Source: an uncultured Clostridia bacterium
Lineage (GTDB): Bacteria > Bacillota > Clostridia > Oscillospirales > Acutalibacteraceae
DNA length: 50,248 nucleotides
NCBI GenBank assembly: GCA_944384855.1
Contig: CALWUY010000034.1
Span: 1-50,248, forward strand
Direction: 5' to 3'
Positions within the stretch are counted from its first letter, which is position 1; every line of letters begins with the position of its first letter. Position numbers and translations under genes: made by a program. A model generated the notes under the pieces. It was not told the origin of the DNA. It made no database searches and saw only the letters and a program-made list of their open reading frames with translations. This document shows, in pieces, positions 1 through 50,248 of the stretch.

Positions 1-144
1 AAAGGTAAAAGCATAGATGATTACACAGCCGATGACATCTGTTTCTTTGCAGACAGTATTAACGGATTACCAAGGAAAATCCTCGGCTATAAAACGCCGG
101 AAGAGCTGTTTGAGCAAGAACTTGACCGCATTTATGCCGCATAA
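1..144 (+). CDS. IS30 family transposase, C-terminal end (partial)
   Basis: Open from the first base in frame 1 to a TAA at 142-144, giving the last 47 residues of a transposase. The segment LPRKILGYKTPEELF is the typical C-terminal signature of IS30-family DDE transposases from Firmicutes, where the last part of the rve integrase core is followed by a short tail. The catalytic D, D and E residues would lie mostly upstream, outside the window, so completeness and activity cannot be judged. Only this fragment and the 3' noncoding end of the element are visible. Confidence 0.8.
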   Translation, partial: KGKSIDDYTADDICFFADSINGLPRKILGYKTPEELFEQELDRIYAA

Positions 145-166
145 GAGATGGGAAGTCGCCGGCTCC

Positions 167-217
167 GATGTTGGATTTCTCCGCTCGGGCTTCGCCCTCT
201 CTTCGCAATCCAACATC
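167..217 (+). terminator. strong nested hairpin after the transposase
   Basis: GATGTTGGATT (167-177) pairs with AATCCAACATC (207-217), and an inner GGGCTTCGCCC hairpin lies within the loop. There is no clear U-tract, so it may insulate the insertion sequence or serve as a structural end element rather than being a classical terminator. Confidence 0.5.
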
Positions 218-271
218 ATTCTGCTACAAATCGTTACTTTTCTGTGAACTATTGCAGGTTGCTATTGCAAT

Positions 272-1336
272 TTGCAAGGAAAATTCTTTAAAAAATTATT
301 CGGCTTTTTAAAGTATGTTTATTCAAATCTCTCTTTAGTATATAAAACAGTTGTTATTCTTGCGGTAATACTGGTATTCGAAATTTTCACAATGCTGTTG
401 TTTGGGAGTCTTTACTGGACTATGGGATTCAGAGGTGTGTTTCCGCTGATATTATTTATAAACGCCCTTATTTTTACTGTGGTGATTTATGTTTCGGTGA
501 TGCTTCAGAAGATTAAAAGCGGAGGAGAAAAAATAGCCGGCGGCGATCTGTCACATAAAATCGATACAAAATATATGTTCGGAGATTTTAAAGAATTCGC
601 AGTAAGCCTTAATAATATTAATGAAGGCCTGCAGTCTGCGGTCAATGAAAAAATGAAGAGCGAGCGTTTTAAAACAGAGCTTATAACAAATGTCTCGCAC
701 GATATAAAAACTCCGCTCACGTCGATAATAAATTATGTCGATCTGATAAAAAAGGAGGATATTGAAAACCAGAAAGTCAGGCAGTATATAGATGTCCTGG
801 ACCGTCAGTCAGGAAGGCTTAAAAAGCTCGTAGAGGATCTGGTAGAGGCTTCGAAGGCTTCCACAGGAAATTTGGCTGTCAGTTTAAGTGAATGCGACGT
901 AGGAGTTCTGCTTGCTCAAACGCTCGGGGAATTCGAGGATAAGCTTGCACAGTTAAAACTCACGCCTATTATGAACCTTCCCCAAAAAAGTATCAGAATA
1001 ATGGCAGACGGCAGACATTTATGGAGGGTTTTTGATAATTTGATGAGCAATATCTGCAAATATGCAATGCCGGGGACAAGAGTATATATTGATGTTGAGC
1101 AAAAGGACGAAAAAGCGATAGTGATGTTTCGCAATATTTCGGCAAATGAGCTTAATATTTCCGCGCAGGAGCTAATGGAGCGTTTTGTTCGCGGTGATTC
1201 CTCACGTAATACCGAAGGCAGCGGTTTAGGACTTTCGATAGCGAAAAGCCTTGTTGAAATCCAGAACGGCAGTCTGGAATTGTCTGTTGACGGGGATTTG
1301 TTCAAGGCGTCTGTAATATTTGACATGTTGGAATAA
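272..1336 (+). pseudogene. sensor histidine kinase, 5'-truncated by the IS30 insertion
   Basis: This is the C-terminal 354 residues of a membrane sensor kinase. It has two membrane segments (about 25-48 and 55-77), a HAMP-like stretch (about 80-125), a HisKA phosphoacceptor with H143 in VSHDIKTPL, an N-box around FDNLMSNICKYA and a G-box EGSGLGLSIAK. The only usable start is a TTG at 272 inside the end of the insertion sequence, with no good ribosome binding site and a stop just upstream (245-247). Kinases of this type normally carry more N-terminal membrane/sensor sequence and sit behind a response regulator gene; neither is visible. I infer the insertion removed the real start. A shortened, unregulated kinase made from within the insertion sequence cannot be excluded. 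Confidence 0.7.
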
Positions 1337-1350
1337 AGGAAGAAAAAACA

Positions 1351-2070
1351 GTGGAAAGACGAAATATAAGACAAATCAAAACTTCATATATACCAAGACG
1401 CAGAAAGAAAACATTTAAAAGATATCAGGTAATGTTTTTAACTTTTTTAATTACGCTGATTTCGGTATTCGCAATTGTTCAGCTGATACATTTTTTAAAG
1501 TCGCCTATATATGATAACGGGTTTATACCGGCTCCTTACGGCACAAATGTTTCGGAAAAGGTTAAAAAGGCTGAAGAGACAGAGATTCCCGAATGGATAG
1601 ACGTACAGCTGATACACAAGCATTCAACGGCGCGTACGGGATTCAGGCTGGCTGACATAGATAATATAGTTATTCATTATGTAGGCAACCCCGGAAGTAC
1701 GGCACAGAACAACAGAGATTATTTTGACAAGAGTTCTACCGAAGTAAGTTCACATTTTGTGGTCGGACTCGACGGCGAAATAATACAGTGTGTTCCGATT
1801 TATGAAAAATCGGCGGCAAGCAATGAGCGCAACAGGGACTCAATATCGATTGAGGTATGCCATAAAGACGAGACCGGAAAGTTCAACGAAAAGACATATT
1901 CATCGCTTGTAAAACTGGTTTCCTGGCTCTGCAATGAATTTTCTCTTGACGAATCGCAGATTATAAGGCATTATGATATTACGGGAAAAGAATGCCCGAA
2001 ATATTATGTTGAAAATGAAGACGAATGGGAAAAATTCAAATCAGATGTGGAAGAAATGCTTGATGAATAA
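1351..2070 (+). CDS. membrane-anchored N-acetylmuramoyl-L-alanine amidase
   Basis: A 239-residue Amidase_2 (T7-lysozyme/PGRP fold) protein that would cleave the bond between MurNAc and L-Ala in peptidoglycan. A basic N-terminus is followed by one membrane segment (about 28-48), so the enzyme domain (about 85-220) should face the cell wall. The Zn ligands are visible: H109 in IVIHY, H207 in IIRHYDITG and C215 in KECPKYY, the usual H/H/C set. The start is GTG at 1351, 14 bases after the kinase stop, with AAGGAAG upstream. The gene overlaps the next one by 8 bases, suggesting co-transcription. Its role (remodelling, recycling or germination) cannot be decided from the sequence. Confidence 0.85.
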   Translation: MERRNIRQIKTSYIPRRRKKTFKRYQVMFLTFLITLISVFAIVQLIHFLKSPIYDNGFIPAPYGTNVSEKVKKAEETEIPEWIDVQLIHKHSTARTGFRLADIDNIVIHYVGNPGSTAQNNRDYFDKSSTEVSSHFVVGLDGEIIQCVPIYEKSAASNERNRDSISIEVCHKDETGKFNEKTYSSLVKLVSWLCNEFSLDESQIIRHYDITGKECPKYYVENEDEWEKFKSDVEEMLDE

Positions 2071-2770
2071 TAAATTAAAAAACCGTCATTTAACCGAAAA
2101 ACAAAAAAAGACAGCGGCAGTTATAATATTTATTGCATTTTTGGCGTTCTGCGGGGTAGTGACATGGTTCATAGGCAGACCGATGATAAGGTTTGTTTCC
2201 GAACCCGATAAGTTCAGGCAGTGGGTACAAGGGCACGGAATACTGGGAGAACTCGCTTTCATAGGTATGATGCTGTTTCAGGTGGTAATAGCCTTTGTAC
2301 CCGGAGAACCGCTTGAAATAGGGGCGGGATATGCTTTCGGAGCGATAAAGGGAACCGTACTTTGTGAAATAGGAATAACGCTCGGCAGCATAATAGTTTT
2401 CGCGCTTGTGCGCAGATTCGGAATAAGGTTCGCCGAAATATTCTTCAGTCATGAAAAAATACATTCGCTCAGGTTTTTGAAAAACAAAAAAAGAAGGAAT
2501 ATACTTACTTTTTTGGTCTTTTTTCTGCCGGGTACTCCTAAGGATTTGCTGACATATTTTGCAGGTCTTACAGATATCAAACTGTCTCATTTTCTGCTTA
2601 TGACATCTGTAGCAAGGCTGCCGTCGGTTGTGACTTCAACAGTAGGCGGAAACGCTTTGGGCGGTGAGGATTACACATTTGCCGTGATAGTGTTCTCACT
2701 TACACTGGTTCTAAGCGGCGCCGGGCTTATGATATACAATTTTATTCAAAAAAGACGAAACAAAAAATAA
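2063..2770 (+). CDS. TVP38/TMEM64 (VTT domain) family membrane protein
   Basis: A 235-residue polytopic membrane protein of the SNARE-associated/VTT family, distant relatives of DedA. I chose ATG 2063, which overlaps the amidase stop by 8 bases and gives a basic N-terminus ahead of the first membrane segment; longer in-frame extensions would lie within the amidase gene. The family signature is visible: VPGEPLEIGAGYAFG (re-entrant loop) and FFLPGTPKDLLTYFAGLT (second half of the pseudo-repeat). Members are thought to move or scramble lipids, but the substrate here is unknown. It ends with a basic cytoplasmic tail (KRRNKK). Confidence 0.85.
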   Translation: MNNKLKNRHLTEKQKKTAAVIIFIAFLAFCGVVTWFIGRPMIRFVSEPDKFRQWVQGHGILGELAFIGMMLFQVVIAFVPGEPLEIGAGYAFGAIKGTVLCEIGITLGSIIVFALVRRFGIRFAEIFFSHEKIHSLRFLKNKKRRNILTFLVFFLPGTPKDLLTYFAGLTDIKLSHFLLMTSVARLPSVVTSTVGGNALGGEDYTFAVIVFSLTLVLSGAGLMIYNFIQKRRNKK

Positions 2771-2797
2771 TTTATATTTTATTCAAAGGGGAAAATT

Positions 2798-5527
2798 ATG
2801 CTCGAAACTAAAGATTTAACAAAAATTTACAAACCTAAAAAGGGCGTTCCGGTAACGGCGCTTAATAAAATAAGTATAAAATTCGCGGAAAAAGGAATGG
2901 TTTTTCTTCTCGGAAAATCCGGAAGCGGAAAATCGACACTGCTCAATGTACTGGGAGGACTTGACAGTTATAACGGCGGGGAAATAATTATAAAGGGAGT
3001 ATCCTCAAAAGCTTTCAGCCAAAAGCATTTCGATTCATACAGAAATACCTATGTTGGTTTTATTTTTCAGGAATATAACGTAATTGATGAATTTACGGTA
3101 GGAGCAAATATAGCACTTGCAATAGAGCTTCAGGGCAGAAAAGCGGATGATAATGAGATAAACCGTATCTTAAAGGAAGTCGACCTTGAGGGCTACGGTT
3201 CAAGAAAGCCGAATGAGCTTTCGGGAGGACAGAAACAGCGTGTGGCAATAGCGCGCGCTCTGGTTAAGAACCCGAGAATAATAATGGCAGACGAACCTAC
3301 CGGTGCGCTTGATTCCGCAACGGGCAGGCAGGTGCTTGACACTCTTAAAAAGCTGTCCAAAGAAAAGCTTGTGATAGTGGTATCACATGACCGTGAGTTC
3401 GCCGAAAACTATGCCGACCGCATAATCGAACTTTCAGACGGCGTAGTTATAAATGACGTAGAGCGTATTCAGGATACGGATGAAGTGCAGGAACAGCCGG
3501 CAATAACCTATAACGGCGATACTGCCGAGATTAAGCCGGGATATCATCTAACCGAACAGGACCGTATTGAAATAAATCAGTATATTGATAATCTTAAAGA
3601 GAAAAATCTGAAATTAAAATTCGGAAGCGAAGGTTCTGCCGGAAGTAAGTTCAGAAAAACGGACGAAAACGGAATAGTGTATAAGGATAAAAGTCCGTTC
3701 AAGCTTATAAAATCAAAACTACCTCTCAAAAGCGCAATAAAAATAGGTTCCGGAGGGCTAAAATATAAAAAAATCAGACTTACGGTAACTATTCTGCTTT
3801 CGTGCATAGCTTTCGGTCTGTTCGGACTTTCGGATACTTTCGGAGCATACAATCATATTGAAACCTGCACAAATTCGCTTGAGGACAGTAATGTAGAGTA
3901 TATCGCCACTGCAAAATCAAAGCGTATAGGCAGCGGTATGAATACCTACTGGAGAGATTACGGATACGGATTGTCGCAGGAAGATTTAGACGAAATCGAA
4001 AAAAATACCGGTGTGGAAATGCACGGGGTATATGTTCCGGTCGAAAGCGATTTGACATTTGCAGCGAATGTAAATCCCGAAAAAGTTATGAGCGAAACCG
4101 ACTATAATATTTTTAAAACTACGTTTTCGGGTTTCGCGGAAATAAACGACGATATAATAAAGAAGATGGGATTTTCTCTGCTTGCGGGTACTATTCCTGA
4201 CGGCTCAAAGAATGAAATGGCGATAAGCGAATATATATTTGAGGTTTTCAAAAAGGCAGATTACATCGAATCGGGCACGAATGGTGACTCAAACGAAAGT
4301 GCTGAGCTCAAGTATACACAGATCAAACAATATTCGGATATTTTAGGAAAAACTCTGAATATTGCAGGAACTGAATATGTCATAACGGCAGTTGTAGACA
4401 CTAATTTTGATCTTGAGAGGTATCTGCCGCTCACCGAGAAGAACGATCATTTGACTGACGCCGAAACGCTGGTTAATTTTGTATTGTATAATGAATTCAG
4501 TACCTCTTCGGCATATTCGTATACTAACATTATCATGACGGGAGACGGCTTTATCAAGAGGCTTATAGACGAAAGACCTCCTATGTCACGCATAACGGAA
4601 GGGTATATTTATTTTTACACAGATGAGATGGGCATAGATCCGAACTATTTGGCACGTTTTGAAGATGTTTCGGATGAAGATATTATTTGGATTGACGGAC
4701 CCAAAACCGAGCTCAAGGAAAACGAAATAATCGCGACTTCGGATGCGGTTCAGATATGGGCGGAAGACTATGAGGAAACGGATTATATAAAACTTCTTAA
4801 AGATAAGAATTTTACTGTCAGTAAGGATATTTTTGCCGAAGAGAATATGGAGAACAAAGATGGCTATAAAGTTGTAGGCATAATACAGAACGACGATAAA
4901 AGCAGGCTGTTATCTACGGTAGTATGCAACGACGAACTGTATAATCAGATGACAGAGGGCAAGGATTATTATTACAGCTTTTGCGTAGGTTCGGCGCCTG
5001 ACAAGCGTTCGGATCTCAAAAATATGGTGGAATACTGTTACAGTGAAGACAGTAATGTCCGGTATCAGATACAGAATTCGGTAACATTCGAGCTTGACAG
5101 TATAAACGAAGTACTGAAAGCATTTTCAAAAGTGTTTCTCTATATAGGATTGGGATTTGCGGTTTTTGCGGCTATTATGCTCGCAAACTTCATCAGTACG
5201 AGTATATCCTACAAAAAACAGGAGATCGGTATTCTGCGCGCCATAGGTTCACGCAGCAATGATGTTTTCAGGATATTTTTCAGCGAAAGCTCAATCATCG
5301 CCATGATAAATTTTGTTTTGTCGGCTATAGGGGTATTTGCCGCAACGGTATTTATAAATTATATTATTCGTGATAGATTAGGCGTATTGGTTACTGTTTT
5401 GAATTTCGGAATAAGGCAGGTTGTTTTGCTTTTTGCGGTAAGTGTTTTTGTGGCATTTTTGGCAAGCTACATTCCGGTTAAGAAAATAGCCTCAAAGCGT
5501 CCGATTGACGCAATACGGGACAGGTAA
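2798..5527 (+). CDS. ABC transporter, fused ATPase and FtsX-type permease (MacB-like)
   Basis: A 909-residue one-gene ABC transporter. The N-terminal ATPase (about 1-225) has Walker [10 protein letters not shown] (39-47), signature LSGGQKQR, Walker [13 protein letters not shown] and the H-loop VVSHD. A charged linker follows, then one membrane segment (about 325-350), a large extracytoplasmic domain (about 360-770) and three C-terminal membrane segments of the FtsX family, containing the coupling motif [17 protein letters not shown]. This 1+3 topology is that of MacB and of BceAB-type relatives. Such proteins act as mechanotransmission pumps for peptides, lipoproteins or antimicrobials and often pair with a two-component system, consistent with the broken kinase two genes upstream. 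The substrate is unknown. RBS AAAGGGGAAAA precedes the ATG. Confidence 0.85.
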
Positions 5528-5555
5528 GTCGATAAGGTAAAGGAAGAGTTGGCTT

Positions 5556-8195
5556 ATGAGTAAGCTGAATGATTTATTGAACGGCAGAAAAACAGACGAT
5601 AATATTTTTCCGCTTTTTTGGCAGCACGGCGAAGAAGAGCATGTTTTGAGAAACGAAATACAAAAAATGAAAAGCGCTGATATTGCCGGATTTATTGTAG
5701 AATCAAGACCGCATCCGGATTTTTTAGGGGAACGCTGGTGGAAAGATTTAGATATAATAATAGACGAAGCCAAAAGGCAGGACATGAAGGTCTGGGTTTT
5801 TGACGATAATGCGTATCCGAGCGGTTATTCGGCAGGTTTAATTAAACAAAATAATCCGGACTTAGTAAAAAAGTATCTGCGCGAAGATCATATTGATGCC
5901 GTAGGTCCGTTAAGTGGAAGTTCGATTTTATTGAGACCGTGGTATGATGAAAATGAAACTCTTATATCTGTGGTGGCCGCCCGGAGAACTGACCTTGACC
6001 GTGAGATAGACAGTACATCTTTAATAGATATTACCGAATTTGAAAAAGACGGTGTTTTGTACTGGGATATCCCAGAAGGTGCATGGAGAATTTTTATTTT
6101 CACCTGTACCGGCAAAGGTGGAGAGGAACACACCAAAGATTATCTGAATCCGCTGCAGAAAGAGGCTGTAAAAGCTTATATAGATTATGTTTACGAGACT
6201 CATTATGAGCATTATAAAGATGAATTCGGAAAAACTTTTATGGGATTTTTTACCGATGAGCCGCGTTTCGGCAGTCTTATGTCTTACGAAGCGGTTTTAG
6301 GAAAAACAGACATGGTTATTCCTTTTAAAAACGGTTTAACAGATTTGTTATCTGAAAATCTGGGTGAGGATTTCGTTAAGTATTTACCTTTGCTGTGGTA
6401 TAATAATGATGATTTAAGCGCAAAAGCAAGATATGTGTATATGGATACGGTAAGCACTTTGTTTGCCGATAATTTTCAGGCTCAGATAGGAGATTGGTGC
6501 CGTAAACACGGTGTGAAGTCAATAGGTCATGTTGTTGAGGATAACGGAGCACATGCGCGGCTCGGATATGGAGCGGGACACTTTTTCAAGGTGATGAAAG
6601 GTCAGGATTATTCGGGCTTCGATGTTGTTTATCATGTATTTCCGGAATATACAGACGGAAAGTACAATTCGCCGTTTGGATATCTGGATGCGGACTTCTT
6701 TTATTGGGGATTAGCTAAAATGGCGGTATCTGCCGCCCATATCGACCCCAAAAAAGACGGCATTACGGTGTGTGAGGTGTTCGGTGCATACGGTTGGCAA
6801 GAGGGACTTAAATTAATGAAGTGGCTGACTGATTTTATTTGCGTAAGAGGAGCAAATTTTATTATTCCGCATGCTTTTTCTCCGAAATATCCGGATTCTG
6901 ACTGTCCGCCGCATTTTTATGCTCAGGGACATAATCCTCAGTGGAAAGATTTCAAAATCTGGTCTGGATATGCCAACCGTGTCTGCAGTTTGTTAAAAGG
7001 CGGAAAGCATAAAGCCGATGCTGCGGTTTTATACCATGCGGAGGCTGAATGGGCGGGAAAGGCACAGCCGTTTGAAAAAATCGTCAAGGTTTTAAATCAA
7101 AATCAAATCGACTGTGATATAATTCCGATAGGCGCTTTTTTCAATACGGATAATTTTGAGATTTTAGATGGCACTTTCCGTATAAATAACGAGCTATACC
7201 CTGCGATTATTATACCTTACAGTGAATATTTGCCGAAGATATTTATTAATAAGCTCGCAGAGCTTGCCGATAACGGCGTAACGGTTATTTTTTGTGAGGA
7301 TTATCCTTCTTACGTTTTATCGGATAAGACGGAAAAGTTTTCCTGTGAAGACATATTTTCGGTTTGTGAAAAAATATATAACTGCCATACCGACAGTATT
7401 GCAGAACTGTTGAAGCAAAGAGACACGGAATGGAGCGTAAAAATACCGAAACCTGACAAGTATTTCAGGCATTACCGTTACATTGCCGAAAATATGAATA
7501 TTTACTTTTTGACAAACGAAAGCAAATTTCATACCTTTGATGAAATTGTCGAATTTCCGCTTTGCGACAGTGCCGTAATTTATGATGCAATGGAAAATAA
7601 AGTATATAACGCATCTGCCGAGGTGAACAGCGGACATACTAAAATAAGGATAGTTTTGGAACCGTACCAGTCGCTGTTTGTTATTTTCGGAAGTGATATT
7701 ACATCAGATACATGCCGTGTTATAAATGAAAATTTAAAAGATATTTTGGTACTTGAAGGGCCTTGGAAGATATCGAAATCCACAGCTAAAAGCTATCCTG
7801 ACTTTGAACCGGACCAGAAGCTGAAAACACTCGGAAATATTTCGGCGTATGATATGTATCCTAAGTTTTCCGGAATCGTAAAATATACGACAATGTTTGT
7901 TTTAGATGAAATAAATGGGGATATTTTCCTGAATATAGGAGAAGCGTACGAAACAGTTTCCGTTAAGGTAAACGGTGTATATGCGGGTACCAGGATTGCA
8001 CCTCCATATTTATTTGATATAACTTCTTATGCGGTTATAGGTAAAAACGAAATAGAAATAGAAGTCACAAATACTTTGGCAAAGGCAAAAGGGGAAAACT
8101 GGTTAGACCGGTATATGCCTCAGGAACCTTCGGGATTAATAGGACCGGTAAAAGTGCAAATTAAAAACGCAGATTTATCTGTGCGGGAAGGATAA
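5556..8195 (+). CDS. glycoside hydrolase, GH106-like (alpha-L-rhamnosidase type)
   Basis: An 879-residue cytoplasmic protein with no signal peptide. The N-terminal TIM-barrel-like half has the stretch DMKVWVFDDNAYPSGYSAG (residues about 79-97), typical of the GH106/GH2-related group whose members are often named alpha-L-rhamnosidases. Further barrel motifs are GFFTDEPRFG, HVVEDNGAH and CEVFGAYGWQEG, each with acidic residues that could be catalytic. The C-terminal 140 residues form a jelly-roll carbohydrate-binding module (LNIGEAYETVSVKVNG...NEIEIEVTNTL). It lies 28 bases after the ABC transporter with its own RBS (AAGGAAGAG). Substrate specificity cannot be read from the sequence. The lack of an export signal implies it acts on imported oligosaccharides or glycosides. 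Confidence 0.55.
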   Translation: MSKLNDLLNGRKTDDNIFPLFWQHGEEEHVLRNEIQKMKSADIAGFIVESRPHPDFLGERWWKDLDIIIDEAKRQDMKVWVFDDNAYPSGYSAGLIKQNNPDLVKKYLREDHIDAVGPLSGSSILLRPWYDENETLISVVAARRTDLDREIDSTSLIDITEFEKDGVLYWDIPEGAWRIFIFTCTGKGGEEHTKDYLNPLQKEAVKAYIDYVYETHYEHYKDEFGKTFMGFFTDEPRFGSLMSYEAVLGKTDMVIPFKNGLTDLLSENLGEDFVKYLPLLWYNNDDLSAKARYVYMDTVSTLFADNFQAQIGDWCRKHGVKSIGHVVEDNGAHARLGYGAGHFFKVMKGQDYSGFDVVYHVFPEYTDGKYNSPFGYLDADFFYWGLAKMAVSAAHIDPKKDGITVCEVFGAYGWQEGLKLMKWLTDFICVRGANFIIPHAFSPKYPDSDCPPHFYAQGHNPQWKDFKIWSGYANRVCSLLKGGKHKADAAVLYHAEAEWAGKAQPFEKIVKVLNQNQIDCDIIPIGAFFNTDNFEILDGTFRINNELYPAIIIPYSEYLPKIFINKLAELADNGVTVIFCEDYPSYVLSDKTEKFSCEDIFSVCEKIYNCHTDSIAELLKQRDTEWSVKIPKPDKYFRHYRYIAENMNIYFLTNESKFHTFDEIVEFPLCDSAVIYDAMENKVYNASAEVNSGHTKIRIVLEPYQSLFVIFGSDITSDTCRVINENLKDILVLEGPWKISKSTAKSYPDFEPDQKLKTLGNISAYDMYPKFSGIVKYTTMFVLDEINGDIFLNIGEAYETVSVKVNGVYAGTRIAPPYLFDITSYAVIGKNEIEIEVTNTLAKAKGENWLDRYMPQEPSGLIGPVKVQIKNADLSVREG

Positions 8196-8212
8196 TTATT
8201 TATATCGGTTTA

Positions 8213-8241
8213 TTGACTTCAAAACAAATATATGATAGTAT
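8213..8241 (+). promoter_or_regulatory. sigma-A promoter for the GH28-like gene
   Basis: TTGACT (8213-8218), a 17-base spacer and TAGTAT (8236-8241) lie 36 bases before the ATG, in the gap after the GH106-like gene. The 8277 gene can therefore be transcribed separately. Confidence 0.6.
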
Positions 8242-8276
8242 TTTCACAACTTTAATTCTGTTACGGAGGCAATATT

Positions 8277-9743
8277 ATGTTTTCTTATTCTACATTCAAG
8301 CACAATTACACAAAATCCGCTTATAACTATAAGGAAACTATATCAAATGATTACCGCGTATTTGTAAACGGCAGAGAAATTCCGGTTTACACCTGCAGGA
8401 TTTCTAAATACCCTTTTAATACCATGTGGCCCGGTCATCAACGCTATCTTGATCAGAGTGAGATCGTTTCGTTTGTGAATATTGTAAGCGACGAGGAGAT
8501 TAATATTGAGGTTGAGGTTAATTACGGATATGAACGCGTAATGTTGAAGCCGTATTCAAAAAATATACAGGTTTCGGATGATAACGGCAGAATAAAGTTT
8601 TCGCTTAAAGATAACGGTCAGTTTGTTTTGGAGTGTGACAGTTACCATAGATGTCTTTATATTTTTAACAGCAAACCGATTCTGTGTGATAATAAAGAGG
8701 ACGTGACATACTATTTCGGTCCCGGTGTGCATTTTACAGGTAAACTTTGTCTTAAAGATAATGAAAGCGTTTATGTTGATAAGGACGCCCTGGTATACGG
8801 ATGTATCTATGCGGAAAATGCGGAGAATATAAGAGTTTTTGGTAACGGCGTTTTCGATGACGGAATGGAGGAAAGGGTTTCGGTATACTGTTATGAGGAG
8901 TATACTAACGGAAATATTAAATTTTACGATTGCCGTAACATAAAGGTTGAGGGCGTACTTTTTAAAAATTCTGCGATATGGTGCGTCAATCTTTTTGGCT
9001 GTTACAATGTAGATATTGATGATATCAAGGTGTTCGGTCAGTGGAGATATAATACAGACGGTATAGATATCGTTAATTGTCAGAATATATTCGTGAAAAA
9101 TTCTTTTATACATTCCTTTGACGATACGATTACAATCAAAGGAATAGACCGTTATATAAATATTGACAATAAAAATATCCACATTGACAACTGCGTGCTT
9201 TGGTGCGACTGGGGCAAGACCTGTGAAATCGGAATAGAAACCGCCTGCAGAGAATATACTGATATATCCTTTACAAACTGTGATATTTTGCGTGCGGGAA
9301 ATACTGCTTGCGATATTCAGAACGGCGACTGCGCACAGGTGCATAATATAAGTTTTGAAAACATAAATGTTGAATATAATGTTTTTGATACGCCTGCCGT
9401 TTATCAGGAAAATGATGAGCAGATTTACGAAAAGGAAAACGAAATTGAAATTCCGGCTTTGATATCCGTAAGAAATCACGACTTGCGGGCAATTGAAGCT
9501 GCCTGGGATCTGGGAAAAATGGCAGAGATTGATCTCAGCGGCATTAAAGTAAGCTCAGTATTTGATGTGGTTTTTAAAAACCTCAATGTATATTATGACG
9601 AAGGTTTACCGCTTGCCGGAGGTGAACCTGATATAAAGATAATAATTGTAAAGGACCGAAAGGATGCCGAGTATGAAAATATTACAGTGGAAAATATCAC
9701 TGTAAACGGAAGAAAATTTGATTTTAAAATAAAAAACAGTTAA
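8277..9743 (+). CDS. GH28-like right-handed beta-helix carbohydrate enzyme
   Basis: A 488-residue protein without signal peptide. A short N-terminal beta domain (about 20-125) precedes a parallel beta-helix with many N-I/V-x-V/I repeats (about 150-480). The GH28 polygalacturonase hallmarks are partly present: NTDGIDIVNC supplies the first catalytic Asp and SFDDTITIKG the DD pair. The classical GHG motif appears replaced by CEIGIE, so it is a distant family member whose substrate could be something other than pectin (dextran-type or rhamnogalacturonan, for example). A good RBS (GGAGG) precedes the ATG. The gene sits beside the GH106-like enzyme, which suggests joint breakdown of a plant or host polysaccharide fragment. 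Confidence 0.65.
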   Translation: MFSYSTFKHNYTKSAYNYKETISNDYRVFVNGREIPVYTCRISKYPFNTMWPGHQRYLDQSEIVSFVNIVSDEEINIEVEVNYGYERVMLKPYSKNIQVSDDNGRIKFSLKDNGQFVLECDSYHRCLYIFNSKPILCDNKEDVTYYFGPGVHFTGKLCLKDNESVYVDKDALVYGCIYAENAENIRVFGNGVFDDGMEERVSVYCYEEYTNGNIKFYDCRNIKVEGVLFKNSAIWCVNLFGCYNVDIDDIKVFGQWRYNTDGIDIVNCQNIFVKNSFIHSFDDTITIKGIDRYINIDNKNIHIDNCVLWCDWGKTCEIGIETACREYTDISFTNCDILRAGNTACDIQNGDCAQVHNISFENINVEYNVFDTPAVYQENDEQIYEKENEIEIPALISVRNHDLRAIEAAWDLGKMAEIDLSGIKVSSVFDVVFKNLNVYYDEGLPLAGGEPDIKIIIVKDRKDAEYENITVENITVNGRKFDFKIKNS

Positions 9744-9749
9744 TAAATC

Positions 9750-9778
9750 TTGACAAATTTTAAAAAAGGTGATATACT
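9750..9778 (+). promoter_or_regulatory. strong sigma-A promoter of the T-box operon
   Basis: A perfect TTGACA (9750-9755), a 17-base spacer and TATACT (9773-9778). Transcription should start near 9785, exactly where the T-box leader begins. Confidence 0.85.
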
Positions 9779-9784
9779 ACTAAA

Positions 9785-10045
9785 AAATGCGTTGAAGGAA
9801 TTATTTCCTGTGTTTATTTGATTTCAGAGAGCCGGCGTTTGGTGAGAGCCGGTACGGTGATACAGGTTAAGTCTCATTCCCGAGCATAACGGCTGAAATC
9901 AGTAAGCCGTTACGGCATGCTCCGTTACCATGGCAGGAAGCTTGTTTGAGCTTTATTGAGTGACCGTATTATTACGGTAATCAGGGTGGTACCGCGAATA
10001 AACTATTCGTCCCTGAGACTGCATAGGCAGTCTCAGGGATTTTTT
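9785..10045 (+). promoter_or_regulatory. T-box leader (tRNA-sensing riboswitch), apparent specifier CTC (Leu)
   Basis: The leader carries the invariant T-box AGGGTGGTACCGCG (9983-9996) and a competing terminator (10011-10045). Stem I elements are visible: AGAGAG near 9826, GGTGAGAGCC (9841-9850) as the apical motif, and ATTCCCGAGC (9876-9885). Aligned by eye with the well-known B. subtilis glyQS leader (specifier then ATTCTTGAGC), the triplet before ATTC is CTC at 9873-9875, a leucine codon. Uncharged tRNA-Leu binding would stabilise the antiterminator and allow transcription of the operon. A leucine specifier fits a LeuA-like first gene. The type is near certain; the amino acid call rests on my alignment. 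Confidence 0.9.
10011..10045 (+). terminator. T-box regulated intrinsic terminator
   Basis: CCCTGAGACTGC (10011-10022) pairs perfectly with GCAGTCTCAGGG (10027-10038), followed by a U-run (10040-10045). The hairpin's 5' arm lies just past the antiterminator region. Confidence 0.9.
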
Positions 10046-10109
10046 GTTGCTCAAGATTACTGCGGCATGATAAGTTTCCGAATATTATTTTTTTGAAAGG
10101 AAGATACAA

Positions 10110-11495
10110 ATGAAAAAAATCAAAATCTCGGATATGACACTTTGCAGAAATACCTCTTTAAGTTTTAAAGAGCGTATCGAAATTGCAAGACTGCTTGAAA
10201 GATTAAATGTTGATTCTATAGAACTGCCGGTAATAGAAAACATAAAGTCGGATACTTTGCTTATAAGAACAATAGCATCTTTTGTAAAGGACAGCGTTTT
10301 ATCTGTGTGCGGAGGATACACGCAGCAAACGGTACAGTTAGCGGCGGCTTCGCTTAACAGCGCAAAGATGGGCGAAATCAGAATAGAAATTCCGTTAAGT
10401 CCGGTCGGAATGGAATATACACTTCATAAAAAGGCTCCGGCTATAATTGAGCTTATCAAGGAATTGGTATCGTCTGCCAAGGAAAAATGCCAAAGAGTTC
10501 AGTTCTGTGCTGTTGACGCTACCCGCGCGGAGGAATCGGTTTTGTCAGAAGCAATTACGGCGGCTGTTGAAAGCGGAGCCACCTCTGTTACGGTATGCGA
10601 TACCGCGGCGGAAATGCTGCCGGACGATTTTGCCGCTTTTGTCGATAAGATGATTAAGGATATACCGGCGCTCGGCAATACCGAAGTCGGAGTTTGCGTG
10701 GAAAACAAAAACGGCATGGCGTCGAGTGCCTCTATTCTCGCCGTAAAGGGAAAAGCTGATAATATAAAAACCGATGTTTCCGGCGAGACAGCAGATCTTG
10801 CGGTTATCGCCGCCATTATAAAGAACTGCGGTAATAACTGCGGCTTTGAGTGCGGCATCAAGCACACCGAAATAAGCAGAATTATTAAACAGATTACCCG
10901 TATTACCGAGCCTAACACGGCAAGTATGCCGGCGGTCAAAGCCGAAGACGAAAGCGCTATAGAACTTGACGCCAATGATGACCGTGACGCGGTAGCGGCA
11001 GTTATTGAGAGTTTGGGATATGATTTATCCGAGGATGATATATCAAAGGTTTATGACGAGTTTAAAATTATTGCGGCCAAGAAGCGAATAGGCGCAAAAG
11101 AACTGGATGCCATAGTAGCGTCCACTGCGCTGCAGGTTCCGCCTACATACAAGCTTATCAGCTATGTAATTAATAACGGAAATATTATATCTTCATCCGC
11201 ACAGATCAGAATTTCCAAGCAGGATACGGAGATAGAAGGTATATGTATAGGAGACGGACCGGTAGACGCTGCGTTCAGGGCTATCGAGCAGATTATAGGA
11301 AGACATTATGAGCTTGACGATTTTCAGATTCATACCGTCACAGAAGGACGTGACTCGATGGGATCTGCCCTTGTAAAATTAAGGGAAAACGGAAAGCTTT
11401 ATTCGGGAACAGGTATTTCGACTGATATATTGGGCGCAAGCATACGGGCTTATATAAACGCCCTCAACAAAATAGCCTACGAGGAGGAGAATTGA
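10110..11495 (+). CDS. 2-isopropylmalate synthase-like protein with degenerate catalytic site and intact LeuA regulatory domain
   Basis: 461 residues with the layout of LeuA: an HMGL-type barrel (about 1-265), a linker, and a LeuA allosteric/dimer domain (about 340-455). The last is well conserved: GDGPVDAAFRAI, YELDDFQIHTVTEGRDSMG, STDILGASIRAYINALN. The catalytic barrel is not. The usual DTTLRDGEQ is DMTLCRNTS (R and metal-ligand D lost at 12-13). The HxH metal motif HCHND is replaced around VCVENKNG (195-202), and the ERAGN-type loop is absent. LeuA condenses acetyl-CoA with 2-oxoisovalerate using a divalent metal held by these residues, so this protein should not do that by the known mechanism. 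It is the first gene behind a Leu-type T-box, and the next gene starts 1 base later. It may be a leucine-sensing pseudo-enzyme or may have a new activity. Confidence 0.75.
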   Translation: MKKIKISDMTLCRNTSLSFKERIEIARLLERLNVDSIELPVIENIKSDTLLIRTIASFVKDSVLSVCGGYTQQTVQLAAASLNSAKMGEIRIEIPLSPVGMEYTLHKKAPAIIELIKELVSSAKEKCQRVQFCAVDATRAEESVLSEAITAAVESGATSVTVCDTAAEMLPDDFAAFVDKMIKDIPALGNTEVGVCVENKNGMASSASILAVKGKADNIKTDVSGETADLAVIAAIIKNCGNNCGFECGIKHTEISRIIKQITRITEPNTASMPAVKAEDESAIELDANDDRDAVAAVIESLGYDLSEDDISKVYDEFKIIAAKKRIGAKELDAIVASTALQVPPTYKLISYVINNGNIISSSAQIRISKQDTEIEGICIGDGPVDAAFRAIEQIIGRHYELDDFQIHTVTEGRDSMGSALVKLRENGKLYSGTGISTDILGASIRAYINALNKIAYEEEN

Positions 11496-11496
11496 T

Positions 11497-14004
11497 ATGA
11501 AACTTTCATTTTCAACCAAAGGCTGGCATGACAGCACTTTTGAGCAATTTTGCAATATAGCCTTGGATCTGAAGTTTCAGGGAATAGAACTTCATAATAT
11601 CCATAACAGACTTTTTACTGATAAAGACGGCGCTTTTCACGATTATACTGCCGCCGCCACAATGAGAAAACTTTATGAAATGAAGCTGAGCATTCCGTGC
11701 ATAGATTCAATATGCGACTGCGGCGACAAGGAACGGTACGAGGACTGTCTCAAAGAGATTAAAGAATGCATGGCTATCGCTTGTAATCTCAAAATACCGG
11801 CCGTAAGGATAAGAGCTATCGGAACGGGAGATACCGCAGAAGCTTTTGAAAATGCCGAAAAAATCATCAGGGCGGTTCTCCCCGACGCCGAACAGCAGGG
11901 CATAGTTCTTCTTGCGGAGACTTCGGGCATATTCTGTGATACCTCAAAATTGCTTGAATTGCTTAATACCTTTGCCTGCGACAATCTGGCGGCATTGTGG
12001 GACATGTTTTCAACGTATTTCATCGGTAAGGAAGATCCCGAGACTACAATCAAAAATTTGGGAGCATACGTAAGGCATGTTCATATTAAGGACGCTCAGG
12101 CAAACGGCAGCGGAAATGAATTCTGCCTTATGGGTGAGGGCGAAATGCCGGTAGAAGAAATGATGCTGGCGCTGCGTTCGGTAAATTACGATGGATTTAT
12201 ATCGCTTGAATGGAATCCGGAATGGTGTGTGGAACTTGACGATATAGAAGTGATATTCTCGCAGTTTGTAAACTATATGAAGCAGTACGGAGATACTTCC
12301 AAAAATGAACCGGCGCTTTATTACAACCGCGCTCATACCGGTAAATATGTCTGGGAAAAAGACAGGCTTATTGACTGCACGTTCTCAGATGTCTTAGACC
12401 GTATGGTAGAGGAATTTCCGGATCAGTACGCTTTTAAATATACTACGCTCGACTACACGAGGACTTACAGCGAATTCCGCGATGATGTGGATACTTTTGC
12501 CCGTTCACTTATTGCTTTGGGCGTCAAGCCGGGAACGCATGTAGCGGTATGGGCGGCAAATATACCTCAGTGGTATATAGCTTTCTGGGCAACGGTAAAG
12601 ATAGGAGCCGTACTGGTTACAGTAAATACTGCTTATAAGATTCATGAAATCGAATATCTGCTCAGGCAGTCGGATACGCATACGCTGATAATGTCCGAAG
12701 GTGCAAAGGACATTGCTTACGGCGAAATCGTAGCCGAGCTTTGTCCTGAACTGGCGTCTTTGAAACCCGGAAAACCTTTGCACGCAAAACGTCTTCCGTT
12801 CCTTCGCAACTGTATAACCGTCGGTTTCAGGCAGGCAGGATGTCTTACCTGGAAAGACGCTGTTGACAGGGCAGACAGGGTGCCTGTAAGCGAAGTGTAC
12901 AGACTTGCTGCCCAGGTTGACAAGGATGATGTCTGCAATATGCAGTACACGTCCGGAACTACAGGATTTCCTAAAGGTGTTATGCTGACACATTACAATG
13001 TAGTCAACAACGGCAAATATATAGGAGATCACATGGAGCTTTCCACAGCGGACAGAATGATGATACAGGTGCCTATGTTCCACTGTTTCGGAATGGTACT
13101 TTCCATGACAGCGTCAATGACTCACGGAACCACAATGTACCCGATGCCGTACTTTTCGCCGAAATCTTCGCTTGCGTGTGTTCATAACGAGCATATTACG
13201 GCGTTTAACGGCGTGCCGACTATGTTTATTGCAATGATGCAGCATGCCGACTTTGCAAAGACAGACTTCTCTTATATGAGAGTAGGCATTATGGCCGGTT
13301 CAAACTGTCCCGCGGAGCTTATGAAAAAGGCTACGGAAGTTATGAATATGAAGGAAATAGTATCTGTTTACGGACAGACTGAGGCAAGTCCCGGATGTAC
13401 GATGAGCAGTTATTATGACTCAATAGAGGTCAGAACAGAGACGGTAGGCAGCGCTTTCGCAAACGTAGAATGCAAGATAGTGGATCCTGAGACGGGACTT
13501 GACTGTCCGGACGGGGTAAACGGCGAGTTTGTGGCGCGAGGATATAATATTATGAAGGGCTATTACAAAATGCCCAAGGCTACAGCCGAAACCATAGATG
13601 AAAACGGCTGGCTGCACACGGGAGATCTTGCCTGCCGCGACGCTGACGGCAATTACCGTATCACCGGACGTCTTAAGGATATGATAATCAGAGGCGGAGA
13701 AAATATTTATCCTAAAGAGATAGAGGAATTTATTTACACCTGTCCGAAGGTACGCGATGTTCAGGTAATAGGTGTTCCGGATAAACAGTACGGTGAAGAG
13801 ATAATGGCCTGCATTATTCTTAAAAAAGGCGAAGAAATGACCGAAGAGGAAATGAAGTCATATATTGCTTCTCACATGGCGCGCCATAAAGTACCGCGTT
13901 ATATTGATTTTGTCGACAGCTTCCCGATGAACGCGGCAGGAAAAATTCTTAAATACAAAATGCGGGAAGACGCCGCAGAAAAGTTAGGGCTGAACAAGGA
14001 CTGA
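11497..14004 (+). CDS. fusion of xylose-isomerase-like TIM barrel and AMP-forming acyl-CoA synthetase
   Basis: 835 residues in two domains. Residues about 1-262 form an AP-endonuclease-2/xylose-isomerase-like barrel with apparent metal ligands kept (E in LLAETSG, D in LWDMF, H in HVHIKD, E in SLEWNPEW). Residues about 280-835 form an ANL-superfamily ligase of the FadD type: P-loop YTSGTTGFPKGV (from 484), YGQTEASPG, HTGDL, GRLKDMIIRGGENIYPKE and the C-terminal lysine motif NAAGKILK. The ligase should activate a carboxylic acid with ATP and CoA. The barrel could isomerise or hydrate a related substrate. No frameshift or stop separates the domains and the linker is short, so the fusion looks genuine. 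RBS GAGGAGG overlaps the previous gene end. The physiological substrate is unknown. Confidence 0.8.
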   Translation: MKLSFSTKGWHDSTFEQFCNIALDLKFQGIELHNIHNRLFTDKDGAFHDYTAAATMRKLYEMKLSIPCIDSICDCGDKERYEDCLKEIKECMAIACNLKIPAVRIRAIGTGDTAEAFENAEKIIRAVLPDAEQQGIVLLAETSGIFCDTSKLLELLNTFACDNLAALWDMFSTYFIGKEDPETTIKNLGAYVRHVHIKDAQANGSGNEFCLMGEGEMPVEEMMLALRSVNYDGFISLEWNPEWCVELDDIEVIFSQFVNYMKQYGDTSKNEPALYYNRAHTGKYVWEKDRLIDCTFSDVLDRMVEEFPDQYAFKYTTLDYTRTYSEFRDDVDTFARSLIALGVKPGTHVAVWAANIPQWYIAFWATVKIGAVLVTVNTAYKIHEIEYLLRQSDTHTLIMSEGAKDIAYGEIVAELCPELASLKPGKPLHAKRLPFLRNCITVGFRQAGCLTWKDAVDRADRVPVSEVYRLAAQVDKDDVCNMQYTSGTTGFPKGVMLTHYNVVNNGKYIGDHMELSTADRMMIQVPMFHCFGMVLSMTASMTHGTTMYPMPYFSPKSSLACVHNEHITAFNGVPTMFIAMMQHADFAKTDFSYMRVGIMAGSNCPAELMKKATEVMNMKEIVSVYGQTEASPGCTMSSYYDSIEVRTETVGSAFANVECKIVDPETGLDCPDGVNGEFVARGYNIMKGYYKMPKATAETIDENGWLHTGDLACRDADGNYRITGRLKDMIIRGGENIYPKEIEEFIYTCPKVRDVQVIGVPDKQYGEEIMACIILKKGEEMTEEEMKSYIASHMARHKVPRYIDFVDSFPMNAAGKILKYKMREDAAEKLGLNKD

Positions 14005-14005
14005 A

Positions 14006-14839
14006 ATGATAAACGGAATATATGCGATTGACGCACATTGCCATATTTATCCTGAAAAAATAGCCGAGCGGGCGGTAGCCGGAACAGACAATTTTTACGG
14101 ACTTCATTCAGATTATAACGGCACGGCGGATAACCTTATAGCAAGAGGTACCGAAGCGGGAATAGATCATTTTATAGTTCAGTCGGTGGCAACCACGCCA
14201 AAGCAGGTAAAAAGCATAAACGAATTTATCGCGGACAGCGTAAGAAAGTCGAACGGAAAGTTTACGGGACTTGGTACTTTGCACCCTGACAGCGATGATA
14301 TAAAAGGTGATATCGATCATCTTACGGAATTGGGATTGAAAGGCGTAAAGCTTCATCCGGATATACAGGCGTTCAAGATTGACGATTACCGCTGTCTGAA
14401 AATTTATGAGCAGTGTGAAGAAAGAAAGCTTCCCATACTTATGCATACCGGAGATTACAGATACGATTTTTCAAATCCTAACCGAATGAGACCCATACTT
14501 CAGATTTATACCTCGCTTACGGTAGTAGGGGCGCATTTGGGAGGATGGTCGGTATGGGATGATGCCTGTGAAAAATTAGCGGGTTTCGATAATTTTTATG
14601 TTGACTGTTCTTCAAGCTTTAAGTTTATGGAAAAGCAGAAAGCAAGGGAGATAATCCGCAGGTACGGCGCGGACAGAGTGCTTTTTGGAACCGATTATCC
14701 TATGTGGTCTTACAAGGACGAAATAGAATATTTACTTTCTTTGGAACTTGACGAAAACGAAATAATGTGTATACTTAATAGTAACGCAAAAAAAATATTC
14801 GGAGTTGATAATGATGAAAGATTACAAGATAGCAACTAA
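14006..14839 (+). CDS. amidohydrolase family 2 (ACMSD-like) metal-dependent hydrolase or decarboxylase
   Basis: 277 residues forming one TIM barrel of the amidohydrolase-2 family. Metal-binding and active-site motifs are visible: DAHCHIYP (HxH, residues 10-17), GVKLHPDIQ, LMHTGD, VGAHLGGW and FGTDYPMW (catalytic Asp). Members hydrolyse or non-oxidatively decarboxylate small aromatic or keto acids, but the substrate cannot be deduced. It begins one base after the stop of the fusion gene and its 3' end overlaps metY, so it is translationally coupled within the T-box operon and probably works on the same metabolite as its neighbours. Confidence 0.8.
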   Translation: MINGIYAIDAHCHIYPEKIAERAVAGTDNFYGLHSDYNGTADNLIARGTEAGIDHFIVQSVATTPKQVKSINEFIADSVRKSNGKFTGLGTLHPDSDDIKGDIDHLTELGLKGVKLHPDIQAFKIDDYRCLKIYEQCEERKLPILMHTGDYRYDFSNPNRMRPILQIYTSLTVVGAHLGGWSVWDDACEKLAGFDNFYVDCSSSFKFMEKQKAREIIRRYGADRVLFGTDYPMWSYKDEIEYLLSLELDENEIMCILNSNAKKIFGVDNDERLQDSN

Positions 14840-16103
14840 GTGCGTACAGGGCGGTTATACACCTGGCAACGGAGAACCCAGGCAGATACCGATCATTCAA
14901 AGCACCACATTCAAGTATAATACAAGCGAGGATATGGGAAAGCTTTTTGATCTGGAGGCAAGCGGATATTTTTATACGCGTTTGCAGAATCCGACTAATG
15001 ATATGGTGGCGGCAAAGATATGTGAACTGGAAGGCGGCACTGCGGCTATGCTTACTTCTTCCGGGCAGGCGGCTTCTTTCTATTCAGTGTTCAATATAGC
15101 TTCCTGCGGAGATCATGTTGTATGTTCATCGGCGATATACGGAGGCACATATAACCTTTTTGCAGTAACGATGAAGAGAATGGGCATTGAGTTTACTTTT
15201 GTCGCCCCGGACTGTTCGGATGACGAACTTAACGCGGCATTCAGGGACAACACAAAAGCGGTATTCGGAGAGACGATAGCCAATCCGGCGCTTGCGGTGC
15301 TTGATATAGAAAGATTTGCCAAAGCGGCTCATTCACACGGAGTGCCGCTTATAATAGACAATACCTTCGCTACGCCTGTAAACTGCCGTCCGTTTGAATG
15401 GGGAGCGGATATAGTAACCCATTCCACGACAAAGTATATAGACGGTCACGGTGCGAGCGTAGGAGGATGCATAGTAGATTCCGGCAAATTTGACTGGACC
15501 CGATATCCCGAAAAATTCCCGGGGTTATGTACTCCCGATGAAAGCTATCACGGAGTGGTTTATACTGAGCGTTTCGGACTCGGGGGAGCGTTTATAACAA
15601 AAGCTACCGCACAGCTGATGAGAGATTTCGGTTCCATTCAGTCTCCGCAAAATGCTTTTTTGATAAACTTAGGACTTGAAAGCCTGCATTTGAGAATTAA
15701 GAAGCATTGTGAGAACGGTTTGGCAGTAGCTGAGTTTTTACAGTCAGATAACAGGATTTCCTGGGTGACTTACCCGGGCTTAAAGGGTGACAAATACTAT
15801 GAATTAGCGCAGAAGTATCTGCCTAACGGAAGCTGCGGAGTGGTAAGCTTCGGAGTAAAAGGAGGCAGAAAAGGCGCTGAGGCGTTTATGAAAAATCTCA
15901 AAATTGCGGCTGTTGAGACCCATGTTGCAGATGCCCGCAGCTGTTGTTTGCATCCGGCAAACGCAACCCACAGACAAATGAACGACCAAGAGCTTGCCGC
16001 GTGCGGAATTTCTCCGGACCTGATACGTTTTTCCTGCGGCATAGAAGATGCCGAAGATTTGATAGCCGATATCAGGCAGGCGCTTGACGCGGCTCAGATT
16101 TAA
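14814..16103 (+). CDS. metY: O-acetylhomoserine aminocarboxypropyltransferase (sulfhydrylase)
   Basis: 429-residue PLP enzyme of the Cys/Met metabolism family that makes homocysteine (or methionine) from O-acetylhomoserine and sulfide (or methanethiol). The PLP lysine is K207 in THSTTKYIDGHG. Other family blocks are YTRLQNPTND, SSGQAASFYS and the C-terminal RSCCLHPANATHRQ and RFSCGIEDAEDL. Of two adjacent ATGs (14811, 14814) I chose 14814 because it lies 9 bases after GGAG; 14811 would add one Met. The 5' end lies inside the amidohydrolase gene, implying coupling. It ends the T-box operon, ahead of a terminator. With metA next it completes direct sulfhydrylation. Confidence 0.9.
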   Translation: MKDYKIATKCVQGGYTPGNGEPRQIPIIQSTTFKYNTSEDMGKLFDLEASGYFYTRLQNPTNDMVAAKICELEGGTAAMLTSSGQAASFYSVFNIASCGDHVVCSSAIYGGTYNLFAVTMKRMGIEFTFVAPDCSDDELNAAFRDNTKAVFGETIANPALAVLDIERFAKAAHSHGVPLIIDNTFATPVNCRPFEWGADIVTHSTTKYIDGHGASVGGCIVDSGKFDWTRYPEKFPGLCTPDESYHGVVYTERFGLGGAFITKATAQLMRDFGSIQSPQNAFLINLGLESLHLRIKKHCENGLAVAEFLQSDNRISWVTYPGLKGDKYYELAQKYLPNGSCGVVSFGVKGGRKGAEAFMKNLKIAAVETHVADARSCCLHPANATHRQMNDQELAACGISPDLIRFSCGIEDAEDLIADIRQALDAAQI

Positions 16104-16112
16104 AATCGGCTT

Positions 16113-16140
16113 AAAATCCCCTTTACAAAAAGGGGATTTT
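16113..16140 (+). terminator. intrinsic terminator between metY and metA
   Basis: AAAATCCCCTTT (16113-16124) pairs perfectly with AAAGGGGATTTT (16129-16140), and the T-run is part of the stem. It separates the T-box operon from metA, though readthrough is possible. Confidence 0.8.
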
Positions 16141-16184
16141 GGTTTATTATAGAGTATATTATTTAAGAAAAGGTAGAAACACAA

Positions 16185-17102
16185 ATGCCTATAAAAATTC
16201 CAAACGATTTGCCGGCGGTAAAAACACTTAACAATGAAAACATATTTGTAATGACCGAAACCAGGGCTATTACGCAGGATATACGTCCGCTTAAGATTTT
16301 ACTGCTGAATTTAATGCCTAAAAAGATTGAAACCGAAACACAGCTGTCGCGTTTGCTGGGGAATTCACCTCTGCAGGTTGACCTGGAACTTATTCATACC
16401 AAGAGTCATAAATCTAAAAATACTTCGGCAGAGCATCTGCTGGCTTTTTACAAGACTTTTGACGATATAAAGGACAGATCTTTTGACGGAATGATAATTA
16501 CCGGCGCTCCGGTGGAACATTTAGAGTTCGAGCAGGTAGAATACTGGGAAGAGCTTTGTGAGATAATGGAATGGACAAAGACTCATGTTCACAGTACGTT
16601 TCATATCTGCTGGGGAGCACAGGCAGGTTTATATTATCATTACGGTATAAAAAAGTATCCGCTTGAGAAAAAGCTTTTCGGAGTGTTTCCGCATACCGTG
16701 GATTATAAAAAGTCCATTTTGTTCCGGGGATTTGACGATGTATTCATGGTGCCCCAGTCACGGCATACCACAGTAAGGACAGAGGATATCAAAACTGTAA
16801 AGGATTTGCGTATTTTGGCTTCTTCGCGGGAGGGCGGAGTTTACGCGGTCACAACCAAAGGAGGCAGGCAGATTTTCATCACAGGGCATTCGGAATATGA
16901 CAGTGATACGCTGGCCAATGAGTATTTCAGGGATTTAAAGGAAGGAAAGCCAATTGACATGCCTGTAAACTATTTTCCCCAAAATGACGTAAAAAAGCAA
17001 CCGGTAGTAACCTGGAGGTCACATGCGAATCTTCTCTATTCCAACTGGCTGAACTACTTTGTTTACCAGACCACACCTTATGACATCAATAAAATAAAAT
17101 AA
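16185..17102 (+). CDS. metAA: homoserine O-acetyltransferase (MetA type)
   Basis: 305 residues of the MetA family, which acylates homoserine for methionine synthesis. The nucleophile C142 is in [10 protein letters not shown]. Residue 111 in APVEHLEFE is Glu; in this family Glu111 favours acetyl-CoA and Gly111 favours succinyl-CoA, so acetyl specificity is expected, although such proteins are often labelled succinyltransferases. That matches MetY next door, which uses O-acetylhomoserine. The ATG at 16185 follows AAAAGG at a normal distance. The gene lies between two terminators and is probably transcribed partly on its own. Confidence 0.92.
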
Positions 17103-17137
17103 AAAAACACCGTACTTTCCAAAGTGCGGTGTTTTTT
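17102..17137 (+). terminator. intrinsic terminator after metA
   Basis: ACACCGTACTTT pairs with AAAGTGCGGTGT (one G-U pair). The arms are extended by an A-run and a T-run (TTTTTT), so it can work in both directions. Confidence 0.9.
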
Positions 17138-17146
17138 GCAAATCAC

Positions 17147-17198
17147 AATATTTGGCTGAAAATTTCCCGATAATATGCTAATATTGGCTTGAAAAAAT
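17147..17198 (+). repeat. direct repeat, candidate operator upstream of the ThuA cluster
   Basis: AATATTTGGCTGAAAA (from 17147) and AATATTGGCTTGAAAA (from 17180) are near-identical copies 33 bases apart, about three helical turns. The second covers the -35 box of the promoter at 17189. This is the expected geometry for a regulator that controls the sugar cluster; no regulator gene is in the cluster. Confidence 0.45.
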
Positions 17199-17217
17199 AT
17201 TTGTATAATTATATAAT
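17189..17217 (+). promoter_or_regulatory. sigma-A promoter of the ThuA/Gfo-Idh cluster
   Basis: TTGAAA (17189-17194), a 17-base spacer and a perfect TATAAT (17212-17217). A second TATAAT at 17204-17209 is too close to the same -35 box to use it. Confidence 0.7.
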
Positions 17218-17281
17218 ATCTACATAAAACAGTAGGTCTGATTATCATTTTTAATATTATTTAACAAATGAGGTGCGGAAT

Positions 17282-17995
17282 ATGATAAAAGTTACTGTAT
17301 ATAATGAGTTTATTCATGAAAGAGAAGATGAAAACACAAGGTCAGTCTATCCTGACGGTATACATAATGCTATTAAGAGTGCGGTTGAATCTGACGAGAT
17401 TACGGTAAAAACTATCACTCTGGACGATGTAAAGAACGGTTTGGACCGGCAGCTGCTTGATGATACGGATGTGTTTATCTGGTGGGGACATATGGCTCAT
17501 GATCTGGTGCCTGACGAAGTGGCCGAAGCGGTACATCAGGCGGTATTGAAAGGTATGGGTATAATATTCCTTCATTCAGGTCATCATTCAAAGCCTTTCA
17601 AGCTATTGATGGGAACACCCTGCAATCTTACCTGGCGCGAGGACGGCGACAGAGAACTTGTCTGGGTATGCAATCCCGCTCACCCCATAGCCAAAGGTAT
17701 AGGAAGGTTTATAAAACTTGATCATGAGGAAACCTACGGTGAACCGTTTTCAATTCCCGAGCCTGATGAGCTTGTATTTATAGGCTCTTTTGAGGGAGGA
17801 GAGGTATTCAGGGCAGGCTGCTGTTACAGGCGCGGCAACGGAAAAGTATTTTATTTCCAGCCCGGTCATGAAACATTTCCCACATTTAAAAATCCTGAAA
17901 TTATAACGGTTATAAAGAACGCTGTTCATTGGGCAAACCCGGATTACAGAGTCAAAGAGCTCGAATGTCCTAACGTAAAAAAACCCTTGGAGTGA
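17282..17995 (+). CDS. ThuA-like domain protein
   Basis: 237-residue cytoplasmic protein of the ThuA (trehalose utilisation) family, a class-I glutamine-amidotransferase-like flavodoxin fold without the amidotransferase cysteine. Family motifs are DVFIWWGHMAHD, GMGIIFLHSGHHSKPF, THE-type histidines near HPIAKGI and the C-terminal GHETFPTF. ThuA proteins occur with Gfo/Idh dehydrogenases in pathways that oxidise disaccharides or glycosides to 3-keto sugars; their own reaction is poorly defined. I chose ATG 17282 because GAGGTGCGG precedes it; a GTG at 17273 would lie within that RBS. It is the first gene of a seven-gene cluster. Confidence 0.8.
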   Translation: MIKVTVYNEFIHEREDENTRSVYPDGIHNAIKSAVESDEITVKTITLDDVKNGLDRQLLDDTDVFIWWGHMAHDLVPDEVAEAVHQAVLKGMGIIFLHSGHHSKPFKLLMGTPCNLTWREDGDRELVWVCNPAHPIAKGIGRFIKLDHEETYGEPFSIPEPDELVFIGSFEGGEVFRAGCCYRRGNGKVFYFQPGHETFPTFKNPEIITVIKNAVHWANPDYRVKELECPNVKKPLE

Positions 17996-18000
17996 TAATT

Positions 18001-19044
18001 TTGAAAAAAGTTGCAGTTATAGGATACGGCGGTCAGGGAGCATGGCACTGTACGCAAGTATTAAAAAGTGATGTAGTAAGCCTTAAAGGCGTGTATGACA
18101 TAAAGGAAAACCGCAGGGAAGCGGCAAAGGCGAACGGTATATTTGTATATGAAAACAATGAGGCGATTTTTGCCGACGGTGATGTGGATATAGTGGTTGT
18201 AGCTACACCGAATGACGTTCACGAGGAATTAGTGGTAAATGCGCTTAAAAGCGGCAAAAATGTTATCTGTGAAAAGCCCGTGGCGCTTTCGGTAGAATCG
18301 TTTGACCGGATGGTGCAGGCGGCGGAAAAGGCCGGGAAAGTGCTGTCGGTTCATCAGAACAGGCGTTGGGACGTAGATTTTCTGGGTGTAAAAAAGGTTA
18401 TTTCAAGCGGTGAAATCGGCGATGTTATAAGGATAGAATCGCGTATCCACGGTTCGCGCGGAATACCGAGCGACTGGCGCTGTGAAAAGGAACACGGCGG
18501 AGGAATGATTCTTGACTGGGGAGTACACCTTATAGATCAGATGCTTCAGCTGATAACAGATAAAGTAACAAAAGTTTACTGTATGAATACACATATCACA
18601 AACTCGCAGGTGGATGACGGTTTTCGTTTGGAGCTGGGATTTGAGAGCGGCAAAACTGCTTTGGTTGAGGTAGGTACATACAATTTTTTGCCGCTGCCCC
18701 GTTTTTACATGCAGTGTAAAGATGGGAGTCTCTGTTTGGAGGACTGGCAGAAAAAGGCGCATGTGGCAAAGCTTACCGCGTGGATAGAAAAGGATGTTAC
18801 TCCGGTACAGAATGCCGCAGGGATCACAAAGACAATGGCGCCGAGAGATAATTTGACGCTTGATGAATATTATACCGAAATTCCCAAAAGCGATGTTCAC
18901 GATTTTTACCGCAATTTTGTTCTGGCTTCAGACGGAAAAGCGGAGCAGTTAATAAAAAACAGTGAAGTCAGAAGGGTACTGAGGGTCATGACCGCCTGCT
19001 TTGAGTCGGATGAAAAAGGCGCGGTATTAAAGGTGGATATATGA
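18001..19044 (+). CDS. Gfo/Idh/MocA family NAD(P)-dependent sugar oxidoreductase (first copy)
   Basis: 347 residues: an N-terminal Rossmann domain (VAVIGYGGQGAWH, nucleotide loop) with the EKP motif (CEKPVALS), and a C-terminal alpha/beta domain with DWGVHLIDQM, which supplies the usual catalytic Asp/His pair. Members oxidise or reduce a sugar or inositol hydroxyl. The start is TTG 18001, 8 bases after GGAG; a GTG at 17992 overlaps the RBS and the thuA stop. It overlaps the next gene by 4 bases (ATGA), so it is coupled. The substrate is unknown; beside ThuA a glycoside 3-dehydrogenase is a reasonable guess. Confidence 0.85.
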   Translation: MKKVAVIGYGGQGAWHCTQVLKSDVVSLKGVYDIKENRREAAKANGIFVYENNEAIFADGDVDIVVVATPNDVHEELVVNALKSGKNVICEKPVALSVESFDRMVQAAEKAGKVLSVHQNRRWDVDFLGVKKVISSGEIGDVIRIESRIHGSRGIPSDWRCEKEHGGGMILDWGVHLIDQMLQLITDKVTKVYCMNTHITNSQVDDGFRLELGFESGKTALVEVGTYNFLPLPRFYMQCKDGSLCLEDWQKKAHVAKLTAWIEKDVTPVQNAAGITKTMAPRDNLTLDEYYTEIPKSDVHDFYRNFVLASDGKAEQLIKNSEVRRVLRVMTACFESDEKGAVLKVDI

Positions 19045-20033
19045 TAAAATTCGCGACAGTGGGCAGAGGTCCTATTGTTGACTGCTTCATAGAAGGAGCA
19101 AAGCTGACAGGTAAATTCTGTTTAGAGGCGGTTTATTCGAGAAACCGAGAAACCGGAGAAGAATTTGCAAAGAAGCATAACTGCGGCAGGGTATATACGG
19201 ATTTGAAAGATTTGGCCGGTGATCCCGATATACAGGCGGTGTACATTGCGTCTCCGAATATATGCCATGCAAAGCAAAGCGATATCTTGCTTAAAGGCGG
19301 AAAGCATATAATATGCGAGAAACCTATAGCGGTAAGCGCGGCTGAATATGCAAAAGTAAAAAGTACAGCCGACAGTTTAAATCTGATTTACATGGAAGCG
19401 ATAATTCCGAGATATGTTGAAAATCATGATGCTGTTTTGGAGGCGGTAGGGAAGATAGGAAACATCACGGTTGCGAAAATAGATTACTGTCAGCTTACGA
19501 GCCGGTATGAAAGGCTGAAAAGAGGAGAAAAGGTAAATATTTTTGATATGTCGCTGGCGGCGGGGGCGCTTATGGATATAGGAGTTTACTGTGTTTATGC
19601 GGCGGTGGATCTGCTCGGAATGCCGAAATCGGTAAAAGCGTCGGCGTCGTTCCTTTCCGATGGAGCCGACAGCGCAGGCGCTGCTGTATTCGGATACGAT
19701 AATTTCACTGCATCCGTAACTTACAGCAAAGTAGGACAGAGTATGGCACCCTGTGAGATAATAGGCGACGAAGGTTCTGTAATAATAGAAAAAATAGGAC
19801 TTTATCAGGGAGCGTATCTTTTGAAAAACGGAGAAAAAACGGCGCTTTTCAAAGAACACAGAAAAGAGGAACTTATGGGTATGGAGGCGGAGGCATTCGC
19901 GGACTTTATAAACGGCAGACGAATGAACGTGTATAAAGACGCGGGCGAGCTTTGCCTCAAAGCACACAAGTGCATGGACATAATCAAGCGGAAAGCTGAT
20001 ATAAAATACACATACAAGGAGGAAAATATATGA
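19041..20033 (+). CDS. Gfo/Idh/MocA family oxidoreductase (second copy)
   Basis: 330 residues of the same superfamily but a different subgroup, nearer dihydrodiol dehydrogenase/1,5-anhydrofructose reductase types. The Rossmann start is FATVGRGPIVDCF, the lysine motif is CEKPIAVS, and the C-terminal motif is GALMDIGVYCVYAA, where Tyr replaces the His seen in the previous gene. This suggests a distinct step, such as reducing a keto sugar made by a neighbour. The ATG overlaps the stop of the previous gene and the 3' end overlaps the next ATG (ATGA), so three genes are coupled. Confidence 0.85.
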   Translation: MIKFATVGRGPIVDCFIEGAKLTGKFCLEAVYSRNRETGEEFAKKHNCGRVYTDLKDLAGDPDIQAVYIASPNICHAKQSDILLKGGKHIICEKPIAVSAAEYAKVKSTADSLNLIYMEAIIPRYVENHDAVLEAVGKIGNITVAKIDYCQLTSRYERLKRGEKVNIFDMSLAAGALMDIGVYCVYAAVDLLGMPKSVKASASFLSDGADSAGAAVFGYDNFTASVTYSKVGQSMAPCEIIGDEGSVIIEKIGLYQGAYLLKNGEKTALFKEHRKEELMGMEAEAFADFINGRRMNVYKDAGELCLKAHKCMDIIKRKADIKYTYKEENI

Positions 20034-20944
20034 AACTGGGAATAGTTTCGGCTATTTATGACGGCTTTAGTTTTGAGGAGATGATAGACAGCGCGGCGGA
20101 AAATGGTTATGAATGTGTCGAGGTTGCCTGCTGGCCGCAGGGCAAGGCAGAACGCAGGTATGCCGGTGTTTCGCACATTGATGTCGAAAACACTTCCGAA
20201 GAATACATAGCTTATGTGAAGGATTACTGCAACTCTAAGGGTATAGAGATTTCCTCACTTGCGTTTTATCCGAATACAATGGACGGAGATCTTACAAAAA
20301 GGCAGGCAAACATAGAACATCTTAAAAAGGTAATAAATATGAGCTCGCTTATGGGTGTTAACATGGTAACCACATTCATAGGAAGAGACCAAACCAAGAC
20401 GGCAGAGGAAAATCTTGAAATATTTAAGGAAATATGGCCGGATATTATAAAATTCGCCGAACAGAAGAAGGTGAAGATAGCTATTGAAAACTGCCCGATG
20501 CTGTTCGGAAAAGATCAGTGGCCCGGGGGACAGAATTTATTCACGTCTCCGAAGCTTTGGCGGCAGATGTTTAATATAATCGACAGCGATTATTTCGGAA
20601 TAAACTATGATCCGAGTCATTTTATATGGCAGCAGATGGATTATATAAAGCCGATCTATGAGTTCAAGGATAAAATATTCCATATTCATTTCAAAGATAT
20701 AAAGGTTTATAAAGACAGACTTGACGACGCCGGTATTATGGCATATCCGCTTGATTATATGAGTCCGAAGCTTGTAGGTCTCGGCGATGTGGACTGGGGC
20801 AAATATGTTTCCGCGCTTACTGATATAGGGTTTGACGGATACGCCTGTGTAGAGGTCGAAGACAAAGCTTTTGAGGGTACAAAGGAAAAAATACTTGATT
20901 CTGTAACTTTAAGCTACCGTTATATGCGGCAGTTTGTAATTTAA
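20030..20944 (+). CDS. sugar phosphate isomerase/epimerase (xylose isomerase-like TIM barrel)
   Basis: 304 residues of the AP-endonuclease-2 barrel family. Apparent metal ligands are E in KIAIENCPM, D in NYDPSHFIWQ, H in FHIHFKDIK and E in CVEVEDKAF. These barrels epimerise, isomerise, dehydrate or eliminate across keto sugars. The RBS AAGGAGG lies at the end of the previous gene and the genes overlap by 4 bases. The call is firm at family level; the reaction cannot be assigned, and it could act on the keto sugar produced by the adjacent dehydrogenases. Confidence 0.85.
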   Translation: MKLGIVSAIYDGFSFEEMIDSAAENGYECVEVACWPQGKAERRYAGVSHIDVENTSEEYIAYVKDYCNSKGIEISSLAFYPNTMDGDLTKRQANIEHLKKVINMSSLMGVNMVTTFIGRDQTKTAEENLEIFKEIWPDIIKFAEQKKVKIAIENCPMLFGKDQWPGGQNLFTSPKLWRQMFNIIDSDYFGINYDPSHFIWQQMDYIKPIYEFKDKIFHIHFKDIKVYKDRLDDAGIMAYPLDYMSPKLVGLGDVDWGKYVSALTDIGFDGYACVEVEDKAFEGTKEKILDSVTLSYRYMRQFVI

Positions 20945-20964
20945 AAAATTTGGAGGCAAAAGTA

Positions 20965-22116
20965 ATGACAGACAATATTTTAGATGCATTTAAAGAAAAT
21001 CACGACAATAAGGAAATCGATGTTTCCAAGAAAATTAAGATAGGAATTATCGGTACGGGCTGGATAGCGGACGCGCATATTGACGCTTACAAGAGCATGG
21101 AAGACGTAGAGGTTGTAGCGCTTGCAGACCTGGTAGACGGCAAGGCAGAGGCCTTTGCGAAAAAGCACGGGCTTGAAAATGCGCGGATATATTTAAGCGA
21201 TGAGGAACTTTTGGCGGGTGAAAAAGAGCTTGACGGTGTAAGTATATGCACATACAACTGTCAGCACGCTCCATGCGCCATACATGCGCTTGAGGCAGGC
21301 GTCAACGTAATGCTGGAGAAGCCGTTTACGGTTACTCTTGATGAAGCCGTTGAGGTTATGAGAGCTGAAAAGAAGAGCGGAAAAATACTCACAATAGGTT
21401 TTCAGCCGCGTATGAGTGAAAATATGCAGATGATCAAGAAGATTGTTGAGTCCGGCGAATTAGGAAAGATATATTATCTGCAGGCCGGCGGCGGCAGAAG
21501 AAGAGGTATACCTACGCCTTTCGGCACAAGCTTTATTGCCAAAGAAACCGGCGGTATAGGAGCTATGGGGGATATAGGTTGCTATTCGCTCGATATGCTG
21601 CTGGGAGCTATAGGATATCCAAAACCGCTTACCTGCACCGGGTATACTTCGGACTTTTTCGGCAAGGATCCGAGTTATTATCCGGGCCATCCTGAGTACG
21701 CCGAAAAATTCGGAGTTGATGATTTTGCCGCTGCGTTTGTAAGACTTGAGGGCGGAATAATTCTCGACTTCAGAATTTCGTGGGCTATGAATATGGATAC
21801 CGCGGGAGACGCGCTTATCTTAGGAACAAAGGGCGGACTCCGCATTCCGTCGACAGAATGCTGGAACGGAGAATTTGACAAACCGATGACGGTTTACAAA
21901 ACCGTAGGCGGAAAAGATATCGAATATAAAGTGCCTTACGAACCTTGCGGAGATCTGTTTAAAAAGAAGATACGTTCTTTTGTTGATTCTATCAAGGAAA
22001 ACGGTAAACCCACCGTGCCTTCGAGTGAAATAATTTATAACCAGGCTATCATTGACGGCATAGTACGTTCTGCTAAGCTCGGCCGTGAAATCGAGGTAGA
22101 AATTCCTGAGATTTAA
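20965..22116 (+). CDS. Gfo/Idh/MocA family oxidoreductase (third copy)
   Basis: 383 residues, the longest of the three dehydrogenases. An extension of about 25 charged residues precedes the Rossmann loop IGIIGTGWIADAH. The lysine motif is MLEKPFTVT and the C-terminal motif is GIGAMGDIGCYSLDML. The insert with PSYYPGHPEYAEKFGVDDF is typical of a subgroup seen in gut Firmicutes and Bacteroidetes glycoside clusters. I chose ATG 20965, 10 bases after GGAGG; the TTG at 20950 lies upstream of that RBS. It follows the TIM-barrel gene by 20 bases and precedes two more. Confidence 0.85.
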   Translation: MTDNILDAFKENHDNKEIDVSKKIKIGIIGTGWIADAHIDAYKSMEDVEVVALADLVDGKAEAFAKKHGLENARIYLSDEELLAGEKELDGVSICTYNCQHAPCAIHALEAGVNVMLEKPFTVTLDEAVEVMRAEKKSGKILTIGFQPRMSENMQMIKKIVESGELGKIYYLQAGGGRRRGIPTPFGTSFIAKETGGIGAMGDIGCYSLDMLLGAIGYPKPLTCTGYTSDFFGKDPSYYPGHPEYAEKFGVDDFAAAFVRLEGGIILDFRISWAMNMDTAGDALILGTKGGLRIPSTECWNGEFDKPMTVYKTVGGKDIEYKVPYEPCGDLFKKKIRSFVDSIKENGKPTVPSSEIIYNQAIIDGIVRSAKLGREIEVEIPEI

Positions 22117-22130
22117 CAGAGGTGTAAAAA

Positions 22131-22847
22131 ATGGACATAGGTATTCAATTATATTCTGTTCGAGACGGCATGGAAACCGATTTTGAGGGTACTTTGAAGA
22201 AAATAAGCGAACTCGGTTATACAAGCGTTGAATTCGCGGGTTTTTACGGCAAAACCGCTGACGAAGTAAACCGCCTGCTTGAACAGTATAATTTAAAGCT
22301 CAGCGGCACACATTCCTCTTTTGACGATCTTCTTAACAACTATGAGGAAACGGTTGCATATCATAAAGCGATAGGAAATAAGAATTATATAATTCCGGGA
22401 TACGATTTGTGGTCACAGGGGAAACTGGACAGGTTCGTTGAGCAGATAAACCCGATTTGCGAAAGGCTCGCCAAAGACGGAATAACATTGGGATTTCACA
22501 ATCACAATAAAGAATTCGAGGTGCTTGAGAACGGAGAAGTGGTTTACGAGCAGCTGATTTACCGTACGAATCTCAGATTAGAGATAGATACATACTGGGC
22601 TTTTGTCGGGATGAAAAATCCATTGGGACTGCTTGACAGGCTTGCGGACAGGGTGAATTTCGTACACGTCAAAGACGGTATGGCTGACGGAAGCGGCAAG
22701 CCTTTAGGCATGGGAGAAGCGCCTGTAGCTGAAATTGTAAAGAAGGCGCAGGCTATGGGAATACCCATGGTTGTGGAAAGTGAAACCTGCAATCCTACAG
22801 GACTTGCGGAAGCCGAAATCTGTATAAATTATCTTAAGACATTATAA
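22131..22847 (+). CDS. sugar phosphate isomerase/epimerase (tandem copy A)
   Basis: 238 residues, a compact AP-endonuclease-2 barrel. Motifs: IGIQLYSVRDGM at the N-terminus, GFHNHNKEF, EIDTYWAFV (Asp ligand), VHVKDG (His) and VVESETCNP (Glu). It closely resembles the next gene over the first 60 residues and at every motif, so the pair looks like a tandem duplication. RBS AGAGGTG precedes the ATG. As a late member of the cluster it probably processes a keto-sugar intermediate; the reaction is unassigned. Confidence 0.85.
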   Translation: MDIGIQLYSVRDGMETDFEGTLKKISELGYTSVEFAGFYGKTADEVNRLLEQYNLKLSGTHSSFDDLLNNYEETVAYHKAIGNKNYIIPGYDLWSQGKLDRFVEQINPICERLAKDGITLGFHNHNKEFEVLENGEVVYEQLIYRTNLRLEIDTYWAFVGMKNPLGLLDRLADRVNFVHVKDGMADGSGKPLGMGEAPVAEIVKKAQAMGIPMVVESETCNPTGLAEAEICINYLKTL

Positions 22848-22870
22848 TTTCTTTTTACGGGGTGACTCAG

Positions 22871-23683
22871 ATGAATTTTAAAATTGCTTTGCAGCTTTAT
22901 TCGGTAAGAGACGATATGGCAGCCGATTTTGAAGGGACTGTAAAGAAGGTAAAGGAATTAGGGTATGACGGCGTTGAGTTTGCCGGTCTTTACGGCAAGA
23001 CGGCAGAAGAGGTAAAGGAAATCTGTCAAAAATATCAAATCATTCCTGTTTCCGCCCATGTTCCGTTTATCGATATGATTGAAAATCCCGAGCTTCTTAA
23101 AGACTATGCCGAGATCGGATGCAAATATGTGGTAATACCTTATATTACGGAAGAATATCAGCCGGGAAACGAAAAATTTCCTGAGGTCATAAGCGGCGCC
23201 AAGATGTTAGGCAAAAAGGCTAAAGAGTTAGGAATGAAGCTGGGGTATCATAACCATGATTTTGAGTTCAGAAAGATTGACGGCGAATACGCGCTGGATA
23301 TTCTGTACAAAGAAGTATCCGCCGATTTGCTTGATACCGAGCTTGACACCTGCTGGGTAAACGTAGGCGGTGAAGACCCTGTAAAATATATTGAAAAGTA
23401 CAGAGGCAGAGTCAATATTCTTCACCTTAAGGATTTTTCCGGCGGAAAAAGCGAAAATATGTATGCGCTTATAGGGATAGACGAGAACGAAAAGAAGGAT
23501 ACCGGCGGCAAATTCGAGTTTCGTCCGCTGGGCATGGGAGTTCAGAATTTTCCGGCGATTTTAAGCGCTGCGGCAAAATGCGGTACCGAGTGGATAGTGG
23601 TTGAGCAGGATAATCCGTCGATGTCGCTTACGGCAATGGAGTGCGCTGAAGAATCCTTAAAATATTTAAAAACTGTTCTTTAA
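22871..23683 (+). CDS. sugar phosphate isomerase/epimerase (tandem copy B)
   Basis: 271 residues, paralogue of copy A: IALQLYSVRDDM at the N-terminus, GYHNHDFEF, ELDTCWVNVGGEDP, ILHLKDFSG, IVVEQDNPSM. It is about 30 residues longer than copy A, mainly through an insert around residues 195-222. I chose ATG 22871 because GGGGTG precedes it; a GTG at 22862 would lie inside the RBS. It is the last gene of the cluster, followed directly by a strong terminator. Two divergent copies may act on different intermediates or form a heteromer, as known for some C-glycoside-cleaving TIM-barrel pairs (inference). Confidence 0.85.
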   Translation: MNFKIALQLYSVRDDMAADFEGTVKKVKELGYDGVEFAGLYGKTAEEVKEICQKYQIIPVSAHVPFIDMIENPELLKDYAEIGCKYVVIPYITEEYQPGNEKFPEVISGAKMLGKKAKELGMKLGYHNHDFEFRKIDGEYALDILYKEVSADLLDTELDTCWVNVGGEDPVKYIEKYRGRVNILHLKDFSGGKSENMYALIGIDENEKKDTGGKFEFRPLGMGVQNFPAILSAAAKCGTEWIVVEQDNPSMSLTAMECAEESLKYLKTVL

Positions 23684-23687
23684 TAAA

Positions 23688-23722
23688 AAACATCCGCTTT
23701 CCTGAAACGAAAGCGGATGTTT
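23688..23722 (+). terminator. intrinsic terminator of the sugar cluster
   Basis: AAACATCCGCTTTC (23688-23701) pairs perfectly with GAAAGCGGATGTTT (23709-23722), flanked by A-run and T-run. Confidence 0.92.
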
Positions 23723-23876
23723 TAATATAATTCTAAATCATCAACTGTTTTGCGGCTTTCACACAGCAACAAAAAAATTCATAATATATTACGAAAGAAA
23801 TATTAAAGTTGTGATTATTTTTTGCAAGTAAGGGCAAAAATAATATTACAGTTTAATTTGAGAGTGTGAAACAGTA

Positions 23877-24221
23877 ATGAATATAAAACGCGGTGAAATT
23901 TATTACGCTGATTTAAGTCCGGTAGTCGGTTCGGAGCAAGGAGGAGTAAGACCTGTACTTATAATCCAGAACGATGTGGGAAACCGTTACAGTCCTACGG
24001 TAATAGCGGCTGCTATTACGAGCCAGAGAGACAAAACCAAACTTCCGACTCATATTTCAGTAGAAGCAAATGACTGTGGTCTTGCAAAGGATTCAATAGT
24101 GCTTTTAGAACAGGTCAGAACTATTGACAAGCAGCGGCTGAAAGAAAAAATGGGCACTTTAGACGGTGCGTCTATGGGAATGGTAGATAAGGCGCTCAGT
24201 GTAAGTTTCGGTTTAGGATAA
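23877..24221 (+). CDS. MazF/PemK family mRNA endoribonuclease
   Basis: 114 residues matching the EndoA/NdoA type: [31 protein letters not shown], then the beta-strand with T-SQ ([15 protein letters not shown]) and [16 protein letters not shown]. The catalytic Arg and Thr/Ser of the family (GGVRPV, ITSQ) are present. MazF toxins cut mRNA at short sequences and are normally held by an antitoxin encoded just upstream. No antitoxin ORF is visible in the 190 bases before it or in the 380 after it, so it is an orphan here. In several Clostridia the antitoxin is absent or distant. RBS context is weak (GAGAGTG). Confidence 0.9.
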
Positions 24222-24599
24222 AAATCCAGCGATATAACCATAAAGCAGTCTGCGGTTGTGATTGGTTTTTCGTTTTTCAGGTACTGTTTTTAGTATACCG
24301 GGAATTCGTATCCCCGAAACAATTATGCGGACATTATAAACAACTGTGATTTAAGATAAGTAAAAGTTTAAGCGCGGACACAGTCCGCGCTTTGCTTTAC
24401 GGTATGTTTAGTATAGTTTCGGGAAGTGTAAACTATCATGAAAATTAATTGTCAGCAATAACGGACTTCCGTTGCAGGCATTTCAAAAATAAACTGAAAT
24501 GAATAAAGCAATTATAAAAATTTGTAATAATAACTATTGATTTTTGGGAATAACAGTTGTACAATCCTATAAGGAAAGTAAAAAGCAGAGGTTTTATAT
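24222..24599 (+). other. 380-base intergenic region with a terminator
   Basis: No coding capacity is evident. It contains one clear terminator (24370-24396) and an AT-rich stretch (24500-24560) that probably carries the promoter of the antiporter gene, though I see no well-spaced -35/-10 pair. I see no match to the ydaO/c-di-AMP riboswitch core often placed before potassium transport genes. Confidence 0.6.
24370..24396 (+). terminator. intrinsic terminator downstream of mazF
   Basis: AAGCGCGGAC (24370-24379), loop ACA, GTCCGCGCTT (24383-24392), then TGCTTT. It lies 150 bases past the mazF stop, so an untranslated RNA may extend through this gap. Confidence 0.8.
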
Positions 24600-25874
24600 A
24601 TGCAGATTCTTATGTGGTTATCGGTATCGTTGTTTGCCGGATTAATGTTATCGCGTCTTGCCAAACTTGTGAAGCTCCCTGCGGTCACAGCTTATCTTGT
24701 GGCCGGTATTTTTATCGGACCGTATTTTTTGGGAGCTTTAGGGGTAGAAGGCTTGGGATTTACCAACTTCGCAGAAATTAAATCTCTGGATTTGATTTCC
24801 GATGTGGCTTTGGGATTTATTGCATTTTCAATCGGAAATGAGTTCAGGCTTTCACAGTTGAAAAAAATCGGCAGGCAGGCTACTGTAATAGGAATAATAC
24901 AGGCGGTTTTTACTACGGTTCTGGTAGATGCTGCGCTTATAGGTCTTCACTTTATTATTCCCGACAAACTTCCGCTTCCGGCGGCTGTGATTTTAGGCGC
25001 TGTGGCCGCTGCGACCGCTCCTGCGGCAACACTGATGGTTGTACGGCAATATAAGGCAAAGGGACCGCTTACCGACATACTTCTGCCGATAGTCGCTTTG
25101 GATGATGCTGTAGGACTTGTGCTGTTTGCAGTTTCTTTTGGAGTGGCAAATTCTATGATATCCGGTAATGTGGATATGATATCTTTGCTTTTAGAACCGG
25201 CTCTTGAGGTTGTAATGTCGCTGCTGCTCGGATTTATAATGGGTTTGCTTTTCAGTTTTTTCGAGAGATTTTTTCATTCCCGTTCCAAAAGACTTTCAAT
25301 GTCGGTTACGTTTGTGCTGCTGACTGTGGCGTTTTCAATGCTTGAATTTGATATTTTAGGTGTGCACATTGCATTTTCTTCTCTTTTAGTATGTATGATG
25401 CTCGGCACTGTATTTTGCAATATATGTGATTTTTCAGAAGAACTTATGGATAGGATCGACCGCTGGACAGCTCCTCTGTTTATATTGTTCTTCGTAATCA
25501 GCGGAGCGGAATTACAGCTTTCGCTTTTCAGAGATCCCGTAATCGTACTTATAGGAGCAGTATATATAATTTCAAGATGTGCCGGAAAATATTTAGGTGC
25601 TTTCACAAGCTCTAAATTTGTCGGATGCAATAAGAATATCGTTAAATATTTAGGCATAACCCTTTTCCCGCAGGCGGGAGTAGCGCTGGGCATGGCAATA
25701 AAGGCGGAAGAACTGGGAGAATTAGGTACAGTAGTTGCAAATATAACACTGTTTTCGGTACTGATTTATGAACTCATAGGTCCGTTTTTGACAAAAACTG
25801 CGCTTTTAAAAGCCGGGGAGATTGAGCCGGAAGGTGCTACGAGCGCACGAATAAGTGACAGTAAAACTGTATGA
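24600..25874 (+). CDS. CPA2-type cation:proton antiporter (KefB/NapA-like)
   Basis: 424-residue integral membrane protein with about 12 segments in two inverted halves. The N-terminal LPAVTAYLVAGIFIGPYFLG is typical of KefB-like members, and LPIVALDDAVGLVLF carries the DD-type ion-binding Asp pair. PQAGVALGMAIKA in the last third is the usual CPA2 discontinuous helix. There is no C-terminal RCK domain; it ends with a short tail. It likely exchanges Na+ or K+ for protons. Its position before trkA/trkH suggests a potassium or sodium homeostasis unit, perhaps with TrkA-type regulation in trans. RBS AGAGG precedes the ATG. Confidence 0.85.
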   Translation: MQILMWLSVSLFAGLMLSRLAKLVKLPAVTAYLVAGIFIGPYFLGALGVEGLGFTNFAEIKSLDLISDVALGFIAFSIGNEFRLSQLKKIGRQATVIGIIQAVFTTVLVDAALIGLHFIIPDKLPLPAAVILGAVAAATAPAATLMVVRQYKAKGPLTDILLPIVALDDAVGLVLFAVSFGVANSMISGNVDMISLLLEPALEVVMSLLLGFIMGLLFSFFERFFHSRSKRLSMSVTFVLLTVAFSMLEFDILGVHIAFSSLLVCMMLGTVFCNICDFSEELMDRIDRWTAPLFILFFVISGAELQLSLFRDPVIVLIGAVYIISRCAGKYLGAFTSSKFVGCNKNIVKYLGITLFPQAGVALGMAIKAEELGELGTVVANITLFSVLIYELIGPFLTKTALLKAGEIEPEGATSARISDSKTV

Positions 25875-25943
25875 AATTAAATATATACGGGTATGATAAT
25901 TTCAATTGTAAGATTATTGTTGTAAATTAAAGAATAAAGTGTT

Positions 25944-25975
25944 AAACTGTATTAAGTATATATTTAATACAGTTT
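25944..25975 (+). terminator. AT-rich perfect palindrome between antiporter and trkA
   Basis: AAACTGTATTAA (25944-25955) pairs perfectly with TTAATACAGTTT (25964-25975), followed by ATTTTTTA. It ends 19 bases before the trkA ATG. It could be a weak terminator of the antiporter transcript, an attenuator, or an operator. Confidence 0.55.
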
Positions 25976-25994
25976 ATTTTTTAGGGGCTCTAAT

Positions 25995-27353
25995 ATGAAT
26001 ATAGTAATTATAGGCTGCGGGAAAATAGGATTGACAATTCTTTCCAACTTGGTCAGCGAAGGCCATGATGTTATGGTTATTGACAACAACCCGGATGTTA
26101 TACAGGAAACCAATAATATTTATGATGTTATGGGTGTATGCGGAAACGGAGTGGACTGTGCTCCGTTGAAAGAAGCCGGGGTAAACAAGGCGGATCTTTT
26201 TATTGCCACAACTGATTCGGATGAGCTTAATATGCTCAGCTGTTTTATTGCAAAGAGAATGGGTGCCAAATATACAATGGCAAGAATACGTAATCCTGAA
26301 TACAACGATGAAAGCAATACGTTCATGAGAAAACAGCTTGACATATCGGTAGCTATTAATCCGGAGTTATTAGCGGCACATGAATTGTTTAACATTTTAA
26401 AATTGCCTTCTGTAGCCAAGATAGAAACATTTTCCGGCGGAAATTTCGAAATGATAGAGCTTCGTTTAAGACAGGATTCACGTCTTGACGGTATCCGTAT
26501 TGCAGATATGAGGGATAAATTCAAGTCGAAAGTCCTTATATGTGCCGTGCAGAGAGGAGAAGAGGCTTATATACCTGACGGAGATTTTGTGCTTAAAAGC
26601 GGTGACAAAATAGGACTGAGTGCAAAACACGGAGAAATAGCAAGGTTCATAAAAGAATTGGGCGCTGATCAGAAAAAAACGCGTAATATCATGTTGTTCG
26701 GGGGAGGACGTATAGCGTATTATCTTGCCAGAAAGCTTGCAGCTGCCGGGATAGCGGTTACAATCATAGAGCGGGACCGCAAAGTGTGTGATTCTCTCAG
26801 TGAAGCTTTACCCAAAGCGGTTATTGTAAACGGAGACGGTACAGAACAGGAGCTTTTACTTGAGGAAGGACTGATGTCTGTAGATGCATTTGTATCTTTA
26901 ACCGGAATGGATGAAGAAAACATTCTTATGGCAGCCTTTGCACAGTCTAAAAATGTGCCTAAAGTGATAGCTAAGATAAACCGTGATGAGCTTACTCCTT
27001 TGGCGGAGCATTTAGGAATTGACAGTATTATATCCCCTAAAAAAACTGTTGCAAATTCAGTGGTTCAGTATGCCAGAGCGTTGGAAAATTCGGCAGGAAG
27101 CAGTATGGAAACACTTTATAAGTTTATGGACGGTAAGGTTGAAGCTTTGGAATTTAAGGTCAAATCGGATTTTCCGATGCTGAATGTCCCGTTTAAAGAA
27201 GTCAAATTAAAGAAAAATATTTTGGTAGCTGGTATAATGAGAGAGAGGGAAACTATTATTCCGTCCGGAGACGACGTACTTTCAGCGGGAGACAGTGTCA
27301 TTATTTTGGCGGCCAATCAGCGTATCAATACCTTAAGTGACATACTTAAATGA
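25995..27353 (+). CDS. trkA: Trk potassium uptake regulatory subunit TrkA
   Basis: 452 residues with two RCK_N-RCK_C units. The first NAD-binding loop is IIGCGKIGLTILSNL (about 4-18), the second MLFGGGRIAYYLARKL (about 232-247). RCK_C domains lie at about 140-220 and 365-450. TrkA forms a ring on the cytoplasmic side of TrkH and gates it in response to nucleotides. The double-unit form is common in Firmicutes and enterobacteria. The trkH start follows 10 bases after the stop, so they are co-transcribed. The ATG has a modest RBS (TAGGGGCT). Confidence 0.92.
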   Translation: MNIVIIGCGKIGLTILSNLVSEGHDVMVIDNNPDVIQETNNIYDVMGVCGNGVDCAPLKEAGVNKADLFIATTDSDELNMLSCFIAKRMGAKYTMARIRNPEYNDESNTFMRKQLDISVAINPELLAAHELFNILKLPSVAKIETFSGGNFEMIELRLRQDSRLDGIRIADMRDKFKSKVLICAVQRGEEAYIPDGDFVLKSGDKIGLSAKHGEIARFIKELGADQKKTRNIMLFGGGRIAYYLARKLAAAGIAVTIIERDRKVCDSLSEALPKAVIVNGDGTEQELLLEEGLMSVDAFVSLTGMDEENILMAAFAQSKNVPKVIAKINRDELTPLAEHLGIDSIISPKKTVANSVVQYARALENSAGSSMETLYKFMDGKVEALEFKVKSDFPMLNVPFKEVKLKKNILVAGIMRERETIIPSGDDVLSAGDSVIILAANQRINTLSDILK

Positions 27354-27363
27354 GGATGAATAA

Positions 27364-28839
27364 ATGAACAAACGAATGGTCTTGTATATGCTGGGTAAGA
27401 TTTTGATGCTTGAATCTGCCCTGTTACTTTTACCTTTTATATGTGGGTTGATTTATAATGAAGATGTTTCTTACTGTTTTGTTTATACTATAGTGATAGC
27501 AGCGGCTGCCGGCGCTTTATTCATGCTTATAGGACGTCCCCGGAATAAAGCTATTTTTGCGAAGGAAGGATTTGCAATTGTAGCATTAACCTGGATATTA
27601 ATGTCTGCAATAGGAGCGTTGCCGTTTATTTTCAGCGGTGTAATAACCAATTATACCGACGCTTTTTTTGAAACTGTGAGCGGATTCACAACTACCGGAG
27701 CATCGGTTATTGCGAACGTGGAAACGGTACCAAAAAGTATACACTTATGGCGCAGTTTGACCCACTGGGTAGGTGGAATGGGGGTTCTTGTGCTGGTAAT
27801 GGCCATAGTTCCTAACGACACCGGACGTTCGATGCATATAATGCGTGCGGAAATGCCCGGTCCGATTATAGGCAAACTGGTTCCCAAAATTACAACTACG
27901 GCCAAAATATTGTATTTGATATATGTATTTATGACGGTGCTTGAAATCTTATTGCTTTTTGCAGGCGGAATGCCGCTGTATGACAGCATATTTCATTCTT
28001 TCGGTACCGCGGGAACAGGCGGTTTCGGGATAAAACAGGACGGCCTGGCAGGGTACAGTCCGTACTGTCAATGGGTAATAACCGTATTTATGCTGCTTTT
28101 TGGTATTAATTTCAATATTTATTATCTGATACTCATGCGTAAACTGCGTTCTGCATTCAAAAGTGAGGAAATGTGGACATATATAGGTATAGTATTGGTA
28201 TCTACGGGTATTGTAACCGCATATATTTATCCGATATATGACAATGTAGTTGATTCATTAAGATATTCAGCATTTCAGGTAGCATCTATTATTTCTACCA
28301 CGGGATTTTCCACTGCCGATTTTAATCTTTGGCCGTCAGCGGCAAAGGCGGTTCTGCTGATACTTATGTTTGTAGGCGCATGTGCCGGTTCAACAGCCGG
28401 AGGATTTAAGGTATCACGTGTAATAATTATTTTCAAGCAAATAAAAGCCAATCTGAGACAAATGCTTCATTCAAGGTCGGTATCATCGGTAAAATTCGAA
28501 GGAAAAAATGTCGACATTGCAACGGTTATAAATGTAAGTTCATATTTGGCAATTTACTGTTTATGCTACATTGTTGTATTTGCGATGATAAGTATTATAG
28601 ACAATTTCAGTTTAGAAACCAACATTTCAGCGTCAGCAGCTTGTTTTAATAATATAGGTCCGGGATTCGATGTTGTAGGACCGGCAAGCAATTATTCTTA
28701 TTATTCTGTCGCTTCAACATGGATACTTTCTGCGGCAATGCTGTTAGGCAGACTTGAAATTATGCCGATTATTTTGCTTTTTGCGCCGTCTGCCTGGATT
28801 AAGATAAAGAATATAAAGAAAAAAAGGCGTGTAACTTAA
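27364..28839 (+). CDS. trkH: Trk potassium transporter membrane subunit TrkH
   Basis: 491-residue membrane protein of the TrkH/KtrB superfamily with four M1-P-M2 repeats. The selectivity-filter regions are visible: TVSGFTTTGASV, SFGTAGTGGFG, STTGFSTADF and NNIGPGFDVVGP. THWVGGMGVLVLVMAIVP after the first filter is characteristic of TrkH. It imports K+ at the cytoplasmic membrane with TrkA. Its stop overlaps the ATG of the GH25 gene (TAATG), tying the lysozyme into the transcript. RBS GAGGATG lies before the ATG. Confidence 0.93.
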   Translation: MNKRMVLYMLGKILMLESALLLLPFICGLIYNEDVSYCFVYTIVIAAAAGALFMLIGRPRNKAIFAKEGFAIVALTWILMSAIGALPFIFSGVITNYTDAFFETVSGFTTTGASVIANVETVPKSIHLWRSLTHWVGGMGVLVLVMAIVPNDTGRSMHIMRAEMPGPIIGKLVPKITTTAKILYLIYVFMTVLEILLLFAGGMPLYDSIFHSFGTAGTGGFGIKQDGLAGYSPYCQWVITVFMLLFGINFNIYYLILMRKLRSAFKSEEMWTYIGIVLVSTGIVTAYIYPIYDNVVDSLRYSAFQVASIISTTGFSTADFNLWPSAAKAVLLILMFVGACAGSTAGGFKVSRVIIIFKQIKANLRQMLHSRSVSSVKFEGKNVDIATVINVSSYLAIYCLCYIVVFAMISIIDNFSLETNISASAACFNNIGPGFDVVGPASNYSYYSVASTWILSAAMLLGRLEIMPIILLFAPSAWIKIKNIKKKRRVT

Positions 28840-30467
28840 TGTGTTTAAGAAAAGGTATAGTTTTTATTATATGTTTGGTAATGCTTTTATGTCTATGCAG
28901 CTGCAAGGAGAAAGGGACTGCAAATGAAAGCAGCCAGAGCGGTGCCGAAAATGCTAACGGGATAAATACAACGGTTTTATCTGATGATGATACCATTGAC
29001 CCTGAAAATTTTGAAAATCAAAACGGAATCGGTACGCAGATAAATGCCGATCAGCTGACAGATAAAAAAGGCAAGTCAAACGGTATAGATGTTTCAAAAT
29101 GGCAGGGTGAAATCGATTGGAAAAAGGTAAAAGCTTCGGGTATTGATTTCGCAATTATACGCATCGGTTACCGTGCGGAAAACGGTATAATATACAAGGA
29201 TGAATACGCGGACTATAATATCCAGCAGGCTGATAAAGCGGGGCTGCTTGTCGGTGTTTACTTTTTTTCTACCGCCAAAAACCGCGAGGAAGCTTTAAGT
29301 GAAGCTCAATGGACTGTTGAGGCTGTAAAATATTACGGCATATCTTATCCTATAGTATATGACTGTGAAGGATTTTTAAAGCCGGCAAGCAGAATGTACG
29401 GTATTTCCGCTCAAGAGCGAACCGACAATGCTCTCGAGTTTTTAAATTATATCAAACAAAACGGATATGATTCAATGCTGTATGCAGCTAAAAATGAAAT
29501 AGAGTATTCGTCTTATTGGCAGACAGAGAGAATTGAAAAAGAACACAAAATCTGGATAGCGTATTATCCGGAAGTATCATATCCGCAGATTGAGTCTCCT
29601 AAGTATGAAGGCAGACTTGATATGTGGCAGTATACAAATATGGGCAAGGTGGACGGAGTAAACGGAAACGCGGATATGGTGGTTTCGTATTTTGCACCCC
29701 AAAAGGCTGAACCTCAGAGCAGTCAAAAACCTCCTGCGGCAACTCTTCCGGAACCGAATGATGCTGTGTATACAAATGTAAACGAGCAGGTTACCGCAAA
29801 GGAAGTCGTAAATCTCAGAAGCGGGGCGACTACGAAATCAGATATTGTAGGAAGTTTAAAAAACGGTGAAATCCTTACAAGGACGGCAATAGGCAGCAAC
29901 GGCTGGTCAAAGCTTATGTATTCAGGTAAAACTGTCTATGCTATCTCAAGCTATCTTACTGACGATTTAAGCTATAACCCGCAGAGCAGCAGTCAATCTT
30001 CTGTAGATGACGGATTTTCTGAGGTGAATGAAAAGGTAACGGCTAAAGAGGTTGTTAATCTCCGCACAGCGCCCGGCACGTCTTCTCAGATAGGAGCATC
30101 TCTGAAAAACGGAGAGATTGCAGTACGGACCGGAATAAATACCGCTACCGGCTGGTCGAGGATATCATATAACGGTAAGGTACTGTATGCGGTTTCGAGT
30201 TATCTTACGACAGATTTGAATTATAAGACTGACACGTCTCAATCTGACACAGATGACGGTTTTACAACTGTAAATGAAAAGGTTACTGCTAAAAGTGAAA
30301 CAAATCTGCGTACGGTTCCGAGCAGCAAGGATGATAGTACAATAGTATACACTCTTAAAAACGGAGAATATGTGACGAGGATAGGTATAAATAATGTGAC
30401 CGGCTGGTCAAAGCTTGATTTCGGGGGTCAGACTGTGTATGCAATAAGCTCATATCTTACTCAATAA
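28839..30467 (+). CDS. GH25 lysozyme lipoprotein with three bacterial SH3 domains
   Basis: 542 residues. The N-terminal signal has a lipobox LCSC (lipid-anchored at Cys22). An acidic Ser/Asn-rich linker leads to a GH25 muramidase barrel (about 82-285) with NGIDVSKWQGEID, PIVYDCEGF (DxE acid pair) and DMWQYT. Three SH3b repeats follow (about 309-380, 392-460, 474-542), each beginning VNE-VTAK and holding NLR, GW and AISSYL/AVSSYL. It should cleave peptidoglycan outside the membrane while bound to the wall. The 1-base overlap with trkH is unusual, with only a weak RBS, so coupling to trkH translation is likely. Confidence 0.88.
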   Translation: MCLRKGIVFIICLVMLLCLCSCKEKGTANESSQSGAENANGINTTVLSDDDTIDPENFENQNGIGTQINADQLTDKKGKSNGIDVSKWQGEIDWKKVKASGIDFAIIRIGYRAENGIIYKDEYADYNIQQADKAGLLVGVYFFSTAKNREEALSEAQWTVEAVKYYGISYPIVYDCEGFLKPASRMYGISAQERTDNALEFLNYIKQNGYDSMLYAAKNEIEYSSYWQTERIEKEHKIWIAYYPEVSYPQIESPKYEGRLDMWQYTNMGKVDGVNGNADMVVSYFAPQKAEPQSSQKPPAATLPEPNDAVYTNVNEQVTAKEVVNLRSGATTKSDIVGSLKNGEILTRTAIGSNGWSKLMYSGKTVYAISSYLTDDLSYNPQSSSQSSVDDGFSEVNEKVTAKEVVNLRTAPGTSSQIGASLKNGEIAVRTGINTATGWSRISYNGKVLYAVSSYLTTDLNYKTDTSQSDTDDGFTTVNEKVTAKSETNLRTVPSSKDDSTIVYTLKNGEYVTRIGINNVTGWSKLDFGGQTVYAISSYLTQ

Positions 30468-30479
30468 GGAAGAGGTTTT

Positions 30480-30656
30480 ATGAAAAGTTGCTGTGAGAAC
30501 TGTTCAAACTACAGTTATGATGATGAAAATGACTGTTATTATTGTAACGTGGATTTAGACGAAGATGAGATGTACCGATTTTTAAAAGGTGACAGCAGCT
30601 CATGCCCGTATTTTGATTTTTATGATGAATATAAGATAGTAAGAAAACAGAATTAG
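30480..30656 (+). CDS. DUF6472-like Cys-rich mini-protein
   Basis: 58 residues, acidic, with six cysteines arranged CC-x2-C, then C-x2-C and a later C before PYF. The sequence begins MKSCCENCSNYSYDDEN and ends DEYKIVRKQN, a pattern I recall from the DUF6472 family of Clostridia. A metal-binding (zinc-ribbon-like) or redox role is plausible, but no function is known. RBS GGAAGAGG is at the right distance. It lies 12 bases after the GH25 stop and 9 before plsC, with AGAGGTG at its end serving the next gene. Confidence 0.75.
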   Translation: MKSCCENCSNYSYDDENDCYYCNVDLDEDEMYRFLKGDSSSCPYFDFYDEYKIVRKQN

Positions 30657-30665
30657 AGGTGCAGA

Positions 30666-31502
30666 ATGATTTACTTCTATATTGTATCAAGCGCCGTGTG
30701 TATGCTTGCGCTTAATAATTTTTATGATATCTTTCACCGTTCATACTCTTGGTGGTTGATACCGGTTATGTTTATCGGGATAGTATTGGTGCTGGTGATA
30801 ATACAGCTGTTGATTTTTGGCGCTATGATATTATGTACAAATGTAAAAAAGGAAAGAAAACGCAGTTCAACGGTTTTCCGCGCTATGGCAAAAATATCAC
30901 TTCCCATTATAGCTGCTGCGGCGAGAGTTAAAATACATGCAGAAGGAACCGAAAAACTTCCGACTGATACCAGATTTATGATGGTATGTAACCATCAGCA
31001 TGACTTTGACCCTGTGATTATGTATCTGACTTTCCCTGACGCCAAGCTCGCTTTTATAGGTAAAAAAGAAATATACACGACTATGCCTTTCATTGCCAAG
31101 GCGATGCATAAGCTGGACTGCATGCCGATAGACCGTGAAAATGACCGTCAGGCTGCGCTGACTATAATAAAAGCTATAAAAACTATAAAGGAAGACAGAG
31201 CTTCAATCGCTATTTTTCCTGAAGGGTATACAAGTGTTTCCTGCGAATTGCTGCCGTTCAGAAACGGCTGCTTTAAGATAGCCACAAAATCCGGATGTCC
31301 GATAGCAGTATGTACAATCAATAATACAAGGGAGATACCAAAAAATATATTCCGACGTAAAACTGTTGTAGAATTCAGACTTCTTGATGTTATATATCCT
31401 GAGGAGTTTAAGGATATGAATACGGCGGAGATCGGAAACAAGATACATAAAATTATGCAGGAAAGTCTTGAAGAACTTAAAAGTATAAGTGAAAAATCAT
31501 AG
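30666..31502 (+). CDS. 1-acyl-sn-glycerol-3-phosphate acyltransferase (PlsC-like)
   Basis: 278-residue membrane-associated acyltransferase. Two N-terminal membrane segments (about 5-20 and 25-52) precede the PlsC domain. The catalytic HX4D motif is NHQHDFDPV, and the glycerol-phosphate-binding motif is FPEGYTS. It should acylate lysophosphatidic acid to phosphatidic acid, although some members use other lysolipids. It is the last gene of the trkA-trkH-GH25-DUF6472-plsC run and ends on a long terminator hairpin. Confidence 0.85.
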   Translation: MIYFYIVSSAVCMLALNNFYDIFHRSYSWWLIPVMFIGIVLVLVIIQLLIFGAMILCTNVKKERKRSSTVFRAMAKISLPIIAAAARVKIHAEGTEKLPTDTRFMMVCNHQHDFDPVIMYLTFPDAKLAFIGKKEIYTTMPFIAKAMHKLDCMPIDRENDRQAALTIIKAIKTIKEDRASIAIFPEGYTSVSCELLPFRNGCFKIATKSGCPIAVCTINNTREIPKNIFRRKTVVEFRLLDVIYPEEFKDMNTAEIGNKIHKIMQESLEELKSISEKS

Positions 31503-31545
31503 AAACAAAGGGCAGTCAGATTTCATCTGACTGCCCTTTGTTTCT
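31501..31545. terminator. bidirectional terminator, 21-bp perfect stem
   Basis: The two arms, 31501-31521 and 31525-31545, are perfectly complementary around a TTC loop. It sits between convergent genes (plsC and the ribbon-helix-helix gene) and has T-runs in both directions. Confidence 0.92.
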
Positions 31546-31547
31546 GT

Positions 31548-31745
31548 TTAAGATATATCGATATCAATCGGTTTATCAATGTCCTTTGAAATATACCTGC
31601 CGTCTTTTTTGCGCTGACGAACACATTCGGACAGTAAGTATTCAATCTGTCCGTTTATTGAACGGAAATCGTCCTCCGCCCATGAGGCGATTGCGTTATA
31701 CAGACTTTTGGAAACCCTTAGAGGTATTTGCTTTTTCTCTTCCAT
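31548..31745 (-). CDS. Arc-like ribbon-helix-helix DNA-binding protein
   Basis: 65 residues. The segment KKQIPLRVSKSLYNAIASWAEDDFRSINGQIEYLLSECV divides into a short beta strand (QIPLRV) and two helices, the ribbon-helix-helix fold of Arc/MetJ repressors. The ATG at 31745 overlaps the TGA of the SPFH gene (TGATG), so the two are translationally coupled. I rejected a TTG three bases upstream because the ATG fits the RBS better. The target is unknown; it may regulate its own operon. Confidence 0.8.
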   Translation of the reverse strand: MEEKKQIPLRVSKSLYNAIASWAEDDFRSINGQIEYLLSECVRQRKKDGRYISKDIDKPIDIDIS

Positions 31746-32755
31746 CAATAAAGACTTCCTGAATTTACTACGGGCTGGGCGTCATGATTGCCGCAGAGTA
31801 CAACCAAAAGATTGGAGACCATTGCCGCTTTGCGCTCCTCGTCAAGATTTACAATATCTTTTTCGTTCAGACGTTCAAGCGCCATTTCTACCATACCTAC
31901 CGCGCCGTCTACTATCATTTTGCGTGCGTCTATTATAGCAGAAGCCTGTTGGCGCTGAAGCATTACAGCGGCAATTTCGGTGGCGTATGCCAAATAGGTG
32001 ATGCGGGCTTCCAGAATTTCGATGCCCGCCACATGTACTCTTTCCTGGATTTCGTCTCGTATTCTCGCCGCTACCACTTCACTTGAACCGCGCAGGCTGC
32101 CGTCATCGGCGAGACCGTCTCCTGTGGTATCGACATTCGGAGCTACATCATACGGGTATAGCCGTACTATGTTTCTGAGCGCTGTATCGCATTGCAGAGA
32201 AAGATATTCTTTGTAATTGTCCACATCAAAAACAGCTTTTGCCGTATCCAGTATACGCCATGTCACTGCTATTCCTATCTCAACCGGGTTCCCCAGGCAG
32301 TCATTGATTTTCTGACGGTTATTATTGAGAGTCATAATCTTAAGCGACAGTTTTCTGTTTGCAAGATCCAGGGATGCGTTTGAGGCAGCAGATATAACAT
32401 TTGTCACGGTTTTGACATCGCCGCTTTGATTCAATTTTGTTTTTGCGGCAGGGTTTACTCCTACGCAAAACGGGTTTACATAGTAAAAACCTTCTTCTTT
32501 TAAAGAACCGTAATATTTTCCGAACAGCGTCAGCACCAGCGCTTCCTGCGGCTTTAAGACTTTAAGCCCCATAAACGGTATCCACCCTAAACAGAGATAT
32601 ATAATTCCTATTATAAATAATGCATTGACATCTCCGGAGTCTTCCATCATAATACCTGCGAAAATTACTGCCGCTATTGCTGCAATATAAAGTATTGACG
32701 AAATGAGTAATGCCGGCATACCGTTTTTGCGGCCCGATATGATTTTTTCTTCCAT
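31745..32755 (-). CDS. SPFH/Band 7 domain membrane protein
   Basis: 336 residues. Two closely spaced N-terminal membrane segments (about 15-37 and 44-63) are followed by an SPFH domain (about 68-270): [30 protein letters not shown], then GIAVTWRI and [18 protein letters not shown] helical tail has [13 protein letters not shown], typical of flotillin/prohibitin-like proteins. Such proteins oligomerise on the membrane and organise microdomains or regulate proteases. It has its own sigma-A promoter and is coupled to the DNA-binding protein downstream. The exact role is unknown. Confidence 0.85.
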
Positions 32756-32792
32756 AAACGATCATTCCTTCTGATATTTTTATGATATCATA

Positions 32793-32821
32793 ATAATATC
32801 ACGAGCCGAGCGAATTGTCAA
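32793..32821 (-). promoter_or_regulatory. sigma-A promoter of the SPFH operon
   Basis: On the reverse strand: TTGACA (32821-32816), a 17-base spacer and TATTAT (32798-32793), 38 bases before the ATG. Confidence 0.7.
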
Positions 32822-32836
32822 TAATAAATTTATAAA

Positions 32837-32870
32837 AAAAGATGTTGACTAATTTTAGTCAACATCTTTT
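32837..32870. terminator. intrinsic terminator downstream of htrA
   Basis: AAAAGATGTTGACTAA pairs with TTAGTCAACATCTTTT around a two-base centre. A-run and T-run on opposite sides make it work for the reverse-strand protease gene. Confidence 0.85.
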
Positions 32871-32884
32871 GGCGGATATTTAGT

Positions 32885-34345
32885 TCAGTTGGACGAGCTG
32901 TTGGAGCTTACGGTGATTTTAGCGGAATAATATTTTCCTCCCCGGTAAAGCTTGACTGTTACCACTTCGCCCGGAGAGCTGTCCTTGACTGCGTCCTCGA
33001 GCAGAGTGTATTCGGTTATTTCAGTATCTCCGTACTGTGTGATAATATCCCCGCGCTCAATTCCGGCTTCATCTGCCGGGCTGCCGTCAGCAACGCTCAG
33101 AACGACCGCTCCTACAGGGTAGCCGTAATAATTCAGTACCTCAGCGGTATACATTTCGCTTATTGATATGCCTACATAAGGTTCGGGAGAATTTTCTTTC
33201 TCAATGATATTATTGCAGATTTCTACTACAGTGTTTGAAGGAATGGCAAATCCCATGCCCTCAAATTCCTCAGAAACGATTTTAGAACTGTTTATTCCGA
33301 CAAGCTGACCTTTTGTATTTACCAACGCTCCGCCTGAGTTTCCGGGATTAATTGCCGCATCGGTTTGAATGAGCTCGAGCCCGGAACTTGAGGATACTAC
33401 TCTGTTCAGTCCGCTTATAACGCCGTAGGTTACGCTGTCCATAAATTCAAGTCCTCCGGGATTGCCTACGGTTATAACATATTGACCTACTTTGAGAGAA
33501 TCCGAATCGGCAACTTCTATTGCCGGAAGGCCTGTAGCGTTTATTTTAATTACTGCAAGGTCTGCAGATATATTATATCCTACCAGTGTTGCGGTATACG
33601 GTTCAGAACTGGTTGAGTCCAAGTATACTTCTATTTTAGAGGCTGCCTTATTTGAGGTTGCATCAGAAATAACATGGTAATTTGTTATAATGTAGCCTTC
33701 AGAAGAAAATATGACACCGCTTCCGTCTCCGGATGATTCCTGCGTTCCGCCGAAAAAGTTCATAACAGAGGTTGTGGTACGGATGCCCACTACACATGGA
33801 GTGACCTTCTCAGCGACTGCTTCCACGATATTTTCAGCGGTTTGATCTACACTTATATTAACATTGTTGTTGGGAAGATTTGTTATCTTAGTGTCGGAAT
33901 CAGTACCCCTTGTAGCGAGAAAACTTACCGCTCCTCCGCTTAAAGCGCCAATAATCACAGCTAAGACGCAGGCAAGGACAACGACTGAAGCGCCGTATCT
34001 TTTCTTTTCCTTTTTAGGTTTTTGATTAATGTAAGGGTTTGGATAGGGTACATTCGAGAAATTGCTGTGATCAGCGTAATCAGCCGTGTTCTGCGGATTG
34101 TGAGCAGCAGAGTAGTTGCTGCTGTAACCTGAATTATAACTTCCGGCAGATGAGTTCTCGGTTTTCGGTTCAAAACGGGGCTCTGCTTCATTTTGGATAA
34201 TGTCGGATTTTTGTTTCGAATAATATCCGTCGTTTATATCCTTATTATTTTCAGAAGCTTCATTTGGACTAACATTATCAAAACCGTTAAGTTCACCTTT
34301 TGATGATGTATCATTATATATATTATCATTTTTGAAGTCGTCCAT
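32885..34345 (-). CDS. HtrA/DegP-like membrane serine protease with PDZ domain
   Basis: 486 residues. A long low-complexity cytoplasmic N-terminus (1-115; Asn, Ser and Tyr-rich) precedes a membrane segment (about 119-141). A trypsin-like domain follows (about 165-370) with triad H224 (TNYHVISDAT), D262 (SADLAVIKI) and S337 (NPGNSGGALV), and one PDZ domain (about 385-480). It should degrade or chaperone misfolded proteins outside the membrane. RBS AGGAGG before ATG 34345 is ideal. It resembles B. subtilis HtrA/HtrB in architecture. Confidence 0.92.
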   Translation of the reverse strand: MDDFKNDNIYNDTSSKGELNGFDNVSPNEASENNKDINDGYYSKQKSDIIQNEAEPRFEPKTENSSAGSYNSGYSSNYSAAHNPQNTADYADHSNFSNVPYPNPYINQKPKKEKKRYGASVVVLACVLAVIIGALSGGAVSFLATRGTDSDTKITNLPNNNVNISVDQTAENIVEAVAEKVTPCVVGIRTTTSVMNFFGGTQESSGDGSGVIFSSEGYIITNYHVISDATSNKAASKIEVYLDSTSSEPYTATLVGYNISADLAVIKINATGLPAIEVADSDSLKVGQYVITVGNPGGLEFMDSVTYGVISGLNRVVSSSSGLELIQTDAAINPGNSGGALVNTKGQLVGINSSKIVSEEFEGMGFAIPSNTVVEICNNIIEKENSPEPYVGISISEMYTAEVLNYYGYPVGAVVLSVADGSPADEAGIERGDIITQYGDTEITEYTLLEDAVKDSSPGEVVTVKLYRGGKYYSAKITVSSNSSSN

Positions 34346-34480
34346 AAATATCCTCCTTTTTGTATGATACCATTTTAAAATTATTTTATTTCAGTTTTTT
34401 ATAAATTATGTGAATTATCGGTAAACATTACGGAATAGTATACAAGCCGTAATACATATCTAAATAACGGAGGGAAGATT

Positions 34481-35251
34481 ATGAAATGTTTTGTTATTAC
34501 TAAAAAGCAGATAATGCTTGGAATCAGCGTAATATGCGCATTAACCGTTGCGGTTATATGTTCTGTAAGCGCGTTTGCCGGAAACGAGAGACTTTTGCCG
34601 ATCTACTGCGTAGAAACCGAAAAAAAGCAGATAGCGATAAGCTTTGATGCGGCATGGGGCAATGATGACACACAGCAGCTCATTGATATTTTAGCGGAAT
34701 ATAAGGTTCCGGCCACATTTTTTGTGGTGGGCGCTTGGGTGGATAAGTATCCTGAGTCGGTAAAAGCTCTGTCCGATGCGGGACATCAGATTCAAAACCA
34801 TTCCAATACGCATCCGCACATGCCGCAGCTGTCAAAGACGCAGATGATGGATGAAATAAACAGCTGCAATAAAAAAATAGAGGACATAACGGGCAAATGC
34901 CCGACTCTTTTGAGGGCACCTTACGGTGATTATGACAATGTTCTCATAAAAACCGTAAGCGAAATGAATATGAATACAATTCAGTGGGATGTAGATTCCC
35001 TTGACTGGAAAGAAACCGCTACTGCCGGCAGTATTTGCGACAGGGTCACAAGTAAGGTAAAACCCGGAAGTATTGTTCTGTTCCATAATGACGCCGAAAA
35101 TACTCCGGAAGCTTTGCCGGAGATACTTAAGTGTCTTAAGGACGAAGGGTACGAATTTGTATTTATAAGTGATTTGATACTTAAAGACAATTATGAAATA
35201 GACCATACCGGTATGCAGTGTCCGGCCGAAACCCAAAGCGGTGACCAGTAA
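34481..35251 (+). CDS. polysaccharide deacetylase (PdaB/NodB-like)
   Basis: 256 residues. An N-terminal signal or anchor segment (about 11-32) precedes a NodB deacetylase domain (about 48-235). Motif 1 is ISFDAAWGNDDT, the form seen in PdaB-type sporulation deacetylases rather than TFDDGP. Motif 2 is NHSNTHPHM (metal His), motif 3 RAPYGDYD, and the late motif is GSIVLFHND. PdaB removes acetyl groups from peptidoglycan or related polymers during spore cortex formation, so this supports a spore-forming host. RBS CGGAGGG is strong. It stands alone between the htrA start region and a terminator. Confidence 0.85.
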   Translation: MKCFVITKKQIMLGISVICALTVAVICSVSAFAGNERLLPIYCVETEKKQIAISFDAAWGNDDTQQLIDILAEYKVPATFFVVGAWVDKYPESVKALSDAGHQIQNHSNTHPHMPQLSKTQMMDEINSCNKKIEDITGKCPTLLRAPYGDYDNVLIKTVSEMNMNTIQWDVDSLDWKETATAGSICDRVTSKVKPGSIVLFHNDAENTPEALPEILKCLKDEGYEFVFISDLILKDNYEIDHTGMQCPAETQSGDQ

Positions 35252-35276
35252 CGGTACTTTAAATAAAACGAACAGA

Positions 35277-35304
35277 AAAAAGGCTGTCAGTAAGACAGTC
35301 TTTT
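35277..35304 (+). terminator. intrinsic terminator of the deacetylase gene
   Basis: AAAAGGCTGTC pairs with GACAGTCTTTT (one G-U pair) across AGTAA, 25 bases after the stop. Confidence 0.85.
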
Positions 35305-35354
35305 GTTATTATACGGTCAATGTAAAAAACAAAAATCAAATTATATATTTCAGA

Positions 35355-36943
35355 TTAAATTTCTCCGTATGCATCTTTTTTTGTATAGCTTTCGTAAATG
35401 GAAATATCACCGCGCCGAAGATAACTTCCGCATACTACCTGCCATTCTGTCTTTTGCGCGGAGCGACGGATAATCAGCATATACGCGTCGGTCTGCCAGC
35501 CGTCAAAGCTGTGGTTGCTGTTTATATGCATACATCGGCCGTCAGCGCGTAAATTATAAAATATTTCATACGTTTCACTGCCGTAAGTGATTTTTGCGCC
35601 GCACCATTCATCCCCGCTCAGAGACTGCACTTCGGATTCTGAGGCGCCGTTAAGCGTAAGTATATTAAGAAAATGAGCGTTATCGGTTATATCAGGATAT
35701 TGTATGCATAAATATTTTCGCTGCACACAACAGGGATAGGCATTATCGTTATTTTCCCGGGAATTTTCACTTTTGTCTTTACGGTAAGTGTACCCGTCTG
35801 CAAGCTCCGTTTTGCAGTCTTGCGGATAAACGGGATATACTGATATTTTTGATACGCTGTTAGCTATTTCGGCGGTATTCCCATTAAAATGTATATCTCC
35901 GTTATAATGAAGCTGCCAGATAAACTTATGCGATGAGAATGATCTTATATCATCAGTTACAACTGTTATTTCATCGTTCAGAAAAACAAAATGCCGGAAA
36001 TTTCTTCTGTAAATATTACAGAAAGGACCTGCTGAATCAGCCCTCAAAATTTCAAAACCGGGAAAGGTATCAAGCCTTGCCAGCGAACCTGAAAATTTAC
36101 TGCCGTAATACATATTCTCCGTACGGCAGTCACAGCCTTCGGCTGAAACGACCGAGTGAGCCTGTCTGGCGGTAAAATATGAGAGGTATAGTTTATCCTC
36201 ATAAGGACAGCTTCCTGAATCTATAAGCAGCGGCATTCCGCGGTCGTACAGTACAAAGCTTCCCGCGTCGTCATGCGCATGGTTCCAGGTATATCCGCAC
36301 CGTACCGCAAACATAGTCCGGTTATCTTCCCACGAATTCCGCAGGGAACCGCAGCCTGATTTTTCAAATATCATAACTTTCGGTAATTGGCATACATTGG
36401 GTTCAGGTCTGTCCCAGAGAACATCTTCATATATTATATCCGTACCGGTAAAAGCAGACATACTTTGCTGATAACAGCGTTTCATTAAATATCGGGTGTC
36501 GTCCTCCAGGTCACCGTTTAGGAGTAAATAACACGGCAGCTGTGAAGTGTTGTCTGAATCGGAACTGTCGCCGAACGGCACCCACTTGATTCGGTTTTCC
36601 ACGGGGTTGTCCGGTCTTTGTTTGAAGGCCCTGCCCATGCTTTGAAATCCACATAATGTTTCATGGCGGCAAGCAGTTTTTCGGCGCAGTCCCGCCGCTT
36701 TTCCACGGCATACACAAAACCAAGTGTTTCTGCCATAGACATAATTTGTTCTCCCAGCTCATAAAATCTTCCGTGCTGGCTGTAAACGCTGTTCGCGTAA
36801 TCCTCGCTGTAAAAATCCTGCTGTAAAAGAACTTCAGCCTTGCGAACAATATCCCGGTATCTCATATTATCTTTATTTCTTAAATCTTCGGATTTTTCCT
36901 GCAACTGAGTTTCGTCAAAATATAAATATTTATGCGGTTTCAT
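35355..36943 (-). pseudogene. heparinase II/III-like polysaccharide lyase, broken by frameshift and internal deletion
   Basis: Two overlapping reverse-strand frames together look like one lyase. The first (start ATG 36943) gives the beginning of an alpha/alpha toroid, MKPHKYLYF to TTPWKTE. The second continues from about 36590 with IKWVPFGDSSDSDN and carries the catalytic and beta-sandwich part, including GYTWNHAHDDAGSFVLYDRG, LLIDSGSCPY and AHSVVSAEGCD. Most of the toroid between these points (perhaps 200 or more residues in relatives) is missing and the frame changes at the junction, about 36585-36595. The C-terminal 427-residue part could be made only from an internal ATG at 36638 that reads out of frame first. 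I infer an inactive gene; it is third in the GH28-GNAT-lyase operon. Confidence 0.7.
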
Positions 36944-36978
36944 ATTTATCTCTTTTGCCGGTATGCCGTTGCTTTCGG

Positions 36979-37452
36979 TTAAATTTTGCCGAGTATGGTT
37001 TCCATGCAGATTTTGAGCGGAGCAAGGCCGCATGACTCGTAAAATTTGATTGCCGGGGTATTGCAGCTCCATACATTTAATGTAATGTTATAGCACCCGC
37101 TTTCTTCAGCCAGTTCAACTGCCGCGTTGTAAAGTTCTTTGCCGATATGCTGCCCCCGCAGCTTTTCATCAACGCAAAGGTCGTCTATATACAGTGTTTT
37201 AATGTCTGTCAGTATTGAATCTCCGATATGCTGCTGGAATACGCAAAAACAGTATCCGGTTACACTGTCGTTTTCGTCTGTGGCTACAAGAATCGGACGG
37301 TTCTCATCAAGGATTATTTCTTTCAGCTCTTCAGGAGAGTATTTTTTACCTATTTTAAAAATGTCCGGTCTGCCGATATGGTGTACCATCTCTACCTGCG
37401 AAAGCAGATCGGTTATTTTGGGAATATCTTTTTCCATCGCTTTTCTTATCAT
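36979..37452 (-). CDS. GNAT family N-acetyltransferase
   Basis: 157 residues. The GNAT fold is clear: IRKAMEKDIPKI (N-terminal strand and helix), YIDDLCVDEKLRGQHIGKELYNAAVELAEE (strand 4 and the acetyl-CoA loop R/Q-x-x-G-x-G/A, here RGQHIG) and FYESCGLAPL at the C-terminus. I chose ATG 37452, which follows AGGGTGG by 4 bases and begins 2 bases after the GH28 stop; a GTG at 37461 lies inside that RBS. The substrate is unknown. Being between two carbohydrate genes it may acetylate a small amine or sugar. Confidence 0.85.
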   Translation of the reverse strand: MIRKAMEKDIPKITDLLSQVEMVHHIGRPDIFKIGKKYSPEELKEIILDENRPILVATDENDSVTGYCFCVFQQHIGDSILTDIKTLYIDDLCVDEKLRGQHIGKELYNAAVELAEESGCYNITLNVWSCNTPAIKFYESCGLAPLKICMETILGKI

Positions 37453-37454
37453 TT

Positions 37455-38714
37455 TTACCACCCTATACTGTTGTTTATGTTTACATTTTTAAGTCCGTGA
37501 TCCCGTTCGGTTTCTATAATCCTGCCGTTAGGTTTTTTATTGATAATATTTGAGATGGTACTGTCTGCAAGATATCCTCCCACAAAGACAGCGGTATCGC
37601 TGCCGCATATCAAATCAGAAACCGAAATATTCCTGACACTGTCCGGAAGACATCTGCCGTAGCTTGAGTCATTTTCGCCTATTCCTATTGCGGCATGGTT
37701 GCCTTTGCCTGTTTCCGAAGTATCAATAACGTTTTTTATCACTACATTTTCAATCACGGTTTCACAGGCCAACAGCCGAACCATAAGGCACATATACGAC
37801 TGTGCCGTAACATTGCTTACGGTAATATTCCGAATTCCCGATTCGCGGCGGCTCCAGTCATTATGCATAACATGGGTATATTTAAGGCTTCCGCCGGGAC
37901 GCGGGGTTTTATCCGCGATGGCGGTAAGCGCTATAACGTCGTCACCGGTTTTTCCCTTTATATTGTTTACCGTAATATCATGACAGCCGTTTCTCAGATC
38001 TATACCGTCTTGATTTTCAATGTTTTGGCTCAATCCGTCTATTTCTTTAGACATGCAAGCGCAGAACCGTATATCTTCTACCGTGCCGTAGCTGCAGGCT
38101 TCCAATGAAATGCCCCAGGCGTGAGGCTCCTTTATTTTTATATTTTTTATGGAAAAATTTTCCGTATTCGCAAAAAGTATTCCTATATTACGCCAGTCAC
38201 CGTACTGTGATTCATTCGGATTACCGGCGTCGGTCCCGTATGTGTGCAGATGTACGTCATAAAAATCAAGCTGTCCGCTTTCTCTGTGCTCTATGGGTAT
38301 CCAATCGGCTAAACGGCATAAATCTTCTGTTAGATGCGGCGCGGGATTTGCCAGAATTTTGCTTTCGTCACCGGTAGAACGCGGATGGTCTGCGCCTATA
38401 AGTTCGGGGCTTCCTATGCCTAAAATATGTACGTTATGTATTTTTTCCGGATCGGATATTCCCAAACCGCAGTTGGCAGTGCGGAAAAAATTATCCCGGC
38501 ATTTGTCAGACAGTTTAATTGTGCAATTCAGCAAAATGACGGTTGTATTACCGGGTAAAAGTATCGCCCGGTCCAAAAGCCAGTATTTGCGTTCCGGCTC
38601 GTCGGGCGACTCCCTCGGAGGTATAAGAACTATTCCGTCCGATGTTTTTCGTGAAATTGCTTTTTCAATTCTGTCACTGTCAGAAATGCCGTTAAAATCG
38701 TTGACATTGACCAT
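37455..38714 (-). CDS. GH28-type beta-helix enzyme (polygalacturonase-like)
   Basis: 419 residues without a signal peptide. The first 100 residues contain a pectin-lyase-fold cap (VNDFNGISDSDRIEKAI, GIVLIPP). The helix has ENQDGIDLRNGCHDI (first catalytic Asp region, NQDGID in place of NTDGID) and GKTGDDVIALTAI (DD pair). A conventional GHG motif is not obvious, as in the 8277 protein. The short N-terminus and lack of signal suggest an intracellular enzyme acting on oligosaccharides. It is first in a reverse-strand operon with its own sigma-A promoter. Confidence 0.7.
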   Translation of the reverse strand: MVNVNDFNGISDSDRIEKAISRKTSDGIVLIPPRESPDEPERKYWLLDRAILLPGNTTVILLNCTIKLSDKCRDNFFRTANCGLGISDPEKIHNVHILGIGSPELIGADHPRSTGDESKILANPAPHLTEDLCRLADWIPIEHRESGQLDFYDVHLHTYGTDAGNPNESQYGDWRNIGILFANTENFSIKNIKIKEPHAWGISLEACSYGTVEDIRFCACMSKEIDGLSQNIENQDGIDLRNGCHDITVNNIKGKTGDDVIALTAIADKTPRPGGSLKYTHVMHNDWSRRESGIRNITVSNVTAQSYMCLMVRLLACETVIENVVIKNVIDTSETGKGNHAAIGIGENDSSYGRCLPDSVRNISVSDLICGSDTAVFVGGYLADSTISNIINKKPNGRIIETERDHGLKNVNINNSIGW

Positions 38715-38744
38715 AAAAACACCTCTTCCGGCAAATTTGATATA

Positions 38745-38773
38745 ATGATATATTAAAGATAAATGTTTGTCAA
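38745..38773 (-). promoter_or_regulatory. sigma-A promoter of the GH28-GNAT-lyase operon
   Basis: On the reverse strand: TTGACA (38773-38768), a 17-base spacer and TATCAT (38750-38745), about 30 bases before the ATG at 38714. Confidence 0.65.
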
Positions 38774-38880
38774 CATAAAGTAAAAAAATTAAACATAAAA
38801 TATAAACAGCGATACTAAAGTCCTGTTTATAGGACTGAGTGTCTGCTATAATAAAAAATGTGAAAAACAGTAAAAAATGC

Positions 38881-38909
38881 TTGACAAATCAAAAATAATG
38901 ATATATAAT
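38881..38909 (+). promoter_or_regulatory. sigma-A promoter of the SOS mini-gene
   Basis: Perfect TTGACA (38881-38886), a 17-base spacer and perfect TATAAT (38904-38909): a very strong promoter that would need tight repression. Confidence 0.9.
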
Positions 38910-38917
38910 AAGCATAA

Positions 38918-38931
38918 CGAACAAATGTTCG
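38918..38931 (+). promoter_or_regulatory. LexA (SOS) box
   Basis: CGAACAAATGTTCG matches the Firmicutes LexA/DinR consensus CGAACRNRYGTTYG at every defined position. It lies just after the -10 box, at the expected transcription start, and upstream of the RBS (GGGAGG), so bound LexA should block initiation. Confidence 0.92.
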
Positions 38932-38943
38932 GGAGGTAAAAAT

Positions 38944-39126
38944 ATGTTTTCAGCATTAGGTTTAAGAACGGTATTCGAGATTGTTTTGGTTGGCTTTGTA
39001 TTCTGGTCGGTTTTTAATGAGGATAAATTTATCGCTTTTGAAAAGCGCATTGCGTCATATATAAGGCGCAGAAGGTTAAAGGTTGTGAAACCTTCGGCAG
39101 GTGTTTCTCAAAAGGCCGTGCAGTAA
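38944..39126 (+). CDS. SOS-controlled single-pass membrane mini-protein
   Basis: 60 residues. A hydrophobic segment (about 5-24, LGLRTVFEIVLVGFVFWSVF) is followed by an acidic/basic stretch and a basic run (RIASYIRRRRLKVVKP). The RBS (GGGAGG) and ATG are well placed and the gene is alone behind a strong promoter and a LexA box. Small membrane proteins induced by DNA damage in other bacteria, such as YneA and SidA, delay cell division. This one has no LysM domain and no similarity I recognise, so a division inhibitor role is inference only. No close family name comes to mind. Confidence 0.75.
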   Translation: MFSALGLRTVFEIVLVGFVFWSVFNEDKFIAFEKRIASYIRRRRLKVVKPSAGVSQKAVQ

Positions 39127-39177
39127 GCTGACAGTTAAAATCAAACGTTGTGCATTTATAAATATATTTATGATTTA

Positions 39178-39220
39178 CAGCAGTAAAGGATTTCAAAAAT
39201 GAAAGTCCTTTATCTGCTGT
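39178..39220. terminator. bidirectional terminator between the SOS gene and the phosphatase
   Basis: ACAGCAG-AAAGGA-TTTC pairs with GAAA-TCCTTT-CTGCTGT across AAAAAT with a few mismatches, and T-runs lie on both sides. Confidence 0.7.
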
Positions 39221-39674
39221 ATTTATTTTTTATATACCCGAGAAATCCGATACAGCCTTTTTCTATATCCATAAGCGCAGTAGTAAAATCACCGGTGTAC
39301 CAAGGGTCAGCCACATCTCCGGGAGTAGAAGTATAATCCAGCAGGAGATGTATTTTATTTTGATTATCGGGGCCGGTAATACGGGAGATATTCCGTATAT
39401 TATTTCTGTCCATACATATCAGATAGTCAAAGTCGCTATAATCACTTTTTTTAACCTGCACTGCTTTTTTCGCGGAACAGTCTATGCTGCGCTCATTCAG
39501 TATGCGGCGTACCGGAGGGTAAACCGGGTTTCCGATCTCTTCCGTTGAGGTCGCCGCTGAGGCGATGTAAAAATCTTTTTCCAGACCTTTACTTTTAACG
39601 AGTTCTTTCATTATAAATTCAGCCATCGGGCTTCGGCAGATATTGCCGTGACATACGAACATAATTTTGATCAT
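39210..39674 (-). CDS. low molecular weight protein-tyrosine phosphatase
   Basis: 154 residues. The P-loop CHGNICRS (C8-x5-R14) at the N-terminus and DPWYTGDF with the general-acid Asp identify the LMW-PTP family. It removes phosphate from tyrosine, and in some bacteria arginine, on proteins. RBS AAGGTGAT is at the right distance on the reverse strand. It is a single-gene unit; targets such as BY-kinases are not in the window. Confidence 0.92.
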   Translation of the reverse strand: MIKIMFVCHGNICRSPMAEFIMKELVKSKGLEKDFYIASAATSTEEIGNPVYPPVRRILNERSIDCSAKKAVQVKKSDYSDFDYLICMDRNNIRNISRITGPDNQNKIHLLLDYTSTPGDVADPWYTGDFTTALMDIEKGCIGFLGYIKNKYSR

Positions 39675-39763
39675 ACAGTATCACCTTAATATACTTTACC
39701 ATATTCGATGCTGTTTTTCAAGCGCAATATATTTGAGTTAATTATTGTTTATTGATAAAAAAA

Positions 39764-39816
39764 TATCGAAAAACGATAAAAAGATTATTGACAAACGATA
39801 ATTTATGTGTTAATAT
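39764..39816 (+). promoter_or_regulatory. promoter and candidate operator of the DUF2975-HTH operon
   Basis: The inverted repeat TATCG-AAAAA-CGATA (39764-39778) and a further half-site CGATA (39796-39800) flank and enter the promoter TTGACA (39788-39793), 17-base spacer, TAATAT (39811-39816). The half-sites are 22 bases (two turns) apart. The HTH protein encoded in this operon is the obvious candidate for binding here. Confidence 0.6.
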
Positions 39817-39848
39817 ATATGTGAACTTCGAGGAAAGCAGGAGAATTT

Positions 39849-40316
39849 ATGAAAAACAGCAAATTTTCAATCAACTTATCTTTGGCGGTTTTATGTATAG
39901 TTTCGATTATACTTGCGGTTCTTTTGATTTTTGGGCCGTCGGTTTTTAAATGGTATATGACAAATTACAGAGGATTTGAGGAAAACGGTGAAGCTATCGT
40001 GACTCTTACAAGAGTTTTCGGGATATGCTTTTATTTTTCTTCTGTTTTTGTGGCGGTAATAATTTACTCTTTGTTCAGACTGCTGCTGAATATCAGAAAG
40101 GGCGAGGTTTTCATAAAAATAAACGCTTCATATTTAAGGGTTGTATCCTGGTGCTGTTTTTTGATCGCAGTCATAACATTTGCGGGAGGTATTTTCTATA
40201 TGCCGTTTTTAGCAGTTGCGGCGGCAGGGGGATTTACCGGCGTTTTGCTGAGAGTGCTTAAGAATGTTATGCAAAGCGCGGCAGAGCTGAAGCAGGACAA
40301 TGATCTTACTATATAA
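39849..40316 (+). CDS. DUF2975 family membrane protein
   Basis: 155 residues with four predicted membrane segments (about 8-30, 57-80, 97-115, 118-135). The pattern ISLAVLCIVS..., RLLLNIRKGEVFIKINASYLRVVSWCC in the middle and a C-terminal LKQDNDLTI is that of DUF2975 proteins, which are nearly always followed by a short XRE-type regulator, as here. Function unknown; possibly the protein sensed or controlled by the regulator. RBS AGGAG precedes the ATG. Confidence 0.85.
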   Translation: MKNSKFSINLSLAVLCIVSIILAVLLIFGPSVFKWYMTNYRGFEENGEAIVTLTRVFGICFYFSSVFVAVIIYSLFRLLLNIRKGEVFIKINASYLRVVSWCCFLIAVITFAGGIFYMPFLAVAAAGGFTGVLLRVLKNVMQSAAELKQDNDLTI

Positions 40317-40327
40317 GAGGTACGGTT

Positions 40328-40534
40328 ATGATTGAAGTTAATCTTGATATAATTATGGCGCTTCGACGAATAACGTCGGCAGAGCTTGCCGAGAGAATAG
40401 GTATTACTCAGGCAAATCTTTCGGTGCTCAAGACAGGCAAAGCAAAGGCAGTGAGATTTTCTACGCTTGAAAATATATGCCGGGAACTGGATTGTCAGCC
40501 CGGAGATATTCTCAAATATATACCGGATGAATAG
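40328..40534 (+). CDS. YozG-type helix-turn-helix transcriptional regulator
   Basis: 68 residues, one XRE-like domain: LRRITSAELAERIGITQANLSVLKTGKAKAVRFSTLENICRELDCQPGDILKY. The sequence ITQANLSVLKTGKA is the recognition helix, and QPGDIL the tail typical of YozG/XRE partners of DUF2975. It probably represses its own operon through the repeats at 39764-39800. RBS AGAGGT is close to the ATG, and it overlaps the RBS of the next gene with its stop. Confidence 0.9.
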   Translation: MIEVNLDIIMALRRITSAELAERIGITQANLSVLKTGKAKAVRFSTLENICRELDCQPGDILKYIPDE

Positions 40535-40547
40535 GAGGAACAAACTA

Positions 40548-42167
40548 ATGCAGGAAAAAACCATTATATCTGACCAAGTAGTCAACGAAGGCACGGCTGC
40601 ATACGGCAGCGGTCAAAAATCAAATCGGTTTTCTTTAAACCGTAAAGACAGTATATTCAGGTTTATAATATGCGCGGCTGTAATACTACTGACCTTTTTC
40701 GGAATTTTCGGCGGGTTCAAAGCAGGTTTTACCGTAACATCGCTTGTCCTTTTCGCAGTTATGACCGCGTATTTTGCAAATACAGCAACAAAGATTCGAA
40801 TTTTCCCGTTGCTTTGCGGTATACTCAACTGTTTGATCGCGCTTAGTTTCGGGATAACCTCAAATTTCGCGATAAATTTTTTCAGTGCAATCAGTATGAT
40901 GCTGCTGTCGGCAGTATGGTTTATATCTCTTGTGAGTCCGCCGGAGAAAGAAGGGGATTTTACTCTTGTCAAAAAAATCACTCTGCCTTTCGTGTTCGGC
41001 ACAACAGTAAACCTGCCTAAGTCAACAGTTGCATTTTTTACTTTTAAAAAGTTAAGCGGCGGCAAATCAGGAAAAGTATTTCTCGGCATAGTTTTCGCGA
41101 TTCCGGTTCTGGTTATAGTAGTGCCCTTGATGATGGCTTCAGACGCGGCGTTTAACGGACTTATAAACCTGATGTTTGGGGATATATTTGTCAATCTGTT
41201 TAAAATAATCATAGGTTTCGGTATAGCTCTGTTCGTAGTTTCATATTGCTTCACCCTTAAAAAGCAGGATCAGCCCAATTCAAACAAGCTTAATGTATCC
41301 GTGATTGACAATACGATATCGGTATCCTTTTTGGCGGTGCTCAGTGTTTGTTACCTGGTTTATCTGTTTTCACAGCTGGCATATTTTTTCCGAGCTTTCG
41401 GCGGATTACTTCCAGAGAACTATACGCTTGCGGAATATGCGCGCAGGGGATTTTTTGAAATGAGCATTATAGCTGTAATCAACTTTTTCATAATTTACTG
41501 CGTGCTGGTTTTCACACGGAAAAAGCATGATAAAGTAAGTATCGCGGCAAGGATATTATGTACGTTTATAAGCATATTTACATTAGTGATAATAGCTACG
41601 GCACTTTCAAAGATGTTTTTGTATATTCAGAATTACGGTATGACCCAGCTTAGGATTTTCACCAGCACGTTTATGATTTTCCTGTCTGTGGTATTTATAA
41701 GCATTATCCTGCGTATATATATTGCGCGTATAAAAGTTCTAAAGGTGATTTTTATTTCTGCAGGACTGATGTTCTTTGTTCTCGGGACATTTAATATGGA
41801 CGGAGTTATAGCCGACTATAATTATACCGCTTATAAAACCGGAGCTTTGGATGAGATAGACGTATCTACTATATACCGTCTCGGAGACGAGGGCGTGGAG
41901 TATCTTGTAAAACTCGCGGACGACGGTGATGCTGATGTTGCCGAGCAGGCAAGAGAGTACATTAAAGATATCATATATGAGGGAAGGTATCATGATGTAG
42001 AAGTATACGGATCATATTATATTTATTACGGCACATGCGAGGTTAAAGGGGAAAAATATCAGCATATCTGGCAGTATAATTATGCCAGGGCAAGAGCGTG
42101 TGAAGCACTGGATAATTATATAGAGGAAAATCCGGAAATATTAGAACCTGATCAAAATTATTTTTAA
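40548..42167 (+). CDS. DUF4173/DUF4153-like membrane protein
   Basis: 539 residues with about 11 membrane segments. The sequence TLAEYARRGFFEMSIIAVINF in the middle is characteristic of DUF4173 proteins. A hydrophilic C-terminal tail (about 450-539) has charged repeats and the Tyr-rich GSYYIYYGTC. I chose ATG 40548 because AGGAGG lies 9 bases upstream; longer in-frame starts would lie within the regulator gene. No function is known. Its place behind DUF2975 and the HTH gene suggests the three form one regulated membrane system. Confidence 0.8.
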   Translation: MQEKTIISDQVVNEGTAAYGSGQKSNRFSLNRKDSIFRFIICAAVILLTFFGIFGGFKAGFTVTSLVLFAVMTAYFANTATKIRIFPLLCGILNCLIALSFGITSNFAINFFSAISMMLLSAVWFISLVSPPEKEGDFTLVKKITLPFVFGTTVNLPKSTVAFFTFKKLSGGKSGKVFLGIVFAIPVLVIVVPLMMASDAAFNGLINLMFGDIFVNLFKIIIGFGIALFVVSYCFTLKKQDQPNSNKLNVSVIDNTISVSFLAVLSVCYLVYLFSQLAYFFRAFGGLLPENYTLAEYARRGFFEMSIIAVINFFIIYCVLVFTRKKHDKVSIAARILCTFISIFTLVIIATALSKMFLYIQNYGMTQLRIFTSTFMIFLSVVFISIILRIYIARIKVLKVIFISAGLMFFVLGTFNMDGVIADYNYTAYKTGALDEIDVSTIYRLGDEGVEYLVKLADDGDADVAEQAREYIKDIIYEGRYHDVEVYGSYYIYYGTCEVKGEKYQHIWQYNYARARACEALDNYIEENPEILEPDQNYF

Positions 42168-42188
42168 TAACAAGCGACAGATAAAAAA

Positions 42189-42220
42189 AGAACAGCCCGC
42201 TGCACACAGCGGGCTGTTCT
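42189..42220. terminator. bidirectional terminator
   Basis: AGAACAGCCCGCTG (42189-42202) pairs perfectly with CAGCGGGCTGTTCT (42207-42220), loop CACA, between convergent genes. Confidence 0.93.
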
Positions 42221-42235
42221 AAGTATATACCTGTA

Positions 42236-42931
42236 TTATATTTTTTTTCTTAGCTTATGCTGCATTTTTTCTATTCTTAGCCAGTTAATAAATCCATATA
42301 AATCATTTACCAAAAACACCCCAAAGCAGATTATTACAGACAGATATGAAATATTTTCAAGCGCGGCTAATATCCACAAGACTATAAGAACAATATCATT
42401 TGAGGCGTAAGCCAGAGCAAAGTACGGATCTCTCCTGAAAGTAAGGTATACCGCGATAAAACTTGTAGCAACCGATAGGGTGCTGGGTATCAGATTGGCA
42501 GTATCGAAATATTTTAATATAAAATAAAACAGACCGGTCACAATTAAAGTTATAATAAACATAAAACACACTTCACTGCGTTTTATACGGTTTACCGCAA
42601 CTTGCGCCCTGCCTTTTTCAAACGGATGTCTTATCCATGAAATCAGGGCAAAAAGCGCCATAGGACCGGTCATTCCAAGATATGTTATCATTTCTCCGTA
42701 ATAAGAAAATTTATAAGAAATTATACCGTAAATAACGCTGAAAGCAATCATTAAAAACTGACCAGCGGGATGCGCTTTCGCGCTGAATATAAGAGAGGTA
42801 GCTCCTATGAGAGACGCGGCTAACGTCAGATAATCCGATCGGCTGAATATGAGAAATGATGTTAATATTATGGTTACGGACGACAGCCATAATATTTTTT
42901 CATATTTTGTAAAGTAAATACGTCTGAACAT
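42236..42931 (-). CDS. nicotinamide riboside/mononucleotide transporter PnuC-like
   Basis: 231 residues with seven membrane segments, the PnuC/SWEET-like fold. LIFSAKAHPAGQFLMIAFSVIYGIISY at the second and third helices is typical of PnuC, as is DLYGFINWLRIEK at the end. It should import nicotinamide riboside by facilitated diffusion, though PnuT (thiamine) and PnuX (riboflavin) relatives exist. I chose ATG 42931, 5 bases after a perfect AGGAGG; a TTG 18 bases earlier lies before the RBS. The gene begins directly after a hairpin (see 42950). Confidence 0.85.
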   Translation of the reverse strand: MFRRIYFTKYEKILWLSSVTIILTSFLIFSRSDYLTLAASLIGATSLIFSAKAHPAGQFLMIAFSVIYGIISYKFSYYGEMITYLGMTGPMALFALISWIRHPFEKGRAQVAVNRIKRSEVCFMFIITLIVTGLFYFILKYFDTANLIPSTLSVATSFIAVYLTFRRDPYFALAYASNDIVLIVLWILAALENISYLSVIICFGVFLVNDLYGFINWLRIEKMQHKLRKKI

Positions 42932-42949
42932 TTTTCCTCCTAAAAACAA

Positions 42950-42997
42950 ACATTCGTATGCATATCTTCAAAGACCTAATGATATGCAAACGAATGT
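42950..42997 (-). promoter_or_regulatory. leader hairpin directly before pnuC
   Basis: On the reverse strand, ACATTCGTTTGCATATC pairs with GATATGCATACGAATGT (one mismatch) around a 14-base loop, followed by TTGTTTTTA and then the pnuC AGGAGG. It has the form of an intrinsic terminator. It may end the upstream gene or act as an attenuator for pnuC. I do not recognise a known riboswitch core. Confidence 0.55.
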
Positions 42998-43055
42998 TTT
43001 TATACACTCACTACCCGGTGGCAGTTTGAATTTATGAAATTGTAAAAATTATTTT

Positions 43056-43724
43056 TCAAATATAATTTTGCGGATTTTGTTCTGCCGGCGGCAATTGAGG
43101 CATATTAGAGTATCCTTTGTTCCTGCATAGGAAAAGGCATATTCCTCCGGCTAACGGAACTAAAATATATAAAACCATATATTTGACCGCTTTTACGGGA
43201 TTAGTGGATTCGAATATTTTATAAACACATATAGCCGACAAAAATTGTAGAACCGATGCGGCGATAACCGATATTAACGTTATAATATAAAAAATAATAA
43301 ATGCGGGGAGATATTGATACAAGACAGACGTTGAATCATAGATATTTGATTTTACTGCCATTGAAATCATAACATAAAATAAACAGATGAGGGATATGAT
43401 TAAGACTGAAATGGTGGTTATTGACAATACCAAAAGCAAACGTCCCCAACGTCTTTTTATCCCGTTTCTTGCGTCATATTCATCGGCTATTCTGCCTATG
43501 ATCCAGTAATTCGCAAACGGGATCCATGCAAGCCACGGTTTTGCAATCCCTCTGCGCTTTGCTATTTTTTGAAGCGCTATTGACCGGAAAACATAATCCA
43601 AAATAACGCATATAAAAACAGCAAGATATATTATTCCTAATACTGCCAAAGCAATTAATCCGGTAAAAGATTCATCAGGTGTTTGGGTGTAATTGTAATA
43701 TGTTGAATAATCATAATAATTCAT
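43056..43724 (-). CDS. uncharacterised multi-pass membrane protein
   Basis: 222 residues with a Tyr-rich N-terminus (MNYYDYSTYYNYTQ), about five membrane segments and a Pro/Gln-rich tail (MPQLPPAEQNPQNYI). Between segments lies RSIALQKIAKRRGIAKPWLAWIPFANYWIIGRIAD, a conserved-looking cytoplasmic motif that I have seen in similar Firmicutes membrane proteins. No function is recognised. It sits 50 bases before the pnuC leader hairpin, so the two could share a transcript. RBS AAGGGG precedes the ATG. Confidence 0.7.
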   Translation of the reverse strand: MNYYDYSTYYNYTQTPDESFTGLIALAVLGIIYLAVFICVILDYVFRSIALQKIAKRRGIAKPWLAWIPFANYWIIGRIADEYDARNGIKRRWGRLLLVLSITTISVLIISLICLFYVMISMAVKSNIYDSTSVLYQYLPAFIIFYIITLISVIAASVLQFLSAICVYKIFESTNPVKAVKYMVLYILVPLAGGICLFLCRNKGYSNMPQLPPAEQNPQNYI

Positions 43725-43798
43725 AAGCCTATACCCCTTATATATTTAAAGTAAACTAAGATATTAACCGCAAAACTTACGTAACCATACCGCAGAAA

Positions 43799-44491
43799 TC
43801 AGAAATCTATAAGTTGGTCATACTGTCCGGATAAGGTTTCGTTGTCAAATACGATTGAGTCGTCCTGTATTTCCCAGCTGTTTTTGTTATCGGCAAGAAA
43901 TGTGAGCACTTCGTCTGATCTGTTGAGCATATCTATAAGCCCGTCAATAGAATCCTGTACGGTCGTATCCTCAGACGCTTCTTCCATATCTCCCATAAGT
44001 TCGTTTTTATACAGGTCGGTATAATAGCTGTCTAATCCTTTATCATTTATGTATGACATCGCCTTTTCTTCCGTCAGAAATTCCGCATACTTATTTTTGC
44101 ATTCATTTAATTGCGTTATAGTATCGCTTATATATTTTTTAGATTCCGTAAAATCTTTTCCGTCATTTTTATAATTATCGGTTGACAGCAGAGTCGTTAA
44201 TTTCCCGTCATTCATTATGTCCGTTATTTTGATTATATTATCAAAATTTTCGCTTAAATATGCTTTGAACGCAGCCTCGACCGTAGCATAGTCTCCTGTT
44301 GTAACAGTTCTGTCAAGTCTGTCATTTACGGCGTCTAAATCTATATTTTCGGAATTCACAAGCTGATCCAATTGGGATATCTCATTTTTCAGCGTTTTTT
44401 CCTGCCGCATATCTTTAAAAACAAAATACCCTACCGCAAAAAGCGCTATTATTATAATAATCAGCAACGCAATCAAAATTTTCTTTTTCAT
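43799..44491 (-). CDS. hypothetical membrane-anchored protein
   Basis: 230 residues. One N-terminal membrane segment (about 5-24, ILIALLIIIIIALFAVGYFVF) is followed by a hydrophilic, helical, acidic domain (about 28-230) with a likely coiled-coil start (MRQEKTLKNEISQLDQLVNSENIDLD). I chose ATG 44491 because GGGGAG lies 6 bases before it; the longer form begins at a TTG with no RBS. The domain should lie outside the membrane. I recognise no family beyond a generic bacterial anchored protein; the next gene downstream is another unknown membrane protein. Confidence 0.7.
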   Translation of the reverse strand: MKKKILIALLIIIIIALFAVGYFVFKDMRQEKTLKNEISQLDQLVNSENIDLDAVNDRLDRTVTTGDYATVEAAFKAYLSENFDNIIKITDIMNDGKLTTLLSTDNYKNDGKDFTESKKYISDTITQLNECKNKYAEFLTEEKAMSYINDKGLDSYYTDLYKNELMGDMEEASEDTTVQDSIDGLIDMLNRSDEVLTFLADNKNSWEIQDDSIVFDNETLSGQYDQLIDF

Positions 44492-44596
44492 ATCCGTTCT
44501 CCCCTCATCTAACATAGATTTAATATACTATTTTATTATTCAAAAGTCAACAGTTATAATTACTTTGCGGCTGTTTTAACTGAAATTTATGTTTTG

Positions 44597-44625
44597 TTGA
44601 CAAAATGCGGTAAATCGTTTACAAT
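44597..44625 (+). promoter_or_regulatory. sigma-A promoter of rpe
   Basis: TTGACA (44597-44602), a 17-base spacer and TACAAT (44620-44625), 31 bases before the ATG. Confidence 0.8.
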
Positions 44626-44655
44626 TAAACCGTAAAAAAATTAAGCGGTGATTTA

Positions 44656-45300
44656 ATGTCTGTTAAAATTTCCCCATCAGTTCTTACTTCTGATTTTTTA
44701 GAGCTCGGCAGAGATATTAAACGTCTTGAAAAAGCGGGAGCGGATATGCTGCATCTCGATGTTATGGACGGTATTTTTGTACCTAACATTTCTTTCGGAC
44801 CGGCAGTTATCAAATCAATCAGAAAACATTCTTCCGTTCCGCTTGACATACATCTTATGATAGACAGACCTCACAGATATTTAAAGGAATTCAGCGAATG
44901 CGCCGACTATCTTGGATTTCACTATGAAGCCGGAAGCGATATAGCGGAGACTCTCAGTGAGATACGCAGGTTAGGGTGCAAGTCCTGCCTGACAATAAAG
45001 CCGTGCACTGCCGCAGAAGAAATTTTTGATTTTCTGCCGTTATGTGATATGGTGCTTGTAATGTCGGTGGAACCAGGCTTCGGGGGCCAGAAGTTTTTAG
45101 TCTCGGCTCTGGATAAGCTGCGCGCTTTAAAGAAAGAGATCACAGATAAAGGCTATAATATTCTGTTAGAGGTAGACGGAGGAATAAACAAACAAACCGC
45201 CTCAGACGCTGTAAAGGCAGGGGCGGATGTGTTGGTTGCGGGAAGTTTTCTGTTTTCAGGAGATATGGAACAAAATATAGCATATTTAAAAAATCTTTAA
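44656..45300 (+). CDS. rpe: ribulose-phosphate 3-epimerase
   Basis: 214 residues, TIM-barrel epimerase of the pentose phosphate pathway (ribulose 5-phosphate to xylulose 5-phosphate). The signature blocks are visible: KISPSVLTSDFLELG, MLHLDVMDGIFVPNISFGP (metal Asp/His), DIHLMIDRPHRYL (metal His), MSVEPGFGGQKF (phosphate) and EVDGGINKQTA (catalytic Asp). Length is typical. RBS is a modest GCGGTGAT. It has its own promoter and lies alone, and may feed pentoses from the local sugar pathways. Confidence 0.95.
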   Translation: MSVKISPSVLTSDFLELGRDIKRLEKAGADMLHLDVMDGIFVPNISFGPAVIKSIRKHSSVPLDIHLMIDRPHRYLKEFSECADYLGFHYEAGSDIAETLSEIRRLGCKSCLTIKPCTAAEEIFDFLPLCDMVLVMSVEPGFGGQKFLVSALDKLRALKKEITDKGYNILLEVDGGINKQTASDAVKAGADVLVAGSFLFSGDMEQNIAYLKNL

Positions 45301-45306
45301 GTTTAA

Positions 45307-45633
45307 TTAAGAGAAGGCGGCGCCGTATCTGGTTATGGCGTTGTTTTCTATAATTGACAGGGCATATTCTTTTATCGACTCAATTTTTATTTGATTATCG
45401 GTCTTGTAGCAGTAAAATTCATTTACGGTGTTAATAATACACGGCGGAATATTTTCCAAAATAAGGATATATCTGCCGTTCAAGGCATAAAGAGCGCTTT
45501 TTTCGCCGTAAGATTTAAGGGATTTCATCAAAATAAGCACGGCACGGGTAAGAGATTCGCTGTCGGGGAAGATAAGACATTGCCTGTTTGCGGATATTCT
45601 GACAGAGTTGCGGTTTATTTTATAAACGGTCAT
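45307..45633 (-). CDS. MecA-like mini-protein (C-terminal adaptor domain)
   Basis: 108 residues. LIFPDSESLTRAVLILMKSLKSYGEKSALYALNGRYILIL follows the pattern of the MecA adaptor C-terminal domain (F-F-D-E-D-V-I...SSLYKY-GKYYLVL). The first 15 residues (TVYKINRNSVRI) also resemble the MecA N-terminus, but the long middle of MecA (usually about 200-250 residues in total) is missing. MecA delivers proteins to ClpC. This could be a reduced adaptor or a regulator. I chose ATG 45633, 6 bases after GAGGTGG; a GTG at 45642 lies within the RBS. The call is tentative. Confidence 0.5.
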   Translation of the reverse strand: MTVYKINRNSVRISANRQCLIFPDSESLTRAVLILMKSLKSYGEKSALYALNGRYILILENIPPCIINTVNEFYCYKTDNQIKIESIKEYALSIIENNAITRYGAAFS

Positions 45634-45695
45634 ATAGTCCACCTCGGATTAAAAGCTTGAGGAATTGACAAAACTACCATTGAGGTGTTTTGTTT

Positions 45696-45818
45696 ATGGA
45701 TAACAATAAAAAGTCGGCATATAAACTGTTTTTCAAATCGGTGCTGTTTACTGCTGCGGCAATAGTTCTTTTAATGATAGGATATTTTTCAGCAGGATAC
45801 TTTTTTTCTGAATTTTAA
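45696..45818 (+). CDS. 40-residue membrane micro-protein
   Basis: ATG with GAGGTG upstream, ending in TAA 15 bases before the next gene. A short basic N-terminus (MDNNKKSAYKLFFK) is followed by one hydrophobic segment (about 15-37). It is translated in the same direction as the phosphohexomutase gene and is followed by GGGGG, so it may be the first gene of that operon. The function is unknown, and it is too short to assess conservation by eye. Confidence 0.6.
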   Translation: MDNNKKSAYKLFFKSVLFTAAAIVLLMIGYFSAGYFFSEF

Positions 45819-45833
45819 TATGGGGGTAAATAT

Positions 45834-47315
45834 ATGGATTACAGTCCACTTATAAGCGGGAGTGATATACGGGGAGTCGCGACAGAATTAGGCGGCAGGC
45901 AATGCAATCTGACACCGCAGGCGGTATATGACATTACTGCGGCGTTTGTGGTTTGGTATGTACGGAAATACGGCAGGAACGCTGACGAAATGAAAGTTTG
46001 TGTGGGGCATGATTCGCGGATAACCGGAGAAGAAATTTCTTCAAAGGTGTCACAGGCGCTGCTGCAGTCCGGAGTGACGGTAATAGACTGCGGATTGAGT
46101 TCTACCCCTGCCATGTTTATGACGACAGTAGATTTAAAAGTCGACGCTGCAATAGAGATTACTGCCAGTCATCATCCGTTTGACCGCAACGGTCTTAAAT
46201 TTTTCACACCTGACGGAGGGCTCGAGCACAGTGATATTTGCGAGATCTCCGTGATCGCGGGAAGAGGCGAAAAAATCACGGGGGAATGCACAGGAGTCAG
46301 AATATATGCCGATTACATGAAAATTTATGCGGCGAGACTCAGAAGAATGATCTGCAGGGAGACGGGAAAGTCGGAGACCGAAAAACCGCTGCAGGGTTTT
46401 AAAATAGCTGTTGACGCCGGAAACGGTGTGGGCGGATTTTACGCACGCGAGGTATTGGAAAAACTGGGAGCGGATATAACCGGAAGCAGATTTCTTGAAC
46501 CGGACGGCATGTTTCCCAATCATATACCAAATCCCGAGGACAAGACGGCTATGCAGAGCATTTGCAGTGCAGTTAAGCAATCGGGGGCGCATCTCGGAAT
46601 TATCTTTGATACGGATGTAGATCGCGCAGGGTGTGTGGACAGCAGCGGTACAGAAATCAACCGAAACAGGCTGATAGCATTAGCCGCATATATTGCCGTA
46701 GAGGGCAGGAAAAACGCGGTCATAGTAACAGATTCGGTTACGAGTGACGGACTAAAAGAGTTTATTGAGAAAGAGCTGGGATGCAAGCACTACAGATACC
46801 GTCGCGGATATAAAAACGTTATAGATAAAGCTGTAGAATTGACTGAAAGCGGAGAAGACTGTCCGCTTGCAATAGAAACATCAGGACATGCCGCGCTGAA
46901 AGAAAACTATTTTCTTGACGACGGAGCCTATTTGGTTACGAAAATAGTGATAGAACTGGCAAAGGGGACAGATATAGACAAGATATTATCACCGCTGAAG
47001 GTCCCCGCTGAGGAAAAAGAAATAAGATTTACGATAAAGGAGCAGGACTTTAGAGCCTATGGCGAAAAGGTGATAAAGGAACTGGAAAAATATGTTTCGT
47101 CAGACAGCAGGTACCGGGTAGCAGACGATAACCGCGAGGGTATAAGGGTTTCTACTGAAAACGGATGGTTTTTACTGAGACTGAGTGTGCACGATCCGGT
47201 GATGCCGATGAATTTTGAAAGCAGTAAAGAAGGCGGAATAGCTGAGGATATTAATGGTATAAGAGGTTTTTTCGAGAATATGGACGGTCTGGACATATCG
47301 GCTTTGGACACTTAA
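45834..47315 (+). CDS. phosphomannomutase/phosphoglucomutase
   Basis: 493-residue alpha-D-phosphohexomutase, interconverting hexose 1- and 6-phosphates. The four-domain pattern is visible: GSDIRGVA (domain 1), the phosphoserine loop EITASHHPFDRNGLKFF with catalytic S112, the metal loop IFDTDVDRAG, the sugar-binding loop AIETSGHAALKENYFLDDGAY and the C-terminal phosphate-binding STENGWFLLRLSVHDP. GLKFF rather than GLK-V-T-type loops leans toward phosphomannomutase, but dual activity is common. Domain 1 is a little unusual in the SDIRGVATELGGRQCN sequence. The operon includes the micro-protein before it. Confidence 0.9.
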   Translation: MDYSPLISGSDIRGVATELGGRQCNLTPQAVYDITAAFVVWYVRKYGRNADEMKVCVGHDSRITGEEISSKVSQALLQSGVTVIDCGLSSTPAMFMTTVDLKVDAAIEITASHHPFDRNGLKFFTPDGGLEHSDICEISVIAGRGEKITGECTGVRIYADYMKIYAARLRRMICRETGKSETEKPLQGFKIAVDAGNGVGGFYAREVLEKLGADITGSRFLEPDGMFPNHIPNPEDKTAMQSICSAVKQSGAHLGIIFDTDVDRAGCVDSSGTEINRNRLIALAAYIAVEGRKNAVIVTDSVTSDGLKEFIEKELGCKHYRYRRGYKNVIDKAVELTESGEDCPLAIETSGHAALKENYFLDDGAYLVTKIVIELAKGTDIDKILSPLKVPAEEKEIRFTIKEQDFRAYGEKVIKELEKYVSSDSRYRVADDNREGIRVSTENGWFLLRLSVHDPVMPMNFESSKEGGIAEDINGIRGFFENMDGLDISALDT

Positions 47316-47320
47316 AATTT

Positions 47321-47356
47321 TCCCGAACAGTAGGGCGTAAGACCTGCTGTCCGGGA
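47321..47356 (+). terminator. intrinsic terminator of the phosphohexomutase gene
   Basis: TCCCG plus ACAGTAGG pair with CCTGCTGT plus CGGGA around GCGTAAGA, followed by TTTCTGTTT. A second hairpin (47368-47392, ATCTGAGGG with CCCTCAGAT) follows at the 3' end of the reverse-strand Cys-rich gene. Confidence 0.8.
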
Positions 47357-47393
47357 TTTCTGTTTAATCTGAGGGACGGACCCCCTCAGATGA

Positions 47394-48227
47394 TTAATCG
47401 TTGCATTCGCTCTGATCACAGCATCCGCATCCGCAGCCTGAAATATCACAAGGTCTGGGAGGGAAAAAGTCATCCGTGGGGAATTTGATCTTTTTAAATG
47501 CGTCGCAAGGCTGGTCGGCAGTTGCGGTACAGGTTTTTTCGGGAAGACAAAAGTCGTATACGGGGATAAGCATCTGTACATTGCGTACAAGCTGAACAAT
47601 TGTAAAAAGTCCGATTGAAGCAAAAACAGTAGGTTTCCCGCTCGGTATATTGGTAACAACTTCGCCGCCTATACAGTCACAGATGTTTTTAGGTATGCAG
47701 CAAACATTTTCATAGCAATCGCGTACCTGGCCTATTCTTGCGCCCAGCGGAACCGGATCTACCGCCTGAACTACGCATTCGGGACAGTTAGAAGTTTTAA
47801 CCACATTGCTGACTCCGTCGATACAGGTGCTGCAAGCTGAGCTTGTAAATACTTTGACGTTGCCGTCGCTGCCGTAAAGAATTACCCGTTTGCTGTAAGA
47901 GGTTATACCGCTGATGCATTGAGGGCAGGAATGGGGAGAGGTATAGAGGTCGAAATCCAATAGGAAGAAAAATGTAAGGTCGCAGGAATAAAAGCCTTTG
48001 TTAAAATTCACAGGCTCCACATCGATCGAAACATTAAGTACCTTAGCGTTGCGCAGACGTATGCTTATTGCGTTATTTATAAGTTCCTGAGCCTCAGGTA
48101 AAAAGAAACATCTCAAGTCCTCGAGGCAATCTCTGTCGCAACAGGAATCGTAAACTCTGCCCGCGTCAATACAGACCGCTTCCTTAAAATCGGCATCTGT
48201 AGGGCAACCGTTTTTTAAATCTGCCAT
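47394..48227 (-). CDS. Cys-rich, probably spore-associated hypothetical protein
   Basis: 277 residues with about 30 cysteines, many in pairs (CC, C-x2-C), and a tail CGCGCCDQSECND. The start MADLKNGCPTDADFKEAVCIDAGRVYDSCCDRDCLEDL is a pattern I have met in spore-former proteins annotated only as hypothetical, and the middle has SIDVEPVNFNKGFYSCDLTFFFLLDF. No signal peptide or membrane segment is present. I chose ATG 48227 because AGGAGG lies 7 bases upstream; the open frame extends further but has no RBS. A structural (spore coat) or metal-binding role is inference. Confidence 0.65.
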   Translation of the reverse strand: MADLKNGCPTDADFKEAVCIDAGRVYDSCCDRDCLEDLRCFFLPEAQELINNAISIRLRNAKVLNVSIDVEPVNFNKGFYSCDLTFFFLLDFDLYTSPHSCPQCISGITSYSKRVILYGSDGNVKVFTSSACSTCIDGVSNVVKTSNCPECVVQAVDPVPLGARIGQVRDCYENVCCIPKNICDCIGGEVVTNIPSGKPTVFASIGLFTIVQLVRNVQMLIPVYDFCLPEKTCTATADQPCDAFKKIKFPTDDFFPPRPCDISGCGCGCCDQSECND

Positions 48228-48357
48228 AAAAAATCCTCCTGTAATAATAGTGAATGTCGGTTTTTTACGCTCCGACTTCAATAACATAATATGATTTAAG
48301 TTAAAAACGGTGAAAAAATATTTTTTTCGAAAAAAAACAGGTTTTTCTAAAAATAAC

Positions 48358-48386
48358 TTGACAATAGACATCAATTATGGTATATT
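48358..48386 (+). promoter_or_regulatory. sigma-A promoter of the tRNA genes
   Basis: TTGACA (48358-48363), a 17-base spacer and TATATT (48381-48386), 23 bases before tRNA-Thr. Confidence 0.85.
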
Positions 48387-48409
48387 ATTTAGGCGCTTTA
48401 AAAACAGAT

Positions 48410-48485
48410 GCTGGTGTAGCTCAGTTGGTAGAGCAGCTGATTTGTAATCAGCAGGTCGGGGGTTCAAGTCCGTCCACCAGCTCCA
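48410..48485 (+). tRNA. tRNA-Thr (anticodon TGT)
   Basis: The acceptor arm GCTGGTG (48410-48416) pairs with CACCAGC (48475-48481), discriminator T, and CCA is encoded (48483-48485). D-arm GCTC-AGTTGGTA-GAGC, anticodon arm CTGATTTGTAATCAG with TGT reading ACA, and T-loop GTTCAAGTC are all present. Confidence 0.96.
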
Positions 48486-48515
48486 AAATTCAAAAAGCGT
48501 TAATGTATTTAATAT

Positions 48516-48600
48516 GGGAGATTTCCCGAGTGGCCAAAGGGGACAGACTGTAAATCTGCTGGCTTCGCCTTCGGTGGTTCGAATCCACCATCTCCCACCA
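48516..48600 (+). tRNA. tRNA-Tyr (anticodon GTA)
   Basis: The acceptor arm GGGAGAT (48516-48522) pairs with ATCTCCC (48590-48596), discriminator A, and CCA is encoded. The anticodon arm CAGACTGTAAATCTG holds GTA. The long variable arm (TGGCTTCGCCTTCG region) makes it a class II tRNA, as expected for bacterial Tyr. Confidence 0.96.
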
Positions 48601-48606
48601 AAACGA

Positions 48607-48638
48607 AAATCCTGTCGATTTTTATCGGCAGGATTTTT
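48607..48638 (+). terminator. intrinsic terminator of the tRNA operon
   Basis: AAAATCCTGTCGAT pairs with ATCGGCAGGATTTT (one G-U pair) across TTTT, followed by TGTTTTG. Confidence 0.9.
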
Positions 48639-48725
48639 GTTTTGTATTATTCGCTATTCATTCGACAGGATTTTAAAGACACACTATCACTAAAATCTCG
48701 ATCAACATAGATTTGATAATATTTC

Positions 48726-48754
48726 TTGACTGTTTGTGTTTTTTTTGCTATAAT
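48726..48754 (+). promoter_or_regulatory. sigma-A promoter of the TIM-barrel gene at 48793
   Basis: TTGACT (48726-48731), a 17-base spacer and a perfect TATAAT (48749-48754), 38 bases before the ATG. Confidence 0.8.
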
Positions 48755-48792
48755 TTGAGCAACTTGATTAATTCTGTTTAGAAGGTGTCAAT

Positions 48793-49638
48793 ATGTATCA
48801 AATCGGTTTGTCAACCTGCGGAAAAACAATGTGCGAAGACTTGTTTAAAAAATATCACGATGCAGAAATAACAGCAATGGAAATTTCTCTCAAAAGCGAA
48901 GACTATGCTGATATAAACTATGAAGCTATTAAAAAATGGTCAGAAAAATTCAATATAGACTTATGGTCTTTCCATTTACCTTTTGCACCGTTCTCTGAAA
49001 TAGATATTTCAAATGCAAATACTTGCAAAGGTACAATTAAATATTATGAAGAATTAATAAAAAAAGCTTCCAGAATTGGTATAAAAAGATTTATCGTACA
49101 TCCGAGCGGTGAACCGATATCGGATGAAGAACGCTCTGCACGGATGAAGTATGCAAAAGAGAGTCTCGCAGTTCTTGCAGAAATTGCACAAAGGAATACT
49201 GCGGTCATTGCAGTTGAAGACTTACCCCGATCTTGCCTTGGAAAAAATTCTGATGAAATTACAGAACTTATTAGTGTACATGAAAATTTGAAGGTTTGCT
49301 TTGATACAAATCACTTGCTGAATGAAAATCCGGTTGATTTTATACATAAAATAGGGGACAAAATTATTACAACCCATATTTCAGATTATGATTTTATCAA
49401 TGAAAGGCATTGGCTTCCCGGGGAAGGCAAGTTGGATTGGCAGGCTATTTTAAATGCCTTTAAAAATATTGGATATAACGGCGTGTGGCTTTACGAAATA
49501 GATTTTTCCTGTCCTGAAACAATTATCAGAGACAGAGATTTAACCTGCGATGATTTTATAAAAAATGCAAAAGAGTTATTCGAGAATAAAAATATTTCGC
49601 TTTTTTCAACGCATAAAGATAATCTTGGAATGTGGTAA
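48793..49638 (+). CDS. sugar phosphate isomerase/epimerase (xylose isomerase-like TIM barrel)
   Basis: 281 residues of the AP-endonuclease-2 barrel family. Probable metal ligands are E in VIAVEDLPR, D in VCFDTNHLL, H in TTHISDYDF and E in WLYEIDFS. The DNA is visibly more AT-rich and uses AAA/AAT/ATT codons more than the other genes. It stands alone with its own promoter and terminator, just past the tRNA genes. It may have been acquired separately. It is related in fold to the barrels at 20030-23683 and to the N-terminal half of the 11497 fusion, but is not a close copy by eye. RBS AGAAGGTG. Confidence 0.85.
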   Translation: MYQIGLSTCGKTMCEDLFKKYHDAEITAMEISLKSEDYADINYEAIKKWSEKFNIDLWSFHLPFAPFSEIDISNANTCKGTIKYYEELIKKASRIGIKRFIVHPSGEPISDEERSARMKYAKESLAVLAEIAQRNTAVIAVEDLPRSCLGKNSDEITELISVHENLKVCFDTNHLLNENPVDFIHKIGDKIITTHISDYDFINERHWLPGEGKLDWQAILNAFKNIGYNGVWLYEIDFSCPETIIRDRDLTCDDFIKNAKELFENKNISLFSTHKDNLGMW

Positions 49639-49676
49639 ATGTTTGGCATCTAAATGGTTCGGAACAGCCAGATTAT

Positions 49677-49705
49677 GTGCCTGATTTTACTGTCAGGCAC
49701 ATTTT
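49677..49705 (+). terminator. intrinsic terminator after the isomerase gene
   Basis: GTGCCTGA (49677-49684) pairs with TCAGGCAC (49693-49700), followed by ATTTTTC. Confidence 0.85.
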
Positions 49706-50144
49706 TCTTAGTATTCATGCGGGTTTGCGGGCTTTTTCCCGTTTCAAAAAAGGATTGGTGTCCCATTACTGTCATTCCCGTTTTCAGAGATATCTGCAAA
49801 GCTGAGCGAAGTTTTCACCTGATTTTTCAGGCTGGGAACTCCGCTTTTTTGCGTTTACCACTCTTTTTTCCCGTTGTCAGAACTGTAAAAGTTTTCGGCA
49901 GATATATAGATAGATTGACGAAAGCCCCAAATGGGCCAATTTCAAGCCCTCAAAATACAAGGGGGTAGTGCGCCCTTTTTTAGGAACCGCTCCGGCTGAA
50001 TAGCCGGGGCGGTTTTCCGCTTCCCCCCTCTCACACTCTCCCCCCTAATACTTTACCATCTGGGAAAGAACAAGATAACTCTAAGCTCTAACTCAGCAAA
50101 AACCTCAAGTTTTCAACAACCAACAAGAAAGGATGAGTAAAACC
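49706..50144 (+). other. non-coding junction leading into a mobile element
   Basis: About 440 bases without a convincing gene. The left part is AT-rich; from about 49920 the composition shifts to C/G-rich and purine/pyrimidine-skewed runs (GGGGGTAGTGCGCCC, CCCCCCTC). It includes a strong hairpin (49985-50014, AACCGCTCCGGCT with AGCCGGGGCGGTT) followed by TTCC, and the RBS AAAGGATG before the ParM-like gene. The element's end presumably lies in this stretch. I see no copy of the tRNA-Tyr 3' end to mark an attachment site. Confidence 0.55.
49985..50017 (+). terminator. GC-rich hairpin upstream of the ParM-like gene
   Basis: A 13-bp stem (one T-G pair) around GAAT, followed by a short T-run. 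It may end transcription coming from the chromosome side. Confidence 0.7.
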
Positions 50145-50248
50145 ATGAACATTGGCATCGACCATGGCTATTACGCAATCAAAACCCGGCATTTTTCTTT
50201 CCCAGCCGGTATTGCAGAGTATTCCCATGAACCCTACACCTTGCAAAA
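50145..50248 (+). CDS. ParM/StbA-like actin-type plasmid segregation protein (5' part)
   Basis: The first 34 codons run off the window: MNIGIDHGYYAIKTRHFSFP then AGIAEYSHEPYT. The NIGIDHGYYAIK start is the first phosphate-binding loop of an actin-fold ATPase, in the form used by ParM-like proteins of plasmids and integrative conjugative elements of Clostridia. The AAAGGATG RBS supports this ATG. It marks entry into a mobile element, most of which lies outside the window. Confidence 0.75.
   Translation, partial: MNIGIDHGYYAIKTRHFSFPAGIAEYSHEPYTLQ

Follow-up and report, generated by a model that had tools for sequence, protein, structure and literature searches.

A leucine-specific T-box operon pairing a LeuA-like protein without LeuA catalytic motifs with an acyl-CoA ligase fusion: a probable leucine arm of branched-chain amino acid supply from short-chain fatty acids in Clostridia

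The window analyzed here is a stretch of 50,248 nucleotides from an uncultured bacterium of the class Clostridia, order Oscillospirales. It contains a T-box-led operon encoding a LeuA-like protein (referred to as LeuAx), a fusion of a xylose-isomerase-like TIM barrel to an AMP-forming acyl-CoA ligase, an amidohydrolase, and MetY (Table 1). The open reading frames of LeuAx, the fusion, and the amidohydrolase are separated by 1-base gaps, and metY begins 26 to 29 bases inside the amidohydrolase gene because in-frame ATG codons are present at both 14811 and 14814. Judged from this spacing, a single promoter would serve all four genes from LeuAx to metY. Because 21 promoter-like sites were found in the region compared with 17.1 expected, the position of the promoter directly 5' of the T-box outweighs its consensus match. 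The first-pass annotation had described one promoter, one T-box, and four packed or overlapping genes, and the promoter match, the leader score, and the gene boundaries confirm this layout.

Table 1. Features of the operon and the adjoining metA gene (positions in the window)
Feature	Position	Strand	Evidence or remark
Promoter, sigma-70 type, TTGACA-17-TATACT	9750..9778	+	11/12 consensus bases
T-box leader, RF00230	9783..10017	+	132.3 bits, E 2.9e-29; gathering score 93
Specifier codon CUC (Leu)	9873..9875	+	T-box model alignment and lower Stem I pairing; kept in relatives
Antiterminator GGGTGGTACCGCG	9984-9996	+	Inside T-box leader
Leader terminator hairpin and T run	10009..10040	+	14 pairs
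LeuAx, LeuA-like protein, 461 aa	10110..11495	+	HMGL-like and LeuA_dimer domains
Fusion gene	11497..14004	+	AP_endonuc_2, AMP-binding, and AMP-binding_C
Fusion part 1, xylose-isomerase-like TIM barrel	about 11497-12360	+	Domain search
Fusion part 2, AMP-forming acyl-CoA ligase	about 12361-14004	+	Domain search
Amidohydro_2 metallohydrolase	14006..14839	+	Domain search; metal-site motifs intact
metY, O-acetylhomoserine sulfhydrylase	14811..16103	+	Cys_Met_Meta_PP; TIGR01326 564.5 vs. cut-off 495.1 (scanned from 14814)
Hairpin, then T-rich stretch, between metY and metA	16111..16142	+	
metA, homoserine O-acetyltransferase type	16185..17102	+	NF047918 509.8 vs. cut-off 460.5

At least 571 stretches encoding a relative were found in species genomes (E <=1e-3; ordinary LeuA may be included), and the best 80 of these, 49 to 74% identical, were used as the conservation set. 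The fusion lies directly after LeuAx in 78 of the 78 loci with a long enough contig (2 of the 80 were too short), and the adjacency is therefore not due to chance. The fusion also follows LeuAx in 19 of 19 further loci (L120 to L138; the copy in L128 is cut by the contig start), and in 48 of 63 relatives the amidohydrolase adjoins the fusion. A gene-neighborhood survey had been suggested from the window sequence, with the possibility that the genes are together only in this genome; the pair is instead conserved across Clostridia. LeuAx was detected in 38 of 197 genomes of the order (E <=1e-80) and in 25 of 246 genomes of the class (E <=1e-60), with 23 of the latter 25 outside the order. A full-length fusion is encoded in 35 of the 38 LeuAx genomes and partial matches were obtained in two (G166 and G192), while G105 gave no fusion match at E 1e-180. 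The full-length fusion is more widespread than LeuAx, as it occurs in 75 of the 197 genomes, 40 of them without a LeuAx match. A T-box motif was found at the ligase gene in 11 of 20 loci from LeuAx-less fusion genomes; among these 20, L097 (G134) has a LeuAx fragment at the contig edge, and the ligase of L104 is unfused.

The scan of upstream regions covered 78 relatives plus the window; the antiterminator motif was present in 71 of these 79 regions and absent from the other 8. Leaders were then parsed by pairing at 121 loci, the window included and near-identical loci counted too. Among the 83 motif-bearing leaders before LeuAx, 81 have a leucine specifier (79 CUC and 2 CUG, CUG being a leucine codon too), and 2 are cut off. 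The parse itself yielded CUC in 75 (10 with an alternative parse) and CUG in 2 (L053 and L135). Of the 6 unparsed leaders, those of L039, L045, L076, and L050 read CUC by eye, and those of L046 and L047 are cut by the contig end. CUC is likewise the specifier of all 10 leaders that stand directly before a fusion lacking LeuAx (7 by parsing; L091, L093, and L099 by eye). A serine reading (UCU, one base upstream) was rejected, as the first base of that codon varies between U and C among relatives, whereas CUC is constant. The retention of the CUC leader in relatives supports the earlier suggestion that the operon is switched by the charging of one tRNA. All 7 loci tested with the Rfam model at its gathering score gave a leader at LeuAx. 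For the further loci L120 to L138, a leader was found at LeuAx by motif or Rfam in 13 of 19 and by neither in 6 (L120, L122, L123, L128, L129, and L134). L134, with no leader, is the locus of G082, the sole LeuAx genome that also has LeuC.

LeuAx contains the HMGL-like domain PF00682 (88.4 bits) and the LeuA_dimer domain PF08502 (107.9 bits) and scores below the LeuA equivalog cut-offs (TIGR00973, 238.7 versus 598.7; NF002086, 256.1 versus 532). We compared 36 LeuAx sequences (that of the window, every fifth one among the remaining 79, and those of the 19 loci L120 to L138) with 9 catalytic relatives. The catalytic rows used for the alignment and the tree were obtained from 14 fetched loci with a filter for first M, 400 aa, and LRDG; at least four further LRDG proteins (one each in L110 to L113) fell outside the filter and hence outside the tree, and there were none in L117 and L118. 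LRDG and HxH, the catalytic motifs of LeuA, are present in the catalytic rows compared. In contrast, none of the 36 LeuAx sequences has the aspartate of LRDG or either histidine of HxH, with the R of LRDG left in 5. Thus, LeuAx shares the domain order, the fold, and the regulatory motif G-x-G-x-STD[IV] (retained in 35 of 36) with the 2-isopropylmalate synthase LeuA but lacks LRDG and HxH. It forms one separate clade with 100/100 support in a tree whose catalytic side was set by construction, its rows having been chosen by the LRDG motif.

Likeness within LeuAx is higher in the regulatory C-domain (0.64) than in the catalytic N-domain (0.41), and this order is reversed within catalytic LeuA (0.49 and 0.63, respectively, with the divergent row L110 left out). 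Some invariant N-domain residues of LeuAx are kept, e.g., D8, M101, Y103, K108, D136, and R139. The predicted structure (pLDDT 87, pTM 0.59) has Mycobacterium tuberculosis LeuA as its top fold match, and the leucine-bound LeuA structure 3fig is among the first four. LeuAx was rejected as the real LeuA of the source genome on its lost motifs and sub-cut-off scores. The protein was initially described as a divergent LeuA; the LeuA-like domains agree with this, but on the evidence of the motifs, LeuA chemistry is most likely absent. The conserved regulatory domain and the fold constitute a sensor-like profile, short of proof, and LeuAx is probably the leucine sensor of the operon.

The ligase half of the fusion matches PF00501 (307.9 bits) and PF13193 (66.3 bits), and its motifs are widely kept in the fusions (SGTTGFPKG in 114 of 114, YGQTE in 113, and GKI.K in 106). 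These domains and the conservation of the fusion support the earlier idea of a dedicated small-molecule pathway in which an acid is activated by CoA. The ligase domain falls under the cut-off of every substrate-specific model; we propose that the fusion is an isovalerate-CoA ligase. The nearest folds of the TIM domain are assorted isomerases, epimerases, and one dehydratase, and no function was therefore read off. Of the fusions at loci with no LeuAx match, 17 of 18 have a complete TIM metal tetrad E-D-H-E, compared with 31 of 96 LeuAx-linked fusions, and on the latter count an essential isomerase step was rejected. Because the metal site is broken in most LeuAx-linked fusions, the chemistry of the TIM domain seems to be disappearing in LeuAx operons, and a structural or docking role is possible.

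The source genome, which is 97% complete, gave no IlvC match at 1e-5, no IlvD match at E 1e-150, LeuC only below the cut-off, a LeuB model score of 138 bits versus 353, and no LeuA besides LeuAx. Two other HMGL-like proteins were rejected as LeuA by reading, one being presumably citrate-synthase-like and the other presumably oxaloacetate decarboxylase alpha-like. The latter is located beside an apparent membrane subunit of the same enzyme. Across the order, true LeuC, defined as passing the model cut-off, is present in 120 of 197 genomes, namely, in 1 of 38 with LeuAx compared with 119 of 159 others (Fisher p 2.4e-17, a value that ignores relatedness); LeuC is thus also missing in 40 of the 159 LeuAx-negative genomes. 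IlvD is over the cut-off in 4 of 38 LeuAx genomes and 96 of 159 others. LeuAx coexists with both LeuC and IlvD in G082, and IlvD is also retained in three further LeuAx genomes. True LeuA exceeds the cut-off in 56 of the 197 genomes, none of them with LeuAx. Genomes with LeuC also occur in 9 of the 12 families with LeuAx, and because both states are found there, the switch recurs and is not the mark of one lineage. Since 28 of the 40 genomes with the fusion but without LeuAx keep LeuC, the fusion is not only a replacement. The LeuAx operon seems to stand in place of the classical leucine pathway, which its carriers, Clostridia of the gut, appear to have lost.

About 30 of the 80 loci (27 to 32 by gene) carry a further gene set close to LeuAx, mostly on its upstream side, which encodes one or two HTH-cupin-AMP ligases, a P-loop protein, the alpha, beta, and gamma subunits of a 2-oxoacid:ferredoxin oxidoreductase (VOR), and the aminotransferase IlvE. 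In a genome of the same genus (G039, L136), this set runs straight into the T-box, LeuAx, the fusion, and the amidohydrolase. The source genome has it on another contig (C2, L119) in the order T-box AUC, ligase, T-box GUA, ligase, P-loop, VOR alpha/beta/gamma, and IlvE, with VOR and IlvE named by 74 to 83% identity to the copies of relatives. Ligase, VOR, and IlvE are together in one genome that lacks the classical pathway. VOR and IlvE are encoded outside the window operon and can have other uses. The L027 copies score 534 versus 399 with the VorB model and 487 versus 307 with the IlvE model. The best named match of the L027 sister ligase is MbcS (methylbutyryl-CoA synthetase of Staphylococcus aureus), with a score of 430.8, under the cut-off of 850. 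The sister ligases differ from MbcS by this score, their N-terminal HTH and cupin domains, and their T-boxes, and the window ligase is of a different, TIM-fused type. Matches to the HTH-cupin ligase type were obtained in 133 of 197 genomes (E <=1e-130; weaker matches cover the ligase half only); the share is 37 of 38 among LeuAx genomes compared with 96 of 159 others. The first-pass annotation had stated that the gene set fits no leucine operon; this is not supported, given a leucine-specific leader, the replacement of the classical pathway, and VOR and IlvE in about 30 of 80 loci.

The 42 leaders before HTH-cupin ligases comprise 24 with valine specifiers (GUA in 21 and GUC in 3), 15 with isoleucine specifiers (AUC), and 3 unparsed; of these 3, GUA was read by eye for L066 and for one leader of L136, and that of L018 is cut off. 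In the tree of these 42 ligases, the 15 Ile-leader and 24 Val-leader members are split by a branch with 100/99 support, with one unparsed ligase on the Ile side and two on the Val side. No crossover between ligase type and leader amino acid was seen among the parsed leaders of the 121 loci. In the source genome, the leaders of the two sister ligases score 109.0 and 93.2 bits, the latter only just over the gathering score of 93. Many T-boxes before HTH-cupin ligases fall below the Rfam gathering score, which only L045 passed in one set tested. At that score, no T-box was found in the 8 loci in which the motif is missing at LeuAx. With an E-value threshold, T-boxes were detected in 7 of 7 such loci tested (67.7 to 87.4 bits, E <=1.8e-12); six of them precede a ligase, and that of L003 precedes the P-loop gene. 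Because IlvE ends just before LeuAx in L003 and the leader lies 5' of the P-loop gene, LeuAx can share this upstream leader. The leaders before the P-loop/VOR genes in L003 and L012 parse as CUC.

We consider it most likely that the operon is the leucine arm of branched-chain amino acid supply from branched short-chain fatty acids. Uncharged tRNA-Leu would let transcription pass the CUC T-box, and the AMP-forming ligase domain of the fusion would convert isovalerate to isovaleryl-CoA. Reductive carboxylation by VOR would then yield 2-ketoisocaproate, which IlvE would aminate to leucine. The two sister ligases, with their own T-boxes (AUC and GUA), would do likewise for isoleucine and valine, so that the three ligases would activate 2-methylbutyrate, isobutyrate, and isovalerate, with VOR carboxylating the CoA esters and IlvE aminating the products. 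The gene order, the leader specificities, the co-occurrence, the missing classical pathway, and the lost active-site residues of LeuAx are observed; we infer the substrates, the direction of flux, and the role of LeuAx. According to PMC10026030, Staphylococcus MbcS prefers 2-methylbutyrate and isobutyrate and handles isovalerate poorly, and a separate isovalerate ligase is therefore expected. LeuAx, a former 2-isopropylmalate synthase, probably acts as a leucine-binding subunit that exerts feedback control on the ligase. We regard as an even bet the full scheme in which LeuAx has shed catalysis, tightened its regulatory domain, and become the feedback subunit of the isovalerate ligase, within a system of one T-box and one ligase per branched-chain amino acid. 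If this is true, leucine would be controlled twice, by uncharged tRNA at transcription and by the free amino acid at the enzyme.

The ligases could alternatively supply branched acyl-CoA primers for membrane fatty acids, with amino acid synthesis being secondary. MbcS has this role in Staphylococcus, where it feeds FabH (PMC10026030), and the sister ligase tested (L027) scores best with MbcS. However, control by uncharged tRNA-Leu, -Ile, and -Val, the presence of VOR and IlvE in the cluster, and the lack of LeuC and IlvD in most carriers make this explanation unlikely. Degradation of branched-chain amino acids, with IlvE, VOR, and the ligases running backwards to the acids, is less probable still. 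VOR and IlvE are reversible and fermentative in other anaerobes, but starvation is the signal that turns T-boxes on, the AMP-forming ligase reaction costs ATP, and the de novo pathways are missing in most carriers.

A further alternative is that LeuAx catalyzes a Claisen-type condensation and, together with the isomerase-like domain and the amidohydrolase, forms a new de novo route to the leucine skeleton. The gene order does imitate LeuA followed by an isomerase, and the fold and some invariant N-domain residues are kept. We nevertheless give this route very little credence, since the absence of the catalytic residues from every LeuAx compared, the intact tetrad in under a third of the LeuAx-linked fusions, the lower likeness of the N-domain, and the 15 of 63 loci where the amidohydrolase is not next to the fusion all argue against it.

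Many rumen bacteria need branched volatile fatty acids. Since the 1960s, rumen bacteria have been reported to make leucine, valine, and isoleucine from these acids, and carboxylation of isovalerate to leucine in the rumen has been described, both as cited in PMC7356843. This system and the one proposed here have precursor, product, and habitat in common; the rumen reaction is known as chemistry, whereas here there are candidate genes, T-box wiring, and a pseudo-LeuA partner. The leader belongs to the same RNA family as the leucine T-boxes of leuA and ilv-leu, and the specifier of the Bacillus ilv-leu T-box is CUC. In contrast to those leaders, which precede a synthesis pathway, the window leader precedes an acid ligase and a dead LeuA. 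For Geobacter and Pelobacter, a T-box is reported to precede leuA (PMC2494555). The terms acyl-CoA, CoA ligase, and CoA synthetase are absent from the T-box surveys PMC2494555 and PMC3766115. Titles and abstract openings in the open literature searched did not describe these genes, the wiring of one tRNA per ligase, or the pseudo-LeuA. To the extent of this search, the operon offers an undescribed gene set for known chemistry, together with regulatory wiring of a new design and a pseudoenzyme that is probably a new sensor.

The result would be a testable gene set for this chemistry in many uncultured Clostridia, in which the T-box names the amino acid of each acid ligase. It would let dependence on branched acids be predicted from genomes and would explain apparent leucine auxotrophy. 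ATP phosphoribosyltransferase HisZ-HisG contains a HisRS-like regulatory subunit. By analogy, as the proteins are unrelated, LeuAx may likewise derive from an enzyme and serve as a subunit that regulates formation of the same amino acid, and it would be a striking example of a biosynthetic enzyme that outlasted its pathway by being retained as a sensor.

The four-gene set named in the first-pass annotation held for the LeuAx-fusion core, whereas metY is a minority addition. It is next in only 8 of 59 relatives and is followed by metA in 7 of those 8, and both were rejected as core parts. In the window, metA possibly belongs to the same operon by read-through past the hairpin that follows metY.

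Nine of the 197 genomes scanned from the order (G003, G026, G043, G014, G018, G037, G137, G158, and G169) encode a true LeuA scoring over the cut-off together with the full-length fusion of a TIM barrel and an acyl-CoA ligase. In the scans of these genomes, neither LeuC over the cut-off nor a match to LeuAx, the LeuA-like protein without both catalytic motifs, was detected. Such genomes may represent an intermediate state. At L104, one of 20 loci taken from the genomes with the fusion but no LeuAx match, the two parts are unfused: a T-box precedes two adjoining genes, one for the ligase and one for a TIM-like protein.

The acyl-CoA ligases at L119 (another contig of the genome that the window comes from) and in relatives, which have an HTH at the N terminus as well as a cupin domain, are each preceded by their own T-box. 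These domains were assigned by running Pfam on the copies from two relatives' loci, L027 and L045. The HTH suggests that the ligase may, in addition, regulate its own gene. Separately, one relative (L045) has a ZMP/ZTP riboswitch downstream of its operon.

The glycoside hydrolase family proteins immediately upstream of the window operon probably have a role in pectin degradation. The ThuA cluster resembles sugar or glycoside-cleavage gene sets. The methionine genes metY and metA lie downstream of the leucine T-box, an arrangement found in a minority of relatives.

Coordinates of the features described
Location	Positions	Feature
Window	5556-9743	GH106 rhamnosidase-like and GH28 proteins
Window	14811-17102	metY and metA
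Window	17273-23683	ThuA, three GFO/IDH/MocA oxidoreductases, three xylose-isomerase-like proteins (one cluster)
L119	9332-14258	HTH-cupin acyl-CoA ligases
L104	5052-7954	Unfused ligase and TIM-like protein
L045	13475-13560	ZMP/ZTP riboswitch
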